Assembly (NCBI GenBank): GCA_021793175.1
Contig: JAJYTH010000007.1
Span: 1 to 62,384 of the forward strand
Source: Actinomycetes bacterium
GTDB lineage: Bacteria; Actinomycetota; Actinomycetes; Mycobacteriales; Pseudonocardiaceae
Length of the DNA stretch: 62,384 nt
Direction: 5' to 3'
In this document: positions 1-62,384 of the stretch, one piece after another
How the letters are laid out: each line of letters starts with the position of its first letter
How positions within the stretch are numbered: the stretch's first letter is position 1
Made by a program: the position numbers and the translations under genes
The notes under the pieces: model-generated
What the model was told of the DNA's origin: nothing
Database searches by the model: none
The model's input: the letters and a program-made list of their open reading frames with translations, nothing else

Positions 1-409
1 CACCCGGCGACCACACCATCCAATACCAAGCAACCGACAACGCAGGAAACACCTCCGAAACCGGCTCCACCACCCTCACCGTGCTCGAAGGCGACCCCGA
101 AGACACCACCCCACCCGAGGTGAACGCGGAGGTGGCAGGCGACCAAGACGAAGACGGCAACTACATCGGCTCCGCCACCGTGACCATCACGGCACAAGAC
201 TCCGGATCCGGCGTCGACACCATCGAATACGACCTCGACGACACCGGCTTCCAGCCCTACACCGAACCACTCACCATCAACACACCCGGCGACCACACCA
301 TCCAATACCAAGCAACCGACAACGCAGGAAACACCTCCGAAACCGGCTCCACCACCCTCACCGTGCTCGAAGGCGACCCCGAAGACACCACCCCACCCGA
401 GGTGAACGC
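1..409 (+). repeat. Perfect in-frame tandem duplication, 282-bp period
   Basis: Bases 1-127 are identical base for base to 283-409, a period of 282 bp (94 codons). The identity covers the PGDHTIQYQATDN strand, the TTLTV strand and the EGDPEDTTPPEVNA linker. It stops sharply at the codon after the linker, where copy 3 diverges to ordinary codon usage. Identity at synonymous sites shows recent unit duplication or gene conversion. Confidence 0.9.
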
Positions 410-917
410 ACAACTCACGGGTTCGCAGGATGCACAGTGGAACTACGTGGACTCCGCCACCGTGGCCTTGTCCGCCAACGATCCGGATTCAGGGGTGCGC
501 TTCCTGCGTTACTCGCTCGACGGCGGATCGTACACCGCCTACAGCGAACCGATCATGGTGAACGAGCCGGGTAAGCACACGGTGCGCTACCACGCCACCG
601 ACCATGCCGGGAACAGGTCCGACGACGGCGAATTGACGTTCACCGTCGTCGCGGCCGAGGGTGACGCCTGCCCCGGCTCGGACATCCGGGATACGATGGT
701 CGTCAACGGGCACGACAGTACCGTTGCCAATGTCGACACCGGCAACGGCTGCACCATCAACGACCTGATCGCCGCACACGCCGAGTACCGGGATCACGGA
801 GCTTTCCTGAACCACGTCACCAAGGTGGCCGATGACCTGCTGGCCGACAACGTCATCTCCGCTTCGGAGAAGAGGCGAATGGTGCGTGCGGCCGAGAACT
901 CCGGGATCGGCGAGTAG
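1..917 (+). CDS. C-terminal part of a large repeat-containing surface or secreted protein (5' end outside window)
   Basis: The reading frame is already open at base 3, so the start lies upstream. About 305 residues are visible. They hold two full and one partial copy of a roughly 94-residue beta-sandwich repeat with the hallmarks of OmpL47/Ig-like extracellular modules: DSGSGVDTIEYDLD, a Y-x-EP turn, PGDHTIQYQATDNAGNTS and a TTLTV strand, joined by EGDPEDTTPPEV linkers. The last copy is more diverged. A C-terminal tail of about 80 residues with two cysteines (CPGSDIRD, NGCTINDLI) is helical and may be a separate small domain. Such modules usually trail a catalytic or sugar-binding domain in actinobacterial exoproteins; that part is not visible here. 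The frame ends at TAG 915-917, just before a strong terminator. Confidence 0.8.
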   Translation, partial: PGDHTIQYQATDNAGNTSETGSTTLTVLEGDPEDTTPPEVNAEVAGDQDEDGNYIGSATVTITAQDSGSGVDTIEYDLDDTGFQPYTEPLTINTPGDHTIQYQATDNAGNTSETGSTTLTVLEGDPEDTTPPEVNAQLTGSQDAQWNYVDSATVALSANDPDSGVRFLRYSLDGGSYTAYSEPIMVNEPGKHTVRYHATDHAGNRSDDGELTFTVVAAEGDACPGSDIRDTMVVNGHDSTVANVDTGNGCTINDLIAAHAEYRDHGAFLNHVTKVADDLLADNVISASEKRRMVRAAENSGIGE

Positions 918-947
918 CCACCCGCTCCCTTAGGGAGTGCCGGATAG

Positions 948-991
948 GAAAGGAGAAGGCTTGTCCCTTCCGGGACAGGCCTTCTCCTTTC
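948..991. terminator. Bidirectional hairpin terminator
   Basis: A 12-bp perfect stem pairs AAAGGAGAAGGC (949-960) with GCCTTCTCCTTT (979-990) around an 18-base loop that itself folds (GTCCC/GGGAC). It lies between the convergent repeat protein and ahpF and has A and T tracts suited to both directions. Confidence 0.85.
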
Positions 992-1001
992 GCTGTGCCG
1001 T

Positions 1002-2573
1002 TCAGTCGGCGTCCGGGGCCGAGGTACGGACCAGGTGGTCGAACGCGCTCAGGGCCGCGGTCGAACCGGACCCCATCGCCGTCACGATCTGCTTGTAGGG
1101 CTCGGTCGTGCAGTCGCCCGCGGCGAACACTCCCGGCACGGAGGTCGCGCCTCGCTCGTCGACCACGATCTCCTTGTGCTTGGTCAGCTCGACGGCACCT
1201 TCGAGCCATTCGGTGTTCGGCAAAAGACCGATCTGCACGAACACGCCCTCGACGTCGAGCTTCCGGTCCTCGCCTGTTTCGACAGCGGTGTAGGAAAGTC
1301 CCGTCACCGTGTTGCCGTCACCGAGGACCTCGGTGGTACGCGCGTTGAGGACGATGTCCACATTGCTCAGGCTGCGCAGCTTGCGCTGCAACACCTCGTC
1401 GGCGCGCAACTCGCCGCCGAGCTCCAGCAGCGTCACGTGCGAGACGATACCCGCCAGGTCGATCGCGGCCTCGACTCCGGAGTTACCGCCACCGATCACC
1501 GCCACCCGCTTGCCTCGGAACAACGGTCCGTCGCAGTGCGGGCAGTAGGTCACGCCCTTGTTGCGGTACTCCTGCTCGCCCGGCACGCCCATGGGACGCC
1601 AGCGGGCGCCGGTGGCGAGGACCACGGTCCGGCCCTTCAGGGTGGCGTCGTTGTCCAGCACGACCGTGTGGAGGTCGCCGGGACGCTCCGCCGGCTCCAG
1701 TCGCACGGCCTGCTGCGAGTCCATGATGTCGATGTCGTAGTCCGAGGCGTGCTGCTCGAGTGCCGCGGCGAACTTCGGCCCTTCGGTGTAGGACACGGAG
1801 ATGAAGTTCTCGATCGCCATGGTGTCCAGCACCTGACCACCGATCCGGCCGGCGGCGACTCCGGTGCGGACGCTCTTGCGGGCGGCGTAGATCGCGGAGG
1901 AGATACCGGCGGGGCCGGCGCCGACGACGAGCACGTCGAAGGGCTCCTTCTCCCCGATCTCCTTGGCGGCCCGCTGGGCGGCTCCACTGTCGAGTTTGCT
2001 CAGAATTTGCTCAAGCGTCATCCGGCCCTGCTCGAAGGGTTCCCCGTTGAGGAACACGGCGGGCACCGCGAGCACGCCACGGTCCTCGACCTCGTCCTTG
2101 AACAGGGCGCCGTCGACGGCCACGTGCTTGATCCGCGGGTTGACCACGCTCATGAGGTTGAGCGCCTGGACGACCTCGGGGCAGTTCTGGCAGGACAGAG
2201 ACAGGTAGGTGACGAACTCGTAGTCGCCGTCCAGCTGCCGGATCTGCTCGATGACCTCTTCGGACACAGCAGGGGGGTGCCCACCGACCTGGAGCAGGGC
2301 GAGCACGAAGGAGGTCAACTCATGCCCGAGAGGAATGCAGGCGAACCGCACCGATATGTCGGTCCCCGGCCGGACGATGGCGAACGACGGGCGTCGCTCA
2401 TCGTCGTCACGGCGCACCACCGTGATTTTCTCCGAGAGTGCGGCAACCTCGGTCAGTAGCTCCATCAACTGGGCGGACTTGGCGCTGTCGTCCAGCGACG
2501 CGACTAGTTCGACCGGCTGCCGAAGAAGCTCGAGATGTGTGGCGAGCTGCTTGGATAGTGCCGGGTCAAGCAC
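1002..2573 (-). CDS. ahpF: Alkyl hydroperoxide reductase subunit F (AhpF, NADH:peroxiredoxin oxidoreductase)
   Basis: This flavoprotein of 523 residues passes electrons from NADH through FAD and two dithiols to the peroxiredoxin AhpC in the cytoplasm. The N-terminal tandem thioredoxin fold carries a CxxC (LSCQNCPE). An FAD motif follows ([11 protein letters not shown]), then the TrxR-type redox CxxC (TYCPHCDGP), an NAD motif ([12 protein letters not shown]) and the [15 protein letters not shown] signature. The length matches E. coli AhpF (about 521). The frame is open further upstream, but the GTG at 2571-2573 is chosen because GGAGG lies 6-7 bases before it and because [10 protein letters not shown] matches the usual AhpF N-terminus. 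It lies 123 bp downstream of ahpC on the same strand, forming an ahpC-ahpF operon. Confidence 0.96.
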
Positions 2574-2696
2574 GAACGACCTCCGGGAATCGGTCGGTGG
2601 AATGGGTGGAATGGGGCGGGGAGAGAGGTCCGCGCTACCCGGACCGGGCCGAAGCACTCATATCCGGATAGCGCGGACGCGAAATGAGGTGGTCGG

Positions 2697-3260
2697 TCAG
2701 ATCTTGCCGACGAGGTCCAGCGACGGGGCGAGGGTCTCCTCGCCCTCTTCCCACTTGGCCGGGCAGACCTCGTTGGGGTGCTCACGGACGTACTGCGCGG
2801 CCTTCACCTTGCGCAGCAACTCGGCGGCGTTGCGGCCCACGCCCTCAGGAGTGATCTCCATGATCTGGATCACGCCGTCCGGGTCGATGACGAACGTGGC
2901 ACGGTCGGCGAGCCCCTGGCCCTCACGCATCACGTCGAAGTTCCGCGTGATCACACCGGCGGGGTCACCGAGCATCGGGAACTGGATCTTGCGGATGGTG
3001 TCCGAAGTCTCGTGCCACGCCTTGTGGGTGAAGTGCGTGTCGGTCGACACCGAGTAGATCTCCACGCCGAGCTTGGTGAACTCCTCGTAAAGGTCCGCGA
3101 GGTCGCCCAGCTCGGTGGGGCATACGAAGGTGAAGTCAGCCGGGTAGAAGAACACGATCGACCACTTGCCGCGCAGGTCGCTGTCGCTGACCTCCACGAA
3201 CGAACCATTGTGGAACGCAGTGGTCGTGAACGGCTTCACTTCCGTATTGATCAGTGCCAT
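2697..3260 (-). CDS. ahpC: Alkyl hydroperoxide reductase subunit C (AhpC, typical 2-Cys peroxiredoxin)
   Basis: This 187-residue peroxiredoxin reduces hydrogen peroxide, organic hydroperoxides and peroxynitrite. It closely resembles the enterobacterial AhpC type from end to end: the peroxidatic cysteine is Cys47 in [14 protein letters not shown], the resolving cysteine sits in GEVCPAKW-like [11 protein letters not shown], and the C-terminus is SLDLVGKI. The ATG at 3258-3260 is preceded by GGGAGG about 9 bases upstream, so the six extra upstream codons are not used. It is the first gene of the ahpC-ahpF unit. This is the AhpF-coupled type rather than the AhpD-coupled mycobacterial type. Confidence 0.97.
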
Positions 3261-3674
3261 GTATTCAAGGCCTCCCATGCAGGTTTTCTGGAATCATACC
3301 AATCTAGCCGCCGAGACTATCGTGGAGTTGACCAAGCTCACGTCACCCCTCCCTGCCGCGACCTGAACCTGTCCACAGCCAACCTGAAAGAGGTCGACAA
3401 CCAGCGGGAACAGGCCCCGGCAAGATCGGCTCGAGTATCCATAGTGGACCGTCGGCGGCCGGTTGCCCCGCCCGGGGCGGAGCACATGAGCCATACTGGC
3501 CTGTCGCGAACCGGCGGCGTCAACCGGGTCCATCACACCAACGAGCTACACCGTCGGGTGGCCCACTCACGAGGAAGCGCACCGTAGACCACGGAGCCGG
3601 CAGACCACACCACGCCGCACATCACGCTGTCGGGTGGCGCGGACGCGAGGCGGAGCGCGATCACCGGCAACCGC
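3261..3674 (-). promoter_or_regulatory. ahpC upstream region (414 bp, no gene)
   Basis: This gap separates ahpC from the next gene upstream. A TATGAT -10-like hexamer on the minus strand lies at 3293-3298, about 33 bases before the ATG. No good -35 is present at 17 bp, which is common for activated peroxide promoters. I found no convincing OxyR or PerR box and no supported small gene in the rest of the gap. Confidence 0.4.
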
Positions 3675-4895
3675 TCAACGAGCAGGGTTTCGGAACGCGT
3701 TTCGGCGGTCTGCCCCGGAGGGATGGACCGACATCAGTACCTGATCGGCCAAGCGGTACGGCCGAGTACTCACCAGCGCACCGAGCAACCGGCGCAGGCG
3801 GGACACCTCCGCCCGAACCGTGACCACGTGCTCAGCGTCCCCGTACAACGCTCGACTCAACGCCTCGGCCGACAACCCCGCCCGCCCGGCACGGTGCAGG
3901 AGAACCAGGATCTCGGCGTGTCGCTTCGTCAGCGGCCGTTGCCAGCCGAGGTCACCGCCCCGCAGACTGAGCACCGGCGCACAGGCGAGGTCCAGGTCGA
4001 GCCGCACGGTTCGATCAGGCCCGGACGGCCGGACGAGCCAGCCCTCCCCCAGCCGTTCGGGACGACACACACCCAACCCGGGCACCACCATCGGCTCACC
4101 GTCCGTCGGCACCGCGATCCGACTCCCCACCCATACCCCCGCGCTCGCGGCGACCCAGCCTTCGTCATCGACCACCAGCGAGGGCCCGGCGGCCAACAGC
4201 GGCTCCCCCACCCGGCGAAGGCGGTCCAAGTGTTCGCGATGTCGGTGCCGGAGGCGCGATTCGACCAGTCGCCGCCCTGTCTCAACCAGCGCGCCGATCG
4301 CCGGGTGCAGAGTCAGCGCAGGCCCGCTGACGTCGATCACGCCGAGCAGCTCGCCCGTCCTCGGGTCGTGGACGGGAGCAGCGGTGCAGTACCAGGAATG
4401 CTGCCCCTGCTCGAAGTGTTCCCCGGCGAGCAGTTCGACCGGAGCCGCCTCGACGAGCGCGGTCCCGATGGCGTTCGTGCCGACCCGCTTCTCACTCCAT
4501 TCCGACCCCTCGCGGAATCCGAGGTCGTCGGCTCGGTGCCGAACGGCGGACGTCCCCTCTCTCCAGAGAATGACACCGTCGCGGTCGGCGATGACCAACA
4601 GGATGTGGGAGGAGTCGGACATGACACCGGCCACCTGCGTCAGGTCGGCCACGACGTCACGCAGCGGTGAGGTCTCCCGGCGGTGGGCCAGCTCTTCCCC
4701 ACCCAGCCGACCTCGGGCGTTGAGCGTGTCGGCCCTCAGTCCGAGACGGAGCACGCGGGACCACGACCGGGAGACGACCCCACGAGGACGCACCGGTGGA
4801 CGACTTCCCGAGATGACGGCGTCGTGCATGCGGATGAGATCACGGGCATGGGCGGGAAGACTTCGCCCCGGAGGGACAGCACTGGGAACGCTCAC
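3675..4895 (-). CDS. GAF-domain transcriptional regulator (AcoR-like sensor without sigma-54 domain)
   Basis: This protein of 406 residues has an AcoR-like N-terminus (RDLIRMHDAVISG, then VSRSWSRVLRLGL) and a GAF sensor domain at roughly residues 75-225 (ILLVIADRDGVILWREG, GFREGSEWSEKRVGTNAIGTAL, CTAAPVHDPRTGELLGVIDVSGP). The C-terminal winged-helix region (LTKRHAEILVLLHRAGRAGLS, EVSRLRRLLG) presumably binds DNA; the AAA+ sigma-54 module is absent. The GTG at 4893-4895 is favoured by GGGAGG 7 bases upstream. It is divergent from the monooxygenase gene, with 150 bp between the starts, so it probably controls that gene. The GAF ligand is unknown; a ketone or aromatic substrate of the enzyme is a reasonable guess. 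Confidence 0.82.
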   Translation of the reverse strand: MSVPSAVPPGRSLPAHARDLIRMHDAVISGSRPPVRPRGVVSRSWSRVLRLGLRADTLNARGRLGGEELAHRRETSPLRDVVADLTQVAGVMSDSSHILLVIADRDGVILWREGTSAVRHRADDLGFREGSEWSEKRVGTNAIGTALVEAAPVELLAGEHFEQGQHSWYCTAAPVHDPRTGELLGVIDVSGPALTLHPAIGALVETGRRLVESRLRHRHREHLDRLRRVGEPLLAAGPSLVVDDEGWVAASAGVWVGSRIAVPTDGEPMVVPGLGVCRPERLGEGWLVRPSGPDRTVRLDLDLACAPVLSLRGGDLGWQRPLTKRHAEILVLLHRAGRAGLSAEALSRALYGDAEHVVTVRAEVSRLRRLLGALVSTRPYRLADQVLMSVHPSGADRRNAFRNPAR

Positions 4896-5045
4896 GGTCC
4901 ACCTCCCGCACCGCCGCGCCGAGGATCGAGGATAGGTTCCCTCCCGGCGCCGGCCAAGGCATGCAATTCACTGCAACGGTTGCCCTCCCCCTCACCGGTG
5001 GATGTGATCTACATTACACCGATGTCGACGAGGGCAGGAGTGGCA
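4896..5045. promoter_or_regulatory. Divergent control region with two palindromic elements
   Basis: Between the regulator and monooxygenase starts are a perfect 11-bp palindrome GCAACGGTTGC (4973-4983) and a CRP-like inverted repeat TGTGA-N6-TTACA (5003-5018). The second ends 28 bp before the monooxygenase ATG. Both are candidate operators. Which protein binds which is not visible from sequence. Confidence 0.5.
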
Positions 5046-6863
5046 ATGGCACAGATGATCGGCCGAGAGGCAGGAGAGGCTTCCCCACAGACACGTGTCG
5101 ACGCCTGGCTGGAACGATTCGAGGCCGCACTCGTGGCACGTGACGTCGAGGCCGCCTCCGGGATGTTCGCGGCGGACAGCTACTGGCGCGACCTCGTGGC
5201 GTTCACCTGGAACCTCAAGACAGTGGAAGGCAGGGAGGGCATCGCGGATCTGCTCCGTGCCTGCCTGGAGCACACCGCCCCCTCGGGCTTTCGCACCACC
5301 GAGCCCCCGACCGAGACCGACGGCGTCATCGAGGCATGGCTGGCGTTCGACACCGCCACCGGCCGCGGCCAGGGACATCTCCGGCTGACCGACGAAGGCG
5401 CCTGGACGTTGCTCACCACGCTGCGGGAACTCAAGGGGTTCGAGGAACCGCAACGCACACGCCGGCCGAAAGGCGTCGAGCACGGTGTGGTCAGAGGACG
5501 CCGCTCCTGGGCCGAGAAACGTGAACAGCAGCAGCGGGAACTCGGCTATCGCCGTCAGCCCTATGTCGTCGTGATCGGCGGTGGACAGGGCGGCATCGCC
5601 CTCGGCGCGCGACTACGCCAACTGGACGTTCCCGCATTGGTGGTGGAACGTCATGACCGTCCGGGCGATTCCTGGCGTACGCGATACAAGAGCCTGTGCC
5701 TGCACGACCCGGTCTGGTACGACCACCTGCCCTATCTTCCGTTCCCGGACAACTGGCCGGTGTTCACGCCCAAGGACAAGATCGCCGATTGGCTGGAGAT
5801 GTACGTCCGGGTGATGGAAGTGCCGTACTGGACGCGGTCGGAAGTCACGTCGGCTTCTTGGGACGAGGACGCGAAACAGTGGACGGTGACGGTCGACCGC
5901 GGAGAGGAGACGGCGGTCCTGACCCCACGGCACCTGGCCTTCGCCACCGGAATGTCAGGCAAACCGAACATTCCCTCGTTTCCGGGCATGTCCGTCTTCG
6001 AGGGAGATCAGCACCATTCGTCCCAACATCCGGGCCCCGACGCCTACGCCGGCAAGAAAGCGGTCGTCATCGGTTCCAACAATTCGGCCCACGATATCTG
6101 TGCGGCCCTGTGGGAACACGGCGCCGACGTGACCATGGTGCAGCGGTCGTCCACACATGTCGTCAAGTCGGAATCACTCATGGAATTCGGTCTCGGCGAC
6201 CTCTACTCCGAACGCGCGGTGGACGCCGGAATCACGACGGAGAAGGCCGACCTGTCCTTCGCATCACTGCCCTACCGAATCATGCACCGGTTCCAGATCC
6301 CGATCTACGAGAAGATCAGGGAACATGACGCGGAATTCTACGCGCGACTGGAAAGAGCCGGATTCCAGCACGACTGGGGAGACGACGGGTCCGGCCTGTT
6401 CATGAAGTACCTCCGCCGCGGCTCGGGCTACTACATCGACGTCGGAGCGTCGGAACTCGTCGCCGACGGGGAGATCAAACTGGCGCACGGCCAGGTCGAC
6501 CACCTGACACGCAGCAGCGTGGTGTTGACCGACGGCACCGAACTGGAGGCCGACCTCGTCGTCTACGCCACGGGATACGGATCGATGAACGGATGGGTGG
6601 CCGACATCGCGGGCCGGGAAATGGCTGATCGGGTCGGGAAATGCTGGGGCCTCGGTTCGGGGACGACCAAGGACCCGGGCCCCTGGGAGGGCGAGCAACG
6701 CAACATGTGGAAGCCCACGCAACAACCGGGTCTGTGGTTCCACGGCGGGAACCTGCATCAGTCACGCCACTATTCGCTGTATCTGGCGCTGCAGCTCAAG
6801 GCACGCTACGAGGACATCCCCACACCGGTGTACGGACTTCAAAAAGTGCATCACCGGTCGTGA
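5046..6863 (+). CDS. FAD/NAD(P)H-dependent monooxygenase with N-terminal SnoaL-like domain
   Basis: This protein of 605 residues has a SnoaL/NTF2-like domain (about 10-125; DAWLERFEAALVARDVEAAS, DSYWRDLVAFTW) followed by a flavin monooxygenase core. The core has a Rossmann FAD motif GGGQGG near residue 178, a second nucleotide motif VVIGSNNSAHD near 340 and the ATG motif VVYATGYGS. The class fingerprint at 318-329 reads FEGDQHHSSQHP, fitting F-x-G-x3-H-x3, but with His where Baeyer-Villiger enzymes have Trp and classical FMOs Tyr or Phe. The reaction is probably oxygenation of a ketone, amine or sulfide; the substrate is unknown. ATG 5046 is chosen for AGGAG five bases upstream; ATG 5022 is an in-frame alternative. 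Confidence 0.85.
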   Translation: MAQMIGREAGEASPQTRVDAWLERFEAALVARDVEAASGMFAADSYWRDLVAFTWNLKTVEGREGIADLLRACLEHTAPSGFRTTEPPTETDGVIEAWLAFDTATGRGQGHLRLTDEGAWTLLTTLRELKGFEEPQRTRRPKGVEHGVVRGRRSWAEKREQQQRELGYRRQPYVVVIGGGQGGIALGARLRQLDVPALVVERHDRPGDSWRTRYKSLCLHDPVWYDHLPYLPFPDNWPVFTPKDKIADWLEMYVRVMEVPYWTRSEVTSASWDEDAKQWTVTVDRGEETAVLTPRHLAFATGMSGKPNIPSFPGMSVFEGDQHHSSQHPGPDAYAGKKAVVIGSNNSAHDICAALWEHGADVTMVQRSSTHVVKSESLMEFGLGDLYSERAVDAGITTEKADLSFASLPYRIMHRFQIPIYEKIREHDAEFYARLERAGFQHDWGDDGSGLFMKYLRRGSGYYIDVGASELVADGEIKLAHGQVDHLTRSSVVLTDGTELEADLVVYATGYGSMNGWVADIAGREMADRVGKCWGLGSGTTKDPGPWEGEQRNMWKPTQQPGLWFHGGNLHQSRHYSLYLALQLKARYEDIPTPVYGLQKVHHRS

Positions 6864-6874
6864 CCCGTAGGTAA

Positions 6875-6911
6875 GCCGGGGTGCCGCGCCCTCACACCGC
6901 AGCACCCCGGC
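6875..6911 (+). terminator. Hairpin after the monooxygenase gene
   Basis: GCCGGGGTGC (6875-6884) pairs perfectly with GCACCCCGGC (6902-6911), a 10-bp stem with a 17-base loop. No T tract follows. Confidence 0.6.
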
Positions 6912-7181
6912 ATCACCCGGTCGGCAGTCCACTACGGATGAATCGAGAAAGCGTGTCGCCCATTCGGTGACGCGGATCGGACCGCGGATTCATGCGCGCC
7001 CTTGTCGGGCTTTCAGGTGAGTCCTGAAACCGGAAGGCTGAACAGTGGACCGGTGGATTCGTCCCGCCATACGCATTTGTCTGTCTCGGCGGAGCTCGAA
7101 ACCAGCCCCTACAGGTCACTACCATCCGTCACAGACTTTTGACGGGTTGTTGTCTTCGTGGTCCTCGGTCAGCCTGAGCTC
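6912..7181 (+). other. Non-coding leader region before the carboxypeptidase
   Basis: No supported gene lies here. The region presumably carries the carboxypeptidase promoter, but no clear -35/-10 pair stands out. Confidence 0.4.
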
Positions 7182-8429
7182 ATGGGCATAAGACGTCGGG
7201 GAATCGCCACCGTCACAGGGCTGTTCATGATCGCCGGCCTCGCCGCACCGGCCGGCGCGCAACAACTCGATGACCGTGGCTTATTCGAAGTACACGACAC
7301 GGATACCGCGCAACGCACCGCCATCGCCCACTCGGGCGCCGATGTATGGGGCGTACGTGACGGCACAGTGACGTTCGCCGCGCAAGCCTCGCAGGCGGAG
7401 GAACTGCGCGCCGAAGGCCTGGACCTCGTAAGACTCGACGATCTCGATCGGATGCTCGCCGAACGCAGCCCAGGCGTACGTGCGGCGGCGGACGAGTTTC
7501 CCCCGGGCGACGAGGCGTACCACACCTACACCGAACTCACCGAGGAACTTCAGCAAACCGTGTCCGACCACGGTGATATCGCAAAGTTGTCGAGTGTCGG
7601 ACAATCCCACGAAGGCCGTGACCTGCACCTGATCACGATCAGCGGCAACGTCGAGGTCGACGAGGACGAACCCGAGGTGTTGTTCACGTGCAACCAGCAC
7701 GCCCGGGAGCACCTGACCACCGAGATGTGCCTCCGCATCATCCAGCGTTTCACCGATGAGTACGGCCAAGACCCGACGGTCACGGAGCTCGTGGACACAC
7801 GCGAGATCCATGTGATCCCGACCGTGAACCCGGACGGCGCCGAATACGACATCGAGGGTGGCCAGTACCGGGGATGGCGGAAGAACCGCCAGGGCAGCGG
7901 TACCGACCTCAACCGCAACTGGGGTTACCAGTGGGGTTGCTGCGGCGGTTCGAGTGGTTCGCCCTCCAGCGAGACCTACCGGGGTCCCTCAGCGTTCTCC
8001 GCTCCCGAAACCGCGGCCGTGGCCGAGTTCGTCGGCTCCCGCGTGGTCTCCGGGACCCAGCAGATCACGGCACACATCGACTTCCACAGCTACTCGGAGC
8101 TGGTGCTGTGGCCCTACGGCTACACCTACGACGACACCGCCGAGAACATGACCCCTGAGCAGGCCAAGCGGTTCCAGGAGGTCGGGGCTCGACTCGCCGA
8201 CAGCAACGGCTACACCCCGCAACAGTCGAGCGACCTCTACATCACCGACGGCGGGATCAACGATTGGTTGTGGGGCGAGCACGGCATCCTGAGTTTCACC
8301 TTCGAGATGTATCCGGCGACAGGAGGCGGGCTGGACGGCTTCTACCCGCCCGGTGACCGCATCGAACCGGAGACCCAGCGCAACGACGAAGCGGTGGAGA
8401 TCCTGCTCACCGAGGCCGGCGCGGCGTAA
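7182..8429 (+). CDS. Secreted zinc carboxypeptidase, peptidase family M14
   Basis: A signal peptide (MGIRRRG, hydrophobic core, cleavage near PAGAQQ at about residue 28) precedes a propeptide-like segment of about 80 residues and an M14 catalytic domain. Visible zinc ligands are His173 and Glu176 in QHAREH and His302 in DFHSY; the catalytic Glu is Glu375 in TFEMYP. DLNRNW gives the substrate-carboxylate Asn-Arg pair. Length is 415 residues, matching secreted actinobacterial metallocarboxypeptidases. It removes C-terminal residues from peptides outside the cell. ATG 7182 is chosen because it starts directly at the basic n-region; GTG 7158 is an alternative eight codons upstream. It appears monocistronic, with a strong hairpin downstream. 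Confidence 0.93.
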   Translation: MGIRRRGIATVTGLFMIAGLAAPAGAQQLDDRGLFEVHDTDTAQRTAIAHSGADVWGVRDGTVTFAAQASQAEELRAEGLDLVRLDDLDRMLAERSPGVRAAADEFPPGDEAYHTYTELTEELQQTVSDHGDIAKLSSVGQSHEGRDLHLITISGNVEVDEDEPEVLFTCNQHAREHLTTEMCLRIIQRFTDEYGQDPTVTELVDTREIHVIPTVNPDGAEYDIEGGQYRGWRKNRQGSGTDLNRNWGYQWGCCGGSSGSPSSETYRGPSAFSAPETAAVAEFVGSRVVSGTQQITAHIDFHSYSELVLWPYGYTYDDTAENMTPEQAKRFQEVGARLADSNGYTPQQSSDLYITDGGINDWLWGEHGILSFTFEMYPATGGGLDGFYPPGDRIEPETQRNDEAVEILLTEAGAA

Positions 8430-8452
8430 TAACTCCAATAGTGAAGAAGTAC

Positions 8453-8490
8453 CGAACGCCTGTTCCCCGCTGTCGGGGAACAGGCGTTCG
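8453..8490 (+). terminator. Strong hairpin terminator after the carboxypeptidase
   Basis: CGAACGCCTGTTCCCC (8453-8468) pairs perfectly with GGGGAACAGGCGTTCG (8475-8490): a 16-bp stem and a 6-base loop. Confidence 0.85.
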
Positions 8491-8530
8491 ACTCTGGTCG
8501 AAAACCACGGACAAAGGCGAGACTGGGCGG

Positions 8531-8860
8531 ATGACTGCCGACGCTCACACATCCGGGATGCGGCCGGAGGAAGCCGTCGAGATTGCGCTCGAGTCGTTGC
8601 GTGCCAGCGGCCAGCGGATCACCGGTGCGCGCAGTGCCGTCATCGAGGCACTCTCCCAACTCGACGACCACCCGAGCGCGGAGCGAGTGTACGACCGGGT
8701 GCGCACGCTGCACCCCACGATTCACCGGGCCACCGTCTATCGCACATTGGACACTCTGACGGCATTCGGCGTGGTGACGCACGTGCACACCGGCGGTGGG
8801 GCGACCGCCTACCATCTCGCGCCGAGCGTGACGTCTCCCGGACACCTCCACGCGAAGTGC
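8531..8860 (+). pseudogene. Fur-family regulator, N-terminal DNA-binding part fused in frame to a permease remnant
   Basis: The first 110 residues from ATG 8531 are a Fur/Zur-type winged helix: LRASGQRITGARSAVIEAL, HPSAERVYDRVR and the recognition helix HRATVYRTLDTL, then VTHVHTGGGATAYHL and GHLHAKC. A normal Fur continues with the second Cys of the structural zinc pair and the dimerisation and metal-sensing domain (about 50 more residues). Here the frame passes without a stop into HPGRTARRRHSSLW and permease membrane segments. The regulator has lost dimerisation and metal binding, so it is either dead or a membrane-tethered DNA-binding chimera. It lies next to a metal or siderophore ABC locus, the usual target of Fur proteins. 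Confidence 0.75.
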
Positions 8861-9717
8861 CATCCCGGGCGGACGGCTCGGCGTCGCCACAGCTCTCTCT
8901 GGATCAGCGGCCTCGGTCTCGGTTTGGCCGCCACGATCGTGCTCGCGGTCGGCATCGGCGCGATAGGGGTGCCACCGGCGACCGTGTCGAAGATCATCGG
9001 TCACCATCTCTTCGGCACACCCGCCGAGATGAGCTGGACACTCGCCCAGGACTCCATCATCTGGCAGGTACGCCTACCCCGGGTACTCCTCGGCGCCTCC
9101 GTCGCGGTCTTCGTCATCGCCAGGGCGGGAGGACGGATCACCTCGCTGCGGCTGCTGATAGCCGGAGTCGCCGTCGGCTACGCGCTCTATGCGGCCACCA
9201 GCTTCCTGATCTTCGCTTCCGACTCGGCCCAGGGCTTGCGTTCCGTGCTGTTCTGGCTGCTCGGTTCCCTCGGCCTCGCTCGCTGGGGCCTGCCGCTGAC
9301 CTCCGTGCTGGTGATCGTCTGCCTCACCGTGGCGGTACTCGCCGTGTGGAGCCGCCGTCTCGACGCTCTCGCCGTCGGTGACGAGACCGCGCACGCACTC
9401 GGAATCTCACCGACCGGCTTTCGGGTGCGACTGCTCGTGGTGGTCTCGCTCTGTGTCGGGCCGTGGTGGCCGCCTCCGGCGGCATCGGTTTCGTGGGTTT
9501 GGTGATCCCGCACGTCGCGCGGCGCTTCGTGGGAGCGGCTCACGGCCGGTCGATTCCGGTGGCCGCGCTGCTCGGCGCCATCTTCCTCGTCTGGGCCGAT
9601 GTCGTGGCGCGCGTGCTGTTGGAACCTCGCGAGCTGCCCATCGGCATCATCACCGCCCTCGTGGGCGCTCCGTTCCTGCTCCTGCTCGTTCGACGTTTCC
9701 ATCCGGCGAGCACCTGA
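8861..9717 (+). pseudogene. FecCD-type ABC permease remnant, internally deleted and frameshifted
   Basis: This part reads as a FecCD permease: TM1 (WISGLGLGLAATIVLAVGIG), the periplasmic stretch ending QVRLPRVLLGASV, and later RAGGRITSLRLLIAGVAVGYAL, LGSLGLARWGLPL and HALGISPTGFRVRLL. Between VLLGASV and VFVIARAGG about 60 residues are missing, including the conserved AG...Q...RNPLADP region. At about 9456-9460 one G is missing from a short G run. The first frame therefore ends at 9505, while the correct C-terminus (GGIGFVGLVIPHVARR ... PFLLLLVRRFHP) continues in another frame to TGA 9715-9717. Two independent lesions make a working permease very unlikely. Confidence 0.85.
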
Positions 9718-9749
9718 TGCGACCGCGACGACAGCGAAGGAAACACCCC

Positions 9750-11534
9750 ATGCGCCTCGGCCACCACCGCCTCACCGTCCTCCCGGCCACACTGGCCCTC
9801 CTGCTGATCGGCATCGCGTGCGGAGCACCCACGGCGGCTGGGGGAAGCTCGGCGTCGACATCCGGCGACTACCCCCTGACCATCACCAACTGCGGAGTCG
9901 ATGTCACCTTCGAAGAACCTCCCGAACGGGTCATCCTGCTGGAGAGTGCGCCGGTGGCGTCGCTGAAGGCGCTGGGGGCTTTGGATTCCGTCGTGCTCCG
10001 AGCGGGCGCGTTCCCGCCCGACTACTACGACGCCGAGACCAACGCGGCCATCCAAGCCATCCCGTCTCTCGGCGAAGAGCTGGACTCAAGAGGTCATCTA
10101 CAGATCTCCGAGGAAGTGATCATCTCCCGGCAACCGGACCTGGTGCTGGGCCTGCCCGACGGGATCACCCGCGAAGGACTCGATTCGGTGGGGATCAAGG
10201 CATTGGTGCAACCCACGATGTGTCCGGCGGGCGTGGAGGCCACCACGTTCGACGATGTCTACGAGCAGATCAACACCTACGGTCGGCTCTTCGACCGCCG
10301 AGCCCGAGCAGCGGATTTGGTGGCCTCGCTGAAGGAACGGGTCGCCGCCATCGAGAAGGCAGCGGACGACCAGCCGGAGCGGACAGCCGCCGTGCTGTAC
10401 CCCACGGTCGGCGGAGGCGTCGGCTACGCCTATGGCAACGAGAGCATGGCGCACCCACAGCTGGAGGCCGCTGGGTTCACCAACGTCTACGCCGACGGCG
10501 ACGAGCGCGTGTTCGAGGTGACGTGGGAAGACGTCCTCGACAAAGACCCGGACGTACTGGTGCTGCTCCACGTCGACGGTGACCCGGAGACGGTCAAGAA
10601 AGCTGTGGTGGGACTGCCCGGGGCCGGGGCGCTCCAGGCCGTGCGAAACGACGACATCCTGGTTCAGCTGTTCAACTTCACCGAGCCGCCGACACCGCTG
10701 TCGGTGGACGGGTTGGAAACGGCTCCACGAGACATTCGGTCCCACCTCGTGATCACCGCGGAGAACATCTCGTTCGCTTACGGTGACACCGTCGTGCTCG
10801 ACGGCGTACGCTTGTCGGCCGCTCCCGGCCGAGTGGTGGGGCTGATCAGTCCCAACGGCAGCGGCAAGACCACGCTGCTCCGCACGCTCTACCCCGCGCT
10901 TGCCCCACGCGCGGGACTCGTCAGTCTCGACGACACTCCTTTGGAAGCGCTGCCCCGACGAGAGGTCGCCAGACGACTCGCCGTCGTGGTGCAGGAAGGA
11001 ACCACCGAGCTCCCCCTGACGGTGGCCGAGACCGTCCTTCTGGGACGGTCGCCGCATCTGACGACGTTCCAACGGTACTCCGCGCAGGACTACCGGATCG
11101 CCGCGGCGGCACTCGCCGAAGTCGGCGCCCGCCACCTGGCCGACCGCGTCTTCGCCGGCCTGTCGGGCGGTGAGAAACAACGGGTGCTCATCGGCCGCGC
11201 GCTGGCGCAACAAGCCGATCACCTGTTACTGGACGAACCGACCAACCATCTCGATATCCGGTACCAGCACGAGGTGTTGCAACTGGTGCGCGCGCTTGAG
11301 GTGACCACGATCGTCGTGTTGCACGACCTCAATCTCGCCGCCCGCTACTGCGACCAAGTGGTGTTGTTGGAGCGCGGAAGGGTCAAAGCGGCCGGGACCC
11401 CTGACGAGGTACTCCGGCCGGAGATCCTCGAACCGGTCTACCACATCGGTGTGCAACGCGTGCTCTCCGACGGCGAACTGCAGCTGCTGTTCCGACCGCT
11501 GGCTCCGCCTTCGCCCACTTGCGACGGGAAGTGA
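9750..11534 (+). CDS. Fused ABC substrate-binding lipoprotein and ABC ATPase (metal/siderophore type)
   Basis: One frame of 594 residues holds two proteins. Residues 1-333 are a helical-backbone binding protein with a lipoprotein signal (lipobox near IGIAC), TNCGVDVTF, PERVILLESAP, QPDLVLGL and a C-terminus ending PPTPLSVDGLE, so only the last few residues are lost. From residue 334 (VITAENISFAYGD) a complete FecE/BtuD-like ATPase follows: Walker A SPNGSGKTT, Q-loop VVQEGT, signature LSGGEKQR, Walker B LLLDEPTNHLD and switch VLHDLNLAA. No membrane helix separates the extracellular and cytoplasmic parts, so the fusion as written cannot place both correctly. GTG 10749 could start the ATPase alone but lacks a ribosome site. 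ATG 9750 has GAAGGA 8 bases upstream; ATG 9717, overlapping the permease stop, is an alternative. Confidence 0.85.
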   Translation: MRLGHHRLTVLPATLALLLIGIACGAPTAAGGSSASTSGDYPLTITNCGVDVTFEEPPERVILLESAPVASLKALGALDSVVLRAGAFPPDYYDAETNAAIQAIPSLGEELDSRGHLQISEEVIISRQPDLVLGLPDGITREGLDSVGIKALVQPTMCPAGVEATTFDDVYEQINTYGRLFDRRARAADLVASLKERVAAIEKAADDQPERTAAVLYPTVGGGVGYAYGNESMAHPQLEAAGFTNVYADGDERVFEVTWEDVLDKDPDVLVLLHVDGDPETVKKAVVGLPGAGALQAVRNDDILVQLFNFTEPPTPLSVDGLETAPRDIRSHLVITAENISFAYGDTVVLDGVRLSAAPGRVVGLISPNGSGKTTLLRTLYPALAPRAGLVSLDDTPLEALPRREVARRLAVVVQEGTTELPLTVAETVLLGRSPHLTTFQRYSAQDYRIAAAALAEVGARHLADRVFAGLSGGEKQRVLIGRALAQQADHLLLDEPTNHLDIRYQHEVLQLVRALEVTTIVVLHDLNLAARYCDQVVLLERGRVKAAGTPDEVLRPEILEPVYHIGVQRVLSDGELQLLFRPLAPPSPTCDGK

Positions 11535-11585
11535 CATGCTCCGCCCGGCGAGTCACCGATCCCCTCGTTCGCCGCGGACAACGCG

Positions 11586-11628
11586 AAAGCCGGTGACGAG
11601 CGACGACGAGTCGCCTGTCACCGGCTTT
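11586..11628. terminator. Hairpin between convergent ABC locus and bioY
   Basis: AAAGCCGGTGAC (11586-11597) pairs perfectly with GTCACCGGCTTT (11617-11628), a 12-bp stem with A and T ends usable from both strands. Confidence 0.8.
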
Positions 11629-11650
11629 CCTGAACAGCTGCCGGAGTCGG

Positions 11651-12244
11651 TCACTTCCGACCGGGCAGCCCCTTGATCTTCCTCACTGCCCACCATGCGC
11701 TGGGCAGCGTTCCGGTCGCCAGAGCGATCTTGATGGCGTCACCGATGAGGAACGGCACCACGCCCATCACCAGCGTTTCGGCCAGTCCCGCACCGAGCGA
11801 GAGCCCGAGCCAGGTCAGACCGAAGGCGTAGATCACCAGGTTGCCGGCGACCATCGTCAGAGCCGTGCGGGGCACGGTGCGATCCCAGCCACGCTCGGAC
11901 GCCACACCCACGAGAGCGGCCGCCGCCACCATGCCGACGAGGTATCCCGCGCTCGGTGCCGTGAGTATCCCGAACCCGGAGTTCCCCTCGGCGAAAACCG
12001 GGAGCCCGGCGAACCCGACAGCCAGGTACGCCAGAAGGGTCATGGTGCCGCGCAGCGCCCCGAAGGAGGCACCCACCAGCAGCACGGCGAAGGTCTGCCC
12101 TGTGAGAGGGACCGGGGTGATCGGAAGAGGAATCACGATCTGCGCGGCCACGGCGATCATGGCAACGCCGCTGGCGACGATCGCGAGTTCAGCGAGCTTC
12201 CCACGGGCTGGGACCAGTGTGGGAACGAGAGGGATCGAGGTCAT
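11651..12244 (-). CDS. bioY: Biotin transporter substrate-binding S component BioY
   Basis: This membrane protein of 197 residues has six predicted helices and the BioY signature IPLPITPVPLTGQTFAVLLVGA near residue 40, followed by LAYLAVGFAGLPVF and a glycine-rich APSAGYLVGM. It captures biotin for ECF-type import. No BioM or BioN partner (ATPase, T component) lies nearby, so it would use a shared ECF module or act alone, as some BioY proteins do. The ATG at 12242-12244 has GGAG about 8 bases upstream. Expression is probably linked to biotin status, but no BirA or BioR-type operator could be recognised. Confidence 0.94.
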   Translation of the reverse strand: MTSIPLVPTLVPARGKLAELAIVASGVAMIAVAAQIVIPLPITPVPLTGQTFAVLLVGASFGALRGTMTLLAYLAVGFAGLPVFAEGNSGFGILTAPSAGYLVGMVAAAALVGVASERGWDRTVPRTALTMVAGNLVIYAFGLTWLGLSLGAGLAETLVMGVVPFLIGDAIKIALATGTLPSAWWAVRKIKGLPGRK

Positions 12245-13107
12245 GAATCACTGCTCCATCGAGCTTCGGAGGTGTGGAGACGGAACGGGGCCACGAAGAG
12301 CATCCGGTACTTCACGGACCTCACCACCGTTCCTTCTGCGATGCCCGGTGCCGCAGACACCGGCTACACCGTGTTCGGAGTTGAGAGCGTACCGACCTCT
12401 CCCGGAATCCTCACCTGCCGAGCAGGTGTCCCCGCTGTGATCTACCTCTTAGAACGCGCTCCGCCAGCCCCTGGGAAGAAGCACTTCGGTACTCGCGGTG
12501 ACGAGTCAACGCTCCCGCAGTATGAGAACAGGCAGCCTTACCGAAATCTACCGGCCGGTACTTTCCGGGTCGTCACCCGGCCATCGCCAGAGCCCCTCCG
12601 CTCAGCAAGGAGACTCCCGCGAAATCGGGACAGGGCACCGTTCGAGAACGAGACCCTCGCCCCGTCGCCCATTTTCGGTCAGGTCGCCACAAACGATTGA
12701 GGAGCATACATATTTCCAGCCGGACCCACGACCTTCATCGCGAAATCGCGACACTGAAATCGGATCGACCCACGAGGAAGGCACCGAAAGGAACCCACTC
12801 GCCGACAGAACAACAGGAAATTAGCACTTTTCACCCGAAAAGCAAGGGTTTCACGATATCCCCTTTCTTCACCTTCGGAGAATACCCACCGTTACCGGCA
12901 TTCGAGCCCAAAAGAAGTCATGGATCCAGCCCGTTCACCCACTCGGCTCACCGGAACAGGCTCTTCCTTGACTTACCCCCGAACGAAAGTGAATATCGAT
13001 CGGCATGCGGTCTCCGCTGTGTGACCCCGATACAGAAGTCGTCCGATTTTTCGCCCTGAATCGGGTCAGCTAGCTCCCCCGGGAGCCCGGTACGCTCAGG
13101 AGGCACA
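12245..13107. other. 863-bp divergent intergenic region, no supported gene
   Basis: The region separates divergent bioY and the formamidase gene. It is less GC-rich than the flanks, especially about 12700-13000. The open frames in it lack ribosome sites, domain signatures and normal actinobacterial codon bias. No tRNA, riboswitch or terminator was recognised. It must hold both promoters and may be the relic of a lost gene. Confidence 0.5.
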
Positions 13108-14313
13108 TTGACCGGCCGAAACAACGATTTCACGAAGTCCGGGGTATCACGATTTCCGGACCGAGATCTGGGGGTACCTCGGTTCAAGTGCGAGGTAGGA
13201 GTACCACTCGCCGAGCAAAAGGAGTTGGGGCACAACCGGTTTCACCCGGATATCCCGCCGCTGTTCGAGTGCGACCCCGGCGACGAGGTGATATTGGAAA
13301 CCCCCGGCTACGACGACTACCAGCTCCGTGATCGGGACGACGACAGCGACATACATTTCGATCTCACCCGCACTCACCCGCTCGCCGGTCCGATCCGTAT
13401 ACGGGGCGCCGAACCCGGTGACCTGCTCGTCGTCGAATTGCTGGACATCCAGCCGCTGAGCGGTATCGGATACTCCAACATCCTTCCGGGGATGGGAGGG
13501 CCGCTCAAAGAACGGTTCCCAGACGGGTTCAAGACGGTGTGGGATCTGCACGGCCTCTACGCGACGTCACGGCAGGTCCCCGGGGTACGCATCCCCGCTA
13601 TCAGCCATCCGGGCATCATCGCCGTCGCACCGTCGCACGAGTTGCTGGCGCAGTGGAACCGTCGTGAAGACCCTTTGATCGCAAGCGGCCAGGCAGGCCC
13701 ACGGGCCGAAGCCACCGACACCGCGGTGCTGCGAACACTCGAAGGGAAGGAATGGGAGCGTGTGGCGGCGGAGGCGGCTCGCACCATTCCCCCGAGGGAG
13801 AACGGCGGGAACATGGACATCAAGAACATGTCCCGCGGCTCCAAGGTCTATTTCCCCGTGTTCGTCGAGGGCGCCCTCTTCTCCTGTGGCGATCTGCACT
13901 TCGCCGAGGGCGACGGGGAGATCACGTGGAACGCGATTGAGATGGACGGCTCAGCGTGGCTGAAGTTCGATCTGATCAAGGGCGGCATGGCCAAGTACGG
14001 CATCCGCAACCCCGCGTTCCGCCCATCCCCGGTCGACCCGAACTTCGGCAATCGGTATATCAGCTTCGTCGGCTACAGCGCCCGCGGCGAGGAGCAGCGA
14101 TACCTCGACACGACGATGGCGGCGGTCGACGCCGTCGAGCAGGGGATCGACTACCTCACCAAGTTCGGTTACACCCCGGAACAGGCCTACACCATCATCA
14201 GTGTGGCGCCCTGTGAGATGCACGTCGGTGGAGTCGTGGACATTCCCAACGCCGCGGTCACGTTGAGCATCCCGGTGGACATCTTCGACCAAGACATCCT
14301 GCCGACCGCTTAA
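13108..14313 (+). CDS. Formamidase/acetamidase (FmdA/AmdA family)
   Basis: This 401-residue amidohydrolase splits small amides such as formamide or acetamide into acid and ammonia. Family features are HNRFHPDIPP near residue 43, PGDEVILETPGYDDYQ, THPLAGPIRIRGAEPGDLLVVELLDI, the GGNMDIKNMSRGS block, FSCGDLHFAEGDGEI and CEMHVGGVVDIPNA. The length matches the family (about 400). The start is a TTG at 13108 with a perfect AGGAGG four bases upstream, so the rare codon is well supported. It stands alone with its own terminator; no amide or urea transporter lies next to it. Confidence 0.93.
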   Translation: MTGRNNDFTKSGVSRFPDRDLGVPRFKCEVGVPLAEQKELGHNRFHPDIPPLFECDPGDEVILETPGYDDYQLRDRDDDSDIHFDLTRTHPLAGPIRIRGAEPGDLLVVELLDIQPLSGIGYSNILPGMGGPLKERFPDGFKTVWDLHGLYATSRQVPGVRIPAISHPGIIAVAPSHELLAQWNRREDPLIASGQAGPRAEATDTAVLRTLEGKEWERVAAEAARTIPPRENGGNMDIKNMSRGSKVYFPVFVEGALFSCGDLHFAEGDGEITWNAIEMDGSAWLKFDLIKGGMAKYGIRNPAFRPSPVDPNFGNRYISFVGYSARGEEQRYLDTTMAAVDAVEQGIDYLTKFGYTPEQAYTIISVAPCEMHVGGVVDIPNAAVTLSIPVDIFDQDILPTA

Positions 14314-14331
14314 GTTCCCCTTCAAGGCCGC

Positions 14332-14363
14332 AGAAGCCCCGGCCCGTCACTTCCGGGGCTTCT
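14332..14363 (+). terminator. Hairpin terminator after the formamidase gene
   Basis: AGAAGCCCCGG (14332-14342) pairs perfectly with CCGGGGCTTCT (14353-14363), an 11-bp stem and 10-base loop followed by TGCGT. Confidence 0.8.
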
Positions 14364-14420
14364 TGCGTCCTCAGCCCGCGTGAACACATCGGCGAACGCC
14401 CATCGGCCGGTTCGACGGCG

Positions 14421-15164
14421 TCAGGCCTTCCCGGTCGCGGACATGACGGGTACGGCGACATCGCCGCTCGTGTCGATTCGGCGGGTGGAGACATGGACAC
14501 CGTCCACCAGCCGACCACCTGATGTCGCGACAGCGGCCAGGCAGAAGCGAACCCACATGTTGAGCTGTACCTCCTTGGCGAATCGCAGACGTGTGTACAG
14601 CAGGTGCACCAGACGGCTGCTGCATCTGGCCCAGAGCTCGATCTCGAACACCAGCACCGCTCCGTCCTGGCGCGCACGGAACTGCACCTGGCCGGCTTCC
14701 AGATGTCCCCGCAGGGTCACCAGGCGTAGCAACGTGTTCTCGCGGTGTACCACTCTGACGGGACCGTTCCACGGTCCCGGCATCTCCACCAGCATCTCGT
14801 CGCCCACCTCCAGTCCCTGGGCACCGGCCTCATCGGAGCGGACATCGACCACCTCCGAGGGGACGAAATGTTTGAAGTCATGGATGACGCGGTCGATGAG
14901 CTGGTCGGCGCCGAGTTCGGCCGCTGCTATGCACACGTGGAAACGCCGGTGGAACACAGGACCGCAGCCGTCCGAGATCAGCTGCACTCGGTCGTCGATC
15001 GCTTCGGGGGGTACCTGCGGGGGGCGGTCCCATTCGTCGCCCGGACATTCGGTTCGATGCAGGGGTGTCGTCTCCCACAGGTAGCGCCAGGTGACCAGCG
15101 CGGTACCCAGGAGCCATCGCGTGACTACGGTGAGCGCCCTGGGAGGTCGCGACAGTCGCAACAT
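14421..15164 (-). CDS. DUF1990 family protein (first of a divergent pair)
   Basis: This protein of 247 residues has a hydrophobic N-terminal segment (ALTVVTRWLLGTALVTWRYL, about 10-30) that may anchor it. A DUF1990-like domain follows, with GDEMLVEMPGPWNGPVRVV and LRLVTLRGHLEAGQVQFRA. DUF1990 proteins are small beta-barrel-like proteins of unknown function. The ATG at 15162-15164 has GGAGGGG six bases upstream, so 34 upstream codons in the same frame are not used. The opposite strand carries a second DUF1990 gene preceded by a small membrane protein. Sharing a promoter region suggests a common response. No catalytic residues can be named. Confidence 0.72.
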   Translation of the reverse strand: MLRLSRPPRALTVVTRWLLGTALVTWRYLWETTPLHRTECPGDEWDRPPQVPPEAIDDRVQLISDGCGPVFHRRFHVCIAAAELGADQLIDRVIHDFKHFVPSEVVDVRSDEAGAQGLEVGDEMLVEMPGPWNGPVRVVHRENTLLRLVTLRGHLEAGQVQFRARQDGAVLVFEIELWARCSSRLVHLLYTRLRFAKEVQLNMWVRFCLAAVATSGGRLVDGVHVSTRRIDTSGDVAVPVMSATGKA

Positions 15165-15200
15165 CGGCGCCCCTCCAAATCGATGAACCGGGGGTAATTC

Positions 15201-15229
15201 GGGTACAGACTCTGCTGTACCCCGTACAG
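15201..15229. promoter_or_regulatory. Cluster of three alternating GTACAG/CTGTAC half-sites
   Basis: GGGTACAG (15201-15208) and CTGTACCC (15215-15222) form a perfect inverted repeat with a 6-base spacer. A third half-site, GTACAG (15224-15229), forms a second palindrome CTGTAC-CCC-GTACAG with the middle one. The cluster lies between divergent DUF1990 genes, 36-102 bp from the two starts, and is a strong operator candidate. No regulator gene adjoins it. Confidence 0.6.
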
Positions 15230-15266
15230 CGGGTGTGACACGAAGTCGACGAATGCGGAGGCGCAC

Positions 15267-15479
15267 ATGGTGGTCGGGTTACTGCATCGGGTCGGGGTGC
15301 GCAGCACCCATCTGTACCTCACCTCATTGGCCACGATCGGTCTCTGCCTGGGCTTGTGGATACGTGCCAAGACGGTGGATCAGGCTCAGCGGGGAAACGC
15401 CGAGCGGCGCGCACTCTTCGTGGGGCTGTGGCCGCCGACGATGTGGCTGATCGGCGACTCGCTGCAGGAACACGAGTGA
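15267..15479 (+). CDS. Small membrane protein, 70 residues
   Basis: The start ATG 15267 has GGAG about 8 bases upstream. One clear membrane segment (STHLYLTSLATIGLCLGLWI, about 13-32) and a second weaker hydrophobic stretch (FVGLWPPTMWLIGDSL, about 51-66) suggest a hairpin. The stop is 6 bases before the next gene, so it is co-transcribed and probably translationally coupled with the DUF1990 gene. I do not recognise the family. Confidence 0.65.
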   Translation: MVVGLLHRVGVRSTHLYLTSLATIGLCLGLWIRAKTVDQAQRGNAERRALFVGLWPPTMWLIGDSLQEHE

Positions 15480-15485
15480 CCCCGG

Positions 15486-16208
15486 ATGCGAGACTGGATC
15501 TTCGGGCGGCTCGACTCCGCTCGAGTCTGGAGCGACCTCGCCGACGCCCGCATCAACTATTCGATCGATGAGGTACGTCGACCCGCTTGGAACATCGACA
15601 CGCACCGTAGGATTCTCGCCACAGAACGCCCCGGGCCGCCGGAGCCGGAGGGCCCTTGGGAGCACGCCTGCCGGTTGGTGCGTGACTACGAGTTCTCTCC
15701 CCCGGAGATCGTTCGCGCGCTCTACGATCCGACCACACCGCTACTCGGACGCGACATGCTGCTCGAGGCTCGGTTCCCGGGGATTCACTTCTATTGCGGA
15801 GTCCGTATCACCGAGGTGGTGGACAAGACGCTGGAGAACGGTGACAGGACCTGGGGATGGGCATACGAAACCCTCGAAGGCCACCTCGAGCGCGGCAAGG
15901 TGACCTATGAGGTGGTGAAACACCGGGGCACCGGCCAGGTGGAGTTCGTGGCCTCGAGTCATTCGCAGGGCGCTCCCACCCTGGGCCCTGTGACGTTTCT
16001 GGGCTGGCGGGTCTTCGGCCGACACATCCAGCTGAGCTTCTACCGCCGATGCGGTGAGCGGCTGCAAGCCTTCGTCGAGGCGGGTCTGCGCGGTGAGGAC
16101 GCGCTGCCCGACGTCCGGGCTCATGTCGATCACCTGGTGCTCGCCCCCTCCGACACCAAGATCCATCGCCTGGACGCGTTGGCGATCCACCGGATCTTCC
16201 CCGGCTGA
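15486..16208 (+). CDS. DUF1990 family protein (second of the pair)
   Basis: This protein of 240 residues contains FSPPEIVRALYDPTTPLLGRDMLLEARFPG, then the DUF1990-type core FYCGVRITEVVD, GWAYETLEGHLERGKVTYEVVK and VEFVASSHSQGAP, and a C-terminal DKLEYLH-like SDTKIHRLDALAIHRIF. It lacks the N-terminal hydrophobic segment of its divergent partner. The start ATG is 6 bp after the small membrane protein gene, without a clear ribosome site, consistent with coupling. The function is unknown. Confidence 0.72.
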   Translation: MRDWIFGRLDSARVWSDLADARINYSIDEVRRPAWNIDTHRRILATERPGPPEPEGPWEHACRLVRDYEFSPPEIVRALYDPTTPLLGRDMLLEARFPGIHFYCGVRITEVVDKTLENGDRTWGWAYETLEGHLERGKVTYEVVKHRGTGQVEFVASSHSQGAPTLGPVTFLGWRVFGRHIQLSFYRRCGERLQAFVEAGLRGEDALPDVRAHVDHLVLAPSDTKIHRLDALAIHRIFPG

Positions 16209-16259
16209 GCGAACAGAAGACGGCTCGGTCGGAGCGAGCCGACGAACCCCTCGACGTGC

Positions 16260-16292
16260 CGGTGGGCCGGTCCGCACCGGACCGGCCCACCG
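16260..16292. terminator. Bidirectional hairpin terminator
   Basis: CGGTGGGCCGGTCC (16260-16273) pairs perfectly with GGACCGGCCCACCG (16279-16292), a 14-bp stem and 5-base loop between convergent genes. Confidence 0.8.
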
Positions 16293-16300
16293 AGTTCACT

Positions 16301-17839
16301 TCACTCCTGGCCGGAGTTGGCCACCGGCTTCTCGTCCACCTTCTGTTGTCCCCGTTCGCATTTTCCGAGCAGCGAATGCCGCTTGCCGTAGAGGAAGTAC
16401 ACGACCACGCCGATCGCCATCCACACGAGGAAACGCAACCAGGTCAGCACGGTCAGGTTCAACATCAACCACACGCAGGCGGCGATCGCCAGGATCGGCA
16501 CCAGGGGGACCAGCGGCACGCGGAAACCACGGGGCAGGTCGGGGCGCTTCTTGCGCAACACCAACACACCAGCCGACACCAGGATGAACGCGAACAGCGT
16601 TCCGACGTTGACCATTTCCTCGAGCTTGCCCGCATCGAAGAAGGTGGCGGCCACGGCGACCGCGATGCCGACAAGGAGGTTCACCCGCACCGGGGTGCCT
16701 CGCGAGCCGGTCTTCGCGAGTTTGCGCGGCAACAGCCCGTCGCGCGACATCGCGAACAGCACACGCTGTTGGCCGAGCAACAGAACCATGACCACCGTGG
16801 TCAGGCCGGCGAGGGCGCCGATGGAGATGATGTTCGCCGCCCAGTCGACGCCGTGCAGCGAGAACGCCGTCGCCAGCGTCTTACGGCCTTCCGGTTCGGC
16901 GTCGGTGGCCAGCTCGGTGTAGGGCGCCATGCCGACAACCACGAGCGAGGTCGCCACGTAGAGCACGGTGACGATCGCCAGCGAGCCGAGGATGCCACGC
17001 GGCACGTTGCGTTGCGGGTTACGGGTCTCCTCGGCGGTGGTGGCCACAACGTCGAAACCGAGGAAGGCGAAGAACACCAGCGAAGCACCGGCCAGAAGTC
17101 CGAACGCGCCGTAGACGCTGCCGGATCCGCCGACGAGTACGGAGAACAGGGACTGTTCGAGACCGGCGCCCGATTCGCCACCCTCGGCAGCGGGCGGGAT
17201 GAACGGCGTGTAGTTGTCCGGGCTGATGTAGGCCAGCCCCATGATGATCACGAAGAGGATGATCGCGACCTTGAGCGCCGTGACCACGATGCTGAACCGC
17301 GACGACAGCTTGGTACCGAGTGTCAACAATGTGGCCAGGATGGTGACCAGCAGCAGCGAGCCCCAGTCGACGCTGACGGCGCCGAGCTGCACGGTGGTGG
17401 CGACGCCCTCACCGAAGGCCATCACCAACACTTCCTGCAGATAGACCGACCAACCCTTGGCCACCGCGGCGGCGGCCACCGAGAACTCCAGGATGAGATC
17501 CCAGCCGATGATCCACGCGAGGAACTCACCGAACGTGGCGTAGGAGTACGTATAGGCGCTACCGGCGACGGGGACCGCGGAGGCGAACTCGGCGTAGCAC
17601 AATCCCGCGAGCGCGCACGCGATTCCCGCGAACACGAACGCGAGCGCCACCGACGGGCCCGAGATGTCACCGGCGGTGCGCGCGGTGAGCGTGAAGATGC
17701 CGGCACCGATCATCACCGCGACACCGAAGACCATCAGATCCCATGCGCCGAGGTTCCTGCGCAGTCGGGTGTCTGGCTCGTCAGTATCCGCGATCGACTG
17801 CTCGACCGACTTCGTTCGCCAAATACCGCTGGCCGGCAC
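16301..17839 (-). CDS. APC-superfamily amino acid permease (cationic amino acid transporter type)
   Basis: This protein of 512 residues has about 12 membrane helices. It opens with the APC motif LGAWDLMVFGVAVMIGAGIF and ISGPSVALAFVFAGIACALAGLCYAE, and carries FFAFLGFDVVATTAEETRNPQRNVPRGI, the substrate-pathway signature of CAT/YfnA-like permeases. It ends with a C-terminal helix pair and a charged tail. It imports an amino acid by proton symport or exchange; specificity cannot be read. The GTG at 17837-17839 with AAGGAGG 5-6 bases upstream is the supported start, although the frame is open for 148 further codons upstream. Confidence 0.9.
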   Translation of the reverse strand: MPASGIWRTKSVEQSIADTDEPDTRLRRNLGAWDLMVFGVAVMIGAGIFTLTARTAGDISGPSVALAFVFAGIACALAGLCYAEFASAVPVAGSAYTYSYATFGEFLAWIIGWDLILEFSVAAAAVAKGWSVYLQEVLVMAFGEGVATTVQLGAVSVDWGSLLLVTILATLLTLGTKLSSRFSIVVTALKVAIILFVIIMGLAYISPDNYTPFIPPAAEGGESGAGLEQSLFSVLVGGSGSVYGAFGLLAGASLVFFAFLGFDVVATTAEETRNPQRNVPRGILGSLAIVTVLYVATSLVVVGMAPYTELATDAEPEGRKTLATAFSLHGVDWAANIISIGALAGLTTVVMVLLLGQQRVLFAMSRDGLLPRKLAKTGSRGTPVRVNLLVGIAVAVAATFFDAGKLEEMVNVGTLFAFILVSAGVLVLRKKRPDLPRGFRVPLVPLVPILAIAACVWLMLNLTVLTWLRFLVWMAIGVVVYFLYGKRHSLLGKCERGQQKVDEKPVANSGQE

Positions 17840-18143
17840 GGTGTCCTCCTTGGCTGCCAAGATCGCGAAACAGGCAGCAAACCTTAACCGGTCCCGTGGG
17901 CTCGCGCTAGGATCCAATTCCAGCCGGTCCCCGGGACCAACTCCGCAGTAACCATTCGAGGCTACGAGCACCGGCCACAGGGATTTCAAAAGGCCGTACC
18001 GTTCATCGGTTTCGTCACAGTCACCACGCCGGGCGGATGTCCAGCTTTTCCGATTGCTTGCCCGTGGAGCCGTCGATGACCGCGGCCTACGCGTTGGGAA
18101 CGTCGACTCTTCGGGCTGAGGAGATGCGCGGCAGCCGAGGTAA
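17840..18143 (-). other. Intergenic region upstream of the permease
   Basis: This 304-bp stretch holds the permease promoter side and the 3' flank of scoB. Beyond the ribosome site at about 17845-17851 nothing specific is recognisable. Confidence 0.4.
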
Positions 18144-18206
18144 GAGCCGATCCTCTCAGGGCGCGAGGTGCAACGCCCGCACGCTCGCTGCTGAAAGGAT
18201 CGGCTC
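18144..18206 (-). terminator. Long-loop hairpin after scoB
   Basis: GAGCCGATCCT (18144-18154) pairs perfectly with AGGATCGGCTC (18196-18206). The 41-base loop has smaller GC stems. It sits 10 bp past the scoB stop. Confidence 0.65.
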
Positions 18207-18215
18207 GTCTCCCGC

Positions 18216-18851
18216 TCAGACGCGAACCAAAAGATCGGGTTCGGTCTTGGCCCGGACCTCGTCTTCGGTGACGCCCGGTGCAAGTTCGACCAGCACGAGC
18301 CTGTCCGGAGTGACGTCGATGACCGCGAGGTCGGTGATGATGCGTTCGATGACGCGCTTGCCCGTGTAGGGCAGAGAGCACTCGTTGACGATCTTGTAGG
18401 AGCCGTCCTTGGCGACGTGCTCCATCACGACGATGACCCGCTTGGCGCCGTGGACGAGGTCCATCGCCCCGCCCATGCCCTTGACCATCTTGCCGGGGAT
18501 CATCCAGTTCGCGATGTCGCCGTGCCGGGAGACCTGCATCGCGCCCAGGATGGCCGTGTCGATCTTGCCGGCGCGGATCATGCCGAAGCTCGTGGCGGAG
18601 TCGAAGAAGCTCGTCCCTCGACGGAGCGTGACGGTCTCCTTACCCGCGTTGATCAGGTCGGGGTCCACGTCCTCCTCCGCCGGATACGCGCCCACGCCGA
18701 GGACGCCGTTCTCGCTCTGCAAGACGATCTCCACGTCGTCGGGCACGTAGTTGGGCACGAGCGTCGGCAACCCGATGCCCAGGTTGACGTAGTCACCGTC
18801 GTGGAGCTCAGCCGCGGCACGAGCCGCCATCTGCTCACGGGTCCAGCTCAT
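18216..18851 (-). CDS. scoB: 3-oxoacid CoA-transferase subunit B
   Basis: This 211-residue subunit pairs with subunit A to move CoA from succinyl-CoA to acetoacetate or another 3-oxoacid. It has the family blocks [21 protein letters not shown] and, at about residue 49, the catalytic-glutamate motif SENGVLGVG. Further blocks are [19 protein letters not shown] and [21 protein letters not shown]. The length is typical. The ATG at 18849-18851 overlaps the TGA that would end the restored frame of scoA (ATGA), the usual coupling of sco genes. It forms an operon with scoA; the upstream regulator is of the IclR family. Confidence 0.95.
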
Positions 18852-18900
18852 GCCCGCACCGTCCTTTTCTCGATCCTCTTGTCCACGGCCTGCTCGGGGG

Positions 18901-19614
18901 TCAATGCGACGACCCGCTGCACGAACACCCCGGGGTATGGATCTCGTCGGGGTGCAGTTCCCCGGGTTCGACGAGCTGTTCCACCTCGGCGATGGTGACC
19001 CTCCCGCACATCGCGGCGAGTGGGTTGAAATTGCGCGCTGAGTGGCGGAAGACAAGGTTGCCGTGCCGATCACCCTTCCACGCGCGGACCAACGCGTAGT
19101 CGGCGGCGATCGCGTGCTCCAGCACGAACTCCTTGTCGCCTTCGGGGGTGGGGAACGTGCGCACTTCCTTGGTGGGCGAGGCGATCGCCACCGAACCGTC
19201 GGCCGCGTACTTCCACGGCAGTCCGCCGTCCGCTACCTGCGTGCCCACGCCTGTCTGCGTGAAGAACGCCGCGACTCCCGAGCCGCCCGCACGCATCCGC
19301 TCGGCGAGCGTGCCCTGCGGAGTCAACTCCACTTCGAGCTCACCGGCGAGGTACTGCCGGGCGAACTCCTTGTTCTCACCTACGTACGAGGCGACGATCC
19401 GCCGCAACCGGCCGGCCGCGAGCAACAGCCCGATACCGGCGTCGTCCACACCCGCGTTGTTCGAGAAGACCTCGAGGTCGTCAACATCGGTGCCGGACAA
19501 GGCTTCGATGAGCACCGACGGGATCCCGCACAGACCGAAACCACCCACGGCGAGGCTCGATCCCGACGTGATGTCGGCAATCGCCTCGTCCGCTGATGTC
19601 CAAGTTTTGTCCAT
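18901..19614 (-). CDS. scoA: 3-oxoacid CoA-transferase subunit A, C-terminus frameshifted
   Basis: Start ATG 19612-19614 has GGAGGGG six bases upstream. The protein reads as a normal subunit A ([80 protein letters not shown]) as far as EIHTPG. It then ends CSCSGSSH at 18901. If one G is added to the G run whose complement is 18928-18931, the frame continues as [22 protein letters not shown] to a TGA at 18848-18850 that overlaps scoB. So one base is missing near 18930, and 8 wrong residues replace about 27 correct ones. The catalytic machinery lies mainly in subunit B, but the damaged tail normally packs at the interface. Confidence 0.9.
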
Positions 19615-19703
19615 GAGCCCCTCCACGATGAGCAGGTCGAGCCCCATGACAACCGGACGTCCATTCCACGATCAATGATCTTTCGCTCAAACCTGCTGGA
19701 ATG

Positions 19704-19749
19704 GTCGCTCAGTGAAACCGCCCTGCGAGGTTGCGTTCACTCAGTGAAC
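19704..19749. promoter_or_regulatory. Paired IclR-type operators between scoA and iclR
   Basis: GTTCACTCAGTGAAC (19735-19749) is a perfect 15-bp palindrome. A degenerate copy, GTCGCTCAGTGAAAC (19704-19718), lies exactly 31 bp away, about three helical turns. They sit between the divergent scoA and iclR starts, as expected for an IclR-family dimer-of-dimers site controlling both. Confidence 0.7.
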
Positions 19750-19766
19750 ACACCACACTCCTCCTC

Positions 19767-20536
19767 GTGGAGACACGGGGGCTGGTGGAGCGGACGACAA
19801 AGATACTGCGGACGCTCTCGCGGTTTCGTACCGGCGGTGCCTCGACGAGCCAGGTGGCGACCGCGTCCGGGCTGCCTCGCCCGACGGTGCACCGGTTGCT
19901 GACCGCGCTGCACCGGGAAGGCTTCGTCGACCGGGACAACACCACGGGGGCGTGGTATCTCGGACCGGAGCTGTTCCTGCTCGGCTCCACCGCGGCGGCG
20001 CGCTACGACCTCACCGACGTGGCTCGCCCCCACCTCAAGGCACTCGCCTCCACGACGGGGGAAAGCGCTTCTTCTCCGCCCGCCGAGGCGATGAAACCGT
20101 GTGCCTGCTCCGGAAGGACGGTGACTTCCCCATCCGGTCGTTCGTCCTGTTCGAAGGCGCTCGGTTCCCCCTGGGTGTGGTCTCCGCGGGACTCGTCGTC
20201 CTGGCGCACCTTCCCGATCGGGAGATCGACGAGTACCTGAGCCGAGCCGACCTCACCACCGACTTCGGAGACTCACACAGCGCCACCGCGGTGCGCGAAC
20301 GCATCCGACAGACACGCGCCGACGGGTACTCCACCAATCCCGGCCTGGTGGTCGAAGGGAGCTGGGGTATGGCCGCCGCGGTGTTCGACGAGCTGCACCG
20401 TCCCGAATGGGCGCTCACCCTGACCGGGATCGAACCTCGCTTCCACCCCGAGCGACGCCGTGAGCTCGGCGCATTACTCCTCAGGCACGCCCACGCGCTG
20501 GGCAAAGCCATTCGAGCCCGATACGCCACCAGATGA
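19767..20536 (+). pseudogene. IclR-family regulator, frameshifted in the effector domain
   Basis: The N-terminal winged helix is intact (TKILRTLSRF, TSQVATASGLPRPTVHRLLTALHREGF). The first frame fails after LASTTGES. In the next frame the effector domain resumes as FFSARRGDETVCLLRKDGDFPIRS and runs to HALGKAIRARYATR at 20536. The sequence gcgcTTcttc at 20066-20074 needs one more T (TTT) to join the two parts, so one base is missing at about 20069-20072. Restored, the protein would be about 256 residues, a normal IclR length, probably an acetoacetate or 3-oxoacid sensor for scoAB. As written only a DNA-binding half plus nonsense is made. GTG 19767 is the likeliest start but lacks a good ribosome site. 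Confidence 0.82.
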
Positions 20537-20659
20537 AGTCGGTAGGACGAGCTCACCGATCCGCCAGGATGGCACGACCCGCACTCCGATTCTTGTCGGT
20601 GGCTACCTCTATCCTCCGTAGCGGGGATGCACCACCGCGCACTGGGGAGGCCGTCACAC

Positions 20660-22201
20660 ATGGGAGGCAAGACCGCTGAGCAACTGTTCCACGAGTTCAC
20701 CACCAACGCCGCCGCTGACGTCACGCTCTCCCTGTTGCGTTCCAAGGACGCACTGCTGAACCTCGCGCTCATGGCAGCGCATCTCGGTGACGGGCAGATC
20801 GTCGACGGGCAGACGTTGACGGCGGTCATCGACGCGGACCTCCCTCGGTTACTGCGCTCCGCACCGTCTACTGAAGACGAACTCACGCCCCTCGCGACCG
20901 ACGCTGACACGTTGCTCACCCGGTGGACCAAACGCGGGTGGGTGCATCGCAGCGTCGATCCGGCCACCCGGGTCGAGCGCTATCAGCTCACCTCCGGCGC
21001 CGCGCAAGCGGTGCGTCAGATGCGTAACCTGCGTCGGCACACCTCGGTCGCCACCGAGTCCGCGCTGTCGATGGTGATGGCTGAGATGCATCAGATCGCC
21101 GCCGAGGCCAACCCCGATCCAACGGCACGACGGGCCGCTCTCGACGAGCAGATCGCCATACTCACCGAACAGCGGCGCGCGATCGAAGGGGGCCAAGAGC
21201 ACGCTGTGGATCACCGGGAACTGGTCGACCGGGTTTCCGCGCTCGCCCACCTCATCGAACGGATTCCGTCGGACATCGCCCGCTATGGAGAGCGGATGCA
21301 GGCCAACACAACCGCTCTCGTGCGGCAAAGCCTCGCCGACGATCCCGAGGAGTTCGCCGAGTCACTGCAACGGATGTTCGACGGACACGACGTCATCGCC
21401 GAATCTCCCGAAGGACTCGCGTTCCGGGCATTCGCCACTCTCATCGCGACACCGTCCCAGCGGTCACAACTCGAGTCCGACATCGCCGAGGTACTCGCCC
21501 ACCTCGATGACCTTCCCGACGAAGTGACCGAAGCTCTCTCCGGATTCATCGGAACCACGTGGGAGCGTGTGCAGGAGGTCGAGGAGACGCGAGCCGTGGC
21601 GTTTCGCCGGGTGAGCAGCTTCGTGCGGGGTGGTGACGCTTCCTACTACCGCAGCATGCGTACTCGTGTCGCCGAGGCGCAGGCCGCGGCGACCGAGGCG
21701 TTCCGGCACAGTCACGGAGGCCGCGATATCGGGTTCACCATCCCGATCAGTGGTGTCTCCACCACCTCGGTCGGGCGGCTGCGGCTGCACGACGGCACCA
21801 GCGACACGCCCGACCCGCTCGACGACACGGCGGACTTCCCGATCGATCCCGCCGCGGTCGTCGGACAGGAGTCCCTAGACTGGGTCGCGCTGCACTCGAC
21901 GGTGAACACTGCCGTGGACGCCCACGGTGGTACCGCCACACTCCCGGACGTGCTCGCCCGACTCCCCGAGCCGCGCACCGGCGACATCATCGCGTTGTGG
22001 TCGCTTGCCACCCGCTTCGGCGAGACCGACACGGCACAACCGGTCACCGTCTCAGCCAACACCTCGGCGGGCATCCGCGAGATCACGCTTCCTCAGCTGT
22101 TGTTCACCAGACGATTACCCGACCTCGCCGCACCCACCGCCGGTGCTGTCACGTTCCTCCAATCCCAAACCGCTCTGCTGGAAGACACACTCGATGCCTG
22201 A
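20660..22201 (+). CDS. jetA: Wadjet system protein JetA (DUF3375, kleisin-like subunit)
   Basis: This 513-residue protein opens the four-gene Wadjet cassette. The N-terminus resembles DUF3375 proteins (LLRSKDALLNLALMAAHLGDGQ, TRWTKRGWVHRS, ERYQLTSGAAQAVRQM). The middle is long and helical (about 130-270), and the C-terminus is mixed. In Wadjet, JetA is the kleisin linking the JetC ATPase heads and carrying JetB, forming an SMC-like motor that extrudes small circular DNA so that JetD can cut it. ATG 20660 is chosen for GGGGAGG about 9 bases upstream; ATG 20627 is an in-frame alternative. It overlaps jetB by 8 bp. Confidence 0.88.
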   Translation: MGGKTAEQLFHEFTTNAAADVTLSLLRSKDALLNLALMAAHLGDGQIVDGQTLTAVIDADLPRLLRSAPSTEDELTPLATDADTLLTRWTKRGWVHRSVDPATRVERYQLTSGAAQAVRQMRNLRRHTSVATESALSMVMAEMHQIAAEANPDPTARRAALDEQIAILTEQRRAIEGGQEHAVDHRELVDRVSALAHLIERIPSDIARYGERMQANTTALVRQSLADDPEEFAESLQRMFDGHDVIAESPEGLAFRAFATLIATPSQRSQLESDIAEVLAHLDDLPDEVTEALSGFIGTTWERVQEVEETRAVAFRRVSSFVRGGDASYYRSMRTRVAEAQAAATEAFRHSHGGRDIGFTIPISGVSTTSVGRLRLHDGTSDTPDPLDDTADFPIDPAAVVGQESLDWVALHSTVNTAVDAHGGTATLPDVLARLPEPRTGDIIALWSLATRFGETDTAQPVTVSANTSAGIREITLPQLLFTRRLPDLAAPTAGAVTFLQSQTALLEDTLDA

Positions 22202-22952
22202 CACCCCCGTGTTCGCCGACATCTTCGGTGACGCACTGTTCGACGACACACCGTCCACGCACCGGGAACTCGATCCCGCGGAAGTCTTCGACCACACCGA
22301 CCATGCGACCGTGGGCTCGCAGGTCCCCGCCGACCGGAAACCCCGGTTCCCCGGTGACACGAGCCAACTGCCTCCGGAAGCCTGTTGGGCGCTCCAGGAG
22401 CTGGTCGCCGCACCGCACATCACCGATAAGTCCAAAAAGCATTGGCCGGTCGTCGTACAGTACGAAACCGAACTTCGCAGCAGGCTTTCCGAGCTCGGGC
22501 TCGTGCTCGAACTCAACCACGAGCATCGTTTCGCGTTCACCCGGCAAGCCGAGGACCCCAGTCCCCACAGCCGGAACATCCTCCGGACGAAGACGCTCAG
22601 CCTGGGGGCGAGCGCATTGGCGCTCTACCTCTACCAGCGCTACCTCGCCGCTCCGGACAACCCGGTGGTCGAGACCGACGACATGATCGACCACATGCTC
22701 GCCTACAAGCGGCCGGACGACACCGACGAAGCGACCTTCCACAAAAGGATCCTCTCCGCCATCAAATCGCTCGACGACGCCGCGATCATCAAACCGATCA
22801 AGGGCACCGACCGGTATCTGATCCACAGCGTCATCACCTCGATCCTCACCGCCGACCGAGTCGAGGCTCTCCACGACCGCTACCGGGCTCTCGCGCGCGG
22901 TGAGAACAGTCGTGACGCACTCGCCGACACCGAGGAGCCCGCCGATGAGTGA
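22194..22952 (+). CDS. jetB: Wadjet system protein JetB (DUF4194, KITE-like subunit)
   Basis: This 252-residue protein starts at an ATG inside the jetA stop (8-bp overlap). After an acidic, disordered first 75 residues comes the DUF4194 winged-helix region: CWALQELVAAPHITDKSKKHWPVV, ELRSRLSELGLVLELNHEHRFAF, SLGASALALYLYQRYL and SAIKSLDDAAIIKPIKGTDRYLI. JetB corresponds to the KITE subunit that binds the kleisin in SMC complexes. Gene order, overlaps and neighbours leave little doubt about the assignment. Confidence 0.9.
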   Translation: MPDTPVFADIFGDALFDDTPSTHRELDPAEVFDHTDHATVGSQVPADRKPRFPGDTSQLPPEACWALQELVAAPHITDKSKKHWPVVVQYETELRSRLSELGLVLELNHEHRFAFTRQAEDPSPHSRNILRTKTLSLGASALALYLYQRYLAAPDNPVVETDDMIDHMLAYKRPDDTDEATFHKRILSAIKSLDDAAIIKPIKGTDRYLIHSVITSILTADRVEALHDRYRALARGENSRDALADTEEPADE

Positions 22953-25900
22953 CTCGCGGGACCGGAGGCGATACCTCGGCCAGTTCCGGCTCGTCCGGCT
23001 CCAAGTGGTCAACTGGGGCACGTTCACCGGCTACAAGGACCTCCCGATCGACGAACGCGGCGTGCTGTTCACCGGGCCGTCCGGCTCGGGCAAGTCATCG
23101 CTGATGGATGCCCACTCGGTGGTGTTGCTGCCCACATCCGACCAGCGCTTCAACGCCTCCGCCGATCTGAGCGCACGCGGCGCGAAACAAGCCACCCGAA
23201 GCATCGCCGACTACGTGAGGGGCGCGTGGTCCGAGACCAACGACGAGCACGAACAGTCCCGGGTGCGGTACCTACGTGGTGGCAAGCCCACATGGTCGGC
23301 GATCGGTGCGGCCTACTCCGACGGACTCGGTTCCACCACCACGGCAGTGGTCGTGAAGTGGTTCACCGGGACGGAGAACGACACGTCCTCGCTGAAGACG
23401 CTGTACCGTCTACACGAGGGCCACTTCGACCTCACCGCGTTGGAAGAGTGGGCCAGGCGTGGATTCGACACCCGCTGGCTCAACGCGACACACCCGGCCG
23501 ACACCCCTGACACCCAGAAGTCCTACCTCGATGCCCTCGCCAAACGCATCGGCCTCGGCATCTCGAAAACAGCGCGTTCGCTGCTGGGCAAGGCGAAGGC
23601 GATGAAGAACGTGGGCGATCTCAACTACTTCATCCGGCATGACATGCTGGATGAGCCCGATACGTTCGCGGCGGCACAGAAAATGCTCGACGCGTTCACC
23701 CCGCTCAACGAGGCCTACGAGATCGCGCGCCGTGCGAACGCCCAGGCGAAAGTATTGGCAAACGTTCCCGAGAACTGGGCGATCTATCAGGAATCGCAGC
23801 GCACTCGCGTACTCGCCGAAGCCCTCACGGGAGAACCGATGGAGCGATACCTGCGCGAACGTCACCTGAGGGTCGTCGAAGCGGAGATCGACCGGCTTGA
23901 CCGCGCGATCACTGCAGGCGCCCGGGACCTCGAACAACACGAACATCAGGCGGAGCAAGCCGAAGCCGAATACCTTTCACTGGCCAGGCAGTTCGAAGAC
24001 AGCAACCGGCTGATACGCGAACTCGACGCCGACTTAAGACAACGCCGCTCCGAACTCGCCTTCCGCGAACGCGCACACCAGGACTACAGCGCCTTGGTCG
24101 GCGCGCTCGGCAGGCAATGCCCGGAAGACGAGGCCGGGTTCACCTCTCTCCGCGACAAGCTGGCCGACATCGAAAGGGAAGCGCGGGCGCAGCAGAAGGA
24201 GATCGACGCGCGGAGACGTCCGGCGGCAGCGGCAGCGGAGCAAACACAGCGGCTCCACGACGACAGAGCAGCCGAACTGCAGGCCCTGCGGTCCTCACGG
24301 ACCCTGATTCCCACCACGCAACTGCGCTCCAGGCAGCGCATCGCGGACGGCGCCGGGGTCCCGGTCACCGATCTACCGTATGCGGCGGAGCTGATCGACG
24401 TGATCGACGGTGAACAGCGATGGCGGCCTGCGGCGGAGAAGGTCCTCCGCAACTTCGGTCTGCGGCTGCTGGTTCCCGAACGTCACCACCGTGCCGTGCA
24501 GTCCTTCATCGACACCAACGACATGCGCGGCGTCGTCGAATACAGCATCGTTCCCGCACGATCGCATCGCCCCGCCCCGGCGGATCCGACCACGTTGGCG
24601 GGAAAACTCGACGTCGACACCGATCACCCCTGTGGGGCGTGGCTTCTGAGGCAGCTCACCTCACGGTTCGCCCACGTGTGCGTCGAAAGCGCCGACGAGC
24701 TCGGCAACCACTCCCTCGCGGTCACCGTGCGGGGCACGGTGAAGCGCCCCGGCAACCACTACCGCAAGGATGATCGGCCCGAACTCACCAATCCCGCCTC
24801 CTACATCCTCGGTGCGAACACGGAGGCCAAACTGGCCGCGCTGGAGGCCGAGGTCGCCGAACTCGCCGCCGCAGCACGTCGTGCCGCCGAGTTGGCCGAC
24901 GAGCTGGACGCCCGCTATCTCGCGGTGTCGAAGACGATAGAGGCCGTCACGAAGCTCACCGGGTACCACAGCTGGGCGGAACTCGACCGCTCAAGCGCCT
25001 CGGAAGCCATCCGCCGGCTGGAACAGCGCATCACCGACCTCAAGAACGCCGACACCGACCTCCGCAGCCTGGAGCAGCAGCGGGATGAGGCGAAAAAACA
25101 CTGGCAGGAATGCTCCGACACCTGCTCGACGCTGAGGACCGTGATCGCCGACGACCGGCGTCGCCGAGAGCGCCTCACCGAGGTCCTGGAGCGAGAGCGG
25201 TCCTGCCCACACTCGGTCGATGTCGATACCGACCGCGAATACCTGGACGCCGTGTTCGGCGACGTCGAGGTCGAGCTGACCCCCGACACTCTCCCCCAGG
25301 TACGCAGCGCGTTCCGGAAGGAACTCGAACGACGCCGCGATGCGGCGAATGCCCATCGCGACCTCGCCCATTCGCAACTGAAGACGGCCATCGACCAGTT
25401 CCTGGAACGGTGGGAGTCCTCGGCACCGGACAACAGCGGCGACGTGGACCGTTCCGGAGCGGACTTCGTCGCCCTGTACTCCGACATCACGCAACGACGT
25501 CTCCCCGACGCGATGACCCACTTCGAGCGGATGATCAGCCAGGACATGGTGCCGTCGATCAGCGTGCTCTACCACGCCGTGCAAGCGGCGACCACCGAGA
25601 TCGAACGGCGCATCGCGATGGTCAACTCCGGGCTGCGCCGGGTGGAGTTCAACCCGGGGACCCACCTGCAAATCGCCTACAAGGCCAACCCCTCCCCCGA
25701 TGTCCACGACTTCCGGCGCAGGGTGGACGCCCTGTTGCGGGGCGCGTCCCAAGCACTGCGCGACCCGACGAAGCTGCTCGCCCAGTTCCGCCAGATCCGC
25801 GACCTGATGAAACGTTTCACCGGAACCGGCGCCGAGGACATCAGGTGGCGCGCCAATGTGCTCGACGTCCGCACCGGCTACCAGTTCTATGGGCGTGAAG

Positions 25901-26319
25901 TGGACGCCGAGGGGGTGACCACGACGACGTACCGCAACACCGCGTCCAATTCGGGCGGGGAGCAGGAAAAACTCGTGGCCTTCTGCCTCGCCGCGGCACT
26001 CAGCTACAATCTCGCCGAATCGGGCTCCGACGGCAGGCCGCTGTTCGCACCGCTGATGTTGGACGAAGCGTTCAGCAAGTCCGACGAGACGTTCTCCCAG
26101 CAAGCGCTCGGGGCGTTCGACGAGTTCGGGTTCCAACTGATCATCGCGGCTCCGATCCGTATGTCCGGCATCCTGGAACCCTTCATCGGACAGGCGGTGC
26201 TGGTGGACAAGCGGGTGACCGACGACGGAGCCTTCTCCCACGCCGCGACGGCCACTTTCGGAGAGCTGTCGGCTCGGGGTGGTAATGCATCGTGGAGAAG
26301 CTCCCATGCTCCGGCCTGA
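22945..26319 (+). CDS. jetC: Wadjet system protein JetC (SMC/MukB-like ATPase)
   Basis: This 1124-residue SMC-like ATPase has Walker A GPSGSGKSS at residues 44-52, preceded by the usual VNWGTFTGY strand. Two coiled-coil arms (about 290-420 and 620-840) flank a central hinge-like globular part (about 440-600, LIPTTQLRSRQRIADGAGVP). The signature motif SGGEQEK begins at residue 1003, and Walker B LMLDEAF has Asp1040 and the catalytic Glu1041. It is the DNA-loop-extruding motor. ATG 22945 lies inside the jetB stop (8-bp overlap), and the C-terminus overlaps jetD by 14 bp. The conserved head motifs look fully intact, so the system is predicted active. Confidence 0.93.
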   Translation: MSDSRDRRRYLGQFRLVRLQVVNWGTFTGYKDLPIDERGVLFTGPSGSGKSSLMDAHSVVLLPTSDQRFNASADLSARGAKQATRSIADYVRGAWSETNDEHEQSRVRYLRGGKPTWSAIGAAYSDGLGSTTTAVVVKWFTGTENDTSSLKTLYRLHEGHFDLTALEEWARRGFDTRWLNATHPADTPDTQKSYLDALAKRIGLGISKTARSLLGKAKAMKNVGDLNYFIRHDMLDEPDTFAAAQKMLDAFTPLNEAYEIARRANAQAKVLANVPENWAIYQESQRTRVLAEALTGEPMERYLRERHLRVVEAEIDRLDRAITAGARDLEQHEHQAEQAEAEYLSLARQFEDSNRLIRELDADLRQRRSELAFRERAHQDYSALVGALGRQCPEDEAGFTSLRDKLADIEREARAQQKEIDARRRPAAAAAEQTQRLHDDRAAELQALRSSRTLIPTTQLRSRQRIADGAGVPVTDLPYAAELIDVIDGEQRWRPAAEKVLRNFGLRLLVPERHHRAVQSFIDTNDMRGVVEYSIVPARSHRPAPADPTTLAGKLDVDTDHPCGAWLLRQLTSRFAHVCVESADELGNHSLAVTVRGTVKRPGNHYRKDDRPELTNPASYILGANTEAKLAALEAEVAELAAAARRAAELADELDARYLAVSKTIEAVTKLTGYHSWAELDRSSASEAIRRLEQRITDLKNADTDLRSLEQQRDEAKKHWQECSDTCSTLRTVIADDRRRRERLTEVLERERSCPHSVDVDTDREYLDAVFGDVEVELTPDTLPQVRSAFRKELERRRDAANAHRDLAHSQLKTAIDQFLERWESSAPDNSGDVDRSGADFVALYSDITQRRLPDAMTHFERMISQDMVPSISVLYHAVQAATTEIERRIAMVNSGLRRVEFNPGTHLQIAYKANPSPDVHDFRRRVDALLRGASQALRDPTKLLAQFRQIRDLMKRFTGTGAEDIRWRANVLDVRTGYQFYGREVDAEGVTTTTYRNTASNSGGEQEKLVAFCLAAALSYNLAESGSDGRPLFAPLMLDEAFSKSDETFSQQALGAFDEFGFQLIIAAPIRMSGILEPFIGQAVLVDKRVTDDGAFSHAATATFGELSARGGNASWRSSHAPA

Positions 26320-27487
26320 GGACGTCATCGCCACATTGCGACGCCGGTTCGAAAACGGCTATCCGGACTGGGCGCGTGGCCGAGGCACATGGCCGATACG
26401 CCTCGGCCTGCGTCCCCCGACCACACAGCAACGGGCAGCGGATCCGGTGGCGTGTCACGCCTGGGCCGAGGAATGGCGCGCGTTCCCGGGGCCGGGTGTG
26501 GTCGAATACGTCGCGTTGCGGTTCCCCACCGGCACGCATTCCATGCCCAAGACACTGGTCGTGGACTCTCCCCACGCCGTGGCCACCGCGAACACGACCA
26601 CCGAGGCAACCTGGCGACGGTGCGGACGGCGGCTCACGGCACTGCAACGGGAGTTTCCGCAGGCACGCTTCGACCGCATCATCCGCCGGATCACGGAGCT
26701 TTCCGAGGTCGAGTACGGAAGGCTCGTCGCGACGGTGCGCTGGTTGAGTGCCCATCCCGCATCGGGGATGTTGCTGCGCCAGTTGCCGATCGAGGGCATC
26801 GACACCAAATGGCTTGAACGGCACGCGGGTCTGGTGCTGCCCCTGCTCGGCGCACGTGAGATCGGTGCCGAGGACTCGCGGCGTTTGGGCCTGCACGAGC
26901 GGCTGGGCCTGCGCAGACCACCGGAGTTGGTGCAGGCCGCCGTGCTCGACCCTGTGCTACGTGACCGTGTGGGCGGCATGCGGCACTTCGCCGCCTCGGT
27001 CGACGACTTGAACCGGTGGACTCATCGACCCGATGTCGTGCTGATTTTGGAGAACACCGCGACCGCCTATGCGCTCACCGATGATCGACCTGGCGTGGTG
27101 GTGCTGCACGGCCAGGGATTCAGCGTCGCGCGATATTCCCGTATCGACTGGGTGCACACCGCTTCGAAAGTGTTCTACTGGGGTGACATCGACCTGCCGG
27201 GCCTGTACTTTCTCAACGATCTCCGCGCCGCTGGGGTGAGGGTCGACTCGCTTCTCATGGACGTCGCCACGCTGGAGGAGTTCCGGCATCTCGCTGTCGA
27301 AGGTTCCGCACCGCCCCGAACCGCACTGCCACATCTGACCGATACCGAGCGGCGACTCCACACGCTGCTCACCGACCACGCGGCCACCCACGGCGTCGGA
27401 TTGCTGTTGGAGCAGGAACGCATTCCGTGGCCGCACGCCGATACGGTGCTGCGCTCCCGGATCAGGAACTCGCCGAACGCCACGTGA
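26306..27487 (+). CDS. jetD: Wadjet system nuclease JetD (DUF3322-DUF2220, Toprim-type)
   Basis: This 393-residue protein has an N-terminal DUF3322 region (TLRRRFENGYPDWARG, WRAFPGPGVVEY, LVATVRWLSAHPASGMLLRQLPIEGIDTKWLERH) and a C-terminal DUF2220 Toprim-like fold related to topoisomerase VI subunit A. The metal-binding residues are visible: Glu249 in LILENTATAY, and Asp294 and Asp296 in YWGDIDLPGLYF, with a C-terminal LEQERI. It is the subunit that cleaves DNA after loop extrusion by JetABC. ATG 26306 has GGAG 9 bases upstream and lies within the end of jetC. No other gene is joined to the cassette. Confidence 0.92.
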   Translation: MLRPEDVIATLRRRFENGYPDWARGRGTWPIRLGLRPPTTQQRAADPVACHAWAEEWRAFPGPGVVEYVALRFPTGTHSMPKTLVVDSPHAVATANTTTEATWRRCGRRLTALQREFPQARFDRIIRRITELSEVEYGRLVATVRWLSAHPASGMLLRQLPIEGIDTKWLERHAGLVLPLLGAREIGAEDSRRLGLHERLGLRRPPELVQAAVLDPVLRDRVGGMRHFAASVDDLNRWTHRPDVVLILENTATAYALTDDRPGVVVLHGQGFSVARYSRIDWVHTASKVFYWGDIDLPGLYFLNDLRAAGVRVDSLLMDVATLEEFRHLAVEGSAPPRTALPHLTDTERRLHTLLTDHAATHGVGLLLEQERIPWPHADTVLRSRIRNSPNAT

Positions 27488-27634
27488 CGGTCTCCGCCTC
27501 CGTTACATGGGCCTACCTCGCCGCACCAGCGTGAGAATCGCCGAAGCAGGACTGATCGGCGGGCGGATGTGGGGAACGGAAAAAAGGTCGAGGACCGGCG
27601 AAGCCCCATCTCGAAGCTCGTGACGCCGCTTGAG

Positions 27635-28396
27635 CTAGTGGCCCACCGGAGCGGTGTCGTTGTCGCGGAGGGTTTCGAAGGTGACCAGGACAGCGCCGAC
27701 GAAGGCGATCGGCATGACGACGATGGCGGCGAGCGGAATCGCGCACAGCAAAGAAGCGGGTAGTCCCAGGCCGAGCGCCAGAGAACGCCGTTTGCTCAGC
27801 AGCGCGCGTCGTTGTTTGAGGTCCATCCCACGGCGGTAGAACGACACCGCGACCAGTTCGAGCGCGAGGAACCACGCGGTCACCAGCGCCATGAGCACCG
27901 GCACGACAGTCTGTCCGACCACGGGAATGAATCCCGCGATCAGCAGCGGCAACGTGAACAGCAGCGACCGCAGCATGAGCAGGACACCGTCTCGAAGCCC
28001 CACCCACAGCAACCACCACCACGACAACTCCACCTCGCTTGATGGACCGCCGAGATCGTCTTCCACCTTCTCCGCGATGTGCTCGTAGAACGGGCCGCCC
28101 ACGGCCAACGTCAGCGCTGTGAAACCGGTGAGTCCGACCACCAACGCCGTACCGATCAGCGCGACACCCGCCGCGATCCGGATCGCCGTGCGCCAGCCTT
28201 CCGCCCAGTCGTCCGCGAACGGCGTGATCCACGCCGCGAGGTCGCCGCTCCAGTAGACCAGCGCGACCATTCCACCGGCCAACAGCAAAGTGGTCAGTAA
28301 CGCCGGCAACATGCCGAGGAGCAACAATCGCGGCGACCGGAGCAGAATGCCCAGTCCACGCCCGAACAGCCGAACACCTCTGAAGAAGTCACGCAC
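27635..28396 (-). CDS. EI24/CysZ-like membrane protein
   Basis: This 253-residue protein has about five hydrophobic helices (LLLLGMLPALLTTLLLAGGMVALVY, IRIAAGVALIGTALVVGLTGFTALT, LFTLPLLIAGFIPVVG, VLMALVTAWFLALELVAVSF, ASLLCAIPLAAIVVMPIAFVGAV). The EI24 hallmarks GPFYEHIAEKVE and MDLKQRRALLSKRRSLALGLG are present. The related CysZ carries sulfate, but no sulfur genes lie here, so transport is unproven. The GTG at 28394-28396 has only a weak ribosome site. It is convergent with jetD and has no obvious tie to it. Confidence 0.82.
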   Translation of the reverse strand: MRDFFRGVRLFGRGLGILLRSPRLLLLGMLPALLTTLLLAGGMVALVYWSGDLAAWITPFADDWAEGWRTAIRIAAGVALIGTALVVGLTGFTALTLAVGGPFYEHIAEKVEDDLGGPSSEVELSWWWLLWVGLRDGVLLMLRSLLFTLPLLIAGFIPVVGQTVVPVLMALVTAWFLALELVAVSFYRRGMDLKQRRALLSKRRSLALGLGLPASLLCAIPLAAIVVMPIAFVGAVLVTFETLRDNDTAPVGH

Positions 28397-28516
28397 GGGT
28401 TACTTCTATCAGCGGACGTGATCAACTCCTCCGGCGGCCCGGGTTCGATGATCGATTCGGTGCGAGAAACACCGGAAGGCAGGGACAAGCGCTCACAAGT
28501 CCGACCGCACATGGGC

Positions 28517-28565
28517 GAAGGCCGAGCGCATCGAAGTGGTACCGACCTCTATACGCTCGGCCTTC
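28517..28565 (-). terminator. Hairpin terminator of the acx-BKACE operon
   Basis: GAAGGCCGAGCG (28517-28528) pairs perfectly with CGCTCGGCCTTC (28554-28565), a 12-bp stem with a 25-base loop, 20 bp after the BKACE stop. Confidence 0.75.
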
Positions 28566-28584
28566 CCGTATGTCGACGTGCGGT

Positions 28585-29469
28585 TCAGCGGGACTTGAGG
28601 TCCAGTATCTCCCGGGCCTCGTCGGGCGTCGCCACCCGCGACCCCAGATTGTGGATCAAGTCGACCGCGCGTGTGACCAGCTGTTCGTTGGTGGCCTTGA
28701 CGCCTTTGGAGAGATAGAGGTTGTCCTCCAGGCCGACTCGGACGTGGCCGCCCAACAGCACCGACTGCGCCACCCACGGCATCTGCATCCTGCCGAGCGC
28801 AAACGCCGCCCACTGCGCCCCTTCGGGAAGCCGGTTGACCATCGCCTGCAGATGCAACGGGTCGGCCGGCGCGCCGTAGGGGATGTCCATGCACAGCTGG
28901 AACAACGGCGGCGGGTCGACGAGCCCTTCTTCGACGAGTTTGCTGGCGAACCACAGCTGCCCGGTGTCGAAGATCTCCATCTCGGGTTTGACGCCGAGTT
29001 CCTGGATCCGTCGCGCGCCCTTACGCAGCATGTCGGGGGTGCTGACGTAGATTTGGTTGCCCTCGCCGAAGTTCAGCGTGCCGCAGTCCAGCGTGCAGAT
29101 GTCGGGGTCCAGCTCCTCGACGTGCGGCAGGCGCTCGTAGGCATTCACCAGGTCGGTGCCCTCGACCGGCTTCAGCGGATCCTCGTCGTCGATCACCAGG
29201 TCGCCGCCCATGCCCGCGGTCAGGTTGAGTACGACGTCGACGTCCGACGCGCGGATGCGCTCCACGGTCTCGCGGTACAGGTTCACGTCACGTGATCCCT
29301 GGCCGGTGTCCGGGTCGCGAACGTGGATGTGCACGACGGCGGCCCCTGCCCGCGCGGCGGCGATCGCCGAGTCGGCGATCTGCTCGGGCGTCACCGGGAC
29401 GTGCTCGCTTTTGCCCACGGTGTCGCCCGCACCGGTGACGGCACACGTGATGATCACGTTCTCGTTCAC
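28585..29469 (-). CDS. Beta-keto acid cleavage enzyme (BKACE, DUF849 family)
   Basis: This 294-residue TIM-barrel enzyme condenses a beta-keto acid with acetyl-CoA to give acetoacetate and a new acyl-CoA. Zinc ligands His47 and His49 lie in VVHIHVRDP; other family blocks are [50 protein letters not shown] and the late [14 protein letters not shown] with the third ligand Glu. The GTG at 29467-29469 has GAGGAG six bases upstream. The gene starts 33 bp after acxC, so it is the fourth gene of the acetone carboxylase operon. In carnitine catabolism the family cleaves dehydrocarnitine; here the context points to beta-keto acids made by ketone carboxylation. Confidence 0.92.
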
Positions 29470-29502
29470 GGTAACTCCTCTGTCGAAACGAAAGCCCGGT
29501 GC

Positions 29503-30000
29503 CTACGCCTGCTCGGGCAGTGGGCGCTTGAGCCAATCCCGGTAGAACGCCTCCAAATCGGGCAGGAAGTCGAACACGACCGGGAACCCCGGTGGAGCGG
29601 CCTCGACCTCCAACAACGTGTAGCAGCCGGGGCACATGAACTCGCGGAGCTCCATCCATTCCGGATCGCAGGCATAACGGCCCGGGTAGATCTCCTCGAT
29701 GCTCTCCCGGTCACCGCGAACCCGTACCAGGGCGTTCAGCTTCCAGTTCTCTCGGTAGTCGCCGAACTCGTGCCCGCAGTCGCACTTGACGACCCGCCCG
29801 TGCGCGGCCTGCACGATGTAGAGGTGTTCCCCGATGGGAAGCAGGATCTGCTCGGACCACGGGACGCGTTCCTGCAGGATCTGCAGGTAGGTCTCGAACC
29901 GGTCGTCGTCCTTATACGAACTCATGATCGACTTGGTGGCCGGCCAGGGCAGTGTCCCGTCGATCAGATCCTGGATCGTTTTCTTGTCGTAGCTTGTCAC
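29503..30000 (-). CDS. acxC: Acetone carboxylase gamma subunit
   Basis: This 165-residue protein belongs to the Acetone_carb_G family. It starts TSYDKKTIQDLIDGTLPW, then RFETYLQILQERVPW, a zinc-knuckle-like CDCGHEFGDYRENWKLNALVRVRGD and FMCPGCYTLLEVEAAPPG, and ends FLPDLEAFYRDWL. This family is specific to acetone carboxylases and so identifies the operon better than the two hydantoinase-like subunits do. The GTG at 29998-30000 is chosen to match the family N-terminus; its ribosome site is weak. The product forms an alpha2beta2gamma2 complex with the two upstream gene products. Confidence 0.93.
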   Translation of the reverse strand: MTSYDKKTIQDLIDGTLPWPATKSIMSSYKDDDRFETYLQILQERVPWSEQILLPIGEHLYIVQAAHGRVVKCDCGHEFGDYRENWKLNALVRVRGDRESIEEIYPGRYACDPEWMELREFMCPGCYTLLEVEAAPPGFPVVFDFLPDLEAFYRDWLKRPLPEQA

Positions 30001-30088
30001 CTGCTGGTCCAATCTGTGGGAAGGAACAGGGAGCCGGGGTGGTGTGCGGGAGTCGGCGTGCTCGCCGCACACCACCCGGATCAGCGGT

Positions 30089-32299
30089 TCAGCGCCCCTT
30101 CGGCGGTGTGAACTCGAAGTCGGAAGGCAAGTTCCAGAATTCACGGAATTCCTGGGTGAACCGGGCCGAGTTGGCCATGCTGTCGCGGTACATCTCCTGG
30201 ACCTCGGGAGCGAAGTCCTGGGCGAGTACCCGCTCGCGGTCCTGTTCGACCCACTGCCGCACAGGCACCGCGTGTGTCCTGCGGTCTCGCTGGATCCGCT
30301 CGCGCCTGGCGATGGTGGCTTCCCGGTCGACGCGGCAGCCGTCGGAGTCCGACTCCACCACGACGCCGTACACGGCCTTGGCCGAGTCGGCGGTGACATA
30401 GCCGTTGGCGACATCACGAGCCACCGAATCCGGGTCACGCTCCAGCGGGTCACCGTAGCCGCCGCCACCGTTGTAGGAGTGGGCGAACAGGTCGCCTTCA
30501 CGCAACGGTTCGGCGAGGTAGGGACCTTCGATGACCTTGACATCGCCGCCCGCGTACTTCTCGATGTCCGTCTCGTAGGGGTCCGTGCCGAGCGAGTGCG
30601 GCAGCCGGACGCTCTTGCTCGTCAGCTCCTTCAGGTCGGTGTCGTGTGCCGCGTAGTGCAGCTGCACGGTCGGGGCGGGGTAGCCACCGCACATTCCGGC
30701 GTTGTCGAAAACGCGGCTGGAGTGTTCCGAGGTGGCGATGATCAGCTGCGGGGTCTTGTTCACCAGCCACAGCGACTCGAATCCCGCACCGCCACGGTAC
30801 TTACCGAAGCCACCGGAGTTGGCGCTGATGGTGCGACCGAGGTAGAGCATGGGCATGTCCTGTTCCCAGATCTCCATGTTGCCCATGTCGGATTCCGGGT
30901 TCCAGCCCACGTAGGCGGTGTCCAGCCCGTCCTTGATACCCATCGCACCACTTCCGGCCGCGGCACATTCGAACAGCGCGATACCGAACCGGGTGCCGTA
31001 CTGGCTCTGCCCGCCCATCTCGATCATCGGACTGTTCACCTGTCCGACGAACACTTCCTCCTTGTATCCGCGGCCGAGGAAACCTCGGCTCAGGAGTCGC
31101 TGGAAGACCCCGAAGGCGGGCAGAAGCAGCGCCCACGACGTAGCGGTGGCCAAGGACTCGTCCGTCGGATTCGTCCAGGTCCCCTCCGGCAGGTTCATGT
31201 CCGTAGCGAGCCACGCACCGTCGTTGACCTTGCCGTCGTAGTTCATGCTCTGCGTCAACGTGACGAAGAAGCCACCGTCCATTCCGGCCGGTGTGCAGTT
31301 CATCGAGTGGTAGCCCGAGGAGTTGGTGCCGTCGAAGTCCAGGTGGATCTTCCCTTCGGCGGAGATCTCCATCTCCATCGGGATCGCGTACAGCCAGTTC
31401 TTGTTGCCCATGGGCAACACACCCTGCTTGCCCTCGGTCACGTGCCCGAAGAACGTGTGCCCCCGATAGCGTCCCGGAACGGTCAACTGGCGCACACGTG
31501 CGAGCTGGGCCCGCCGTCCCTCCTCGATGAACTCCTTGGTCGCCCTCTTGTAGTAGTCCAGCCCGACCTGGTCGATCAGCTCCAGAAGCTGGTCTCGGAC
31601 CTCGAGGCACGCCGCGACCTTGGCCTTCTCGTCGAGCACCCAGTAGATGGGCATGCGCAGGTTGCGTTCGAGGCGGATGAGGTAGTCACGACGCAGCTCG
31701 TCGTTCTCACCGACCTTCTCGGCGCAGACCATCAACCCCTCGGTGTAGCGCTCCTGAGCCAGCGCGACGTCGCCGCCGGGAGTGATCCCACCGACCTCCA
31801 GTTCGTGGCACACGGCGGCGGCCCAGCCGATCAACTCGTCGTCGTAGAAGATCGGGATCACGTCGATGACGTCGGGGGCTTGCACCGTGCCGATGAAGGC
31901 GTCGTTGTTGGCGAAGATGTCCCCCGGGCGGATTCCCGGCGCCTTCTCGTAGTCGTTCTGGATCATCCACTTGATGAACCGGCTCGCAGTGTGGACGTGC
32001 ACCATGATGCCGGTGGACAAGGCGATCGCGTCGCCTTCCGGCGTGTAGAGCGCGACCACGCTCTCGCCCACCTCGCGGACACCGGGCGATGCGGAGATCC
32101 GTTTGGCCATCTCGCGAGCGGAGACGACCATCGACCGGAGCTTGATGTGCAAGCTCTCGTACTTCAGCGGGTCCTCGTCACGAAGATCCAATTTGTCCAG
32201 TCCGGCATAGTGGCCGGTCTCCTGGAACAGCCGGTCGCTGGCGAGAAGCTGGTCTTTCAGTGGGGTCGCGGTGGTCTCTGTCATCTGACTAGCGGACAT
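30089..32299 (-). CDS. acxB: Acetone carboxylase alpha subunit (hydantoinase B-like)
   Basis: This 736-residue protein is of the HyuB/AcxB type: REMAKRISASPGVREVGE, LSTGIMVHVHTASRF, GDIFANNDAFIGTVQAPDV, IHLDFDGTNSSGYHSMNCTPAG, and a C-terminal GGGGYGDPLERDPDSVARDVANGYV. Together with AcxA and AcxC it carboxylates acetone with bicarbonate and ATP to acetoacetate. The ATG at 32297-32299 has AAGGA about 9 bases upstream. It lies 33 bp after acxA and 88 bp before acxC. The length is near that of characterised alpha subunits (about 775). Confidence 0.93.
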   Translation of the reverse strand: MSASQMTETTATPLKDQLLASDRLFQETGHYAGLDKLDLRDEDPLKYESLHIKLRSMVVSAREMAKRISASPGVREVGESVVALYTPEGDAIALSTGIMVHVHTASRFIKWMIQNDYEKAPGIRPGDIFANNDAFIGTVQAPDVIDVIPIFYDDELIGWAAAVCHELEVGGITPGGDVALAQERYTEGLMVCAEKVGENDELRRDYLIRLERNLRMPIYWVLDEKAKVAACLEVRDQLLELIDQVGLDYYKRATKEFIEEGRRAQLARVRQLTVPGRYRGHTFFGHVTEGKQGVLPMGNKNWLYAIPMEMEISAEGKIHLDFDGTNSSGYHSMNCTPAGMDGGFFVTLTQSMNYDGKVNDGAWLATDMNLPEGTWTNPTDESLATATSWALLLPAFGVFQRLLSRGFLGRGYKEEVFVGQVNSPMIEMGGQSQYGTRFGIALFECAAAGSGAMGIKDGLDTAYVGWNPESDMGNMEIWEQDMPMLYLGRTISANSGGFGKYRGGAGFESLWLVNKTPQLIIATSEHSSRVFDNAGMCGGYPAPTVQLHYAAHDTDLKELTSKSVRLPHSLGTDPYETDIEKYAGGDVKVIEGPYLAEPLREGDLFAHSYNGGGGYGDPLERDPDSVARDVANGYVTADSAKAVYGVVVESDSDGCRVDREATIARRERIQRDRRTHAVPVRQWVEQDRERVLAQDFAPEVQEMYRDSMANSARFTQEFREFWNLPSDFEFTPPKGR

Positions 32300-32332
32300 G
32301 GAGCCATCCTTGTTCTGTCGAAAAGTCGGTAC

Positions 32333-34471
32333 TCACGCGTGCTCGTAGTGCAGGATCGTCCACTCGTCGACCCACACCCGGTCGCCGGCGGGAATGACGA
32401 GAGTGGTCGCCGGATGCTCGATGACGGCGGGACCCTCGATCTCGTTCCCGGGGCGCAACAGGTCCATCTCCCACAGACGCGCCTCGTGCCATTCGCGGTT
32501 GTAGTACATGTTGCGGGTGCCCTTGAACGCCTCGCGGGACGCCTTCTTGCCTTCCAACGGCTGCCGCACCAACTTCGGCTTGATCTTGTCCACTTTGGCT
32601 ATCAAGCCCAGCTCGGTGACGCTGTGTCCCGCTTCGCGGTAGTGCGCGACAGCGCGGTTGATGGAGGTGTAGAGCCGCTCGAACTCGCCGACGAGCATGT
32701 CCAGACCGGAGTCCGTGGACAGCTGCTGCAGAGGGATCGGCACCTCCACGTCCTCCAGCTGCCCGGTGTAACGCATCATGGCGAACATCTCCAGCTGCAC
32801 GTCGGCGGGGTCATGGCCTTCCTCGGCCATTTCCCGACGCGCGGCGTCGGCGAGCGCTGCCCACACCGCGTCGATCTCCTCGATCACCTGCTTGCGGTGT
32901 TCGGCCGAGGCCTCCGGCGGGACTGTCAGCTGCACCGAGCGGCTGTAGCGGCGCAGGTAGTCGGCCGTGGTGCAGCCGAACGCCGAGAAGGCCGCCGCGA
33001 AGGGGAACGTGAGAATGTTCTTGAAGCCCAGTCCCCTGCTGTACTCGGCCATGTGCAGCGGGCCCGAGCCACCGTAGGCCATCAGCGAGTACTCGGACGG
33101 GTCGACGGCGCGGGCGGAGACCATCTGCCGGATGGCTTCCTTGGCGTCCATCTCCAGCAGGTTGGCCATGCCCTCAGCGGCTTCGTAGACGTCGATGTCG
33201 AGCGGGTCGGCCACCTTCTCCTGGAGCACGCGCTTGGCGCCCTCGATGTCGAGCTTCACCTTCCCGCCGAGGAAGTAGTCGGGGTTGAGCCGACCCATGA
33301 TCGCGTCGCAGTCGCAGACCGTCGGCTCGGTGCCCCCCATCCCGAACGCCACCGGCCCCGGCGACGATCCCGCGCTTTCCGGGCCGAGGCTGATCTTCTT
33401 GGTGAGCGGGTCGACCTTGATGATGGTTCCCGCACCGGCCCCGATGGTGTCCATCGCGATGGTCGGCAGGTTCAGCTTGAACCGCGCGAGGGTGGGCTCG
33501 TTCTCGATCGGCACATTGCCGCGTGTGATGGCGCTGATGTCGAAACTGGTGCCACCCATGTCGGTGACGACCACCGAGTCCGCGCCGATCACGTCACCGA
33601 TGTACTTGGCACCGAGGATCCCGCCGACGGGGCCGGAGATCATCGTTTCGTGCAGGCGCGGGTACCGCACGCCCGCCAGCCCTCCGTAGGACAGGACGGT
33701 CTGCACTCCGTAGCGGAAACCCTGCCCTTGCGCGGCTTCTTCCACACCGACGAGTTGCTCACGACTTTTGTCGGCAGCGTAGGCCTCGATGATGACGCTG
33801 TTCAATCGGGACTGCTCACGCACCACGGGACGTACCGCGGATGAGAGGTAAACGGGAATCTCGACACCGCGGTCGGCCAGCACCTTCTGCGCCACGTCCG
33901 CGATCTGGCGTTCGTGCTTGTCGTCCACATAGGAGAAGATGCAGCACACGCACAGAGCCTCGACATCCTGTTCGAGAAGCTCTTCGACCGCCTGCACAAC
34001 CTCGTGCTCATAAACCGGGATGGTTTCGTTACCGAATTGGTCGATACGTTCGGTGATCCCGCGAATACGGTTGCGAGGAACGAGCGGCTCGGGGTGAGCG
34101 TGCGTCACAGCGTGCAGCCGGTCCGGGTACGAGTACTCCGCCCAGGCCTGCAACCCCCGGCCCATCAGTACGGCGTCCTCCATGCCGCGGGTCACCAGGA
34201 GCCCTACGCGGCGGCCAGTACGGGACAGCAGGGTGTTGAGCATTCCCGTCCCGGAGTACAGCACCACCGACAACTTCTCAAAAGTGTCCTCTGAGGACAG
34301 ACCCCACTGCCGAGCCGCGTCGGCTGCGGACTCCAGAAAACCCTCCGACTCGTTACGCGGAGTCGTCGAGGCCTTGCCCACAGCAAAGCGTCCGTGCTCA
34401 TCGACGAGGAGCGTGTCGGTCATCGTTCCGCCCGCGTCGATGCCGAGTACGAGAGGTTGAAACTCGTTCAC
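32333..34471 (-). CDS. acxA: Acetone carboxylase beta subunit (hydantoinase A-like)
   Basis: This 712-residue ATP-using subunit is of the HyuA/AcxA type: LGIDAGGTMTDTLLVDEHG at the N-terminus, CCIFSYVDDKHE, VVTDMGGTSFDISAI near residue 300, IGAGAGTIIKVDPLTKKISLGPESAGSSPGP and AFGCTTADYLRRYSRSV. It activates acetone as an enol phosphate for carboxylation. The GTG at 34469-34471 with GGAAGG 7 bases upstream is chosen over a start 10 codons upstream. First gene of acxABC-BKACE. No sigma-54 activator of the AcxR type is adjacent; the divergent NCS1 gene shares its upstream region. Confidence 0.94.
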   Translation of the reverse strand: MNEFQPLVLGIDAGGTMTDTLLVDEHGRFAVGKASTTPRNESEGFLESAADAARQWGLSSEDTFEKLSVVLYSGTGMLNTLLSRTGRRVGLLVTRGMEDAVLMGRGLQAWAEYSYPDRLHAVTHAHPEPLVPRNRIRGITERIDQFGNETIPVYEHEVVQAVEELLEQDVEALCVCCIFSYVDDKHERQIADVAQKVLADRGVEIPVYLSSAVRPVVREQSRLNSVIIEAYAADKSREQLVGVEEAAQGQGFRYGVQTVLSYGGLAGVRYPRLHETMISGPVGGILGAKYIGDVIGADSVVVTDMGGTSFDISAITRGNVPIENEPTLARFKLNLPTIAMDTIGAGAGTIIKVDPLTKKISLGPESAGSSPGPVAFGMGGTEPTVCDCDAIMGRLNPDYFLGGKVKLDIEGAKRVLQEKVADPLDIDVYEAAEGMANLLEMDAKEAIRQMVSARAVDPSEYSLMAYGGSGPLHMAEYSRGLGFKNILTFPFAAAFSAFGCTTADYLRRYSRSVQLTVPPEASAEHRKQVIEEIDAVWAALADAARREMAEEGHDPADVQLEMFAMMRYTGQLEDVEVPIPLQQLSTDSGLDMLVGEFERLYTSINRAVAHYREAGHSVTELGLIAKVDKIKPKLVRQPLEGKKASREAFKGTRNMYYNREWHEARLWEMDLLRPGNEIEGPAVIEHPATTLVIPAGDRVWVDEWTILHYEHA

Positions 34472-34794
34472 CAGGCTTCCTTCCCTGCGTTCGCGCCACA
34501 CCAGCGACCGCTACGCGTTGCGTAGCCAGGTGCGAGTGAAACTATGGAACGCGTACGACACTGCCGGATGTTCTACGCACAGTCAAGGCAAGTCGTGGTG
34601 TTTGACGGCTCACGTTATGCGTACGTAACAACGAAAAAGTCGCCGCAAAAGCGAAAGAGATCACCTTGCAGTTGACGGTTCGCGTAATTTTTGACAGGTT
34701 CGCTAACCATTGCGCAGGCAGAATCCCTGTTTGCCGTGTGCGCACAGTCGCGTACAGCGCGATGGCCATCCTCGGTGCTCAACTCAAGGATGTG
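34472..34794. promoter_or_regulatory. Divergent control region acxA / NCS1 transporter
   Basis: This 323-bp stretch has no supported gene and is AT-richer than the flanks. It carries the imperfect inverted repeat GTTATGCGTACGTAAC (about 34614-34629), with GTTA/TAAC ends and a GTACG core. TTGACA at 34691-34696 could be a -35 for the plus-strand genes, but no good -10 sits 17 bp on. Control by the nearby Lrp-family protein is possible. Confidence 0.4.
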
Positions 34795-34947
34795 ATGCTT
34801 GTGAGTCAAGACGAGACAGTGTTGGCCGAACTCTCCGCGCTCGATACCGCACCCGTCGGCAAGGAGTTCAACCGAGCCGACTACGTACTTCTCCTTGTCC
34901 TCGGTGTCGTGATCCCTGCGGTTCTCTTGGCTTGGGGTTGGTTGTGA
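34795..34947 (+). CDS. Tiny single-span membrane protein upstream of the NCS1 transporter
   Basis: This 50-residue protein has an acidic N-terminal part (SQDETVLAELSALDTAPVGKEFNRADY) and one membrane helix (VLLLVLGVVIPAVLLAWGWL) at the C-terminus. AAGGA lies 4 bases before ATG 34795 and 10 bases before the in-frame GTG 34801, either of which may be used. Its TGA overlaps the GTG start of the transporter (GTGA), so the two are translationally coupled. This arrangement resembles small subunits of two-part solute:sodium symporters, but I do not recognise the family. Confidence 0.65.
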   Translation: MLVSQDETVLAELSALDTAPVGKEFNRADYVLLLVLGVVIPAVLLAWGWL

Positions 34948-36386
34948 CTTCTTCACAAACCAGAATTAAGATTCCGAAATCCAGCCTGCCGCTGCCGTTG
35001 AAGGAGCGGAACTGGAACGGGTTCGTCCTCGGCGCGGTCTGTACGACTGCGGGGATCGCCACCTGGTCCTTCGTCGTCGGTGGAACGTCCGCCAGCTACC
35101 TCGACGCCAAGATGGGTGTGGCGGCGATGTTGGCGGGAGGACTGATCGGACAGTTCCTTATCAGCCTCGCCACGATTCCCCCGAGCACGAAGTTCGGCAT
35201 CGAGACGGTGATCTCCACCAAACCGCAGCTCGGCTCGCGCGGCAGTTATCTCGCGCTGTTCATGCAGTACTGCACCGCACTCGGCTGGAACTGCGTACTC
35301 ATGCTCTTCTTCGGCCGGTCGGCTGCCTCCATTTTGGAGATTCTCGGGCTCATCAGCGCAGAAGCCAAAGCCGGATGGGCTACCGGAATCTCCGCCGCCG
35401 GTGTGGTATTAGTCTGGCTGATGGTGAGCCGCGGCGCGAACTCACTACAGAAAGTGGGTCCCGTCGTCGCTATCTCGATCTCGTTGATGGCCGTGTGGCT
35501 CCTGGTGCTGCTACTCCAGGACTACGGCATCTCCGAGATCTCGGCGGCAGAACCCCTCGCTCCGACGTCCGACGAGCTACTCAACTACACCTCGGTCGTC
35601 GAGTTGCTCATCGTGAGCACCTGGGGCTGGTGGTCCTACATGGGCGGAATGGTGCGCATGGTCGACAGCGCCCGCAAAGCCATACTTCCGTCCATGCTCG
35701 GCCTGGGTGTCGCCTGGGTCCTGGTCGCCGCTATCAGTCTGTATTCCACTTTGGTCACAGGAGAACCGGATCCGGCAGTGTGGGCTCCCATGATCGCCGG
35801 CGAGGTGGGTGGCATCGCCGTACTGCTCTTCATCGCGTTCGCCAACTTGGGCTCGACGCTGGTGGGAGCGTTCGTCGCATCGTTGGGTGTCTCTCAGATT
35901 CCCAAGGTGGGTGGCACACTGTCCTGGCGGGTCATCAGCGGGCTGGTGCTGTTGCCCATGCTGCTGGTCAGCCTGTTCTTCGCGGAGCCGTTCTCCAACA
36001 ACGTCGACCAGTTCATGGCCTTCATCGGCCTGATGATCGCGCCGATGGTGGGCATCCAGATCGCCGACTGGCATGTGTTGCGGCGCGGCAAAACCCTTCG
36101 GGTTTCAGGGCTGTACCAGCAGAGTCAGGCGTCGTGCTATTGGTATCTCGGTGGCTTCAACCCCGCCGGGATCATCGCTTTGGCGCTGGGCAGCGTCACC
36201 TACCAGTTGCTGCTGGACCCGGTCACCTACGAGCCCCGATCGTCCCTGTTCAAGTACGTGACCGCGTCGCTGCCCGCGCTGGTCGTAGCGGCGGTGGTGT
36301 ACTCGCTGCTGTCGATGCTGTGGCGAGGAAGACTGAACCCTGCGAGAGCGGACACCCAGCTGGACGAGACTCCGCGGTCCGGCTGA
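34944..36386 (+). CDS. NCS1-family permease (cytosine/purine/allantoin type)
   Basis: This 480-residue protein has 11-12 membrane helices and the NCS1 opening NWNGFVLGAVCTTAGIATWSFVVGG, then AMLAGGLIGQFLISLATIPPSTKFGIETV, RGSYLALFMQYCTALGWNC and TWGWWSYMGGMVRMVDSARKA. It imports a small polar molecule with protons or sodium; usual substrates are nucleobases, hydantoins or allantoin. GTG 34944 overlaps the stop of the small membrane protein. It is divergent from the acxABC operon and convergent with the Lrp regulator. The cargo could be linked to the acx pathway or not; sequence cannot tell. Confidence 0.87.
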   Translation: MTSSQTRIKIPKSSLPLPLKERNWNGFVLGAVCTTAGIATWSFVVGGTSASYLDAKMGVAAMLAGGLIGQFLISLATIPPSTKFGIETVISTKPQLGSRGSYLALFMQYCTALGWNCVLMLFFGRSAASILEILGLISAEAKAGWATGISAAGVVLVWLMVSRGANSLQKVGPVVAISISLMAVWLLVLLLQDYGISEISAAEPLAPTSDELLNYTSVVELLIVSTWGWWSYMGGMVRMVDSARKAILPSMLGLGVAWVLVAAISLYSTLVTGEPDPAVWAPMIAGEVGGIAVLLFIAFANLGSTLVGAFVASLGVSQIPKVGGTLSWRVISGLVLLPMLLVSLFFAEPFSNNVDQFMAFIGLMIAPMVGIQIADWHVLRRGKTLRVSGLYQQSQASCYWYLGGFNPAGIIALALGSVTYQLLLDPVTYEPRSSLFKYVTASLPALVVAAVVYSLLSMLWRGRLNPARADTQLDETPRSG

Positions 36387-36405
36387 TCAGCGATCGGTGA
36401 ACCGA

Positions 36406-36442
36406 GTGGGCCTGCGGGCTGGGATCAAGCCTGCAGGCCCAC
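36406..36442. terminator. Bidirectional hairpin overlapping the lrp 3' end
   Basis: GTGGGCCTGC (36406-36415) pairs perfectly with GCAGGCCCAC (36433-36442). The stem lies partly inside the last codons of the Lrp gene. Confidence 0.65.
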
Positions 36443-36952
36443 CGTCCCGCCGCCGTTGAACGTCGGATAGACGTAGGAGACCTTGTGCATCTTGATTTCC
36501 TGGAACGTCTCGGCGTCGGTGATTCCGTCGACGGCCGGCAGCCGATCGGTCAGGATCTGCCACAAGTGGTCGTGATCACGGCACACCAGCTGAACGTAGA
36601 GATCCGCACGCCCGGTGCAGGAGGAAATATAGGTGATCTCTTCCCAGGGGGTCAGTTCGTCGATGACCGACTGCCGCTTGCCCACCTGCACTTTGATCAG
36701 GATGAACACCATCACGCTGTAGCCCAATTTAAATGGGTCGGCGATAGCGGCGATGGTCAGAATGCCCTCGCGTTGAAGACGGTTCGCGCGGCTACGCACC
36801 GTGCCTTCGGACACACCCAGCTCGCGGGCGATCTCCCGATACGAGGCGCGGCCGTTGAGCTGTAACATATTCAGGATCTTGTTATCCATCGCGTCCAATA
36901 GCGGCCGGGACGCCTGTAAACGACTCGCACTGGTCCGTCTCACAAACGGCAT
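36425..36952 (-). CDS. Lrp/AsnC-family transcriptional regulator
   Basis: This 175-residue protein has an N-terminal helix-turn-helix (DNKILNMLQLNGRASYREIARELGVSEGTVRSRANRLQREGIL, about 24-66) and a C-terminal RAM/AsnC ligand domain (VMVFILIKVQVG, ITYISSCTGRADLYVQLVCRD, TFQEIKMHKVSYVY). Such proteins sense amino or related small acids and form octamers. The ATG at 36950-36952 is chosen; a short GGTAGG precedes it. It neighbours the NCS1 permease and the thioesterase gene, its likeliest targets. Confidence 0.9.
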   Translation of the reverse strand: MPFVRRTSASRLQASRPLLDAMDNKILNMLQLNGRASYREIARELGVSEGTVRSRANRLQREGILTIAAIADPFKLGYSVMVFILIKVQVGKRQSVIDELTPWEEITYISSCTGRADLYVQLVCRDHDHLWQILTDRLPAVDGITDAETFQEIKMHKVSYVYPTFNGGGTVGLQA

Positions 36953-37023
36953 TTTACCTACCACCCTCGCTTGGGCGCGTCGGGGGACCCAGGCTCGTTC
37001 ATCGGAAGAGGTGCCTGCATTCC

Positions 37024-37461
37024 ATGCCTGAACTGCTCCGTTATCACGAGAAAGTCCGCGACGAATGGATCGACTACAACGGCCATCTCAGCGAGCCGTT
37101 CTACGTCATGGTTTTCGGATTCGCCACGACGAACTTGATGGACGAAGTAGGTCTCGACGAGCGGTATCGCGCCGAAACGAACGCTTCGCTGTACACCGTC
37201 GAAGCGCACGTGCGCTATTTGAAGGAAGTCGGCCCGAACGCCGACCTCCTGGTCACCACTTCGGTCGTGTCCATCGGCACGAAGAAACTGCGGCTCTGCC
37301 ACGAGATGTACGTCGATGACGAACTGGTCGCCACCGAAGAACTTCTCGCGTTACACGTGAAAGACGGGGCCTCGTATCCGTTTCCCGAGGAGGTCGCGAA
37401 GCGGCTGCAGCAGTACGTGACTGCCGCACCCGACTACGCCGGGCGCTCCATCAGCGGCTGA
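37024..37461 (+). CDS. Hotdog-fold acyl-CoA thioesterase (carnitine-pathway type)
   Basis: This 145-residue protein has a 4HBT-like hotdog fold: VRDEWIDYNGHLSEPFYVMVFGFATTNLMDEVGLDERYRAETN, then LYTVEAHVRYLKEVGPNADL and KLRLCHEMYVDDELVATEELLALHV. The DYNGHL motif places the usual Asp and His at the active site. It most resembles thioesterases found with carnitine dehydrogenase and BKACE, where betainyl-CoA is hydrolysed. No carnitine dehydrogenase is present here, so the acyl-CoA substrate is open. It is divergent from the Lrp gene (71 bp between starts). Confidence 0.82.
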   Translation: MPELLRYHEKVRDEWIDYNGHLSEPFYVMVFGFATTNLMDEVGLDERYRAETNASLYTVEAHVRYLKEVGPNADLLVTTSVVSIGTKKLRLCHEMYVDDELVATEELLALHVKDGASYPFPEEVAKRLQQYVTAAPDYAGRSISG

Positions 37462-37549
37462 TACCGTCCTCGCCACGAAGCGGAGGGGAACACCACATCG
37501 GATATTCCCTCGGCTCACCCGGAACCCCGGTTACCGAGATGAGATCTTC

Positions 37550-37975
37550 GTGCGATCAGTCGCGTTGATGGTCGTTTTGCTCTCCGCGCTCACCGGATGC
37601 GGCTCGGTCGGGGAAAGCGGGTCGATGGAGTACGACGAGGAGTTCGCCGCACACCTGCGTGAGCTGTGCGACGGCAGGCAGAGCAGACCGCTGAAGGATC
37701 TGGTGCCAGGGGACTGGACCACCGTGCACATCATTCTCGGCCCGCACACCGAGGAGTGGGTCGAGCGCGAGATCGGCGCACCGCTACCGGAACCGAAGTA
37801 CGGGTTCGACACCGAGGGCAACATCCTCGTGTTCATGCGCGGCCAGGACGTCGTTCGGATGAAGGGCACCACCGGCCGACTACTGGGAGAGGACTACTTC
37901 TCGTCGGAAATCGTGCTGCGAGGCACGAGCACCACCATCGAGATCGACGATCCGACACCACCGCAGCCGGACTGA
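37550..37975 (+). CDS. Putative lipoprotein, 141 residues
   Basis: GTG 37550 starts a short signal with lipobox LTGC (Cys about residue 17). A mature domain of about 120 residues follows, with EEFAAHLRELCDGRQ, DWTTVHIILGPHTEEWVEREIG, GNILVFMRGQDVVRM and an acidic Pro-rich tail. The repeated strand pattern suggests a small alpha/beta fold. I do not recognise the family. It has its own terminator. Confidence 0.65.
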   Translation: MRSVALMVVLLSALTGCGSVGESGSMEYDEEFAAHLRELCDGRQSRPLKDLVPGDWTTVHIILGPHTEEWVEREIGAPLPEPKYGFDTEGNILVFMRGQDVVRMKGTTGRLLGEDYFSSEIVLRGTSTTIEIDDPTPPQPD

Positions 37976-38020
37976 ATCCCCCTTACAGAATGTGCTACCT
38001 CGATCGACGACGAGTACGAC

Positions 38021-38056
38021 GAGAGCCCCCGGATGGCTGACGCCCGGGGGCTTCTC
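38021..38056 (+). terminator. Hairpin terminator after the lipoprotein gene
   Basis: AGCCCCCGG (38024-38032) pairs with CCGGGGGCT (38044-38052); the stem extends to GAG/CTC with one bulge. Confidence 0.7.
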
Positions 38057-38172
38057 CACATCGACGCTCGAAAGGCCCCGCACCCCGGAAGCATCTGGTT
38101 GCCGGTGTCCCTTGGTCGAAGCTCTGTCAGAGGTCGATTTCGGCCGCCCTCCGATGTCTTCAGCCGCGACGA

Positions 38173-38553
38173 CTACGACGCGGGCTGGGACGAATCACCA
38201 TCGTCTGCCGGGCGAACGACATCATCGCGAGTGATGCGCTTTGTGATCGGGATGAAGGTGTGGGAGATCCGGTCGGGGTCCATCGCCGGACTCACGAACA
38301 TCCCCACGGCTCGGGCCTCGTCGAGTGCTGAGAGCGCCTCCTCCAGCGGGCCCTCGATCTCGTAGAGGGCGATGTACCGGTAAGCCGGTTCCGGATTACC
38401 TTCGCGCTGGTAGTCGGCCAGCCGGAAACGCTGCGCCGAAACAAAGCCGGGAACGGCCACGACATCGTGCAGGTGCTGGTTCGTGTACCAGTCGTTGTAT
38501 TCGTCCTCTCGCCCCGGGAGCGGGTCGGACTGCACGAGGAACAAGTAGTTCAT
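38173..38553 (-). CDS. Small EthD/ABM-like dimeric alpha-beta barrel protein
   Basis: This protein of 126 residues has the ferredoxin-like pattern of EthD-type proteins: MNYLFLVQSDPLPGREDEYNDWYTNQHLHDVVAVPGFVSAQRFRLAD, a second beta strand YRYIALYEIEGPLEEALSALDEARAVG, then SHTFIPITKRI. These proteins usually take part in degradation of organic compounds, for example as small isomerases. ATG 38551-38553 with AGGAG 9-10 bases upstream is preferred over the upstream TTG. It is not in an operon. Confidence 0.72.
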   Translation of the reverse strand: MNYLFLVQSDPLPGREDEYNDWYTNQHLHDVVAVPGFVSAQRFRLADYQREGNPEPAYRYIALYEIEGPLEEALSALDEARAVGMFVSPAMDPDRISHTFIPITKRITRDDVVRPADDGDSSQPAS

Positions 38554-39575
38554 GCCAATCAACTCCTACCGGAATGTCAGGCCAATGGAATCATTGTGGA
38601 TGAAAACGATGAAAGCCGATTCCGCGAGGAGGCCTTTCAGTCCCATGAGGGTTCGATCGGTCTACACCGACTAGCCTGAGGCGGATACATCGAGTGCGAA
38701 TTCCTCAGTGATCCGATACCTGAACTCCATTCAGGAATCGGGGCCGCCGACACAACGGTGTGAGGTCAGAACGAGCCCACCGAATTCGCCGACACGCCCC
38801 CACATCGAAAAGGGCTCCCCTGAGCGAGACCCCTTCGCCGGAAACCGAGCATCAGCGCAGAGGCTCGACCCATGCCCTCCCACCAGCCCCCTTCGGCACA
38901 ACCTACCGAACGATCGTTCTGTCCACTGTCGCGCAAGCTTCTCTCGTGCGCATCGAGTTGTCAAGGTCACATGGCGGCTTTCTTCTCGACACCCGTCGGA
39001 CGAGCCGCGCCCGGAGGGTGGGATAAGCGCATTCACCGGGAATCCGCTGGTGGCAGCAGTGACAGCAAGGCGCTGACCTTCGGCGGCCTGCCGCATCCCA
39101 CCCGGCGACAGGGCCCCGCGCCCACAGGCACCCATCGCCGAAGTCCGGCGCGAGGCACATCGGAACGAAGGCGGCGCGGAGCCCCCTCCATCGCCGATGG
39201 TGGGACGTTTCGCGACCCTCGGCAGGCTCACCTCAGGTCCGGCCCGCTCCACATCCCCGCGCAGGTCCGTTCCGGCGAGGCCGTCTCCACGGAAAAAACG
39301 ATGTCGGGCCATGTTCCCACCTCGACATGCGGGACACCGTCATCGGTGATTCCATAGAGCACCGAAACCGAATCGGCCCCACGGGCCAGCATCTACTCAA
39401 CGAAGATCCCGCTCGGACCCGGCCGCCGCAGCGATTCATCCCATTCGTGAGCCACGCACGTTCTCACCCACCGCCCGGCGGGTAAATGCGCTCTTTCGCA
39501 CGCTGCGTCGAGACAGAGTCACGAATAAACTCCGAAAACACTCGACTTATGACTCGACAACGAACCGGGTAAGGA
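38554..39575. other. About 1 kb without a supported gene; possible degenerate coding remnant
   Basis: No open frame here has a ribosome site, a domain signature or normal codon bias. On the minus strand at about 39260-39390 one frame reads like real protein (SVSVLYGITDDGVPHVEVGTWPD, then IVFSVETASPERT) but has no matching start or end, as expected of a gene remnant. A 12-bp palindrome GAACGATCGTTC (38908-38919) resembles a TetR-type operator core. No RNA gene was recognised. Confidence 0.4.
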
Positions 39576-42098
39576 ATGAACGCAGCCAACCGAAGAATGA
39601 AACGTTCCGCTGTTGCGTTACTCGCAACGGCCACCATGGTCCTGACTCTGGGAATGACCGGCACCACGTCCGCGACAGCCGATCAGCCGCTCGACTGGAC
39701 ATATCAGGTGACCGGCCTCGACGAACCGGTCGACATCATCGTGGACGAGTGGGGCGTACCGCACATCTACGCCGGTGAACATTACGACACCTTCTTCGCG
39801 CAGGGGTTCAACGCCGCCCGCGACCGACTGTGGCAGATCGACCTGTGGCGTAAGCGAGGACTCGGTCGGCTCTCCGAGGCACTCGGTCCGGAGTACGTCG
39901 AACAGGACCGCGCGAACCGCATGTTCTCCTACCGGGGAGACATGGAACAGGAATGGTCTTCCTACGGTGACGACGCGAAACATATCGCGGAGTCCTACAC
40001 CTCCGGCATCAACGCCTACGTCGAGCTCGCTCGGGACAACCGGGATCTCCTGCCGTGGGAATTCGAGTTCCTGGGATACGAGCCGGACCTGTGGAAACCC
40101 GAGGACGTTGTACGGCTACGGACCCATGCGATCGCCGGAAACCTCACCAGTGAGGTGGAGCGCGCGTACTTCGTAAAGGACTTCGGCTTTCAGTACGAGG
40201 ACATTCGCAGCCCACTCGACGCGGGATGGCGGACCGAAGTACCGGAAGGGCTCGATCTGAGTGTGCTCCCGGACACCCCCGACGACCTGCTACGGGTCTA
40301 CGACTTGGCGACCGGCCCGGTCGAGTTCGACGCGGACACGCTGTCCGTCGAGTTTGGGGAGGCCGAGATCGACGGACGTCCGGTCACCGCTGCGACAGTC
40401 CACGAGGCAACCGAGAACGCGGCTGGTCGACTGCCCGACGACACGGAGGACGACCGAAAGGAAGGGTCCAACACGTTCGTGGTCTCACCGGGGCGGACCG
40501 CCACCGAAGGGCCGCTGATCGCCAGCGATCCGCACCGAGACCAGGGCGTCCCTTCGCTGCGGTACATCACACACCTCAACGGACCGGGCATCGATGTGAT
40601 CGGTGCGGGAGAGCCGGGCCTGCCCGGGGTCTCGCTCGGCCACAACGAGAGCATCGCCTTCGGACTGACGATCTACGACATCGACCAAGAGGACCTCTAC
40701 GTCTACGAGACCAACCCGAAGAACCCGAACGAGTACCGCTACCGGGGTCGCTGGGTACCGATGGACGTGGAGACCGCTGAGATCCCGGTACGGGGCAGTG
40801 CTTCCGAAACGGTCGAGATGAAGTTCACCGAACACGGCCCCGTCATCTACGAGGACGAGGAGAACAACGTCGCATTCGGTGTCCGAACGGTATGGAGCGA
40901 ACCGGGTACCAGTGCCTATTTCGGAAGCGTGGAATACATGCGCGCCCAGGACTGGGACGGGTTCCTCGGGGCGATGGACCGTTGGGGCACCCCCGGGGAG
41001 AATCAACAGTACGCCGACGCCGAGGGAAACATCGGTTGGAAGCCGGCCGGTCGAACGCCGGTTCGCCCCAACTGGGACGGTCTGCTGCCCGTTCCCGGAG
41101 ACGGTAGCTACGAGTGGGACGGCTTCTACGACATGGACGAACTGCCGGTCAGCTACAACCCGGAACGAGGCTGGTCACAGACCAACAACGAGACGCGGCT
41201 GTTCGACGAGCACGAAACCGGGCCGCTCCCGGAGTACGTCGAGCGCAAGATCGGTTTCGAGGCAGCGGAACCTTGGCGTGCGATACGCACCAGAGAGGTC
41301 CTGGCCGAGATGGACGACGCGACCATCGACAGCATGCTCGCTTTGCAGACCGACCACCTGTCCGTCCCGGGAAGGCTGATCACGGCGGAGCTCGACGACA
41401 TCACCTCTGCCGACCCGGCCGTCGACCGTGCGCTTGAACTGCTGCGGGACTGGGACCATGTGATGGACCTCGATTCGGCGGGCGCCGCCCTGTTCGACGT
41501 CTGGACCGACATCCACGGAGCCCCCGGCACCGGAGACGGCTTCCTCGGCCGAGCCCTGTTGGAAGCCGCGGTCGAGGACCCGGCCGCGGTCGAACGGATC
41601 GGTGAGCCGGACCAAAGAGCGTTGGTCGACATGATCGAGAATCCGGAGGACTGGTTCACCGGCGACGCCATCTCGGTGCGCGACGAGGCGATCACGTCGA
41701 GTCTCGCGGCGGCGGTCGCGAAGTTGACCGCGGACCAGGGCGCGGACCCGCAAGGGTGGCGCTACGGCTTCTACAACAAACAGGAACTCATCCACCCGCT
41801 CTCCGAACTGGTGGATCCGCACACTCGTCGGGCTATCGACATCGAAGCCGAGGAACGGGAACCGGTGAACAACACGGTCGGAGACCTCGGCGCTTCCTGG
41901 CGGTACATCGCCGAGCCGGGTGACTGGGATACCGCGGTGGCGATGAACAACCCGGGCCAGTCGGGTGATCCGGAAAGCCCCTTCTACGAGAACCTGTTCG
42001 TTCCGTGGACGAAGGGTGAGACGTTCCCGTTGCTGTTCGACAGGGCGGACGTGATCGAGAACGCCGCGTTGAGCATCCGTCTCGAACCGGCCGGCTGA
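39576..42098 (+). CDS. Secreted penicillin acylase family Ntn-hydrolase
   Basis: This 840-residue precursor starts with a signal peptide (MKRSAVALLATATMVLTLGM, cleavage near SATA). An alpha-chain follows (VDIIVDEWGVPHIYAGEHYDTFFAQGFNAARDRLWQIDLWRKRGLGRLSEALG), then a linker and the Ntn nucleophile Ser298 in RKEGSNTFVVSPGRT; autocleavage at Gly297-Ser298 would free the beta-chain. Later blocks SDPHRDQGVPSLRYITHLNG, GVSLGHNESIAFGLT and TPGENQQYADAEGNIGW are typical. It hydrolyses amide bonds of acylated compounds (penicillin, homoserine lactones or acyl peptides); the substrate is unknown. ATG 39576 is given; ATG 39597 is an alternative that shortens the n-region. Confidence 0.92.
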   Translation: MNAANRRMKRSAVALLATATMVLTLGMTGTTSATADQPLDWTYQVTGLDEPVDIIVDEWGVPHIYAGEHYDTFFAQGFNAARDRLWQIDLWRKRGLGRLSEALGPEYVEQDRANRMFSYRGDMEQEWSSYGDDAKHIAESYTSGINAYVELARDNRDLLPWEFEFLGYEPDLWKPEDVVRLRTHAIAGNLTSEVERAYFVKDFGFQYEDIRSPLDAGWRTEVPEGLDLSVLPDTPDDLLRVYDLATGPVEFDADTLSVEFGEAEIDGRPVTAATVHEATENAAGRLPDDTEDDRKEGSNTFVVSPGRTATEGPLIASDPHRDQGVPSLRYITHLNGPGIDVIGAGEPGLPGVSLGHNESIAFGLTIYDIDQEDLYVYETNPKNPNEYRYRGRWVPMDVETAEIPVRGSASETVEMKFTEHGPVIYEDEENNVAFGVRTVWSEPGTSAYFGSVEYMRAQDWDGFLGAMDRWGTPGENQQYADAEGNIGWKPAGRTPVRPNWDGLLPVPGDGSYEWDGFYDMDELPVSYNPERGWSQTNNETRLFDEHETGPLPEYVERKIGFEAAEPWRAIRTREVLAEMDDATIDSMLALQTDHLSVPGRLITAELDDITSADPAVDRALELLRDWDHVMDLDSAGAALFDVWTDIHGAPGTGDGFLGRALLEAAVEDPAAVERIGEPDQRALVDMIENPEDWFTGDAISVRDEAITSSLAAAVAKLTADQGADPQGWRYGFYNKQELIHPLSELVDPHTRRAIDIEAEEREPVNNTVGDLGASWRYIAEPGDWDTAVAMNNPGQSGDPESPFYENLFVPWTKGETFPLLFDRADVIENAALSIRLEPAG

Positions 42099-42119
42099 GA
42101 CGTTCGCACAAGCTGCGCT

Positions 42120-42164
42120 GCCGTGGGTACTTTCGGTGAGTCCACCGCCGAAAGCACCCACGGC
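42120..42164 (+). terminator. Long hairpin terminator after the acylase gene
   Basis: The arms 42120-42136 (GCCGTGGGTACTTTCGG) and 42148-42164 pair over 17 bp with one mismatch, around an 11-base loop. Confidence 0.8.
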
Positions 42165-42221
42165 GACCTCCACGCCGAAGACGAAGTTCGTCCAAGGAGG
42201 CGGGCTGCCGACCACGGACCC

Positions 42222-42258
42222 ATAATCGAAGTCCGCGCACGACTTTCGATTATCGAAA
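42222..42258. promoter_or_regulatory. Operator-like TTCGATTAT repeats before the eut remnant
   Basis: TTTCGATTATCGAAA (42244-42258) is a perfect 15-bp palindrome. A further copy of its half, ATAATCGAA, lies at 42222-42230 in inverted orientation. They sit 64-100 bp before the eutB start and look like a dimer site plus a half-site. Confidence 0.6.
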
Positions 42259-42321
42259 TCACCACAGTCGAAGTATGATTCGAGATTTCCGCACCCGTCC
42301 GTGACCCGAAAGCGAGATGGC

Positions 42322-42990
42322 GTGTACAGCCAACAGATTCGAGGAGTGAACCACACATTTCCCACCCTGATCGAAGTGCTGGCGAAGGCCTCGCCTCCAC
42401 GGTCGGGTGATGAACTCGCCGGGTGTGCCGCGGAATCGGATCGCGAGCGTGCTGCCGCGCAATGGGTGCTCGCCGACATCCCGTTGACCGATTTCCTAAA
42501 CGACGTCCCGATCCCCTACGAAGAGGACGAGATCACCCGACCGATCATCGACGGTCACGATGCGGCGGCGTTCGAGCCCGTGTCACACCTGACCGTCGGA
42601 GGGTTGCGGGACTGGCTGCTCGACACCGCGGCACGCGACGACGGAGACACGGAACTGTCGGCACTCGCACCCGGCCTGACACCGGAGATGGTGGCCGCGG
42701 TCTCCAAGCTGATGCGCAACCAAGACCTCATCGCAGTCTCCCACGCCGTCGCCCACACGTCGGCTTTCCGCACCACCATCGGCCTGCCCGGCCGACTGAG
42801 CACCCGGCTGCAACCCAACCACCCGACCGACGACCCACGCGGTGTCGCCGCCGCCGTCCTCGACGGTCTGCTCTTGGGCTGCGGTGATGCCGTCATCGGC
42901 GTCAACCCGGTCAGTGACTCCCCCCCCCGACACACGGCCGACCTACTGCACCTACTCGACGAGATCCGTGAGCGGTACCGGATCCCGACG
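42322..42990 (+). pseudogene. eutB: Ethanolamine ammonia-lyase large subunit, N-terminal half only
   Basis: From GTG 42322 the product reads as EutB: YSQQIRGVNHTFPTLIEVLAKASPPRSGDELAGCAAESDRERAAAQ, ADIPLTDFLNDVPIPYEEDEITRPIID, SKLMRNQDLIAVS, FRTTIGLPGRLSTRLQPNHPTDD, LLGCGDAVIGVNPVSDS and LLDEIRERYRIPT. There the homology stops, at about residue 223 of a normal 450-460. The lost half includes much of the barrel and the cobalamin-facing residues. The sequence passes directly into eutC in another frame; the old frame runs on as nonsense to 43203. The enzyme cannot be functional. Confidence 0.85.
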
Positions 42991-43724
42991 CGGTCCCGCT
43001 GCGCAGAGTGCTCGAGTTCCGAGCCGACCACGCCGATGCGCGAGACGCCATCCACCAGACCGTCGACCTCTCCGCGCTGTGCGCCGACGTGGCCGCGACA
43101 GGTGTGGGAACGCCGACCGTGTTGCACAGCCGGGTATGGGATAGGCAGGAGTACCTGCGTCGTCCCGACCTGGGACGTCTTCCCTCCTCACTCGATTCAC
43201 TGACCCCCAGCGGGGCCGATGTGGGGATCGTGCTCGCCGACGGACTGTCCCCACGGGCATTGGCGGTCCACGGAGCGCTGTTGCTGTCCGCCCTGGTGAA
43301 CGAACTGGGTTCGAGGTACTCGATCGCCGCTCCTGTCATCGCCACGCAGGCCAGGGTGGCGATCGGCGACCACATCGGCGCTGCACTCGAGGTGGGGACA
43401 GTACTCGTCGTGATCGGCGAGCGGCCCGGTTTGTCCGTCGCCGACAGCCTCGGCATCTACCTGACCCACCGCCCACGCCCGGGCCGAACCGACGGGGAAC
43501 GCAACTGCGTGTCGAACATTCACCCTCCGGACGGCCTCGGCTACGAGCAAGCCGCCGCAACCGTCCTGCGGCTGGTCACCGGTGCCCGTGAACTCAGCCG
43601 TTCCGGAGTGGCGTTGAAGGACACCGGTACCGACCGCACGCTCCCCGAAGACCCCACGAGCACGCGGCCACTGTGGGAAACCATCGAAGCGTCACCGGAC
43701 GGCGACACACCGACCGACGAGTGA
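42991..43724 (+). pseudogene. eutC: Ethanolamine ammonia-lyase small subunit, N-terminus deleted
   Basis: Shifted one frame from eutB, the sequence reads AVPLRRVLEFRADHADARDAIHQTVD and then a nearly complete EutC: IVLADGLSPRALAVHGALLLSALVNEL, APVIATQARVAIGDHIGAALEVGTVLVVIGERPGLSVADSLGIYLTHRPRPGRTDGERNCVSNIHP, LGYEQAAATVLRLVTGARELSRSGVALKD. About the first 60 residues are missing. A GTG at 43008 could start it, but no ribosome site is present. The EutB-EutC boundary is therefore a single deletion that took out the 3' half of eutB and the 5' end of eutC. Confidence 0.82.
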
Positions 43725-43734
43725 GCGACATCGC

Positions 43735-43902
43735 TCACTCATGCCTGTTCATCGCCGCTGATCCGAGTGCGAGCACGCCGCACACGCCGAAGATCACGGT
43801 AAGCATGACGGGGCCATCGTTGAACACGTTCCACACCACGACAGCGATGGCGATGAAGGCCATCACGAAGTTACGAATCTGTAGGGCATTCGGCTTCGCC
43901 AT
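43735..43902 (-). CDS. Small two-span membrane protein, 55 residues
   Basis: ATG 43900-43902 has GGGAGG about 9 bases upstream. The protein opens AKPNALQIRNFVMAF and has two hydrophobic stretches (FVMAFIAIAVVVWNVF and MLTVIFGVCGVLALGSAAM) with a short loop. Unknown family; convergent with eutC. Confidence 0.65.
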   Translation of the reverse strand: MAKPNALQIRNFVMAFIAIAVVVWNVFNDGPVMLTVIFGVCGVLALGSAAMNRHE

Positions 43903-44026
43903 GCCACCAGCCTCCCATGCCACCTCGGACGCTCGGCCAGCAGCAGTGGCTCTGGAAGCCGACGAACAGGGGGTTTTCCGTCGTAACCCCCTACCTCTCC
44001 TCGAGTCTCTTCGGAGCCCTCTTCCT

Positions 44027-44698
44027 TCAGGTCAGCCACGAGTGGCCCACGAAGCTCTCGGTACCGCGCGGCAGGCGAACGTCCTCACCGTCGACGAGTC
44101 GGCGACACAGTTCCCGCAGCTCGACGTGGTTGAAAGGTAGGCTCCTTCCGCTCATAGCCGAGCCCTCCGGGTACCAATGGGCGTTCCAACCCTTCCCTCG
44201 CAGCATGACGAACGGACCACCGACAACGGCGCCGATCGTCTCGTCGATCGATTCGAGGAAGTTGGCCGAACCGAAATCGCAGGCGTCGCAGCCACAGTCT
44301 GGCACTCTCTCCACCTCGAAGTCGGGTCGCACGACACTGATCCGCAGGGACGGCACGGTCGGCTCGTCGTCGCTCGCGTTCTGTTCGAGCAACAGCAGCG
44401 GCAGCGTTCCGGGTGTGCTCGAGGTGATTCGGAAGCCACGGTCGAAGCGATCCCTGTCCTGCCGTCCAGCGGCCGTGGGCGTGAAACGCTCCAGCTCCAC
44501 GCCTGGGACCTCGCTCAGCTTCTCGACCCAGACACGGGCTCGAGCGTGCACGATGTCGTACCGACCTGGTTCGGTGACACGGGAATACTCCTCGTCTCGT
44601 GGCGAGGCCATGTCCGGGTGGGGGTCGGGCCACGAAGGCATCCTCAGGCGTTCGTAGCTGTGCTCCACCCGTGTCCGAAGCTCGTCGATCGTCGGCAT
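44027..44698 (-). CDS. Conserved hypothetical protein, DUF6226-like
   Basis: This soluble 223-residue protein starts MPTIDELRTRVEHSYERL. It has RYDIVHARARVWVEKLSEVPGVELERF, a cysteine-rich PDCGCDACDFGSANFLESIDETIGAVVGGPFVMLRG and a C-terminal VELRELCRRLVDGEDVRLPRGTESFVGHSWL. The CGCDACD cluster could bind a metal. It resembles actinobacterial DUF6226 proteins, of unknown function. It starts at the ATG at 44696-44698 and stands alone. Confidence 0.7.
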   Translation of the reverse strand: MPTIDELRTRVEHSYERLRMPSWPDPHPDMASPRDEEYSRVTEPGRYDIVHARARVWVEKLSEVPGVELERFTPTAAGRQDRDRFDRGFRITSSTPGTLPLLLLEQNASDDEPTVPSLRISVVRPDFEVERVPDCGCDACDFGSANFLESIDETIGAVVGGPFVMLRGKGWNAHWYPEGSAMSGRSLPFNHVELRELCRRLVDGEDVRLPRGTESFVGHSWLT

Positions 44699-44941
44699 GC
44701 CCGCGACCCTAGGTTTCGACGCCCGAGCACGGCATCCGAATAACGACGGACAGTGACCGCTCCCGCTCGACGTTACGCCCCGGTAGGCCCTTGGCGACCG
44801 CCACGCCGTCCTGCGGTGTCACCACGGTCTTCCCGGGTATTCGCCTGACAAACCCACGTAGCGAAGCACACGTCCGAGGCTCCGACGGCCCGTCCTCGGC
44901 TTCGGCGTGCGTTCTTCCGATCGAAAAAGGGAGCGGTCATA

Positions 44942-46279
44942 GTGGGGGCGGGTGAGGCAGGACAGCGCGCTGACACGGGGATTCTCGTCCGGAACGCGCG
45001 GATCTTCGACGGGCTCAGCGACGAGGTCCGCCCTGGGCACGTGCGGATCGACGGCCGGAAGATCGCGCACGTCGGCGCCGACGAACCACCTTCGTCCACC
45101 GATTCCGGCCACATCGTGATCGACGCCGACGGTCGCACACTGATTCCCGGCCTCAGTGATGCCCATGCCCATGTCATGCTGACCGGCGCCTCCCCCACCA
45201 CGCTGCTGGCCAGCGGTGCCGGGTTGAGTTATCTCACCGGCGCGGCCGAGGCCGAGGCGATGCTGCTGCGCGGGTTCACCACCATCCGAGACATGGCCGG
45301 TGACACCGGCGACCTCAAACGGCTGATCGACGCCGGCCTCCTACCGGGCCCTCGGATCTATCCCAGCCAGGCGGGGATCTCCCAGACCGCCGGGCACGGG
45401 GACTTCGGCATGATCTACGAATCGCCCACCGCGCTCGGTGGAACTCCCTCCCGCGCCGAGGAACTGGGGGTCATGCGGGTCGCGAACGGACGTCCACAAG
45501 TCCTGGCCGCGGTGCGGGAACAGCTCAAAAAAGGAGCTTCCCAGATCAAACTGATGGCGGGCGGCGGTGCGGCCTCGGCCTATGACCCATTGGACGTATT
45601 GCAGTTCACCGCCGACGAGATGCGCGCTGCGGTGGAGGCGGCCACCGACTGGGGAACCTACGTGACCGTGCACGTCTACACCGGCCCCGGCATCCGCCGG
45701 GCGGTCGAAGCCGGTGTCGCGGTGATCGAACACGGGCAATTGGCCGACGAGGACGACATCAAACGCATGGCCGACAACGGTGTCTGGTTGAGCACCCAGC
45801 CGTTCGTCGAAAACGACCACACGTATGCCAACCCGGTCTCGGCCGAGAAGAACCGTCGGATCTGCACCGGCGTGGAACGAACCTTCGCGTGGGCGCTCGA
45901 ACACGGGGTCGACATCGCCTTCGGCACGGACCTGCTGCTGGACCCGGGCAAGAGCGGTAAACAAAGTGAGATGCTGACCCGGCTGGCCTCGCTCTGCGGC
46001 AGTTCACTGGCCGGACTGAAGATCGCCACCTCCGGCAACGCCGAACTGTTCCGCCTGTCCGGGAACCGCGACCCCTACCAATCCCCCACCGCGGCGGAGA
46101 GCGACGGTGCCGCCCGCACCCCGCACCACAACCACCTGGGAGTCATCGCGGAAGGAGCCTGGGCGGACATGTTGCTGATCGACGGCGACCCCACGCGGGA
46201 TCTCAGCCTCCTCGGCGATCCCGACACCAACCTGCGACTGATCATCAAGGACGGCCGGATCCACAAGAACACACTGTGA
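44942..46279 (+). CDS. Metal-dependent amidohydrolase (imidazolonepropionase/prolidase-like)
   Basis: This 445-residue TIM-barrel hydrolase of the amidohydrolase superfamily shows the HxH metal pair in GLSDAHAHVM, the lysine of QIKLMAGGG, two further His in VTVHVYTG and VIEHGQLA, and the Asp of IAFGTDLLLD. The N- and C-terminal small beta domain (ILVRNARIFDGLSDEVRPGHVRIDGRKIAHVG and LIIKDGRIHKNTL) is typical. Relatives hydrolyse Xaa-Pro dipeptides, N-acyl amino acids or imidazolones, and the specificity is unclear. GTG 44942 has GGGAG about 9 bases upstream. Confidence 0.88.
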   Translation: MGAGEAGQRADTGILVRNARIFDGLSDEVRPGHVRIDGRKIAHVGADEPPSSTDSGHIVIDADGRTLIPGLSDAHAHVMLTGASPTTLLASGAGLSYLTGAAEAEAMLLRGFTTIRDMAGDTGDLKRLIDAGLLPGPRIYPSQAGISQTAGHGDFGMIYESPTALGGTPSRAEELGVMRVANGRPQVLAAVREQLKKGASQIKLMAGGGAASAYDPLDVLQFTADEMRAAVEAATDWGTYVTVHVYTGPGIRRAVEAGVAVIEHGQLADEDDIKRMADNGVWLSTQPFVENDHTYANPVSAEKNRRICTGVERTFAWALEHGVDIAFGTDLLLDPGKSGKQSEMLTRLASLCGSSLAGLKIATSGNAELFRLSGNRDPYQSPTAAESDGAARTPHHNHLGVIAEGAWADMLLIDGDPTRDLSLLGDPDTNLRLIIKDGRIHKNTL

Positions 46280-46357
46280 CCGCCCGAGTCGGTCGCAGTG
46301 CATGGCCCCCGAGACGACGGGTGAAGAAAGCGCCGAGAAAGGCCCACCGAAAAGACA

Positions 46358-47422
46358 ATGATGAAGCGCTTCAGATTCTCCGGCGGTGATGCCTCCACCG
46401 CGATACGCGTGGTCACCATCGTGGTCATCGTGCTCGGCGCCATCGTGACCGGATCGGTGTCCCTCATCCTCGAGGACATTCTGCCGAAGTCGGACCCGCA
46501 AGAGGCGATCGTCGCGTCGCGGTGGGTCTTCCTCGGCAGTTCCGTGTTGCTGGTCGCGTTCGCGGTCTGGCTACGTTACGAGGTTCGGAGCTTTTCCGGG
46601 ACTCTGTTCAGCCTGCAGGTCCTCGATGAGGGCGTGACGGACCGGCTGAACGAAGGGGGGATGGATTTCCGTCTGGCCGCCGATCGCCGGTACATGTATC
46701 TCCGCAGCATTCACCGCTGGGTGGACTACGAGTACTCGGTCCATCACGGTGTCCTCGACCTCCACGAACTCTCCCACGAGATCGGCGTAGCGTTGGAGGA
46801 GTTGCTGAACACGGCACCGGACGAAGGCAAGAAGACGGTCGCCCCCAACATGCCCTGGCCGATGTCGATGGCCGTCGGCGCATATCTGCCGGCCAGGCAT
46901 TCCGATATCCACATACTCGAACTGCCCCGACAGGAAGACGACAAGGAACACGAGTTCCCGCTCCGTCCCGCCGCTCCGGGGAACACCGTGCCGAGTGCCA
47001 GAAAGATCCATCGACTCCCTCAGCCGACCGGGCATCGCGTCGGTGCGCTGGTGACACTCGACACCGAAGCCGGCCGGGACGACATAGAACGACTCCGGAG
47101 TTTCGGCGCCTCCACGGTGTACACCGTGAACATCCCGTTGAACACCGTCCGGGAAGGACCGCCTTCCCGCTACGAGGAACCCGAGCTGGAGTCCTGTGGG
47201 CACAGGATCGCCGAGGAACTGACCTCGATCAGAAGAGAACACCCGGACGACGAACTCGTCGTCGCGGCCGAGCTCTCCTCGGCGGTGGCCCTGTCCGTCG
47301 GGTGGCACCTGACCCAGCACACGTGCCACCTGTACCGGAACACATACCTGTTGTATTTCGACGGTGAGAGGTTCGTTCCGATGCGGGTGCGTCCCTCACA
47401 GCCACGGCACTTCGACTCATGA
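46358..47422 (+). CDS. Two-TM membrane protein with SAVED-like C-terminal domain
   Basis: This 354-residue protein starts with a short basic segment and two membrane helices (about 17-39, AIRVVTIVVIVLGAIVTGSV; about 55-75, WVFLGSSVLLVAFAVWL). A soluble part of about 270 residues follows. It contains LHELSHEIGVALEELLN, VAPNMPWPMSMAVGAYL, a Rossmann-like VGALVTLDT strand, and the end DDELVVAAELSSAVALSVGWHLTQHT, then YLLYFDGERFVPMRV. This order and the final small-residue helix and strand resemble SAVED domains, the cyclic-oligonucleotide sensors of CBASS effectors. No nucleotidyltransferase (CD-NTase) lies within the window. The assignment rests on pattern only. Confidence 0.5.
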   Translation: MMKRFRFSGGDASTAIRVVTIVVIVLGAIVTGSVSLILEDILPKSDPQEAIVASRWVFLGSSVLLVAFAVWLRYEVRSFSGTLFSLQVLDEGVTDRLNEGGMDFRLAADRRYMYLRSIHRWVDYEYSVHHGVLDLHELSHEIGVALEELLNTAPDEGKKTVAPNMPWPMSMAVGAYLPARHSDIHILELPRQEDDKEHEFPLRPAAPGNTVPSARKIHRLPQPTGHRVGALVTLDTEAGRDDIERLRSFGASTVYTVNIPLNTVREGPPSRYEEPELESCGHRIAEELTSIRREHPDDELVVAAELSSAVALSVGWHLTQHTCHLYRNTYLLYFDGERFVPMRVRPSQPRHFDS

Positions 47423-47557
47423 GCGGGTGAGGACGGTATTCACCCGGTACGCCGGTTGGGGACGAGTGTTGATCGGCGGCGTTGGATAATGCCGTGTCAG
47501 CGGATCTTCCATGTCCGCGCTGTGCGACGGGCCGGTCGGCGAAGAAGGGGACGAATC

Positions 47558-48433
47558 ATGGCGGGTAACACTCTCGGCGGCACGTTCACGATGGCCGAAG
47601 GGCTCACCGTCAACAGGATGGGATACGGCGCGATGCAATTGGCCGGGCCGGGGGTGTTCGGACCGCCGAAGGACCGCGACGAGGCGATCGCCGTACTGCG
47701 CACCGCTGTCGAGCTCGGGGTCGACCACATCGACACGGCCGACTTCTACGGGCCACACGTGACCAACGAACTGATCCGAGAAGCGTTGTCGCCCTACGGC
47801 GAGGACGTGCACATCGTCACCAAGGTCGGTGCGGTACGGGACGAGCACGGCGGATGGCCGCACGCGCGTTCGCCCGAGCAGTTGCGGCAGCAGGTGGAGT
47901 CGAACCTGCGTACGCTCGGCGTGGACGTACTCGACGTCGTCAACCTGCGGGTCGGTGGTGGTCCCGACGGGCATTCGCCGGTGCCCGGTTCGCTCGCCGA
48001 ACCGTTCGGCGCTCTCGCCGAGATGCGCGAACAGGGGTTGATCAAGCACCTCGGCGTCAGTGTGGTCGACGAGGAGCAGGTGCGCGAGGCGCAGTCGATC
48101 GCGCCGGTGGTGACCGTGCAGAACTGGTACAACATCGCGCATCGTGGTGACGAACCGCTCATCGCCTGGCTTGCGGAGCAAGGTATCTCCTATGTGCCGT
48201 TCTGGCCGTTGGGTGGGTTCAACCCGATCCAGTCCGACACTTTGGACACCGTGGCGAAGGAACTGGGCACGTTGCCGCAGGCGGTGGCTCTGGCGTGGCT
48301 GTTGCGGCAGTCGCCGAACATCCTGCTGATCCCCGGCACCTCGTCGGTGGCGCACCTGCGGGAGAACGTCGCGGCGGCCTCGCTGGAACTGCCCGAGGAC
48401 GCGCTCGCGACGCTGGACGGCATCGGCGCCTGA
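47558..48433 (+). CDS. Aldo/keto reductase family oxidoreductase
   Basis: This 291-residue TIM-barrel protein has the AKR signatures NRMGYGAMQL, AVELGVDHIDTADFYGP (catalytic Asp and Tyr), IVTKVG (Lys), GLIKHLGVSVVDEEQV and ILLIPGTSSVAHLRENVAAA. The catalytic His, usually in an LHRPD-like motif, is replaced: the strand reads DVVNLRVGG, as in a known AKR branch. ATG 47558 with AAGGGG about 8 bases upstream is chosen; the frame is open further upstream. NADPH-dependent carbonyl reduction is likely; the substrate is unknown. Confidence 0.88.
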   Translation: MAGNTLGGTFTMAEGLTVNRMGYGAMQLAGPGVFGPPKDRDEAIAVLRTAVELGVDHIDTADFYGPHVTNELIREALSPYGEDVHIVTKVGAVRDEHGGWPHARSPEQLRQQVESNLRTLGVDVLDVVNLRVGGGPDGHSPVPGSLAEPFGALAEMREQGLIKHLGVSVVDEEQVREAQSIAPVVTVQNWYNIAHRGDEPLIAWLAEQGISYVPFWPLGGFNPIQSDTLDTVAKELGTLPQAVALAWLLRQSPNILLIPGTSSVAHLRENVAAASLELPEDALATLDGIGA

Positions 48434-48446
48434 ACGCGCCGGCAAG

Positions 48447-48485
48447 GTAGGCCCAGCCCGCGTCGACGTACGGGCCGGGCTCTAC
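48447..48485. terminator. Hairpin between convergent genes
   Basis: GCCCAGCCCG (48451-48460) pairs with CGGGCCGGGC (48471-48480) with one mismatch, flanked by GTAG/CTAC. Confidence 0.6.
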
Positions 48486-48571
48486 CGTCCTACCGTCCTA
48501 CCACTGCCGCCGCTCGTCGGCCCCTATCCGGTGGGAAGGAACCGGCGAGCTCCGGCTCCCCCGGGCGGTCC

Positions 48572-49778
48572 TCAGTCGAAAGTCTCGTCAAGAGCATGGA
48601 TCAGATCGGCGAGAAGGTCGTCGGTGTCCTCGATACCGACCGAGAACCGCAGGTGTCCCCACTTCCGGAACGGCTCCGGATAGTGCACGACCCGAGGTCC
48701 TTGCGTGCCGACGTGCACGATGAGGGATTCGTCATGCCCCAGCGACACCGCCGAGGTGATGACCCGTAGGTTGGCGACGAAACGGTTCTGCGTGTCGGGG
48801 TCACCGTTGACGGCGAAGGCCATCATCGCCCCGTATCCCCGGCCGCCGAACTGCCGAGTGGCCAACTCGTGCTGCGGGTGGCTGGACAGGCCCGGATAGG
48901 CCACATAGGCGATGCGGGGGTCCTGTTCCAACCGCTCGGCGATCCGCGCGGCCGAGGTGATCTGCTGACGCAACCGGAGCGGCAGCGTCACCGAACCACG
49001 TGTGATCAACCAGGCGTTGAACGGCGAGATCACCCCGCCCACATCGACCATCGCCTCACTTTTGACCGGTTCGAGCAGCTCGGCCGAGCCGATCACCGCG
49101 CCCCCCCATCGCGTCACCGTGCCCGTTGATGTACTTCGTCAACGAGTGCACGACCAGGTCCGCGCCGTCCTCGAGCGGCCGATACAGCGGCGGTGGCGTG
49201 AACGTGGAGTCGACGACCAAAAGCGCTCCCGCGTCGTGTGCGATCGAAGCCACCGCGGCGATGTCGGTGACCTTGGTGGTCGGGTTGGCGATGGTCTCGA
49301 CGTGCACGATCCGCGTGTTGGGTCGGATCGCCGCTCGCACGGCGTCGAGGTCCATCATGTCGACGAAGGTGGCCTCGATGCCGTAGCGGTCGGGCAGCAA
49401 TTCGGCGAACAACCGCCAGGTCGCTTCGTAGGTGACGTCGGCGACGACCACGTGATCGCCGGTGCGCAGGTGGCTGAAGAACACCGCGTGTAGTGCCGCG
49501 ACCCCGGACGCCAGCACGACGGCGTCCTCGCCACCCTCCAGCGCCGCCAGCTTGCGTTGCAGACCGAGCTGGTTGGCTCCCGAGTTCCGGTTGTAGAGCG
49601 GCACGTCGGTCCCCGACCAGCTCAGCTGGGACGGGTCCTCGGGCAACGCGTAGGAGTTGGCCATGATGATCGGGGTGCGGATCGCCCCCGAACCGGCGTC
49701 GATCTCGTTGCCCGCGTGGACGGCGTTGGTCGGAAACGACAGTGTGTCGGGCAGACTTTTGTCCGGGCGGGTTGTCAT
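48572..49778 (-). pseudogene. PLP-dependent trans-sulfuration enzyme (cystathionine synthase/lyase family), frameshifted
   Basis: From ATG 49776-49778 the product is a normal Cys/Met-metabolism PLP enzyme: SFPTNAVHAGNEIDAGSGA, YNRNSGANQLGLQRKLAALEGGEDAVVLASGVAAL, VVDSTFTPPPLYRPLEDGADLVVHSLTKYINGHGDAMGG with the PLP lysine in SLTK. It then fails. In the next frame GGAVIGSAELLEPVKSEAMVDVGGVISPFNAWL resumes and runs to HALDETFD at 48572. The two join if the C7 run at 49101-49107 (G7 on the coding strand) is one base shorter, giving GDAMGGAVIG. This is a one-base slip in a homopolymer. The restored enzyme would be about 401 residues. Whether it is a synthase or lyase cannot be told. Confidence 0.87.
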
Positions 49779-49967
49779 GGGTCCGATTCTCCGACCGGAA
49801 CGCCACCGGCAGCAGGTCGTACCACTCTCTGGAACGCCGATCGCGCAGCGTGCAGCGGCGCGGGCCGTCAGGGGCGGTCGAGCCATGTGGCGGACGACGG
49901 CGGTAGTGCTCGTCGCGGGCTCGGCCTGGGAGAACAGTGTGTCGGGCGGACATGGTGCTTCTCACGC

Positions 49968-50426
49968 TCATCTCGCCGCGATGAGGGCTTGCGGAGCGGC
50001 TTGCTTGATGCGGGTACGCAGCCAAGACAGTTGGCGCGCGGTTTCGGGTTCGCAGGAGCGGACGATGTCGAGCAGTTCGCGATCGCGTAACCCCAGGGCG
50101 GCCTGTCCCACGACGGTCCAGGTGACGTCGGTGAGGCTGGCCAACGTGTAAAGATCCTGCAGATCGCGCAACAATCCGACGGGTCCGCTGCGCGTGGAGT
50201 CCAAGCCGGCGGCGTGCAGGCGTTCGGGTTCGGGTTCGCAGTGCTCGCCGTAACGTGCCACCACCGGGGCCAGGGCATCGGCCTGTCGGTCGACCCGTCC
50301 GGCGAGGAACTGGCAGGTACTCCGCACGTCGGGCTCATGGCCGTGCCCGTGCCCGACCTGGCGGAAGGCGTCGGCGAGGGACGTCAAAGACGTGTGCAAC
50401 AGTCCCAGGTAAGTGGCCAGATGCAT
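49968..50426 (-). CDS. Hypothetical helical protein coupled to the molybdopterin oxidoreductase
   Basis: This all-helical 152-residue protein starts HLATYLGLLHTSLTSLADAFRQVGHGHGHEPDV, with a His-rich HGHGH, and continues FLAGRVDRQADALAPVVARYGEH and LLRDLQDLYTLASLTDVTWTVVGQAAL. The pattern suggests a four-helix bundle. It starts 5 bp after the stop of the oxidoreductase gene, in the same operon, so it may be a partner or maturation factor. The family is not recognised with confidence. Confidence 0.7.
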   Translation of the reverse strand: MHLATYLGLLHTSLTSLADAFRQVGHGHGHEPDVRSTCQFLAGRVDRQADALAPVVARYGEHCEPEPERLHAAGLDSTRSGPVGLLRDLQDLYTLASLTDVTWTVVGQAALGLRDRELLDIVRSCEPETARQLSWLRTRIKQAAPQALIAAR

Positions 50427-50431
50427 GTTCC

Positions 50432-52942
50432 CTACCCCTTCGCCTCCGACGCGGTGTGCGGCACGTTCGCCGTCCTCTCCGGTGTCGGAGGCGGTGCGGG
50501 CGGCTCCGTGGGAGCGAGGGCTTCCCGCACGTCGTCGTCGCCCGCTGTCGTGGGGACACCCTCGGGGTCGTGCGGTGCCGACGCCGTGGTGGTGGGCGCG
50601 GGAGCAGGCCGTTCCCCGGCGGCGAGCTTGGTCACGCGCACAGCGCCGACCTTGTACAGCGGCTGCTTGGACACCGGGTCCCACGCGGTGAGGGTCAGTT
50701 CGTTGGCCGCACGTTCATGCCCGTCGGCTCCGCTGTCCCAGTAGCCGTAGTGGAACGGCACGAACACCACGCCGTCCCGGCCACGGCCGACGCGCACCGG
50801 CGCCTCGACACGGCCGCGGGGCGACTCGACACGAACCAGGTCCCCCTCGGAGACCTCCAACATGGCGGCGTCGTGCGCGGACAACTCCACCCAGGGCTCG
50901 GGCGCCGCGCGCCGCAGCTGTCGGGACCGGCCGGTCTTGGTGCGGGTGTGGAAGTGGTAGACGGTGCGCCCGGTGGTGCAGACGAACGGGAACTCCTCGT
51001 CGGGCTCTTCCGGAGGAGCCACGTACTCGGCCGCTTTGAGCAACGCTCGGCCGTCGGGACGCATCGCCTCGTACTGCTCCGGCGAGACGAAGCCACCGGT
51101 GAGCAGGTCCCGGCCGTAGCTTTCGCACACATCGGGATGGGTGGGGAAAACCCCGTCGGCGTAGAGCCGGTCGCATCCGTCGGGATGCTCATCGTCACAC
51201 GGCCACGGGATGCCGCTGTGGCCGCGCAGCTTGTCGTAGGAGAGGGCGGTGTAGTCGCACAACCGGCCGCGACTGCACTCCTTCCACGCCTCGAAGACCT
51301 CTTCGGGGTCCCGCCACGGGATCAACGGTGCTCCGTCCCGGTCGCGGAAGTCCATGCGGCGGGCGTAGTCCAAAAAGATCTCCAGGTCGGAACGGGCCTC
51401 ACCGGGTGGCTCCACCGCCTTGTCCGACAGGTGCACGGTGCGGTTGGCGTTGGTGAACGTGCCCTGCTTCTCCCCCCACAGCGCGGCGGGCAGCACCACA
51501 TCGGCGTACTGCGCGGTCTCGGTTCGGAATCCGTCCTGCACGACGACGAACAGGTCCTCCTTGGCGAGGATGTCGCGGATGCGTGGGAGTTCGGGCAGCG
51601 ACACCGCGGGATTGGTCGCGGATATCCACAGGAACCGGATCGAGCCCTGCTCGGCGTAACGCCAGATCTGCATGGCATGAGTGGGCGGTGACCAGTGCGG
51701 GATGGCCAACGAGTCCACGTTCCACAGCTCGGCGAGCTGCTGGACGTGTTCGGGATTGTCCCAGTTACGGAACCCGGGAAGGTCGCCGTCAGCGCCGGTC
51801 TCACGGGTGTTCTGAGCGGTGGGCTGCCCGTTCATCTGCAGGACGCCGCAGCCCGGTTTCCCGATCAGCCCGCGCAACAGGTGCAGGTTGTTGACCTGAC
51901 AGGACGCCGCGGTGGCCTGGTGTGATTGGTAGAAACCCTGCAACACGGTGGACGACACCCGATCGGACGTGCCGAACACCTCGGCCGCACGCCGCAGCTC
52001 GTCCGGGTCGATCCGGCAGATCGCGGCCACCCGCTCCGGGGTATACGGCTCCACGGTGGCAGCCAGCTCGTCGAAGCCGAGAGTATGCGCGGTGACGTAG
52101 TCGTGATCGACCCACCCGCGAGTGATCAGTTCGCGGAGCAAGCCGTTCATCAGCGCGAGGTTCGTGCCGGGCAAAGGGGCCAGATGCACTCCCCCGGACT
52201 CCACCGCCGCCTCGGTCACCTTCGTGCGCCGAGGGTCGACTGCCACGATCACGGGACGGTCGGGCCCGTGCAACCGGTCCAGTACCCGCGTCCACAACAC
52301 GGTCTGGGTCTCGGCCATGTTGTGGCCGAACAAGAACAGCGCGTCACACGAGTCGATGTCGGTGTAGCTGCCGGGCTGACCGTCCGAACCGAAACTCTCC
52401 TTCATCGCCGCAGCGGCCGTGGCGGTGCACAGCCGGGTGTTGCCGTCCATGTGCGGTGTCCCCAGGCCCGCCTTGCCGATCATCGCGAGGGTGTAGTACT
52501 CCTCCAAGAACAGCTGTCCGCTGGTGTAGAAGCTGTGTGACAGCGGCCCGACCTCGTCCAACAATTCCCGCGACCGCCGCACGATCAGGTTCATGGCGGT
52601 GTCCCAATCACTCTCCACCAGCTCGCCCCCACGTCGCACCAAGGGCCTGCGTAGCCGGTCCGTGTGGCTCCACTGCCAAGAACCGTAGAGGCCTTTGGGG
52701 CCCAGTCTCCCGTGGTTGACCACGTCACCCGCTCGCCCGCGGATTCCGACCATGCGATCGTCCTTGACCGCGATGTCGCAGGCACAGCCGTTGCTGCACA
52801 ACACACACGCCGACTGCACCCAGCGGTCCACGTCCGACTCGGCCAGGCCGTCCTCCAGATGTAGATCGACCCGCACCGGCCAAGGCGAGTCTTTCGCATG
52901 TGGCGTGCGTGTACCCCAGATATCCGATACCCGGTCGGCCAT
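50432..52942 (-). CDS. Molybdopterin oxidoreductase (formate dehydrogenase/nitrate reductase-like)
   Basis: This 836-residue enzyme of the DMSO-reductase family has an N-terminal iron-sulfur region with Cys46, Cys49 and Cys53 (CVLCSNGC). The expected fourth ligand is Gly81 in NHGRLGPKG, where relatives have GRLCPKG. Cys172 in NTRLCTATA is the likely molybdenum ligand. Core blocks are SYTDIDSCDALFLFGHNMAETQ, PVIVAVDPRRTKV, GVLQMNGQPTAQNTRETGADGDLPGFRNWDN and QYADVVLPAALWGEKQGTFTNANR. A molydopterin-dinucleotide domain follows (VYHFHTRTKTGRSRQL, GDLVRVESPRG), then a Pro/Thr-rich tail of about 80 residues. ATG 52940-52942 has AAGGAG 4-5 bases upstream. No Tat signal is seen, so it is cytoplasmic. 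Confidence 0.88.
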   Translation of the reverse strand: MADRVSDIWGTRTPHAKDSPWPVRVDLHLEDGLAESDVDRWVQSACVLCSNGCACDIAVKDDRMVGIRGRAGDVVNHGRLGPKGLYGSWQWSHTDRLRRPLVRRGGELVESDWDTAMNLIVRRSRELLDEVGPLSHSFYTSGQLFLEEYYTLAMIGKAGLGTPHMDGNTRLCTATAAAAMKESFGSDGQPGSYTDIDSCDALFLFGHNMAETQTVLWTRVLDRLHGPDRPVIVAVDPRRTKVTEAAVESGGVHLAPLPGTNLALMNGLLRELITRGWVDHDYVTAHTLGFDELAATVEPYTPERVAAICRIDPDELRRAAEVFGTSDRVSSTVLQGFYQSHQATAASCQVNNLHLLRGLIGKPGCGVLQMNGQPTAQNTRETGADGDLPGFRNWDNPEHVQQLAELWNVDSLAIPHWSPPTHAMQIWRYAEQGSIRFLWISATNPAVSLPELPRIRDILAKEDLFVVVQDGFRTETAQYADVVLPAALWGEKQGTFTNANRTVHLSDKAVEPPGEARSDLEIFLDYARRMDFRDRDGAPLIPWRDPEEVFEAWKECSRGRLCDYTALSYDKLRGHSGIPWPCDDEHPDGCDRLYADGVFPTHPDVCESYGRDLLTGGFVSPEQYEAMRPDGRALLKAAEYVAPPEEPDEEFPFVCTTGRTVYHFHTRTKTGRSRQLRRAAPEPWVELSAHDAAMLEVSEGDLVRVESPRGRVEAPVRVGRGRDGVVFVPFHYGYWDSGADGHERAANELTLTAWDPVSKQPLYKVGAVRVTKLAAGERPAPAPTTTASAPHDPEGVPTTAGDDDVREALAPTEPPAPPPTPERTANVPHTASEAKG

Positions 52943-53065
52943 ACAGCTCCTTCGTCGTAGTCAGCGCGTGGATACCCATGGCGGCGACCACCGACGCACC
53001 GTGAGCGCGATCACGACGCTTGCAGACACCCGTGCGTAATGCGCAGAGAGCTCGGTGCGTTGCCC

Positions 53066-54193
53066 CTACTCGGTAGCCGCTGAACTATGTAGCCGGATCG
53101 GCCCGGCGTCGATCCGGACGCGGAACAACGAATACGGATAGCGGCGTAGGTCCTGACCGTTCTGATACTGCGCCTGGCGATGAAGTTGATTCGCCGTGAG
53201 GTACAGATAGCCGCCGGCGACCGACAAAGTGTCGGGCCAGAGTAGTCTGGCGTCGTGCACGACGGTCTCGGTGGTGCCATCCGGATTGCGTGCCATAACA
53301 GCGTTGTGTTCACCGTCGGTGTAGTAGATTCGCCCAGTGTCGTCGGTTTCCAAACCGTCGCCGCAACTTCCCTTGTCACCTTCATCGAGCACGGTCGCGG
53401 CTGCCTCTTCGTCCGTCAACGAACGATCCACCAACGCCTCGACCGACACACTCCACCATCGCCGGGATGCGAGTGGACAGTAGAAAAGACGAGATCCATC
53501 GGCGGAGATCGCTATTCCATCCGATCCCATCAGGACCGGTTTCGGCGGCCCGTCCGGCGGTCGTTCCAGGAAAAAACGGCCTTCGACGACCGGAACGAAG
53601 TGTGGTGGCCGCTCAGCCTTGGTGCTCGGATGGTCATGCAGTCGTCGGAATGCCTTGCCCGTAGCGAGGTCCACCACGATGAGACCGTTGGGGCCCTGGT
53701 CCGAAGAGTCGGTGATGAACGCATACCCGGCTTCACCACGGCGCAGGTCGAACCGGACATCGTTGAGGTAAGTGGTGTCCAAAGCGACGTCGGGATCAAA
53801 AACGATCTTTCGCACGACAGAGTCGCTGCTCAGATCGACACAGACCAGCTTGGGGCCGCCCGGTGCGGTCTTTTGCATCATCGGCGCACCGGTGTCGAGG
53901 ATCCAGAGCCTGTCGTCCGGGTCGACGACGATGCTCTGCACGGATACCAGCGCGTTCGAGTCATCATCTCCCGATGGCGTGTTCCATGCCTCGTCCGGGA
54001 ACGCAACGGGACGGCCGTCACGCAACTCGACCACGGTGGCCGGTACCTCGTCTCCCCATTTCGGGAAGTTGACGAAGATCCGTCCGGAGCGGGAGACACT
54101 GACTCCCGTGGGCATCGGCCCGTCGTCGAACGCGTGCACTGTCTCCAAGTGGCCGACCGCCTGATCGACAGGCTGAGTGGCCGCAGCATTCAT
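53066..54193 (-). CDS. Major royal jelly/yellow-family beta-propeller protein
   Basis: This 375-residue protein has repeated propeller blades: MPTGVSVSRSGRIFVNFPKWGDEVPATVVEL, VQSIVVDPDDRLWILDTGAP, TYLNDVRFDLRRGEAGYAFITDSSDQGPNGLIVVDLATG, SDGIAISADGSRLFYCPLASRRWWSV and GDGLETDDTGRIYYTDGEHN. Insect relatives (yellow, royal jelly) include dopachrome-processing proteins; bacterial ones may be lactonase-like or bind small molecules. No signal peptide is seen. ATG 54191-54193 has AGGAG 9 bases upstream; the longer frame upstream is not used. Confidence 0.85.
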   Translation of the reverse strand: MNAAATQPVDQAVGHLETVHAFDDGPMPTGVSVSRSGRIFVNFPKWGDEVPATVVELRDGRPVAFPDEAWNTPSGDDDSNALVSVQSIVVDPDDRLWILDTGAPMMQKTAPGGPKLVCVDLSSDSVVRKIVFDPDVALDTTYLNDVRFDLRRGEAGYAFITDSSDQGPNGLIVVDLATGKAFRRLHDHPSTKAERPPHFVPVVEGRFFLERPPDGPPKPVLMGSDGIAISADGSRLFYCPLASRRWWSVSVEALVDRSLTDEEAAATVLDEGDKGSCGDGLETDDTGRIYYTDGEHNAVMARNPDGTTETVVHDARLLWPDTLSVAGGYLYLTANQLHRQAQYQNGQDLRRYPYSLFRVRIDAGPIRLHSSAATE

Positions 54194-54427
54194 CGAAAAA
54201 GCTCCTGACTGTGCGTGCGCCTTCAGCAGGACACATACCCGACCGAATCGCCGGAAAACGAAATATGGCGGCCGGCCCCGTACCGGCCCTGTCCTTAGTC
54301 CACAGTTGGACGGCCGGCGGCCCGTCCGGATCGGCATAGCCGATGGCACGCACGTTTCGGCCCGTTTCCCACGGGTAGGTGGCCGGTGTGGCCGCCGAAC
54401 GGACGGCCGAAAGCGGAGGTGACGACT

Positions 54428-54850
54428 ATGCAGAACCTGCCATCCGTGTCGCTGGAGGAAGCGCGCGGGATCATCGCTGGAGGGGAACGCAAGGCACAGG
54501 AGATCGGACAGCCGGTCAACATCGCGGTGGTCGACGCGGGCGGCAATCTGGTCGCACATGCGCGGATGGACGGCGCCTGGGTCGGCAGTGTGGACATCTC
54601 CATCAACAAGGCCTTCACCGCCCGCGCCTTCGACATCTCGACCAGGGATCTCGCCGACAACGCGCAACCCGGTTCGCAGTTCTTCGGTATCCACGCCTCC
54701 AACAAGGGGCGAGTGATGATCTTTGCGGGTGGGATCCCCCTCCAGCACGATGGTCGGGTCGTCGGTGCCGTCGGTGTCAGCGGGGGAACCGGTGAACAGG
54801 ATCAGGCCATCGCCGAGTCCGCTGTGGCCGCATTCCAGCCCGCCGAATGA
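54428..54850 (+). CDS. HbpS/GlcG-family protein
   Basis: This 140-residue protein of the GlcG/HbpS family has SLEEARGIIAGGERKAQEIGQPVNIAVVDAGGNLVAHARMDGAWVGS, INKAFTARAFD and FFGIHASNKGRVMIFAGGIPLQHDGRVVGAVGVSGGTGEQDQAIAESA. In Streptomyces, HbpS is a secreted haem-binding oligomer that signals to SenS/SenR; this copy has no signal peptide and no such kinase nearby, so its job may differ. ATG 54428 has GGAGGTGA about 6 bases upstream. Confidence 0.9.
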   Translation: MQNLPSVSLEEARGIIAGGERKAQEIGQPVNIAVVDAGGNLVAHARMDGAWVGSVDISINKAFTARAFDISTRDLADNAQPGSQFFGIHASNKGRVMIFAGGIPLQHDGRVVGAVGVSGGTGEQDQAIAESAVAAFQPAE

Positions 54851-55010
54851 ACCGGGACTGCCACAGCCTTCGTCGCCCTCGACCGAGCTGGCGAACGGTT
54901 CACAGGCGATCCCCACACACCACCCTGCTCTGCGTCCGGTGCCCGTGGCCGGCGACATGGAAAGTCGTCGGCGGGGGTAGCCGTGTCCAGACCCGAGCGA
55001 GGAGGTGGCG

Positions 55011-55751
55011 ATGCTGAAGAGGAATGTCGCTGACGGCATCCACTGTGTGGAGGACTCCTACGTCAACTGGTTCATCGTCGAGGGCGAGGACGGACTCACC
55101 ATCGTCGACGCGGGATTGCCGACGTCGTGGGATTCGCTGCTACAGGCGCTGAGCGAACTGGGTAAACGACTCCTGGATATCAAGGCGTTGGTGCTGACGC
55201 ACGGCCACTTCGACCATCTCGGGTTCGCGGAACGGTTGCGGTCCCAAGTGGGTGTGCCGGTCTACATCCACGACAACGATGTTCCCTTGACACGGCACCC
55301 ACGCCAGTACGGCCGTGACCGTCCACTCACGTGGTACTTGTTGACCCAGTTCAAGGCGATGCCGATGGTCGCCGGGTTCGTGAAGAACCGCGCATGGTGG
55401 CCCAAGCCGATCAAGGAGGTGCGCCGCATCCGTGACGCCACGTTGCCGGTTCCGGGCTCCCCGCGGGTGCTGTTCACCCCCGGACACACATTGGGGCACT
55501 GTGCGTTCCATTTCCCGGAGCGGGACACGGTCATCTCCGGTGATGCCGTGGTGACGCTCAACCCCTACCGCGGCTCGTGGAAACCCCAGATCGTCTCAGG
55601 AGCGGCCACTGTGGACCCGGAACGTGCCTTGGAGTCGTTGGACGCGATCGCCGAAACAGGAGCGCGGACGGTGCTCACCGGCCACGGCGACGCCTGGACC
55701 GACGGCGCCGAACGGCTGGTCGAGCTGGCCCGTCGACGCGGCTCCTCCTGA
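55011..55751 (+). CDS. Metallo-beta-lactamase fold hydrolase
   Basis: This 246-residue protein has the MBL motif THGHFDHLG near residue 64. Further metal ligands lie in FTPGHTLGHCAF, VISGDAVV and VLTGHGDAW. The frame begins CVEDSYVNWFIVEGEDGLTIVDAGLP, typical of the glyoxalase-II-like branch. Substrates of this branch vary (thioesters, lactones, phosphoesters). ATG 55011 is chosen for GGAGG five bases upstream; GTG 55005 lies inside that site. Confidence 0.88.
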   Translation: MLKRNVADGIHCVEDSYVNWFIVEGEDGLTIVDAGLPTSWDSLLQALSELGKRLLDIKALVLTHGHFDHLGFAERLRSQVGVPVYIHDNDVPLTRHPRQYGRDRPLTWYLLTQFKAMPMVAGFVKNRAWWPKPIKEVRRIRDATLPVPGSPRVLFTPGHTLGHCAFHFPERDTVISGDAVVTLNPYRGSWKPQIVSGAATVDPERALESLDAIAETGARTVLTGHGDAWTDGAERLVELARRRGSS

Positions 55752-55860
55752 CTCGGGTTTGCAAAGGACGCCGAACCCGGCCTTTCAGTGCGGTTCGACG
55801 GCGGGAGCTCCACCGCGCCCTCGCCCCGCTCGGTGGCCGAGATCTCGGGGCCGACCTCGG

Positions 55861-56424
55861 TCACGACTCGTCGTTGCGCCGTTCCGTTGTGGTGATGCGA
55901 GTGACGGACTCAAGGGTCAGCTCGCGGCTATGGGGGCGACGGGCCAGCGCTCGATGCAGCGTCAATCCCTCGATGAGGGCGTCGAGCTGGCGGGCGGTGT
56001 CCGGATCGAAATGCTTCTCCAGGTGTCTGCGGCTGCGGCGCATCCATTCTTGGGTGAGTTCCCGGTATTCCGGCCGACGTGCGGCAAGGGTGTACAGCTC
56101 CTGGGTGAGCACGAGGTCACGCTGACGCCCCTCGGACAGAGCGTGCACGAGGTCGACCACGGCCGTTCGAGCTTGCTCACAGTCGGCCGCGGCGGAGAGG
56201 TATGTGTCGAAGACATCGACGATGTGGTCGGTGAAGCGGCGAAACGCCTCCCGCAGCAGCGCCTCGATACCACTGAAGTGGTAGGTCATCGACCCCAGAG
56301 GGACACCGGCGCGCGCGGCGATCTTCCGGTGGGAGACGCGTGCGAGGCCCTCCTCGGCGATGAGGTCGAGGGTGGCGGCGAGGATACGTTCGCGACGCTG
56401 CGGATCGGTTCGCCCCGTTGCCAT
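55861..56424 (-). CDS. TetR-family regulator of the adjacent MFS exporter
   Basis: This 187-residue protein has an N-terminal HTH (RERILAATLDLIAEEGLARVSHRKIAARAGVPLGSMTYHFSGIEALLREAF, about 10-60) and a helical ligand domain. ATG 56422-56424 is the likely start, with a weak ribosome site. It lies downstream of and in the same orientation as the MFS gene. The same CGTACG-N2-CGTACG palindrome occurs upstream of both genes, so it probably represses both and releases on binding the exported compound. Confidence 0.88.
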   Translation of the reverse strand: MATGRTDPQRRERILAATLDLIAEEGLARVSHRKIAARAGVPLGSMTYHFSGIEALLREAFRRFTDHIVDVFDTYLSAAADCEQARTAVVDLVHALSEGRQRDLVLTQELYTLAARRPEYRELTQEWMRRSRRHLEKHFDPDTARQLDALIEGLTLHRALARRPHSRELTLESVTRITTTERRNDES

Positions 56425-56618
56425 GGCGACGAGCTCACAGATTCCCAACCGGCCGGACGGCACCGACACGACATCGAGCGGTCGACAGCACGGCCCGGTT
56501 CCCGCGGGCGAGATCGATTCGGCCGTCTTCGGTGAATACCACCGGTACACGGGCGAGGCTTGTCAGCGAAGCCTCCATGAGGTCGTCCGTCGACACGCAT
56601 ATGACCATACCCCCATAA

Positions 56619-56632
56619 CGTACGGTCGTACG
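56619..56632. promoter_or_regulatory. TetR operator copy 1 (upstream of tetR)
   Basis: CGTACG-GT-CGTACG occurs in the context AACGTACGGTCGTACGCT. It lies 195 bp before the TetR start, just downstream of the MFS stop codon. Confidence 0.75.
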
Positions 56633-56670
56633 CTTCCGCGCGGCGGAGTCCGGGACCCCCGGCACGTCAT

Positions 56671-57867
56671 TCACCACCGCCGTGGTCGCAGCGCCCCAGC
56701 GAACACCAACACCAGCAGCCCGGCGAAGGGTATTACCAACAGACCCACGCGAAGACTCGTCGCGTCGGCGATCAACCCCACGATCGGCGGGGAGAGCAGG
56801 AAACCCAGGCGCATGAGCCAGGAGACGATGGTCAACCCCAAACCGGGCTTGAGGCCGGGCAGTTCGTCGGCCTCGTGCATCGCGGCGGGCACCAATGTCG
56901 CCACCCCCAGCCCCGCCGCGGCGAAACCGAGGATCGTCCCGGGCACCGTGGTCACCGCGAGTGCCAGTCCCATACCCGTCGCGGCGATCAGGCCCCCGGC
57001 GCGGGCCACCGCGCGCTGACCGAAACGGTCGACGAGCCGGTCGCCGACCAGCCGCCCGACGAACTGGGCCCCCACCAAGGCGATGTAGCCGGAAGCCGCC
57101 ACCGCCGCCGACGCGTGCAGCGAGCCGGAGAGATACAGGGCGGCCCAGGAGTTGCCCGCGTCCTCGACGAGAGTGCCGGCTGTGGCGATGAGGACCAACG
57201 CGAGCAACAGGTAGGCGGTGCGCAGGCCCGTGCGCTGCGGCGACTCGCGCCCCTCGGCGTCGGCTCTCGAATTCGGCTCCGTCTCGGGTCCGGGCAGGCA
57301 GAACCGCAAGGCGATGCATGCGGCGACCCCGAACACCACAGCGGAGATCGATAAGTGTTGTCCTCGGGGGAGGCCGAGCGCGATCGCCCCGGCCGCCATG
57401 GACCCGCCGGTGACGGCTCCGACAGACCAGATGGCGTGGAACGAGTTGATGATGGAACGTCCGTAACGACGTTGAACACGCAGACCGTGGGCGTTCTGCG
57501 CGACATCGGTGATCGCGTCCATCGCCCCGGCGAACAACAGCGCCCCGGCGAACAGCAACACCGAATCGGCCACCGCCGCCGCGATGATCGCTGCCCCGGT
57601 CAGCACGGTCCCGGCGACCGCCACCCGGGCCGAACCCGCCCGACGGACGAGCACCCCGGCCAGCAATCCGGCCGCGATGGCGCCCGTCGGAAACGCTGCG
57701 ACGGCCAACCCGTAGACGGCGTTGTCGATGCCGAGATCCGCCTTGATCTCCGGGTACCTCGGCAACAGATTGGCGAACAGGGCGCCGTTGGTGAAAAACA
57801 GTACGGCGACGGCAACGCGCGCCCGCCGGTCAGCGAGAGCGGGCCGACGCGGTACATCAACAGTCAT
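56671..57867 (-). CDS. MFS transporter (probable drug or metabolite exporter)
   Basis: This 398-residue protein has 12 hydrophobic segments: VAVAVLFFTNGALFANLLPRYPEIKADLGIDNAVYGLAVAAFPTGAIAAGLLAG, then VQRRYGRSIINSFHAIWSVGAVTGG and GRLVGDRLVDRFGQRAVARAGGLIAATGMGLAL (the MFS motif A-like GD-x-LVDRFG). The N- and C-halves match in pattern. ATG 57865-57867 has AGGG about 9 bases upstream. A TetR operator lies 24-37 bp upstream of the start, so it should be repressed by the neighbouring TetR protein. Confidence 0.87.
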   Translation of the reverse strand: MTVDVPRRPALADRRARVAVAVLFFTNGALFANLLPRYPEIKADLGIDNAVYGLAVAAFPTGAIAAGLLAGVLVRRAGSARVAVAGTVLTGAAIIAAAVADSVLLFAGALLFAGAMDAITDVAQNAHGLRVQRRYGRSIINSFHAIWSVGAVTGGSMAAGAIALGLPRGQHLSISAVVFGVAACIALRFCLPGPETEPNSRADAEGRESPQRTGLRTAYLLLALVLIATAGTLVEDAGNSWAALYLSGSLHASAAVAASGYIALVGAQFVGRLVGDRLVDRFGQRAVARAGGLIAATGMGLALAVTTVPGTILGFAAAGLGVATLVPAAMHEADELPGLKPGLGLTIVSWLMRLGFLLSPPIVGLIADATSLRVGLLVIPFAGLLVLVFAGALRPRRW

Positions 57868-57890
57868 ACGCGGAACCCTACAGACGGGAA

Positions 57891-57904
57891 CGTACGAACG
57901 TACG
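57891..57904. promoter_or_regulatory. TetR operator copy 2 (upstream of MFS gene)
   Basis: CGTACG-AA-CGTACG occurs in the context AACGTACGAACGTACGCT. Flanks and spacing match the copy at 56619-56632. Confidence 0.8.
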
Positions 57905-58030
57905 CTCGCGCGTAACGCGGGACTCATCGCTGGCAGCCGATTCTTTCCGCGCCATGTTCAAGTCGTCGACACGGGGTAGTCACCAAGAAGACTCTTGCCC
58001 CGATCAGGGCCGATGGAACGGGAGGACCTG

Positions 58031-59008
58031 ATGCGCATCGGATACAAGCTGGCCGCGGAAGCCTTCGGTCCGAACGAGCTGATTCGCCAGGCGGTCCTCG
58101 CCGAACAGGCGGGATTCGACTTCGTGGAGATGAGCGACCACTACCACCCGTGGCTCGACGTGCAGGGACACTCGTGCTTCGCATGGACGGCGCTCGGAGC
58201 CATCGCCGCGAGGACCGAACAGATAGACCTGGTGGTGGGTGTCACGTGCCCCACCGTTCGGTACCACCCCGCCATCATCGCTCAGGCCGCCGCCACGCTG
58301 GCTCTCGTGTCCGGCAACCGGTTCACCCTCGGTGTCGGCTCCGGCGAACGTCTGAACGAACACATCGTCGGCCCCGGTTTCCCCGAGACCGTGCGGGGAC
58401 GCCACGAGCGGCTGCGCGAGGCGTTGGAGATCATCCGCCTGCTGTGGCGAGGGGGATACCGCTCCTACGAAGGCAGACACTTCACACTCGCCGACGCGCA
58501 GGTGTTCGACCTTCCCGAACAGCTCCCGGTGATCGCTGTGGCCGCTGCCGGGCCGAAAGCAGCGCGTATCGCCGCCGAACTCGGCGACGGACTGTTCGCC
58601 ACGGAACCCAAATCCGAGATCACCAGCACCTACCACGAATCCGGCGGAACAGGGCCGAAGTACGGCGAGGTGCCGATGTCGTGGGCGACCGACGAACAGA
58701 GCGCGGCACGCGCGGCGCTGGCGACCTCCCGCTGGGCACTGACCGGCTGGAAGGTGATGAGTGAATTGCCCAACCCGGCGAACTTCGAGGCCGCGACCAC
58801 CATGGTGCGGGAGGAGGACATCACCGCAGCCATGCCGTGCGGTCCCGAGCCCGACCGCTACATCGAGTCGGCACGCACCTATCTCGACGCCGGTTTCGAC
58901 CACCTCGTCCTGCAGAACAACGGTCCGGACCCGGACGGATTCATCGACTTCTTCCGACGGGAACTCGCCCAACCGTTGCGTGACCTCGCGCCGGCCATGG
59001 CGGGGTAG
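58031..59008 (+). CDS. LLM-class oxidoreductase, probably F420-dependent
   Basis: This 325-residue luciferase-like TIM barrel has MRIGYKLAAEAFGPNELIRQAVLAEQAGFDFVEMSDHYHPW, LVVGVTCPTVRYHPAIIAQAAATLALVSGNRFTLGVGSGERLNEH, and GPKAARIAAELGDGLFA. The close similarity to F420-dependent glucose-6-phosphate dehydrogenase-like proteins (TIGR03557 group) suggests F420 as cofactor. ATG 58031 has GGGAGG 5-6 bases upstream; the frame is open further upstream. The substrate is unknown. It is divergent from the MFS gene. Confidence 0.9.
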   Translation: MRIGYKLAAEAFGPNELIRQAVLAEQAGFDFVEMSDHYHPWLDVQGHSCFAWTALGAIAARTEQIDLVVGVTCPTVRYHPAIIAQAAATLALVSGNRFTLGVGSGERLNEHIVGPGFPETVRGRHERLREALEIIRLLWRGGYRSYEGRHFTLADAQVFDLPEQLPVIAVAAAGPKAARIAAELGDGLFATEPKSEITSTYHESGGTGPKYGEVPMSWATDEQSAARAALATSRWALTGWKVMSELPNPANFEAATTMVREEDITAAMPCGPEPDRYIESARTYLDAGFDHLVLQNNGPDPDGFIDFFRRELAQPLRDLAPAMAG

Positions 59009-59390
59009 TCGACCGCCATGGCCGACTCACCGGCCCACTCGGCTCAAGGCCCGTCTTATCGAGGACGATACGGATTACACAGCCGTCTTTCACCCCGCTC
59101 GATGGCACTGCAGCGGTACGTTCGGTACGTCCGCGACGGCGACCTGTGAACACACTCTGCGTGGCCGATTGTTCCGAGCTCACAGCGGCCGCTGTGGCCA
59201 GCTCAATCGTGGCCATCGCAGCAGCGCCGTGTTCGTGACCACTCCACACATTTCGCCCTCCCTCCAGTGCGAAGCGGTCATTACTCGACGAGCTGAGCGG
59301 CGAGCGAGGAGAACGACAGTGGCCCCCTGGCGAAGTTGGTCGAACGCTAGGCTCTTGATCACGAGCGAAAGCGGTCGTCAGCGATGTCAC
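59009..59390 (+). other. Intergenic region with no supported gene; lost 5' part of an SDR gene expected here
   Basis: The frame is open across the region, but the product has no similarity to the missing Rossmann N-terminus of the SDR remnant that follows. A short direct repeat (CGGTACGT twice, about 59110-59132) was noted. No RNA gene was recognised. Confidence 0.45.
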
Positions 59391-59906
59391 GGACCGCCCT
59401 CGGTCGAAGCGCTCTTCACCACGGCAACGGAGGCCGGTCCGGTCCGCGCCGTCGTGCATACCGCCGGAGTGAGCCCTCAGATGGGCTCGGCCGAGTCCAT
59501 CGTGCGGATCAACGCACTCGGTACAGTCCACCTCACCGAGACATTCCTCGCATTCGCCGGTCAGGGCGCTGCCCTCGTCAACGTCGCGTCGATCGCGGGC
59601 CACCTGTTCCCTCGACTCCTCGTCCCCACTCGGAGCTCCCGGCTCGCACTGACCGATCCGGCGACGTTTCTCGGCAAACTGACGTGGTCCACACGCCTAG
59701 CTCCGCAAGCGATGAGGCCGGGACTGGCCTACTCGCTCAGTAAGAACTTCGTCATCTGGTACTCCCAGCGGAGGGCGACTGCATTCGGTGCGAAGGGAGC
59801 GCGGATCCTGTCCGTTTCGCCGGGGTCCTTCGACACCGAGATGGGCAGACTCGAAGAGAAGAGCGGGTCGGGACGGTTGCTCGACCACGCAGCTCTCCAC
59901 CCGTGA
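59391..59906 (+). pseudogene. Short-chain dehydrogenase/reductase remnant, both ends missing
   Basis: The recognisable part starts at VEALFTTATEAGPVRAVVHTAGVS, continues with the SDR core RINALGTVHLTETFL and GAALVNVASIAGHL, and has the active-site YSLSK (Tyr-x3-Lys) in LAYSLSKNFVIWYS, then GARILSVSPGSFDTEM. The N-terminal glycine-rich nucleotide motif (about 55 residues) is absent, and the C-terminus stops after GRLLDHAALHP, short of the usual 30-40 residues including DGG. No start codon with a ribosome site exists. The 3' end overlaps the next gene start by 4 bp. Deletion at both ends is the simplest reading. Confidence 0.75.
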
Positions 59907-60421
59907 CTCCCCCCACCGTCGGGTCGTCACCGGCGCCTGCGCACGGTCAGCAGAACACAGCTTCGTGGAAGCTGCCCGTAGCAATCGCCGCAGCAGTGAC
60001 CTTCCTGTTGATCGGCGCGCTGAGCGGCAATGACGACTCTACTCCGAACACCGAGGCCGCCGACGACTACACCCTGAACACGGCGGCCAGCACGACGACC
60101 ACTACAGAGCCGACAACGACAACGACAACATCAACGACCACCGCGACTACGACGGAAGAAACCTCGGAATCAGCCGGCACAACGCGGCCGTCCGAACCGG
60201 AATCGACGGAAAGGTACATCCCGCCGCCTCCTCCAGAACCCGAGCCCGAACCACACCCGGACTGCGACCCCAACTACAGCGGCTGCGTTCCCGTCGCAAG
60301 CGACGTCGACTGCGCAGGCGGCAGTGGCGACGGCCCCGCATATGTCAGCGGACCGATCAGAGTGATCGGCAGTGACATCTACAGACTCGACCATGACAAC
60401 GATGGCATCGCCTGTGAATAG
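59903..60421 (+). CDS. Membrane-anchored Excalibur-domain protein
   Basis: This 172-residue protein has one N-terminal membrane helix (LPVAIAAAVTFLLIGAL, about 24-40), a long Thr-rich stretch (TTTTTEPTTTTTTSTTTATTT region), a Pro/Glu linker PPPPPEPEPEPHPDC, and a C-terminal Excalibur calcium-binding domain: CDPNYSGCVPVASDVDCAGG, ending YRLDHDNDGIACE with the DxDxDG loop. It sits outside the membrane at the wall. GTG 59903 overlaps the stop of the SDR remnant and has no ribosome site; the original start may have been lost with the SDR tail. Confidence 0.8.
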   Translation: MTPPTVGSSPAPAHGQQNTASWKLPVAIAAAVTFLLIGALSGNDDSTPNTEAADDYTLNTAASTTTTTEPTTTTTTSTTTATTTEETSESAGTTRPSEPESTERYIPPPPPEPEPEPHPDCDPNYSGCVPVASDVDCAGGSGDGPAYVSGPIRVIGSDIYRLDHDNDGIACE

Positions 60422-60782
60422 CGACCGCTGCTGAACTCCCTCTTCCTTCGCACGGAGCCCGGCATCGTACGAGGTACTGGAGAAAGTCGGATACGGCACC
60501 GTCTCCTGTTCGTGCCTGTGTCCTAGTCTGTTCGGACGGGCCCGGTGGGGACTCAAGTCCGTTCGAGTCCGGTCACGCCCGGGACGTCGACACGTCCGTG
60601 CGAAAGCCCCCACACTGCCACCGACAGTGCCGCGCTCACCGGCGTGAATCCGATTCTCAGCAAACTGGCGTTCCGGTAATCGAAAGGCGTGCCGACGCCG
60701 CGTGGCTCGGTTCCGCCCTACTCGAAAGTGTGCTCGCGTGGCGGCTGCCTCGCAGAACTCGCCGAGCGCACAGTGCGTTCGT
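60422..60782. other. Intergenic region between convergent genes
   Basis: This 361-bp stretch has no gene. It contains the inverted repeat GGACTC...GAGTCC (about 60548-60573) with a GTTCGAGTCC core that resembles a tRNA T-arm, but the stem does not pair as a tRNA. Confidence 0.45.
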
Positions 60783-61448
60783 TCACCGGTACGCCGGTTG
60801 CTCGGCGTTGGGGTCGGCCGGCACCACATCGAGCCGGGGGTCGGCGACGAGCCGGTCGATGGCGTCGGCGTCAGCACCGATTCCCGCCCAATGCGGGTCG
60901 ACGTCGTTGGCCACGCACCACGCGTGGTCTGCGGTCCATGCGAACGCGGTGTGGGTGATGTCGAGCCGCGGCTGGTCAGGCCATCCTTCGGGGACGCTCC
61001 ACATTCCGGCGTCCGACAACGGCCCTTGAAAGAGGTAGTACGAACGGTGCGGCACGCTCACCAGCGGTCCGGGCAGCCGGGACCGCACAGCGTGCTTCGG
61101 CAAACGTGTCGGTTGAGCTCGTGGATCCGGATTCGCGGCGGCGGCCATGTCTTCGACGGGACCGGGAGAATCAGGCATGACGATGTCGCCGGTGCCGTCC
61201 CAGAGGCAGAAGTAGCACTCCTGCGGGGTGCGGGTGTGCTCCGCCAGCACATCGAACAACGTTCGCAGTTGCTCGGACTCGTCGTTGACCACGTTGGCGT
61301 CGAACTCCTGCTGGCCCTCGTGCGTGGGATCGGAAACGAATCGCAACCTCGCGTATGCGGCGAAACCGGAGGGTCCGAAGGAAACCAACCGCGGCCACGG
61401 AACCTCGCTTTGCGCGATCCATCGAAAGGGCGAGGCGCCATCGCACAT
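60783..61448 (-). CDS. Conserved hypothetical protein of actinobacteria
   Basis: This soluble 221-residue protein has PFRWIAQSEVPWPRLVSFGPSGFAAYARLRFVSDP, PQECYFCLWDGTGDIV, SVPHRSYYLFQGPLSDAGMW and AFAWTADHAWCVANDVDPHWAGIGADADAIDRL. The WPADRAWCVANDVDPHW-like block is conserved in many actinobacterial proteins of unknown function. The ATG at 61446-61448 is preferred to one 15 codons upstream because relatives start near PFRW. Confidence 0.75.
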   Translation of the reverse strand: MCDGASPFRWIAQSEVPWPRLVSFGPSGFAAYARLRFVSDPTHEGQQEFDANVVNDESEQLRTLFDVLAEHTRTPQECYFCLWDGTGDIVMPDSPGPVEDMAAAANPDPRAQPTRLPKHAVRSRLPGPLVSVPHRSYYLFQGPLSDAGMWSVPEGWPDQPRLDITHTAFAWTADHAWCVANDVDPHWAGIGADADAIDRLVADPRLDVVPADPNAEQPAYR

Positions 61449-61574
61449 AGTCAAAGCCACACGAACACGGTACCGCGATACCTCTGAAGGCATCCCCTTC
61501 CAGCCTTGCGATTCAAGGGGGAAACCCCATTCGTCGAGTGTGTTCTCCCCACCGGCACGGTGTCGCCCGGAACG

Positions 61575-61600
61575 CCGGGCGCACCGGAAGGTGCGCCCGG
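61575..61600 (-). terminator. Hairpin terminator of the symporter gene
   Basis: CCGGGCGCACC (61575-61585) pairs perfectly with GGTGCGCCCGG (61590-61600), an 11-bp stem and 4-base loop. Confidence 0.8.
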
Positions 61601-61623
61601 GTTCGACGATCTCAGCCCGCCGG

Positions 61624-62384
61624 TCAGTCCACGGGGTCGCGGGGAGGACCGGACAGAACGTCCGTGCCGTGCAGGGTCGATTCGGCCGGCGGGTTCAGCA
61701 GATCGGAGTCCGCCTCGAGGTACTGCCTGGTTTCACGGGCGATCAGTCCGGCGCACAACACCAGCCCGATCAGGTTGGGCAGTGCCATCAGACCGTTCAT
61801 CACATCGGAGAAGGCCCAGACCAAGCTTAGTTCGGTCGTCGCGCCCACCAGGATCATCACGGTGAACACCACCCGGTACGGCATGACCCCCTTGATGCCG
61901 ACGAGCCGTTCCATACAACGCTCGCCGTAGTACGCCCACCCCAGAATGGTCGAGAAAGCGAAGAACACCACGCCCGCGGTCACGACGTAGTGGCCCCAAT
62001 CGCCGGGCAACCCGCGAGTGAAGCCTTCCGCCGTCATCTCCGCACCCTCGATACCGGATTCCCAGGCGCCCGTCATGACGATCACCAGGCCGGTCATCGA
62101 AACGACGATGATCGTGTCGATGAAGGTCTGCGTCATCGACACCATGCCCTGCCGAACCGGGTGCCGCGTCTGTGCCGCAGCGGCCGCGATGGCCGCCGAA
62201 CCCAGGCCGGACTCATTGGAGAAGATCCCGCGGGCGACACCGTATTGCAAGGCGATGATGAACGTCGAACCGAGGAAACCACCCGTGGCCGCGGTCCCCG
62301 TGAAGGCGTCACTGACGACCAGCGCCAACGCCGCCGGAACATCGTTGATGTTGAGCAGCAGCACAGCCATGCCGCCCAAGATCG
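61624..62384 (-). CDS. Sodium:alanine symporter family protein (AGCS), 5' end outside window
   Basis: The C-terminal 250 or so residues of an AGCS transporter are visible: AATGGFLGSTFIIALQYGVARGIFSNESGLGSAAIAAAAAQTRHPVRQGMVSMTQTFIDTIIVVSMTGLVIVMTG, GWAYYGERCMERLVG, MNGLMALPNLIGLVLCAGLI. The GIFSNESGLGS block is the family hallmark. It imports alanine or glycine with sodium. The reading frame runs through 62384, so the N-terminal helices are missing from the window. Confidence 0.94.
   Translation of the reverse strand, partial: ILGGMAVLLLNINDVPAALALVVSDAFTGTAATGGFLGSTFIIALQYGVARGIFSNESGLGSAAIAAAAAQTRHPVRQGMVSMTQTFIDTIIVVSMTGLVIVMTGAWESGIEGAEMTAEGFTRGLPGDWGHYVVTAGVVFFAFSTILGWAYYGERCMERLVGIKGVMPYRVVFTVMILVGATTELSLVWAFSDVMNGLMALPNLIGLVLCAGLIARETRQYLEADSDLLNPPAESTLHGTDVLSGPPRDPVD

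Follow-up and report, generated by a model that had tools for sequence, protein, structure and literature searches.

Gene organization of the acx locus

We analysed a window of 62,384 nucleotides, namely positions 1 to 62,384 of contig JAJYTH010000007.1 from an actinomycete of the Pseudonocardiaceae (assembly GCA_021793175.1). Open reading frame calls and Pfam searches delineate a minus-strand operon at positions 28585-34471 that consists of acxA-, acxB- and acxC-like genes and a gene for a beta-keto acid cleavage enzyme (BKACE). The operon and the genes around it that are considered here are:

18216..19647, minus strand: two CoA-transferase genes of the 3-oxoacid type (TIGR02429, above cut-off; PF01144), with subunit A at 18901-19647 and the other subunit within 18216-19073
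28585..29469, minus strand: BKACE (PF05853, 4e-103; GTG start)
29503..30000, minus strand: acxC-like small subunit (Acetone_carb_G, PF08882, 1e-42)
30089..32299, minus strand: acxB-like subunit, hydantoinase B family (Pfam Hydantoinase_B, 1e-86)
32333..34471, minus strand: acxA-like subunit, hydantoinase A family (Pfam Hydantoinase_A, 6e-82; Hydant_A_N; Hydant_A_C)
34938..36386, plus strand: divergent permease of the cytosine/purine (NCS1-like) family (PF02133, 1e-14; below NCBIfam cut-offs)
36425..36964, minus strand: Lrp/AsnC-type regulator (PF13404, PF01037)
37024..37461, plus strand: hot-dog thioesterase (best NCBIfam match, the C-terminal domain of PRK07531, 1.6e-28)

The acxABC-BKACE gene order proposed in the first-pass annotation was recovered, with all four genes on the minus strand and 33 bp between the acxC-like and BKACE genes; the acxA- and acxB-like genes are likewise separated by 33 bp. 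The GTG starts of the acxA-like and acxC-like genes are our choice, and the open frame of the latter extends further. By Pfam, alpha, beta and gamma subunits are encoded together, as in acetone carboxylase. The acxA-like subunit is predicted to perform the ATP-dependent activation of the ketone and bicarbonate, and the acxB-like subunit to provide the carboxylation site. AcxA relatives at loci L040-L046 show 68-84% identity to the window protein, and cysteines 77, 79, 127 and 130 of the acxC-like protein (numbered from position 30012) are all conserved in 83 of 83 relatives.

The order of the acx and BKACE genes is not a chance arrangement, given that acxC and BKACE persist in decayed form at the syntenic position in the same genus and that, in Lentibacillus (Bacillota; locus L043), another BKACE is encoded 5.8 kb upstream of acxA. 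In the BKACE tree, the Lentibacillus protein clusters with carnitine BKACEs of Bacillaceae, which points to separate recruitment.

A distinct AcxB clade with a changed metal ligand

The window AcxB is 64-84% identical to the proteins of 80 kept loci of its own clade versus 38-41% for 13 control loci of the acetone carboxylase type. In the AcxB tree, this clade is separated from the controls with support of 100/99 and 100/100, the acetone type being represented by these 13 sequences without that of Xanthobacter itself. PMC5543143 gives His150, Asp153 and His175, along with Glu89, as the Mn ligands of the acetone carboxylase alpha subunit. In the window AcxB, Q140 stands at the position of His150, and E79, D143 and H165 are retained. 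Gln occupies this position in 84 of 84 rows of the clade (window included) versus His in all 13 controls; Asp153 and His175 are retained in every one of the 84 rows, and Glu89 in 83, the remaining row being gapped.

Acetone carboxylase genes usually, albeit not strictly, adjoin a gene for a sigma-54 activator. Such a gene is present in 11 of the 13 control loci versus 1 of the 83 relatives' loci, and none was detected at positions 20001-45000 of the window. Because the ligand set deviates (at His150 only), the protein groups apart from the acetone-type alpha subunits, and the adjacent activator is missing, we reject a true acetone carboxylase. The label of acetone carboxylase is the least secure element of the first-pass annotation. 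In public records, the large subunits of the clade are named hydantoinase/oxoprolinase family protein or 5-oxoprolinase, and the small subunit acetone carboxylase gamma. Members of the clade include genes on a large symbiotic plasmid of Sinorhizobium meliloti; a search of 397 genomes of the order at E 1e-100 yielded none besides that of the source genome.

The changed Mn ligand could signify a different reaction. The superfamily includes hydrolases, and caprolactamase and N-methylhydantoinase are among the matches of the acx proteins, so that, together with the replacement of His by Gln, one could envisage a different charged ketone, or a tertiary- or quaternary-amine cyclic amide, as the substrate, or a hydrolase akin to other members of the hydantoinase family. 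We regard this as quite improbable, considering that a carboxylase-type gamma subunit is encoded in all 83 relatives' loci and that the BKACE and the thioesterase, described below, indicate 3-dehydrocarnitine.

The BKACE and thioesterase are of the carnitine type

The window BKACE is 69-80% identical to nine actinobacterial BKACEs encoded next to carnitine dehydrogenase (CDH; loci L151-L153 and L196-L201) and falls inside the clade of CDH-linked BKACEs (38 rows, SH-aLRT 98) in a tree built with a quick method. Its residues G15, C129, P197 and A200 are common to 22 of 22 CDH-linked BKACEs and to none of 8 paralogs. Within the PF05853 domain, it keeps His47, His49, Glu248 and Arg227, residues with functional roles in the family. 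From these sequence features, the enzyme is predicted to convert 3-dehydrocarnitine and acetyl-CoA to betainyl-CoA and acetoacetate.

The gene for the hot-dog thioesterase lies past acxA at a distance of 2.5 kb; its product matches the corresponding domain of PRK07531, a carnitine 3-dehydrogenase, and is 53-71% identical to the thioesterases of nine actinobacterial BKACE-CDH-thioesterase operons. On both counts it resembles the betainyl-CoA thioesterases of carnitine operons, and it is predicted to be such an enzyme. No match to carnitine dehydrogenase was detected in the window, which accordingly lacks a complete carnitine operon.

Carnitine-type BKACEs were detected in 20 of the 20 carboxylase-encoding genomes tested versus 73 of 215 background genomes (p 2e-9, kinship ignored), and in none of the 3 genomes with an acetone-type AcxB. 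Carnitine dehydrogenase is encoded next to this BKACE in 17 of 20 fetched regions. The first-pass annotation had argued that a BKACE would be pointless if the carboxylase produced acetoacetate, so that another beta-keto acid should be expected; this logic stands, and the co-occurrence with BKACE in other genomes is strong. Adjacency, in contrast, is rare: 82 of the 83 relatives lack a carnitine-type BKACE in the fetched flanks, leaving adjacency in a single locus, and the window thioesterase has no match within the fetched flanks of any of the 83.

Genomic neighbourhoods of the related loci

Genes for choline/betaine-type transporters were identified in 45 of the 83 relatives' loci versus none of the 13 controls (44 versus none when both sets were limited to 8 kb). 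Example proteins pass the curated cut-offs for the choline binding protein TIGR03414, the choXWV permease, proV and BCCT. The TIGR03414 cut-off is missed by two further binding proteins, both of which pass Pfam OpuAC. No transporter of these kinds was recognised nearby in 35 of the 83 loci, mostly of Mesorhizobium. A recurrent SDR is encoded in 74 of the 83 loci versus none of the controls; in the source genome (91% complete), the Saccharopolyspora-type SDR has no close match, the best reaching 34%.

These neighbourhoods bear on the substrate originally proposed, namely, butanone or higher methyl ketones, whose carboxylation would yield 3-oxoacids for cleavage by BKACE into acyl-CoA and acetoacetate. 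The operon structure and the relationship to acetone carboxylase are compatible with such a route, and the BKACE family accepts several beta-keto acids. We nevertheless consider these substrates very unlikely: the BKACE belongs to the carnitine clade, the thioesterase is of the carnitine type, SDRs recur, the acetone-type regulator is missing, and the frequent transporters argue against a neutral volatile ketone, which would need none. There is a similarly slim chance that AcxABC acts as an ordinary acetone carboxylase that recovers acetone formed by partial decay of acetoacetate. Acetoacetate is a BKACE product, and the enzyme is a relative of acetone carboxylase, but the separate AcxB clade with its altered ligand, the choline-type transporters and SDRs near acx, and the lack of carnitine-type BKACE in all 3 genomes with an acetone-type AcxB speak against acetone scavenging.

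Reciprocal decay of the acx-linked and carnitine operon genes

In a congeneric genome (G004), acxA, acxB, the permease and the regulator have no match, and acxC, the acx-linked BKACE and the thioesterase are broken, with the carnitine operon intact. The source genome presents the reverse: the acx-linked copies are intact, and the BKACE and CDH genes of the carnitine operon, on contig C148, are broken; no thioesterase match was found in that operon. The frameshifts in this operon could be assembly errors.

Genomes combining the carboxylase and BKACE without carnitine dehydrogenase were sought and not found, CDH being encoded in all 20; carnitine use alone can therefore explain the presence of BKACE there, and the co-occurrence does not discriminate between an entry route and salvage. 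3-Dehydrocarnitine loses CO2 to give trimethylaminoacetone, and the carboxylase might serve only to re-carboxylate what is lost in this manner from the carnitine pathway, that is, catalyze the same reaction without a dedicated growth substrate. Besides the ubiquity of CDH in the carboxylase genomes, this is consistent with the greater abundance of trimethylaminoacetone in carnitine-grown Citrobacter described in PMC12482172. Salvage as the sole function appears rather unlikely, however, given that the acx operon is intact in the source genome with its broken CDH and that transporter and SDR genes, neither of which a repair enzyme would need, accompany acx in many relatives.

A putative route to glycine betaine

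The analysis shows which genes are present, how their products group, what surrounds the loci, which genes co-occur and which decayed reciprocally; from this we infer a reaction and a substrate for every enzyme. The acx cluster probably (at roughly 60%) encodes an ATP-dependent trimethylaminoacetone carboxylase feeding a BKACE/thioesterase route to glycine betaine. In this scheme, the acxABC-like carboxylase, a separate subfamily, would use a methyl ketone with a quaternary ammonium group, trimethylaminoacetone being the likeliest candidate, and add CO2 to it at the expense of ATP to yield 3-dehydrocarnitine. The BKACE encoded in this operon would convert that product with acetyl-CoA to betainyl-CoA and acetoacetate, and the thioesterase would release glycine betaine from betainyl-CoA. 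The acetoacetate could possibly be consumed by the two CoA-transferases. In the relatives, the choline/betaine-type transporters would import the substrate, and the SDR dehydrogenase could oxidize the alcohol beta-methylcholine to the ketone. In the window, import of the carboxylase substrate is predicted for the NCS1-like permease, the start of which is uncertain (the open frame begins at 34710); its nucleobase-transporter family counts against the quaternary-ammonium reading, as do the relatives' flanks without a carnitine-type BKACE or a thioesterase match, the loci without a recognised transporter, and the lack of a close SDR match in the source genome. A permease with 53% identity is encoded divergently from acxA in Brevibacterium (L042) and one with 23% identity near acx in L046, and the protein cluster of the Lrp/AsnC-type regulator also adjoins acx in L040, L041 and L042.

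If correct, this assignment would reveal an undescribed route to glycine betaine, a carbon-fixing entry into betaine metabolism and a means of recovering trimethylaminoacetone; it would also provide a function and a substrate class for a clade so far annotated under other names, and imply that ketone carboxylases can accommodate an altered ligand at their metal site.

Comparison with known systems

Our literature search, which mostly covered sources other than subscription journals, found no published link between acetone carboxylase and BKACE. SAR11 genomes carry a CDH-BKACE region, and acetone carboxylase is unmentioned in the accessible part of that work. Among characterized enzymes, AcxABC of Xanthobacter (PDB 5m45, 5svb) likewise comprises three subunits in identical order; the window alpha subunit scores 561 bits against 5m45, and Glu89, Asp153 and His175 are common to both. 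Unlike acetone carboxylase, the window clade has Gln for His150, has no sigma-54 activator gene at 82 of the 83 relatives' loci, and is accompanied by SDRs in most loci and by choline/betaine transporters in about half. Acetophenone carboxylase and caprolactamase belong to the same hydantoinase A/B superfamily and are NCBIfam matches of the acx proteins, but all of these matches are far below the curated cut-offs, and in the PDB search the acetophenone carboxylase subunit reached 191 bits versus the 561 bits of acetone carboxylase. The carnitine catabolic operon, which encodes BKACE, carnitine 3-dehydrogenase and betainyl-CoA thioesterase, shares with the window the BKACE and a thioesterase of its type, whereas the window has a carboxylase in place of the carnitine dehydrogenase.

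A carboxylase outside the acetone carboxylase clade

The operon consists of four genes for which the coordinates and minus-strand placement of the first-pass annotation agree with the reading frames and with Pfam matches (E-values 1e-42 to 4e-103).

Genes of the operon (each with a Pfam match)
28585-29469, minus strand, beta-keto acid cleavage enzyme (BKACE)
29503-30000, minus strand, acxC-like
30089-32299, minus strand, acxB-like (alpha-like subunit)
32333-34471, minus strand, acxA-like

A 33 bp gap separates acxC from BKACE, and likewise acxA from acxB. The designation "acetone carboxylase operon" holds for the gene set but not for an ordinary acetone carboxylase, given the separate clade and the Gln in place of His150. 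The nearest solved structures of the alpha-like subunit are acetone carboxylases 5m45 and 5svb (about 560 bits), but a plasmid search revealed a far nearer group, in Sinorhizobium and Shinella, with 67% identity. A scan of one genome per species (84,980 species), with the window protein and three members of this group aligned as the query, yielded 98 loci. The best 80 of the 98 were retained (best-segment identity to the window protein, 64-84%) and come from Saccharopolyspora, Brevibacterium, Lentibacillus, Oceanobacillus, Natribacillus, many Mesorhizobium, further Alphaproteobacteria, and MAGs labelled Gammaproteobacteria and Proteobacteria; with three plasmid loci, they make up the 83 relatives. 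In the alpha-subunit tree (27 window-clade rows, including the window, 13 acetone-type controls and 6 outgroup rows, some with very long branches), the window set and the controls form distinct clades (support 100/99 and 100/100). The controls, 10 plasmid and 3 genome loci, are a non-random set hand-picked among matches of 38-41%.

PMC5543143 gives His150, Asp153 and His175, plus Glu89 when AMP is bound, as Mn ligands of the acetone carboxylase alpha subunit. The counterparts in the window protein, according to the structure-search alignment, are Q140, D143, H165 and E79. Position 140 is Gln in 84/84 rows (83 loci and the window) and His in 13/13 controls, whereas D143 and H165 are conserved in all 97 rows, and E79 in 83 of the 84 window-clade rows (the remaining row is gapped) and in all 13 controls. 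Altogether, 148 positions, including Q140, are fixed inside each set yet differ between the two. Judging by sequence, the window carboxylase is predicted to be something other than an ordinary acetone carboxylase.

BKACE and carnitine 3-dehydrogenase

All 20 carboxylase genomes searched, picked from the 80 loci for breadth (eleven are Alphaproteobacteria), encode a full-length BKACE 57-75% identical to that of the window. The background was 10/60 in relatives of this genome (counted if over 480 bits), 25/77 in relatives of Oceanobacillus G065 and 38/78 (one partial) in relatives of Brevibacterium G063; compared with the pooled 73/215, the Fisher p is 2e-9, a value that ignores kinship and rests on background sets without Alphaproteobacteria. 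At E 1e-60, none of the three genomes of these sets with acetone-type AcxB (G438, G504, G515) has this BKACE. The survey of acx and BKACE called for earlier thus bore out co-occurrence but not proximity: among the 83 relatives, a carnitine-type BKACE was found in the fetched flanks only in Lentibacillus L043, 5.8 kb from acxA. Because this protein clusters with Bacillaceae carnitine BKACEs, apart from that of the window, it appears to be a separate recruitment.

Carnitine 3-dehydrogenase (CDH) adjoins BKACE in 17 of 20 fetched regions (19 genomes and this one; the exceptions are L158, L163 and L165), a thioesterase is near BKACE in 13/20, and the order BKACE-CDH-thioesterase recurs in 6/6 additional regions, taken from congeners or other members of the family. 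A CDH-linked Sinorhizobium protein exceeds the cut-off of PRK07531, carnitine 3-dehydrogenase (936.6 bits vs 592). By a quick tree method, the window BKACE nests in a CDH-linked clade of 38 rows (SH-aLRT 98; actinobacterial branch, 98). Catalytic-motif residues G15, D128, C129, T169, P197, A200 and F223, which we take to line the pocket, are constant in 22/22 CDH-linked BKACEs and the window; among 8 paralogs, only L143 has any of the seven (D128, T169, F223). Beside the carnitine-type BKACE of L163, a large oxidoreductase (L163:5249-7684, minus strand), presumably dimethylglycine or sarcosine dehydrogenase-like by eye, would fit glycine betaine as product.

Given that the 20 carboxylase genomes also all hold a full-length CDH (376-541 bits), the co-occurrence of BKACE may reflect carnitine use, and the carboxylase may have a salvage role.

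Reciprocal decay in this genome and a congener

Further features of the window
13108-14313, plus strand, acetamidase/formamidase family protein
20627-27487, plus strand, Wadjet-type defence cluster
37024-37461, thioesterase
39576-42098, plus strand, penicillin amidase family protein (Pfam, 1e-183; 84% identical, same place in congener G004)
42301-43724, plus strand, relative of EutB (ethanolamine ammonia-lyase large subunit)

The best NCBIfam match of the thioesterase is the C-terminal domain of PRK07531 (1.6e-28; 99.7 bits, far under the whole-protein cut-off, as expected for a single domain). Identity is 61-71% against the carnitine-operon thioesterases of six congeners or family members, and 59-63% against their counterparts in two Saccharopolyspora; no match was found in the fetched flanks of the 83 relatives.

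At the syntenic site of G004, flanked by a CysZ-like gene (84%) and penicillin acylase (84%), BKACE, acxC and the thioesterase survive only as broken pieces, the acxC piece directly abutting that of the thioesterase, and the fetched region has no match for acxA, acxB, the permease or the Lrp gene; the separate carnitine operon of G004 is intact. Reciprocally, this genome has intact acx-linked copies, and the carnitine operon of contig C148 contains BKACE as three frame-shifted pieces and CDH as two (L150, G000:C148:17000-36900, at 9562-11351). No thioesterase match was detected in this operon, unlike in congeners, where the thioesterase follows. The C148 frameshifts may be assembly errors.

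The EutB relative in the window also looks split, by a frameshift or assembly error: frame 42301-43203 matches the first half of EutB, and the G004 counterpart, which starts identically, is a single frame of 475 residues. In the Wadjet-type cluster, JetA, JetC and JetD match PADLOC and the single frame tried for JetB does not; JetC and JetD have no match in the fetched syntenic region of G004.

Neighbours of acx in the relatives

Neighbours were sought, at thresholds set by us, within 12 kb of the relatives' loci (less at contig ends) and mostly 8 kb of the controls; the relatives are non-independent, many being Mesorhizobium. A choline/betaine-type binding protein, permease or BCCT transporter is present in 45/83 relatives vs 0/13 controls (44/83 vs 0/13 with both sets limited to 8 kb), and addition of NCS1-like and TMAO-permease-like genes raises the count to 48/83 vs 0/13; the fetched flanks of the other 35 relatives contain no recognised transporter. 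Example proteins pass the curated cut-offs for TIGR03414 choline binding protein (481.9 bits vs 379), choXWV permease (364.4 vs 363), proV ATPase and BCCT; the binding proteins of L049 and L043 fall below TIGR03414 but above Pfam OpuAC. A recurrent dehydrogenase (SDR) accompanies acx in 74/83 relatives vs 0/13 controls (any of three SDR queries, 78/83 vs 1/13), and a LuxR-type regulator in 66/83 vs 0/13. Conversely, a sigma-54 activator is found in 1/83 relatives vs 11/13 controls (two of the 11 weak, ~25% identity). Among annotated acetone-type plasmid regions, 9/10 have a sigma-54 regulator gene near acxA, the exception being archaeal, and some also have an alcohol dehydrogenase or CoA transferase.

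A module near acxABC of Mesorhizobium L108 (15488-21398) comprises a Rieske oxygenase, an SDR, a remote BKACE-like protein (32%), a CDH-like protein, the only one in the fetched flanks of the 83 relatives, and, judged by eye, a flavin reductase; the Rieske-SDR pair also occurs near acx in L109, L111 and L119. The haloarchaeal region L225, on a Natronorubrum plasmid, encodes a pair of hydantoinase B/acetone-carboxylase-type alpha subunits; after one of them come a gamma subunit and a CoA ligase. The same Sinorhizobium meliloti acx locus is assigned to pSymA in the L035 record and to pSymB in the L038 record.

A putative route through 3-dehydrocarnitine

When a methyl ketone is carboxylated on its methyl carbon, the product is a beta-keto acid. 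Should the BKACE that follows act on 3-dehydrocarnitine, the ketone would be trimethylaminoacetone, which the carboxylase is predicted to convert, with CO2, to 3-dehydrocarnitine. Transporters for choline-like compounds would fit substrate import, and the SDR could oxidise beta-methylcholine. That beta-methylcholine is the natural substrate is our inference, with no support among the listed matches in the trimethylaminoacetone/beta-methylcholine literature. Against this route, we count the CDH of all 20 carboxylase genomes, the scarcity of carnitine-type BKACE and CDH-like genes and the lack of window-type thioesterase matches in the relatives' fetched flanks, the window permease, which belongs to a nucleobase-transporter family (Pfam), and a search of this genome that turned up nothing close to the Saccharopolyspora SDR. 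A quaternary-ammonium substrate class is likely right; we are less sure of trimethylaminoacetone as the exact ketone.

Among the matches listed, we found no report that connects the carboxylase to the chemistry of carnitine, betaine or BKACE. PMC12482172 reports trimethylaminoacetone as more abundant in carnitine-grown cells, cites Pseudomonas extracts as turning it further into glycine betaine and, crediting Bazire et al. 2019, describes Sinorhizobium SM2011_c01638 as oxidising carnitine and converting betainyl-CoA to glycine betaine. Of the three carnitine-route enzymes, the window cluster therefore holds two, a BKACE and a thioesterase of the carnitine type, with the carboxylase occupying the place of the dehydrogenase.
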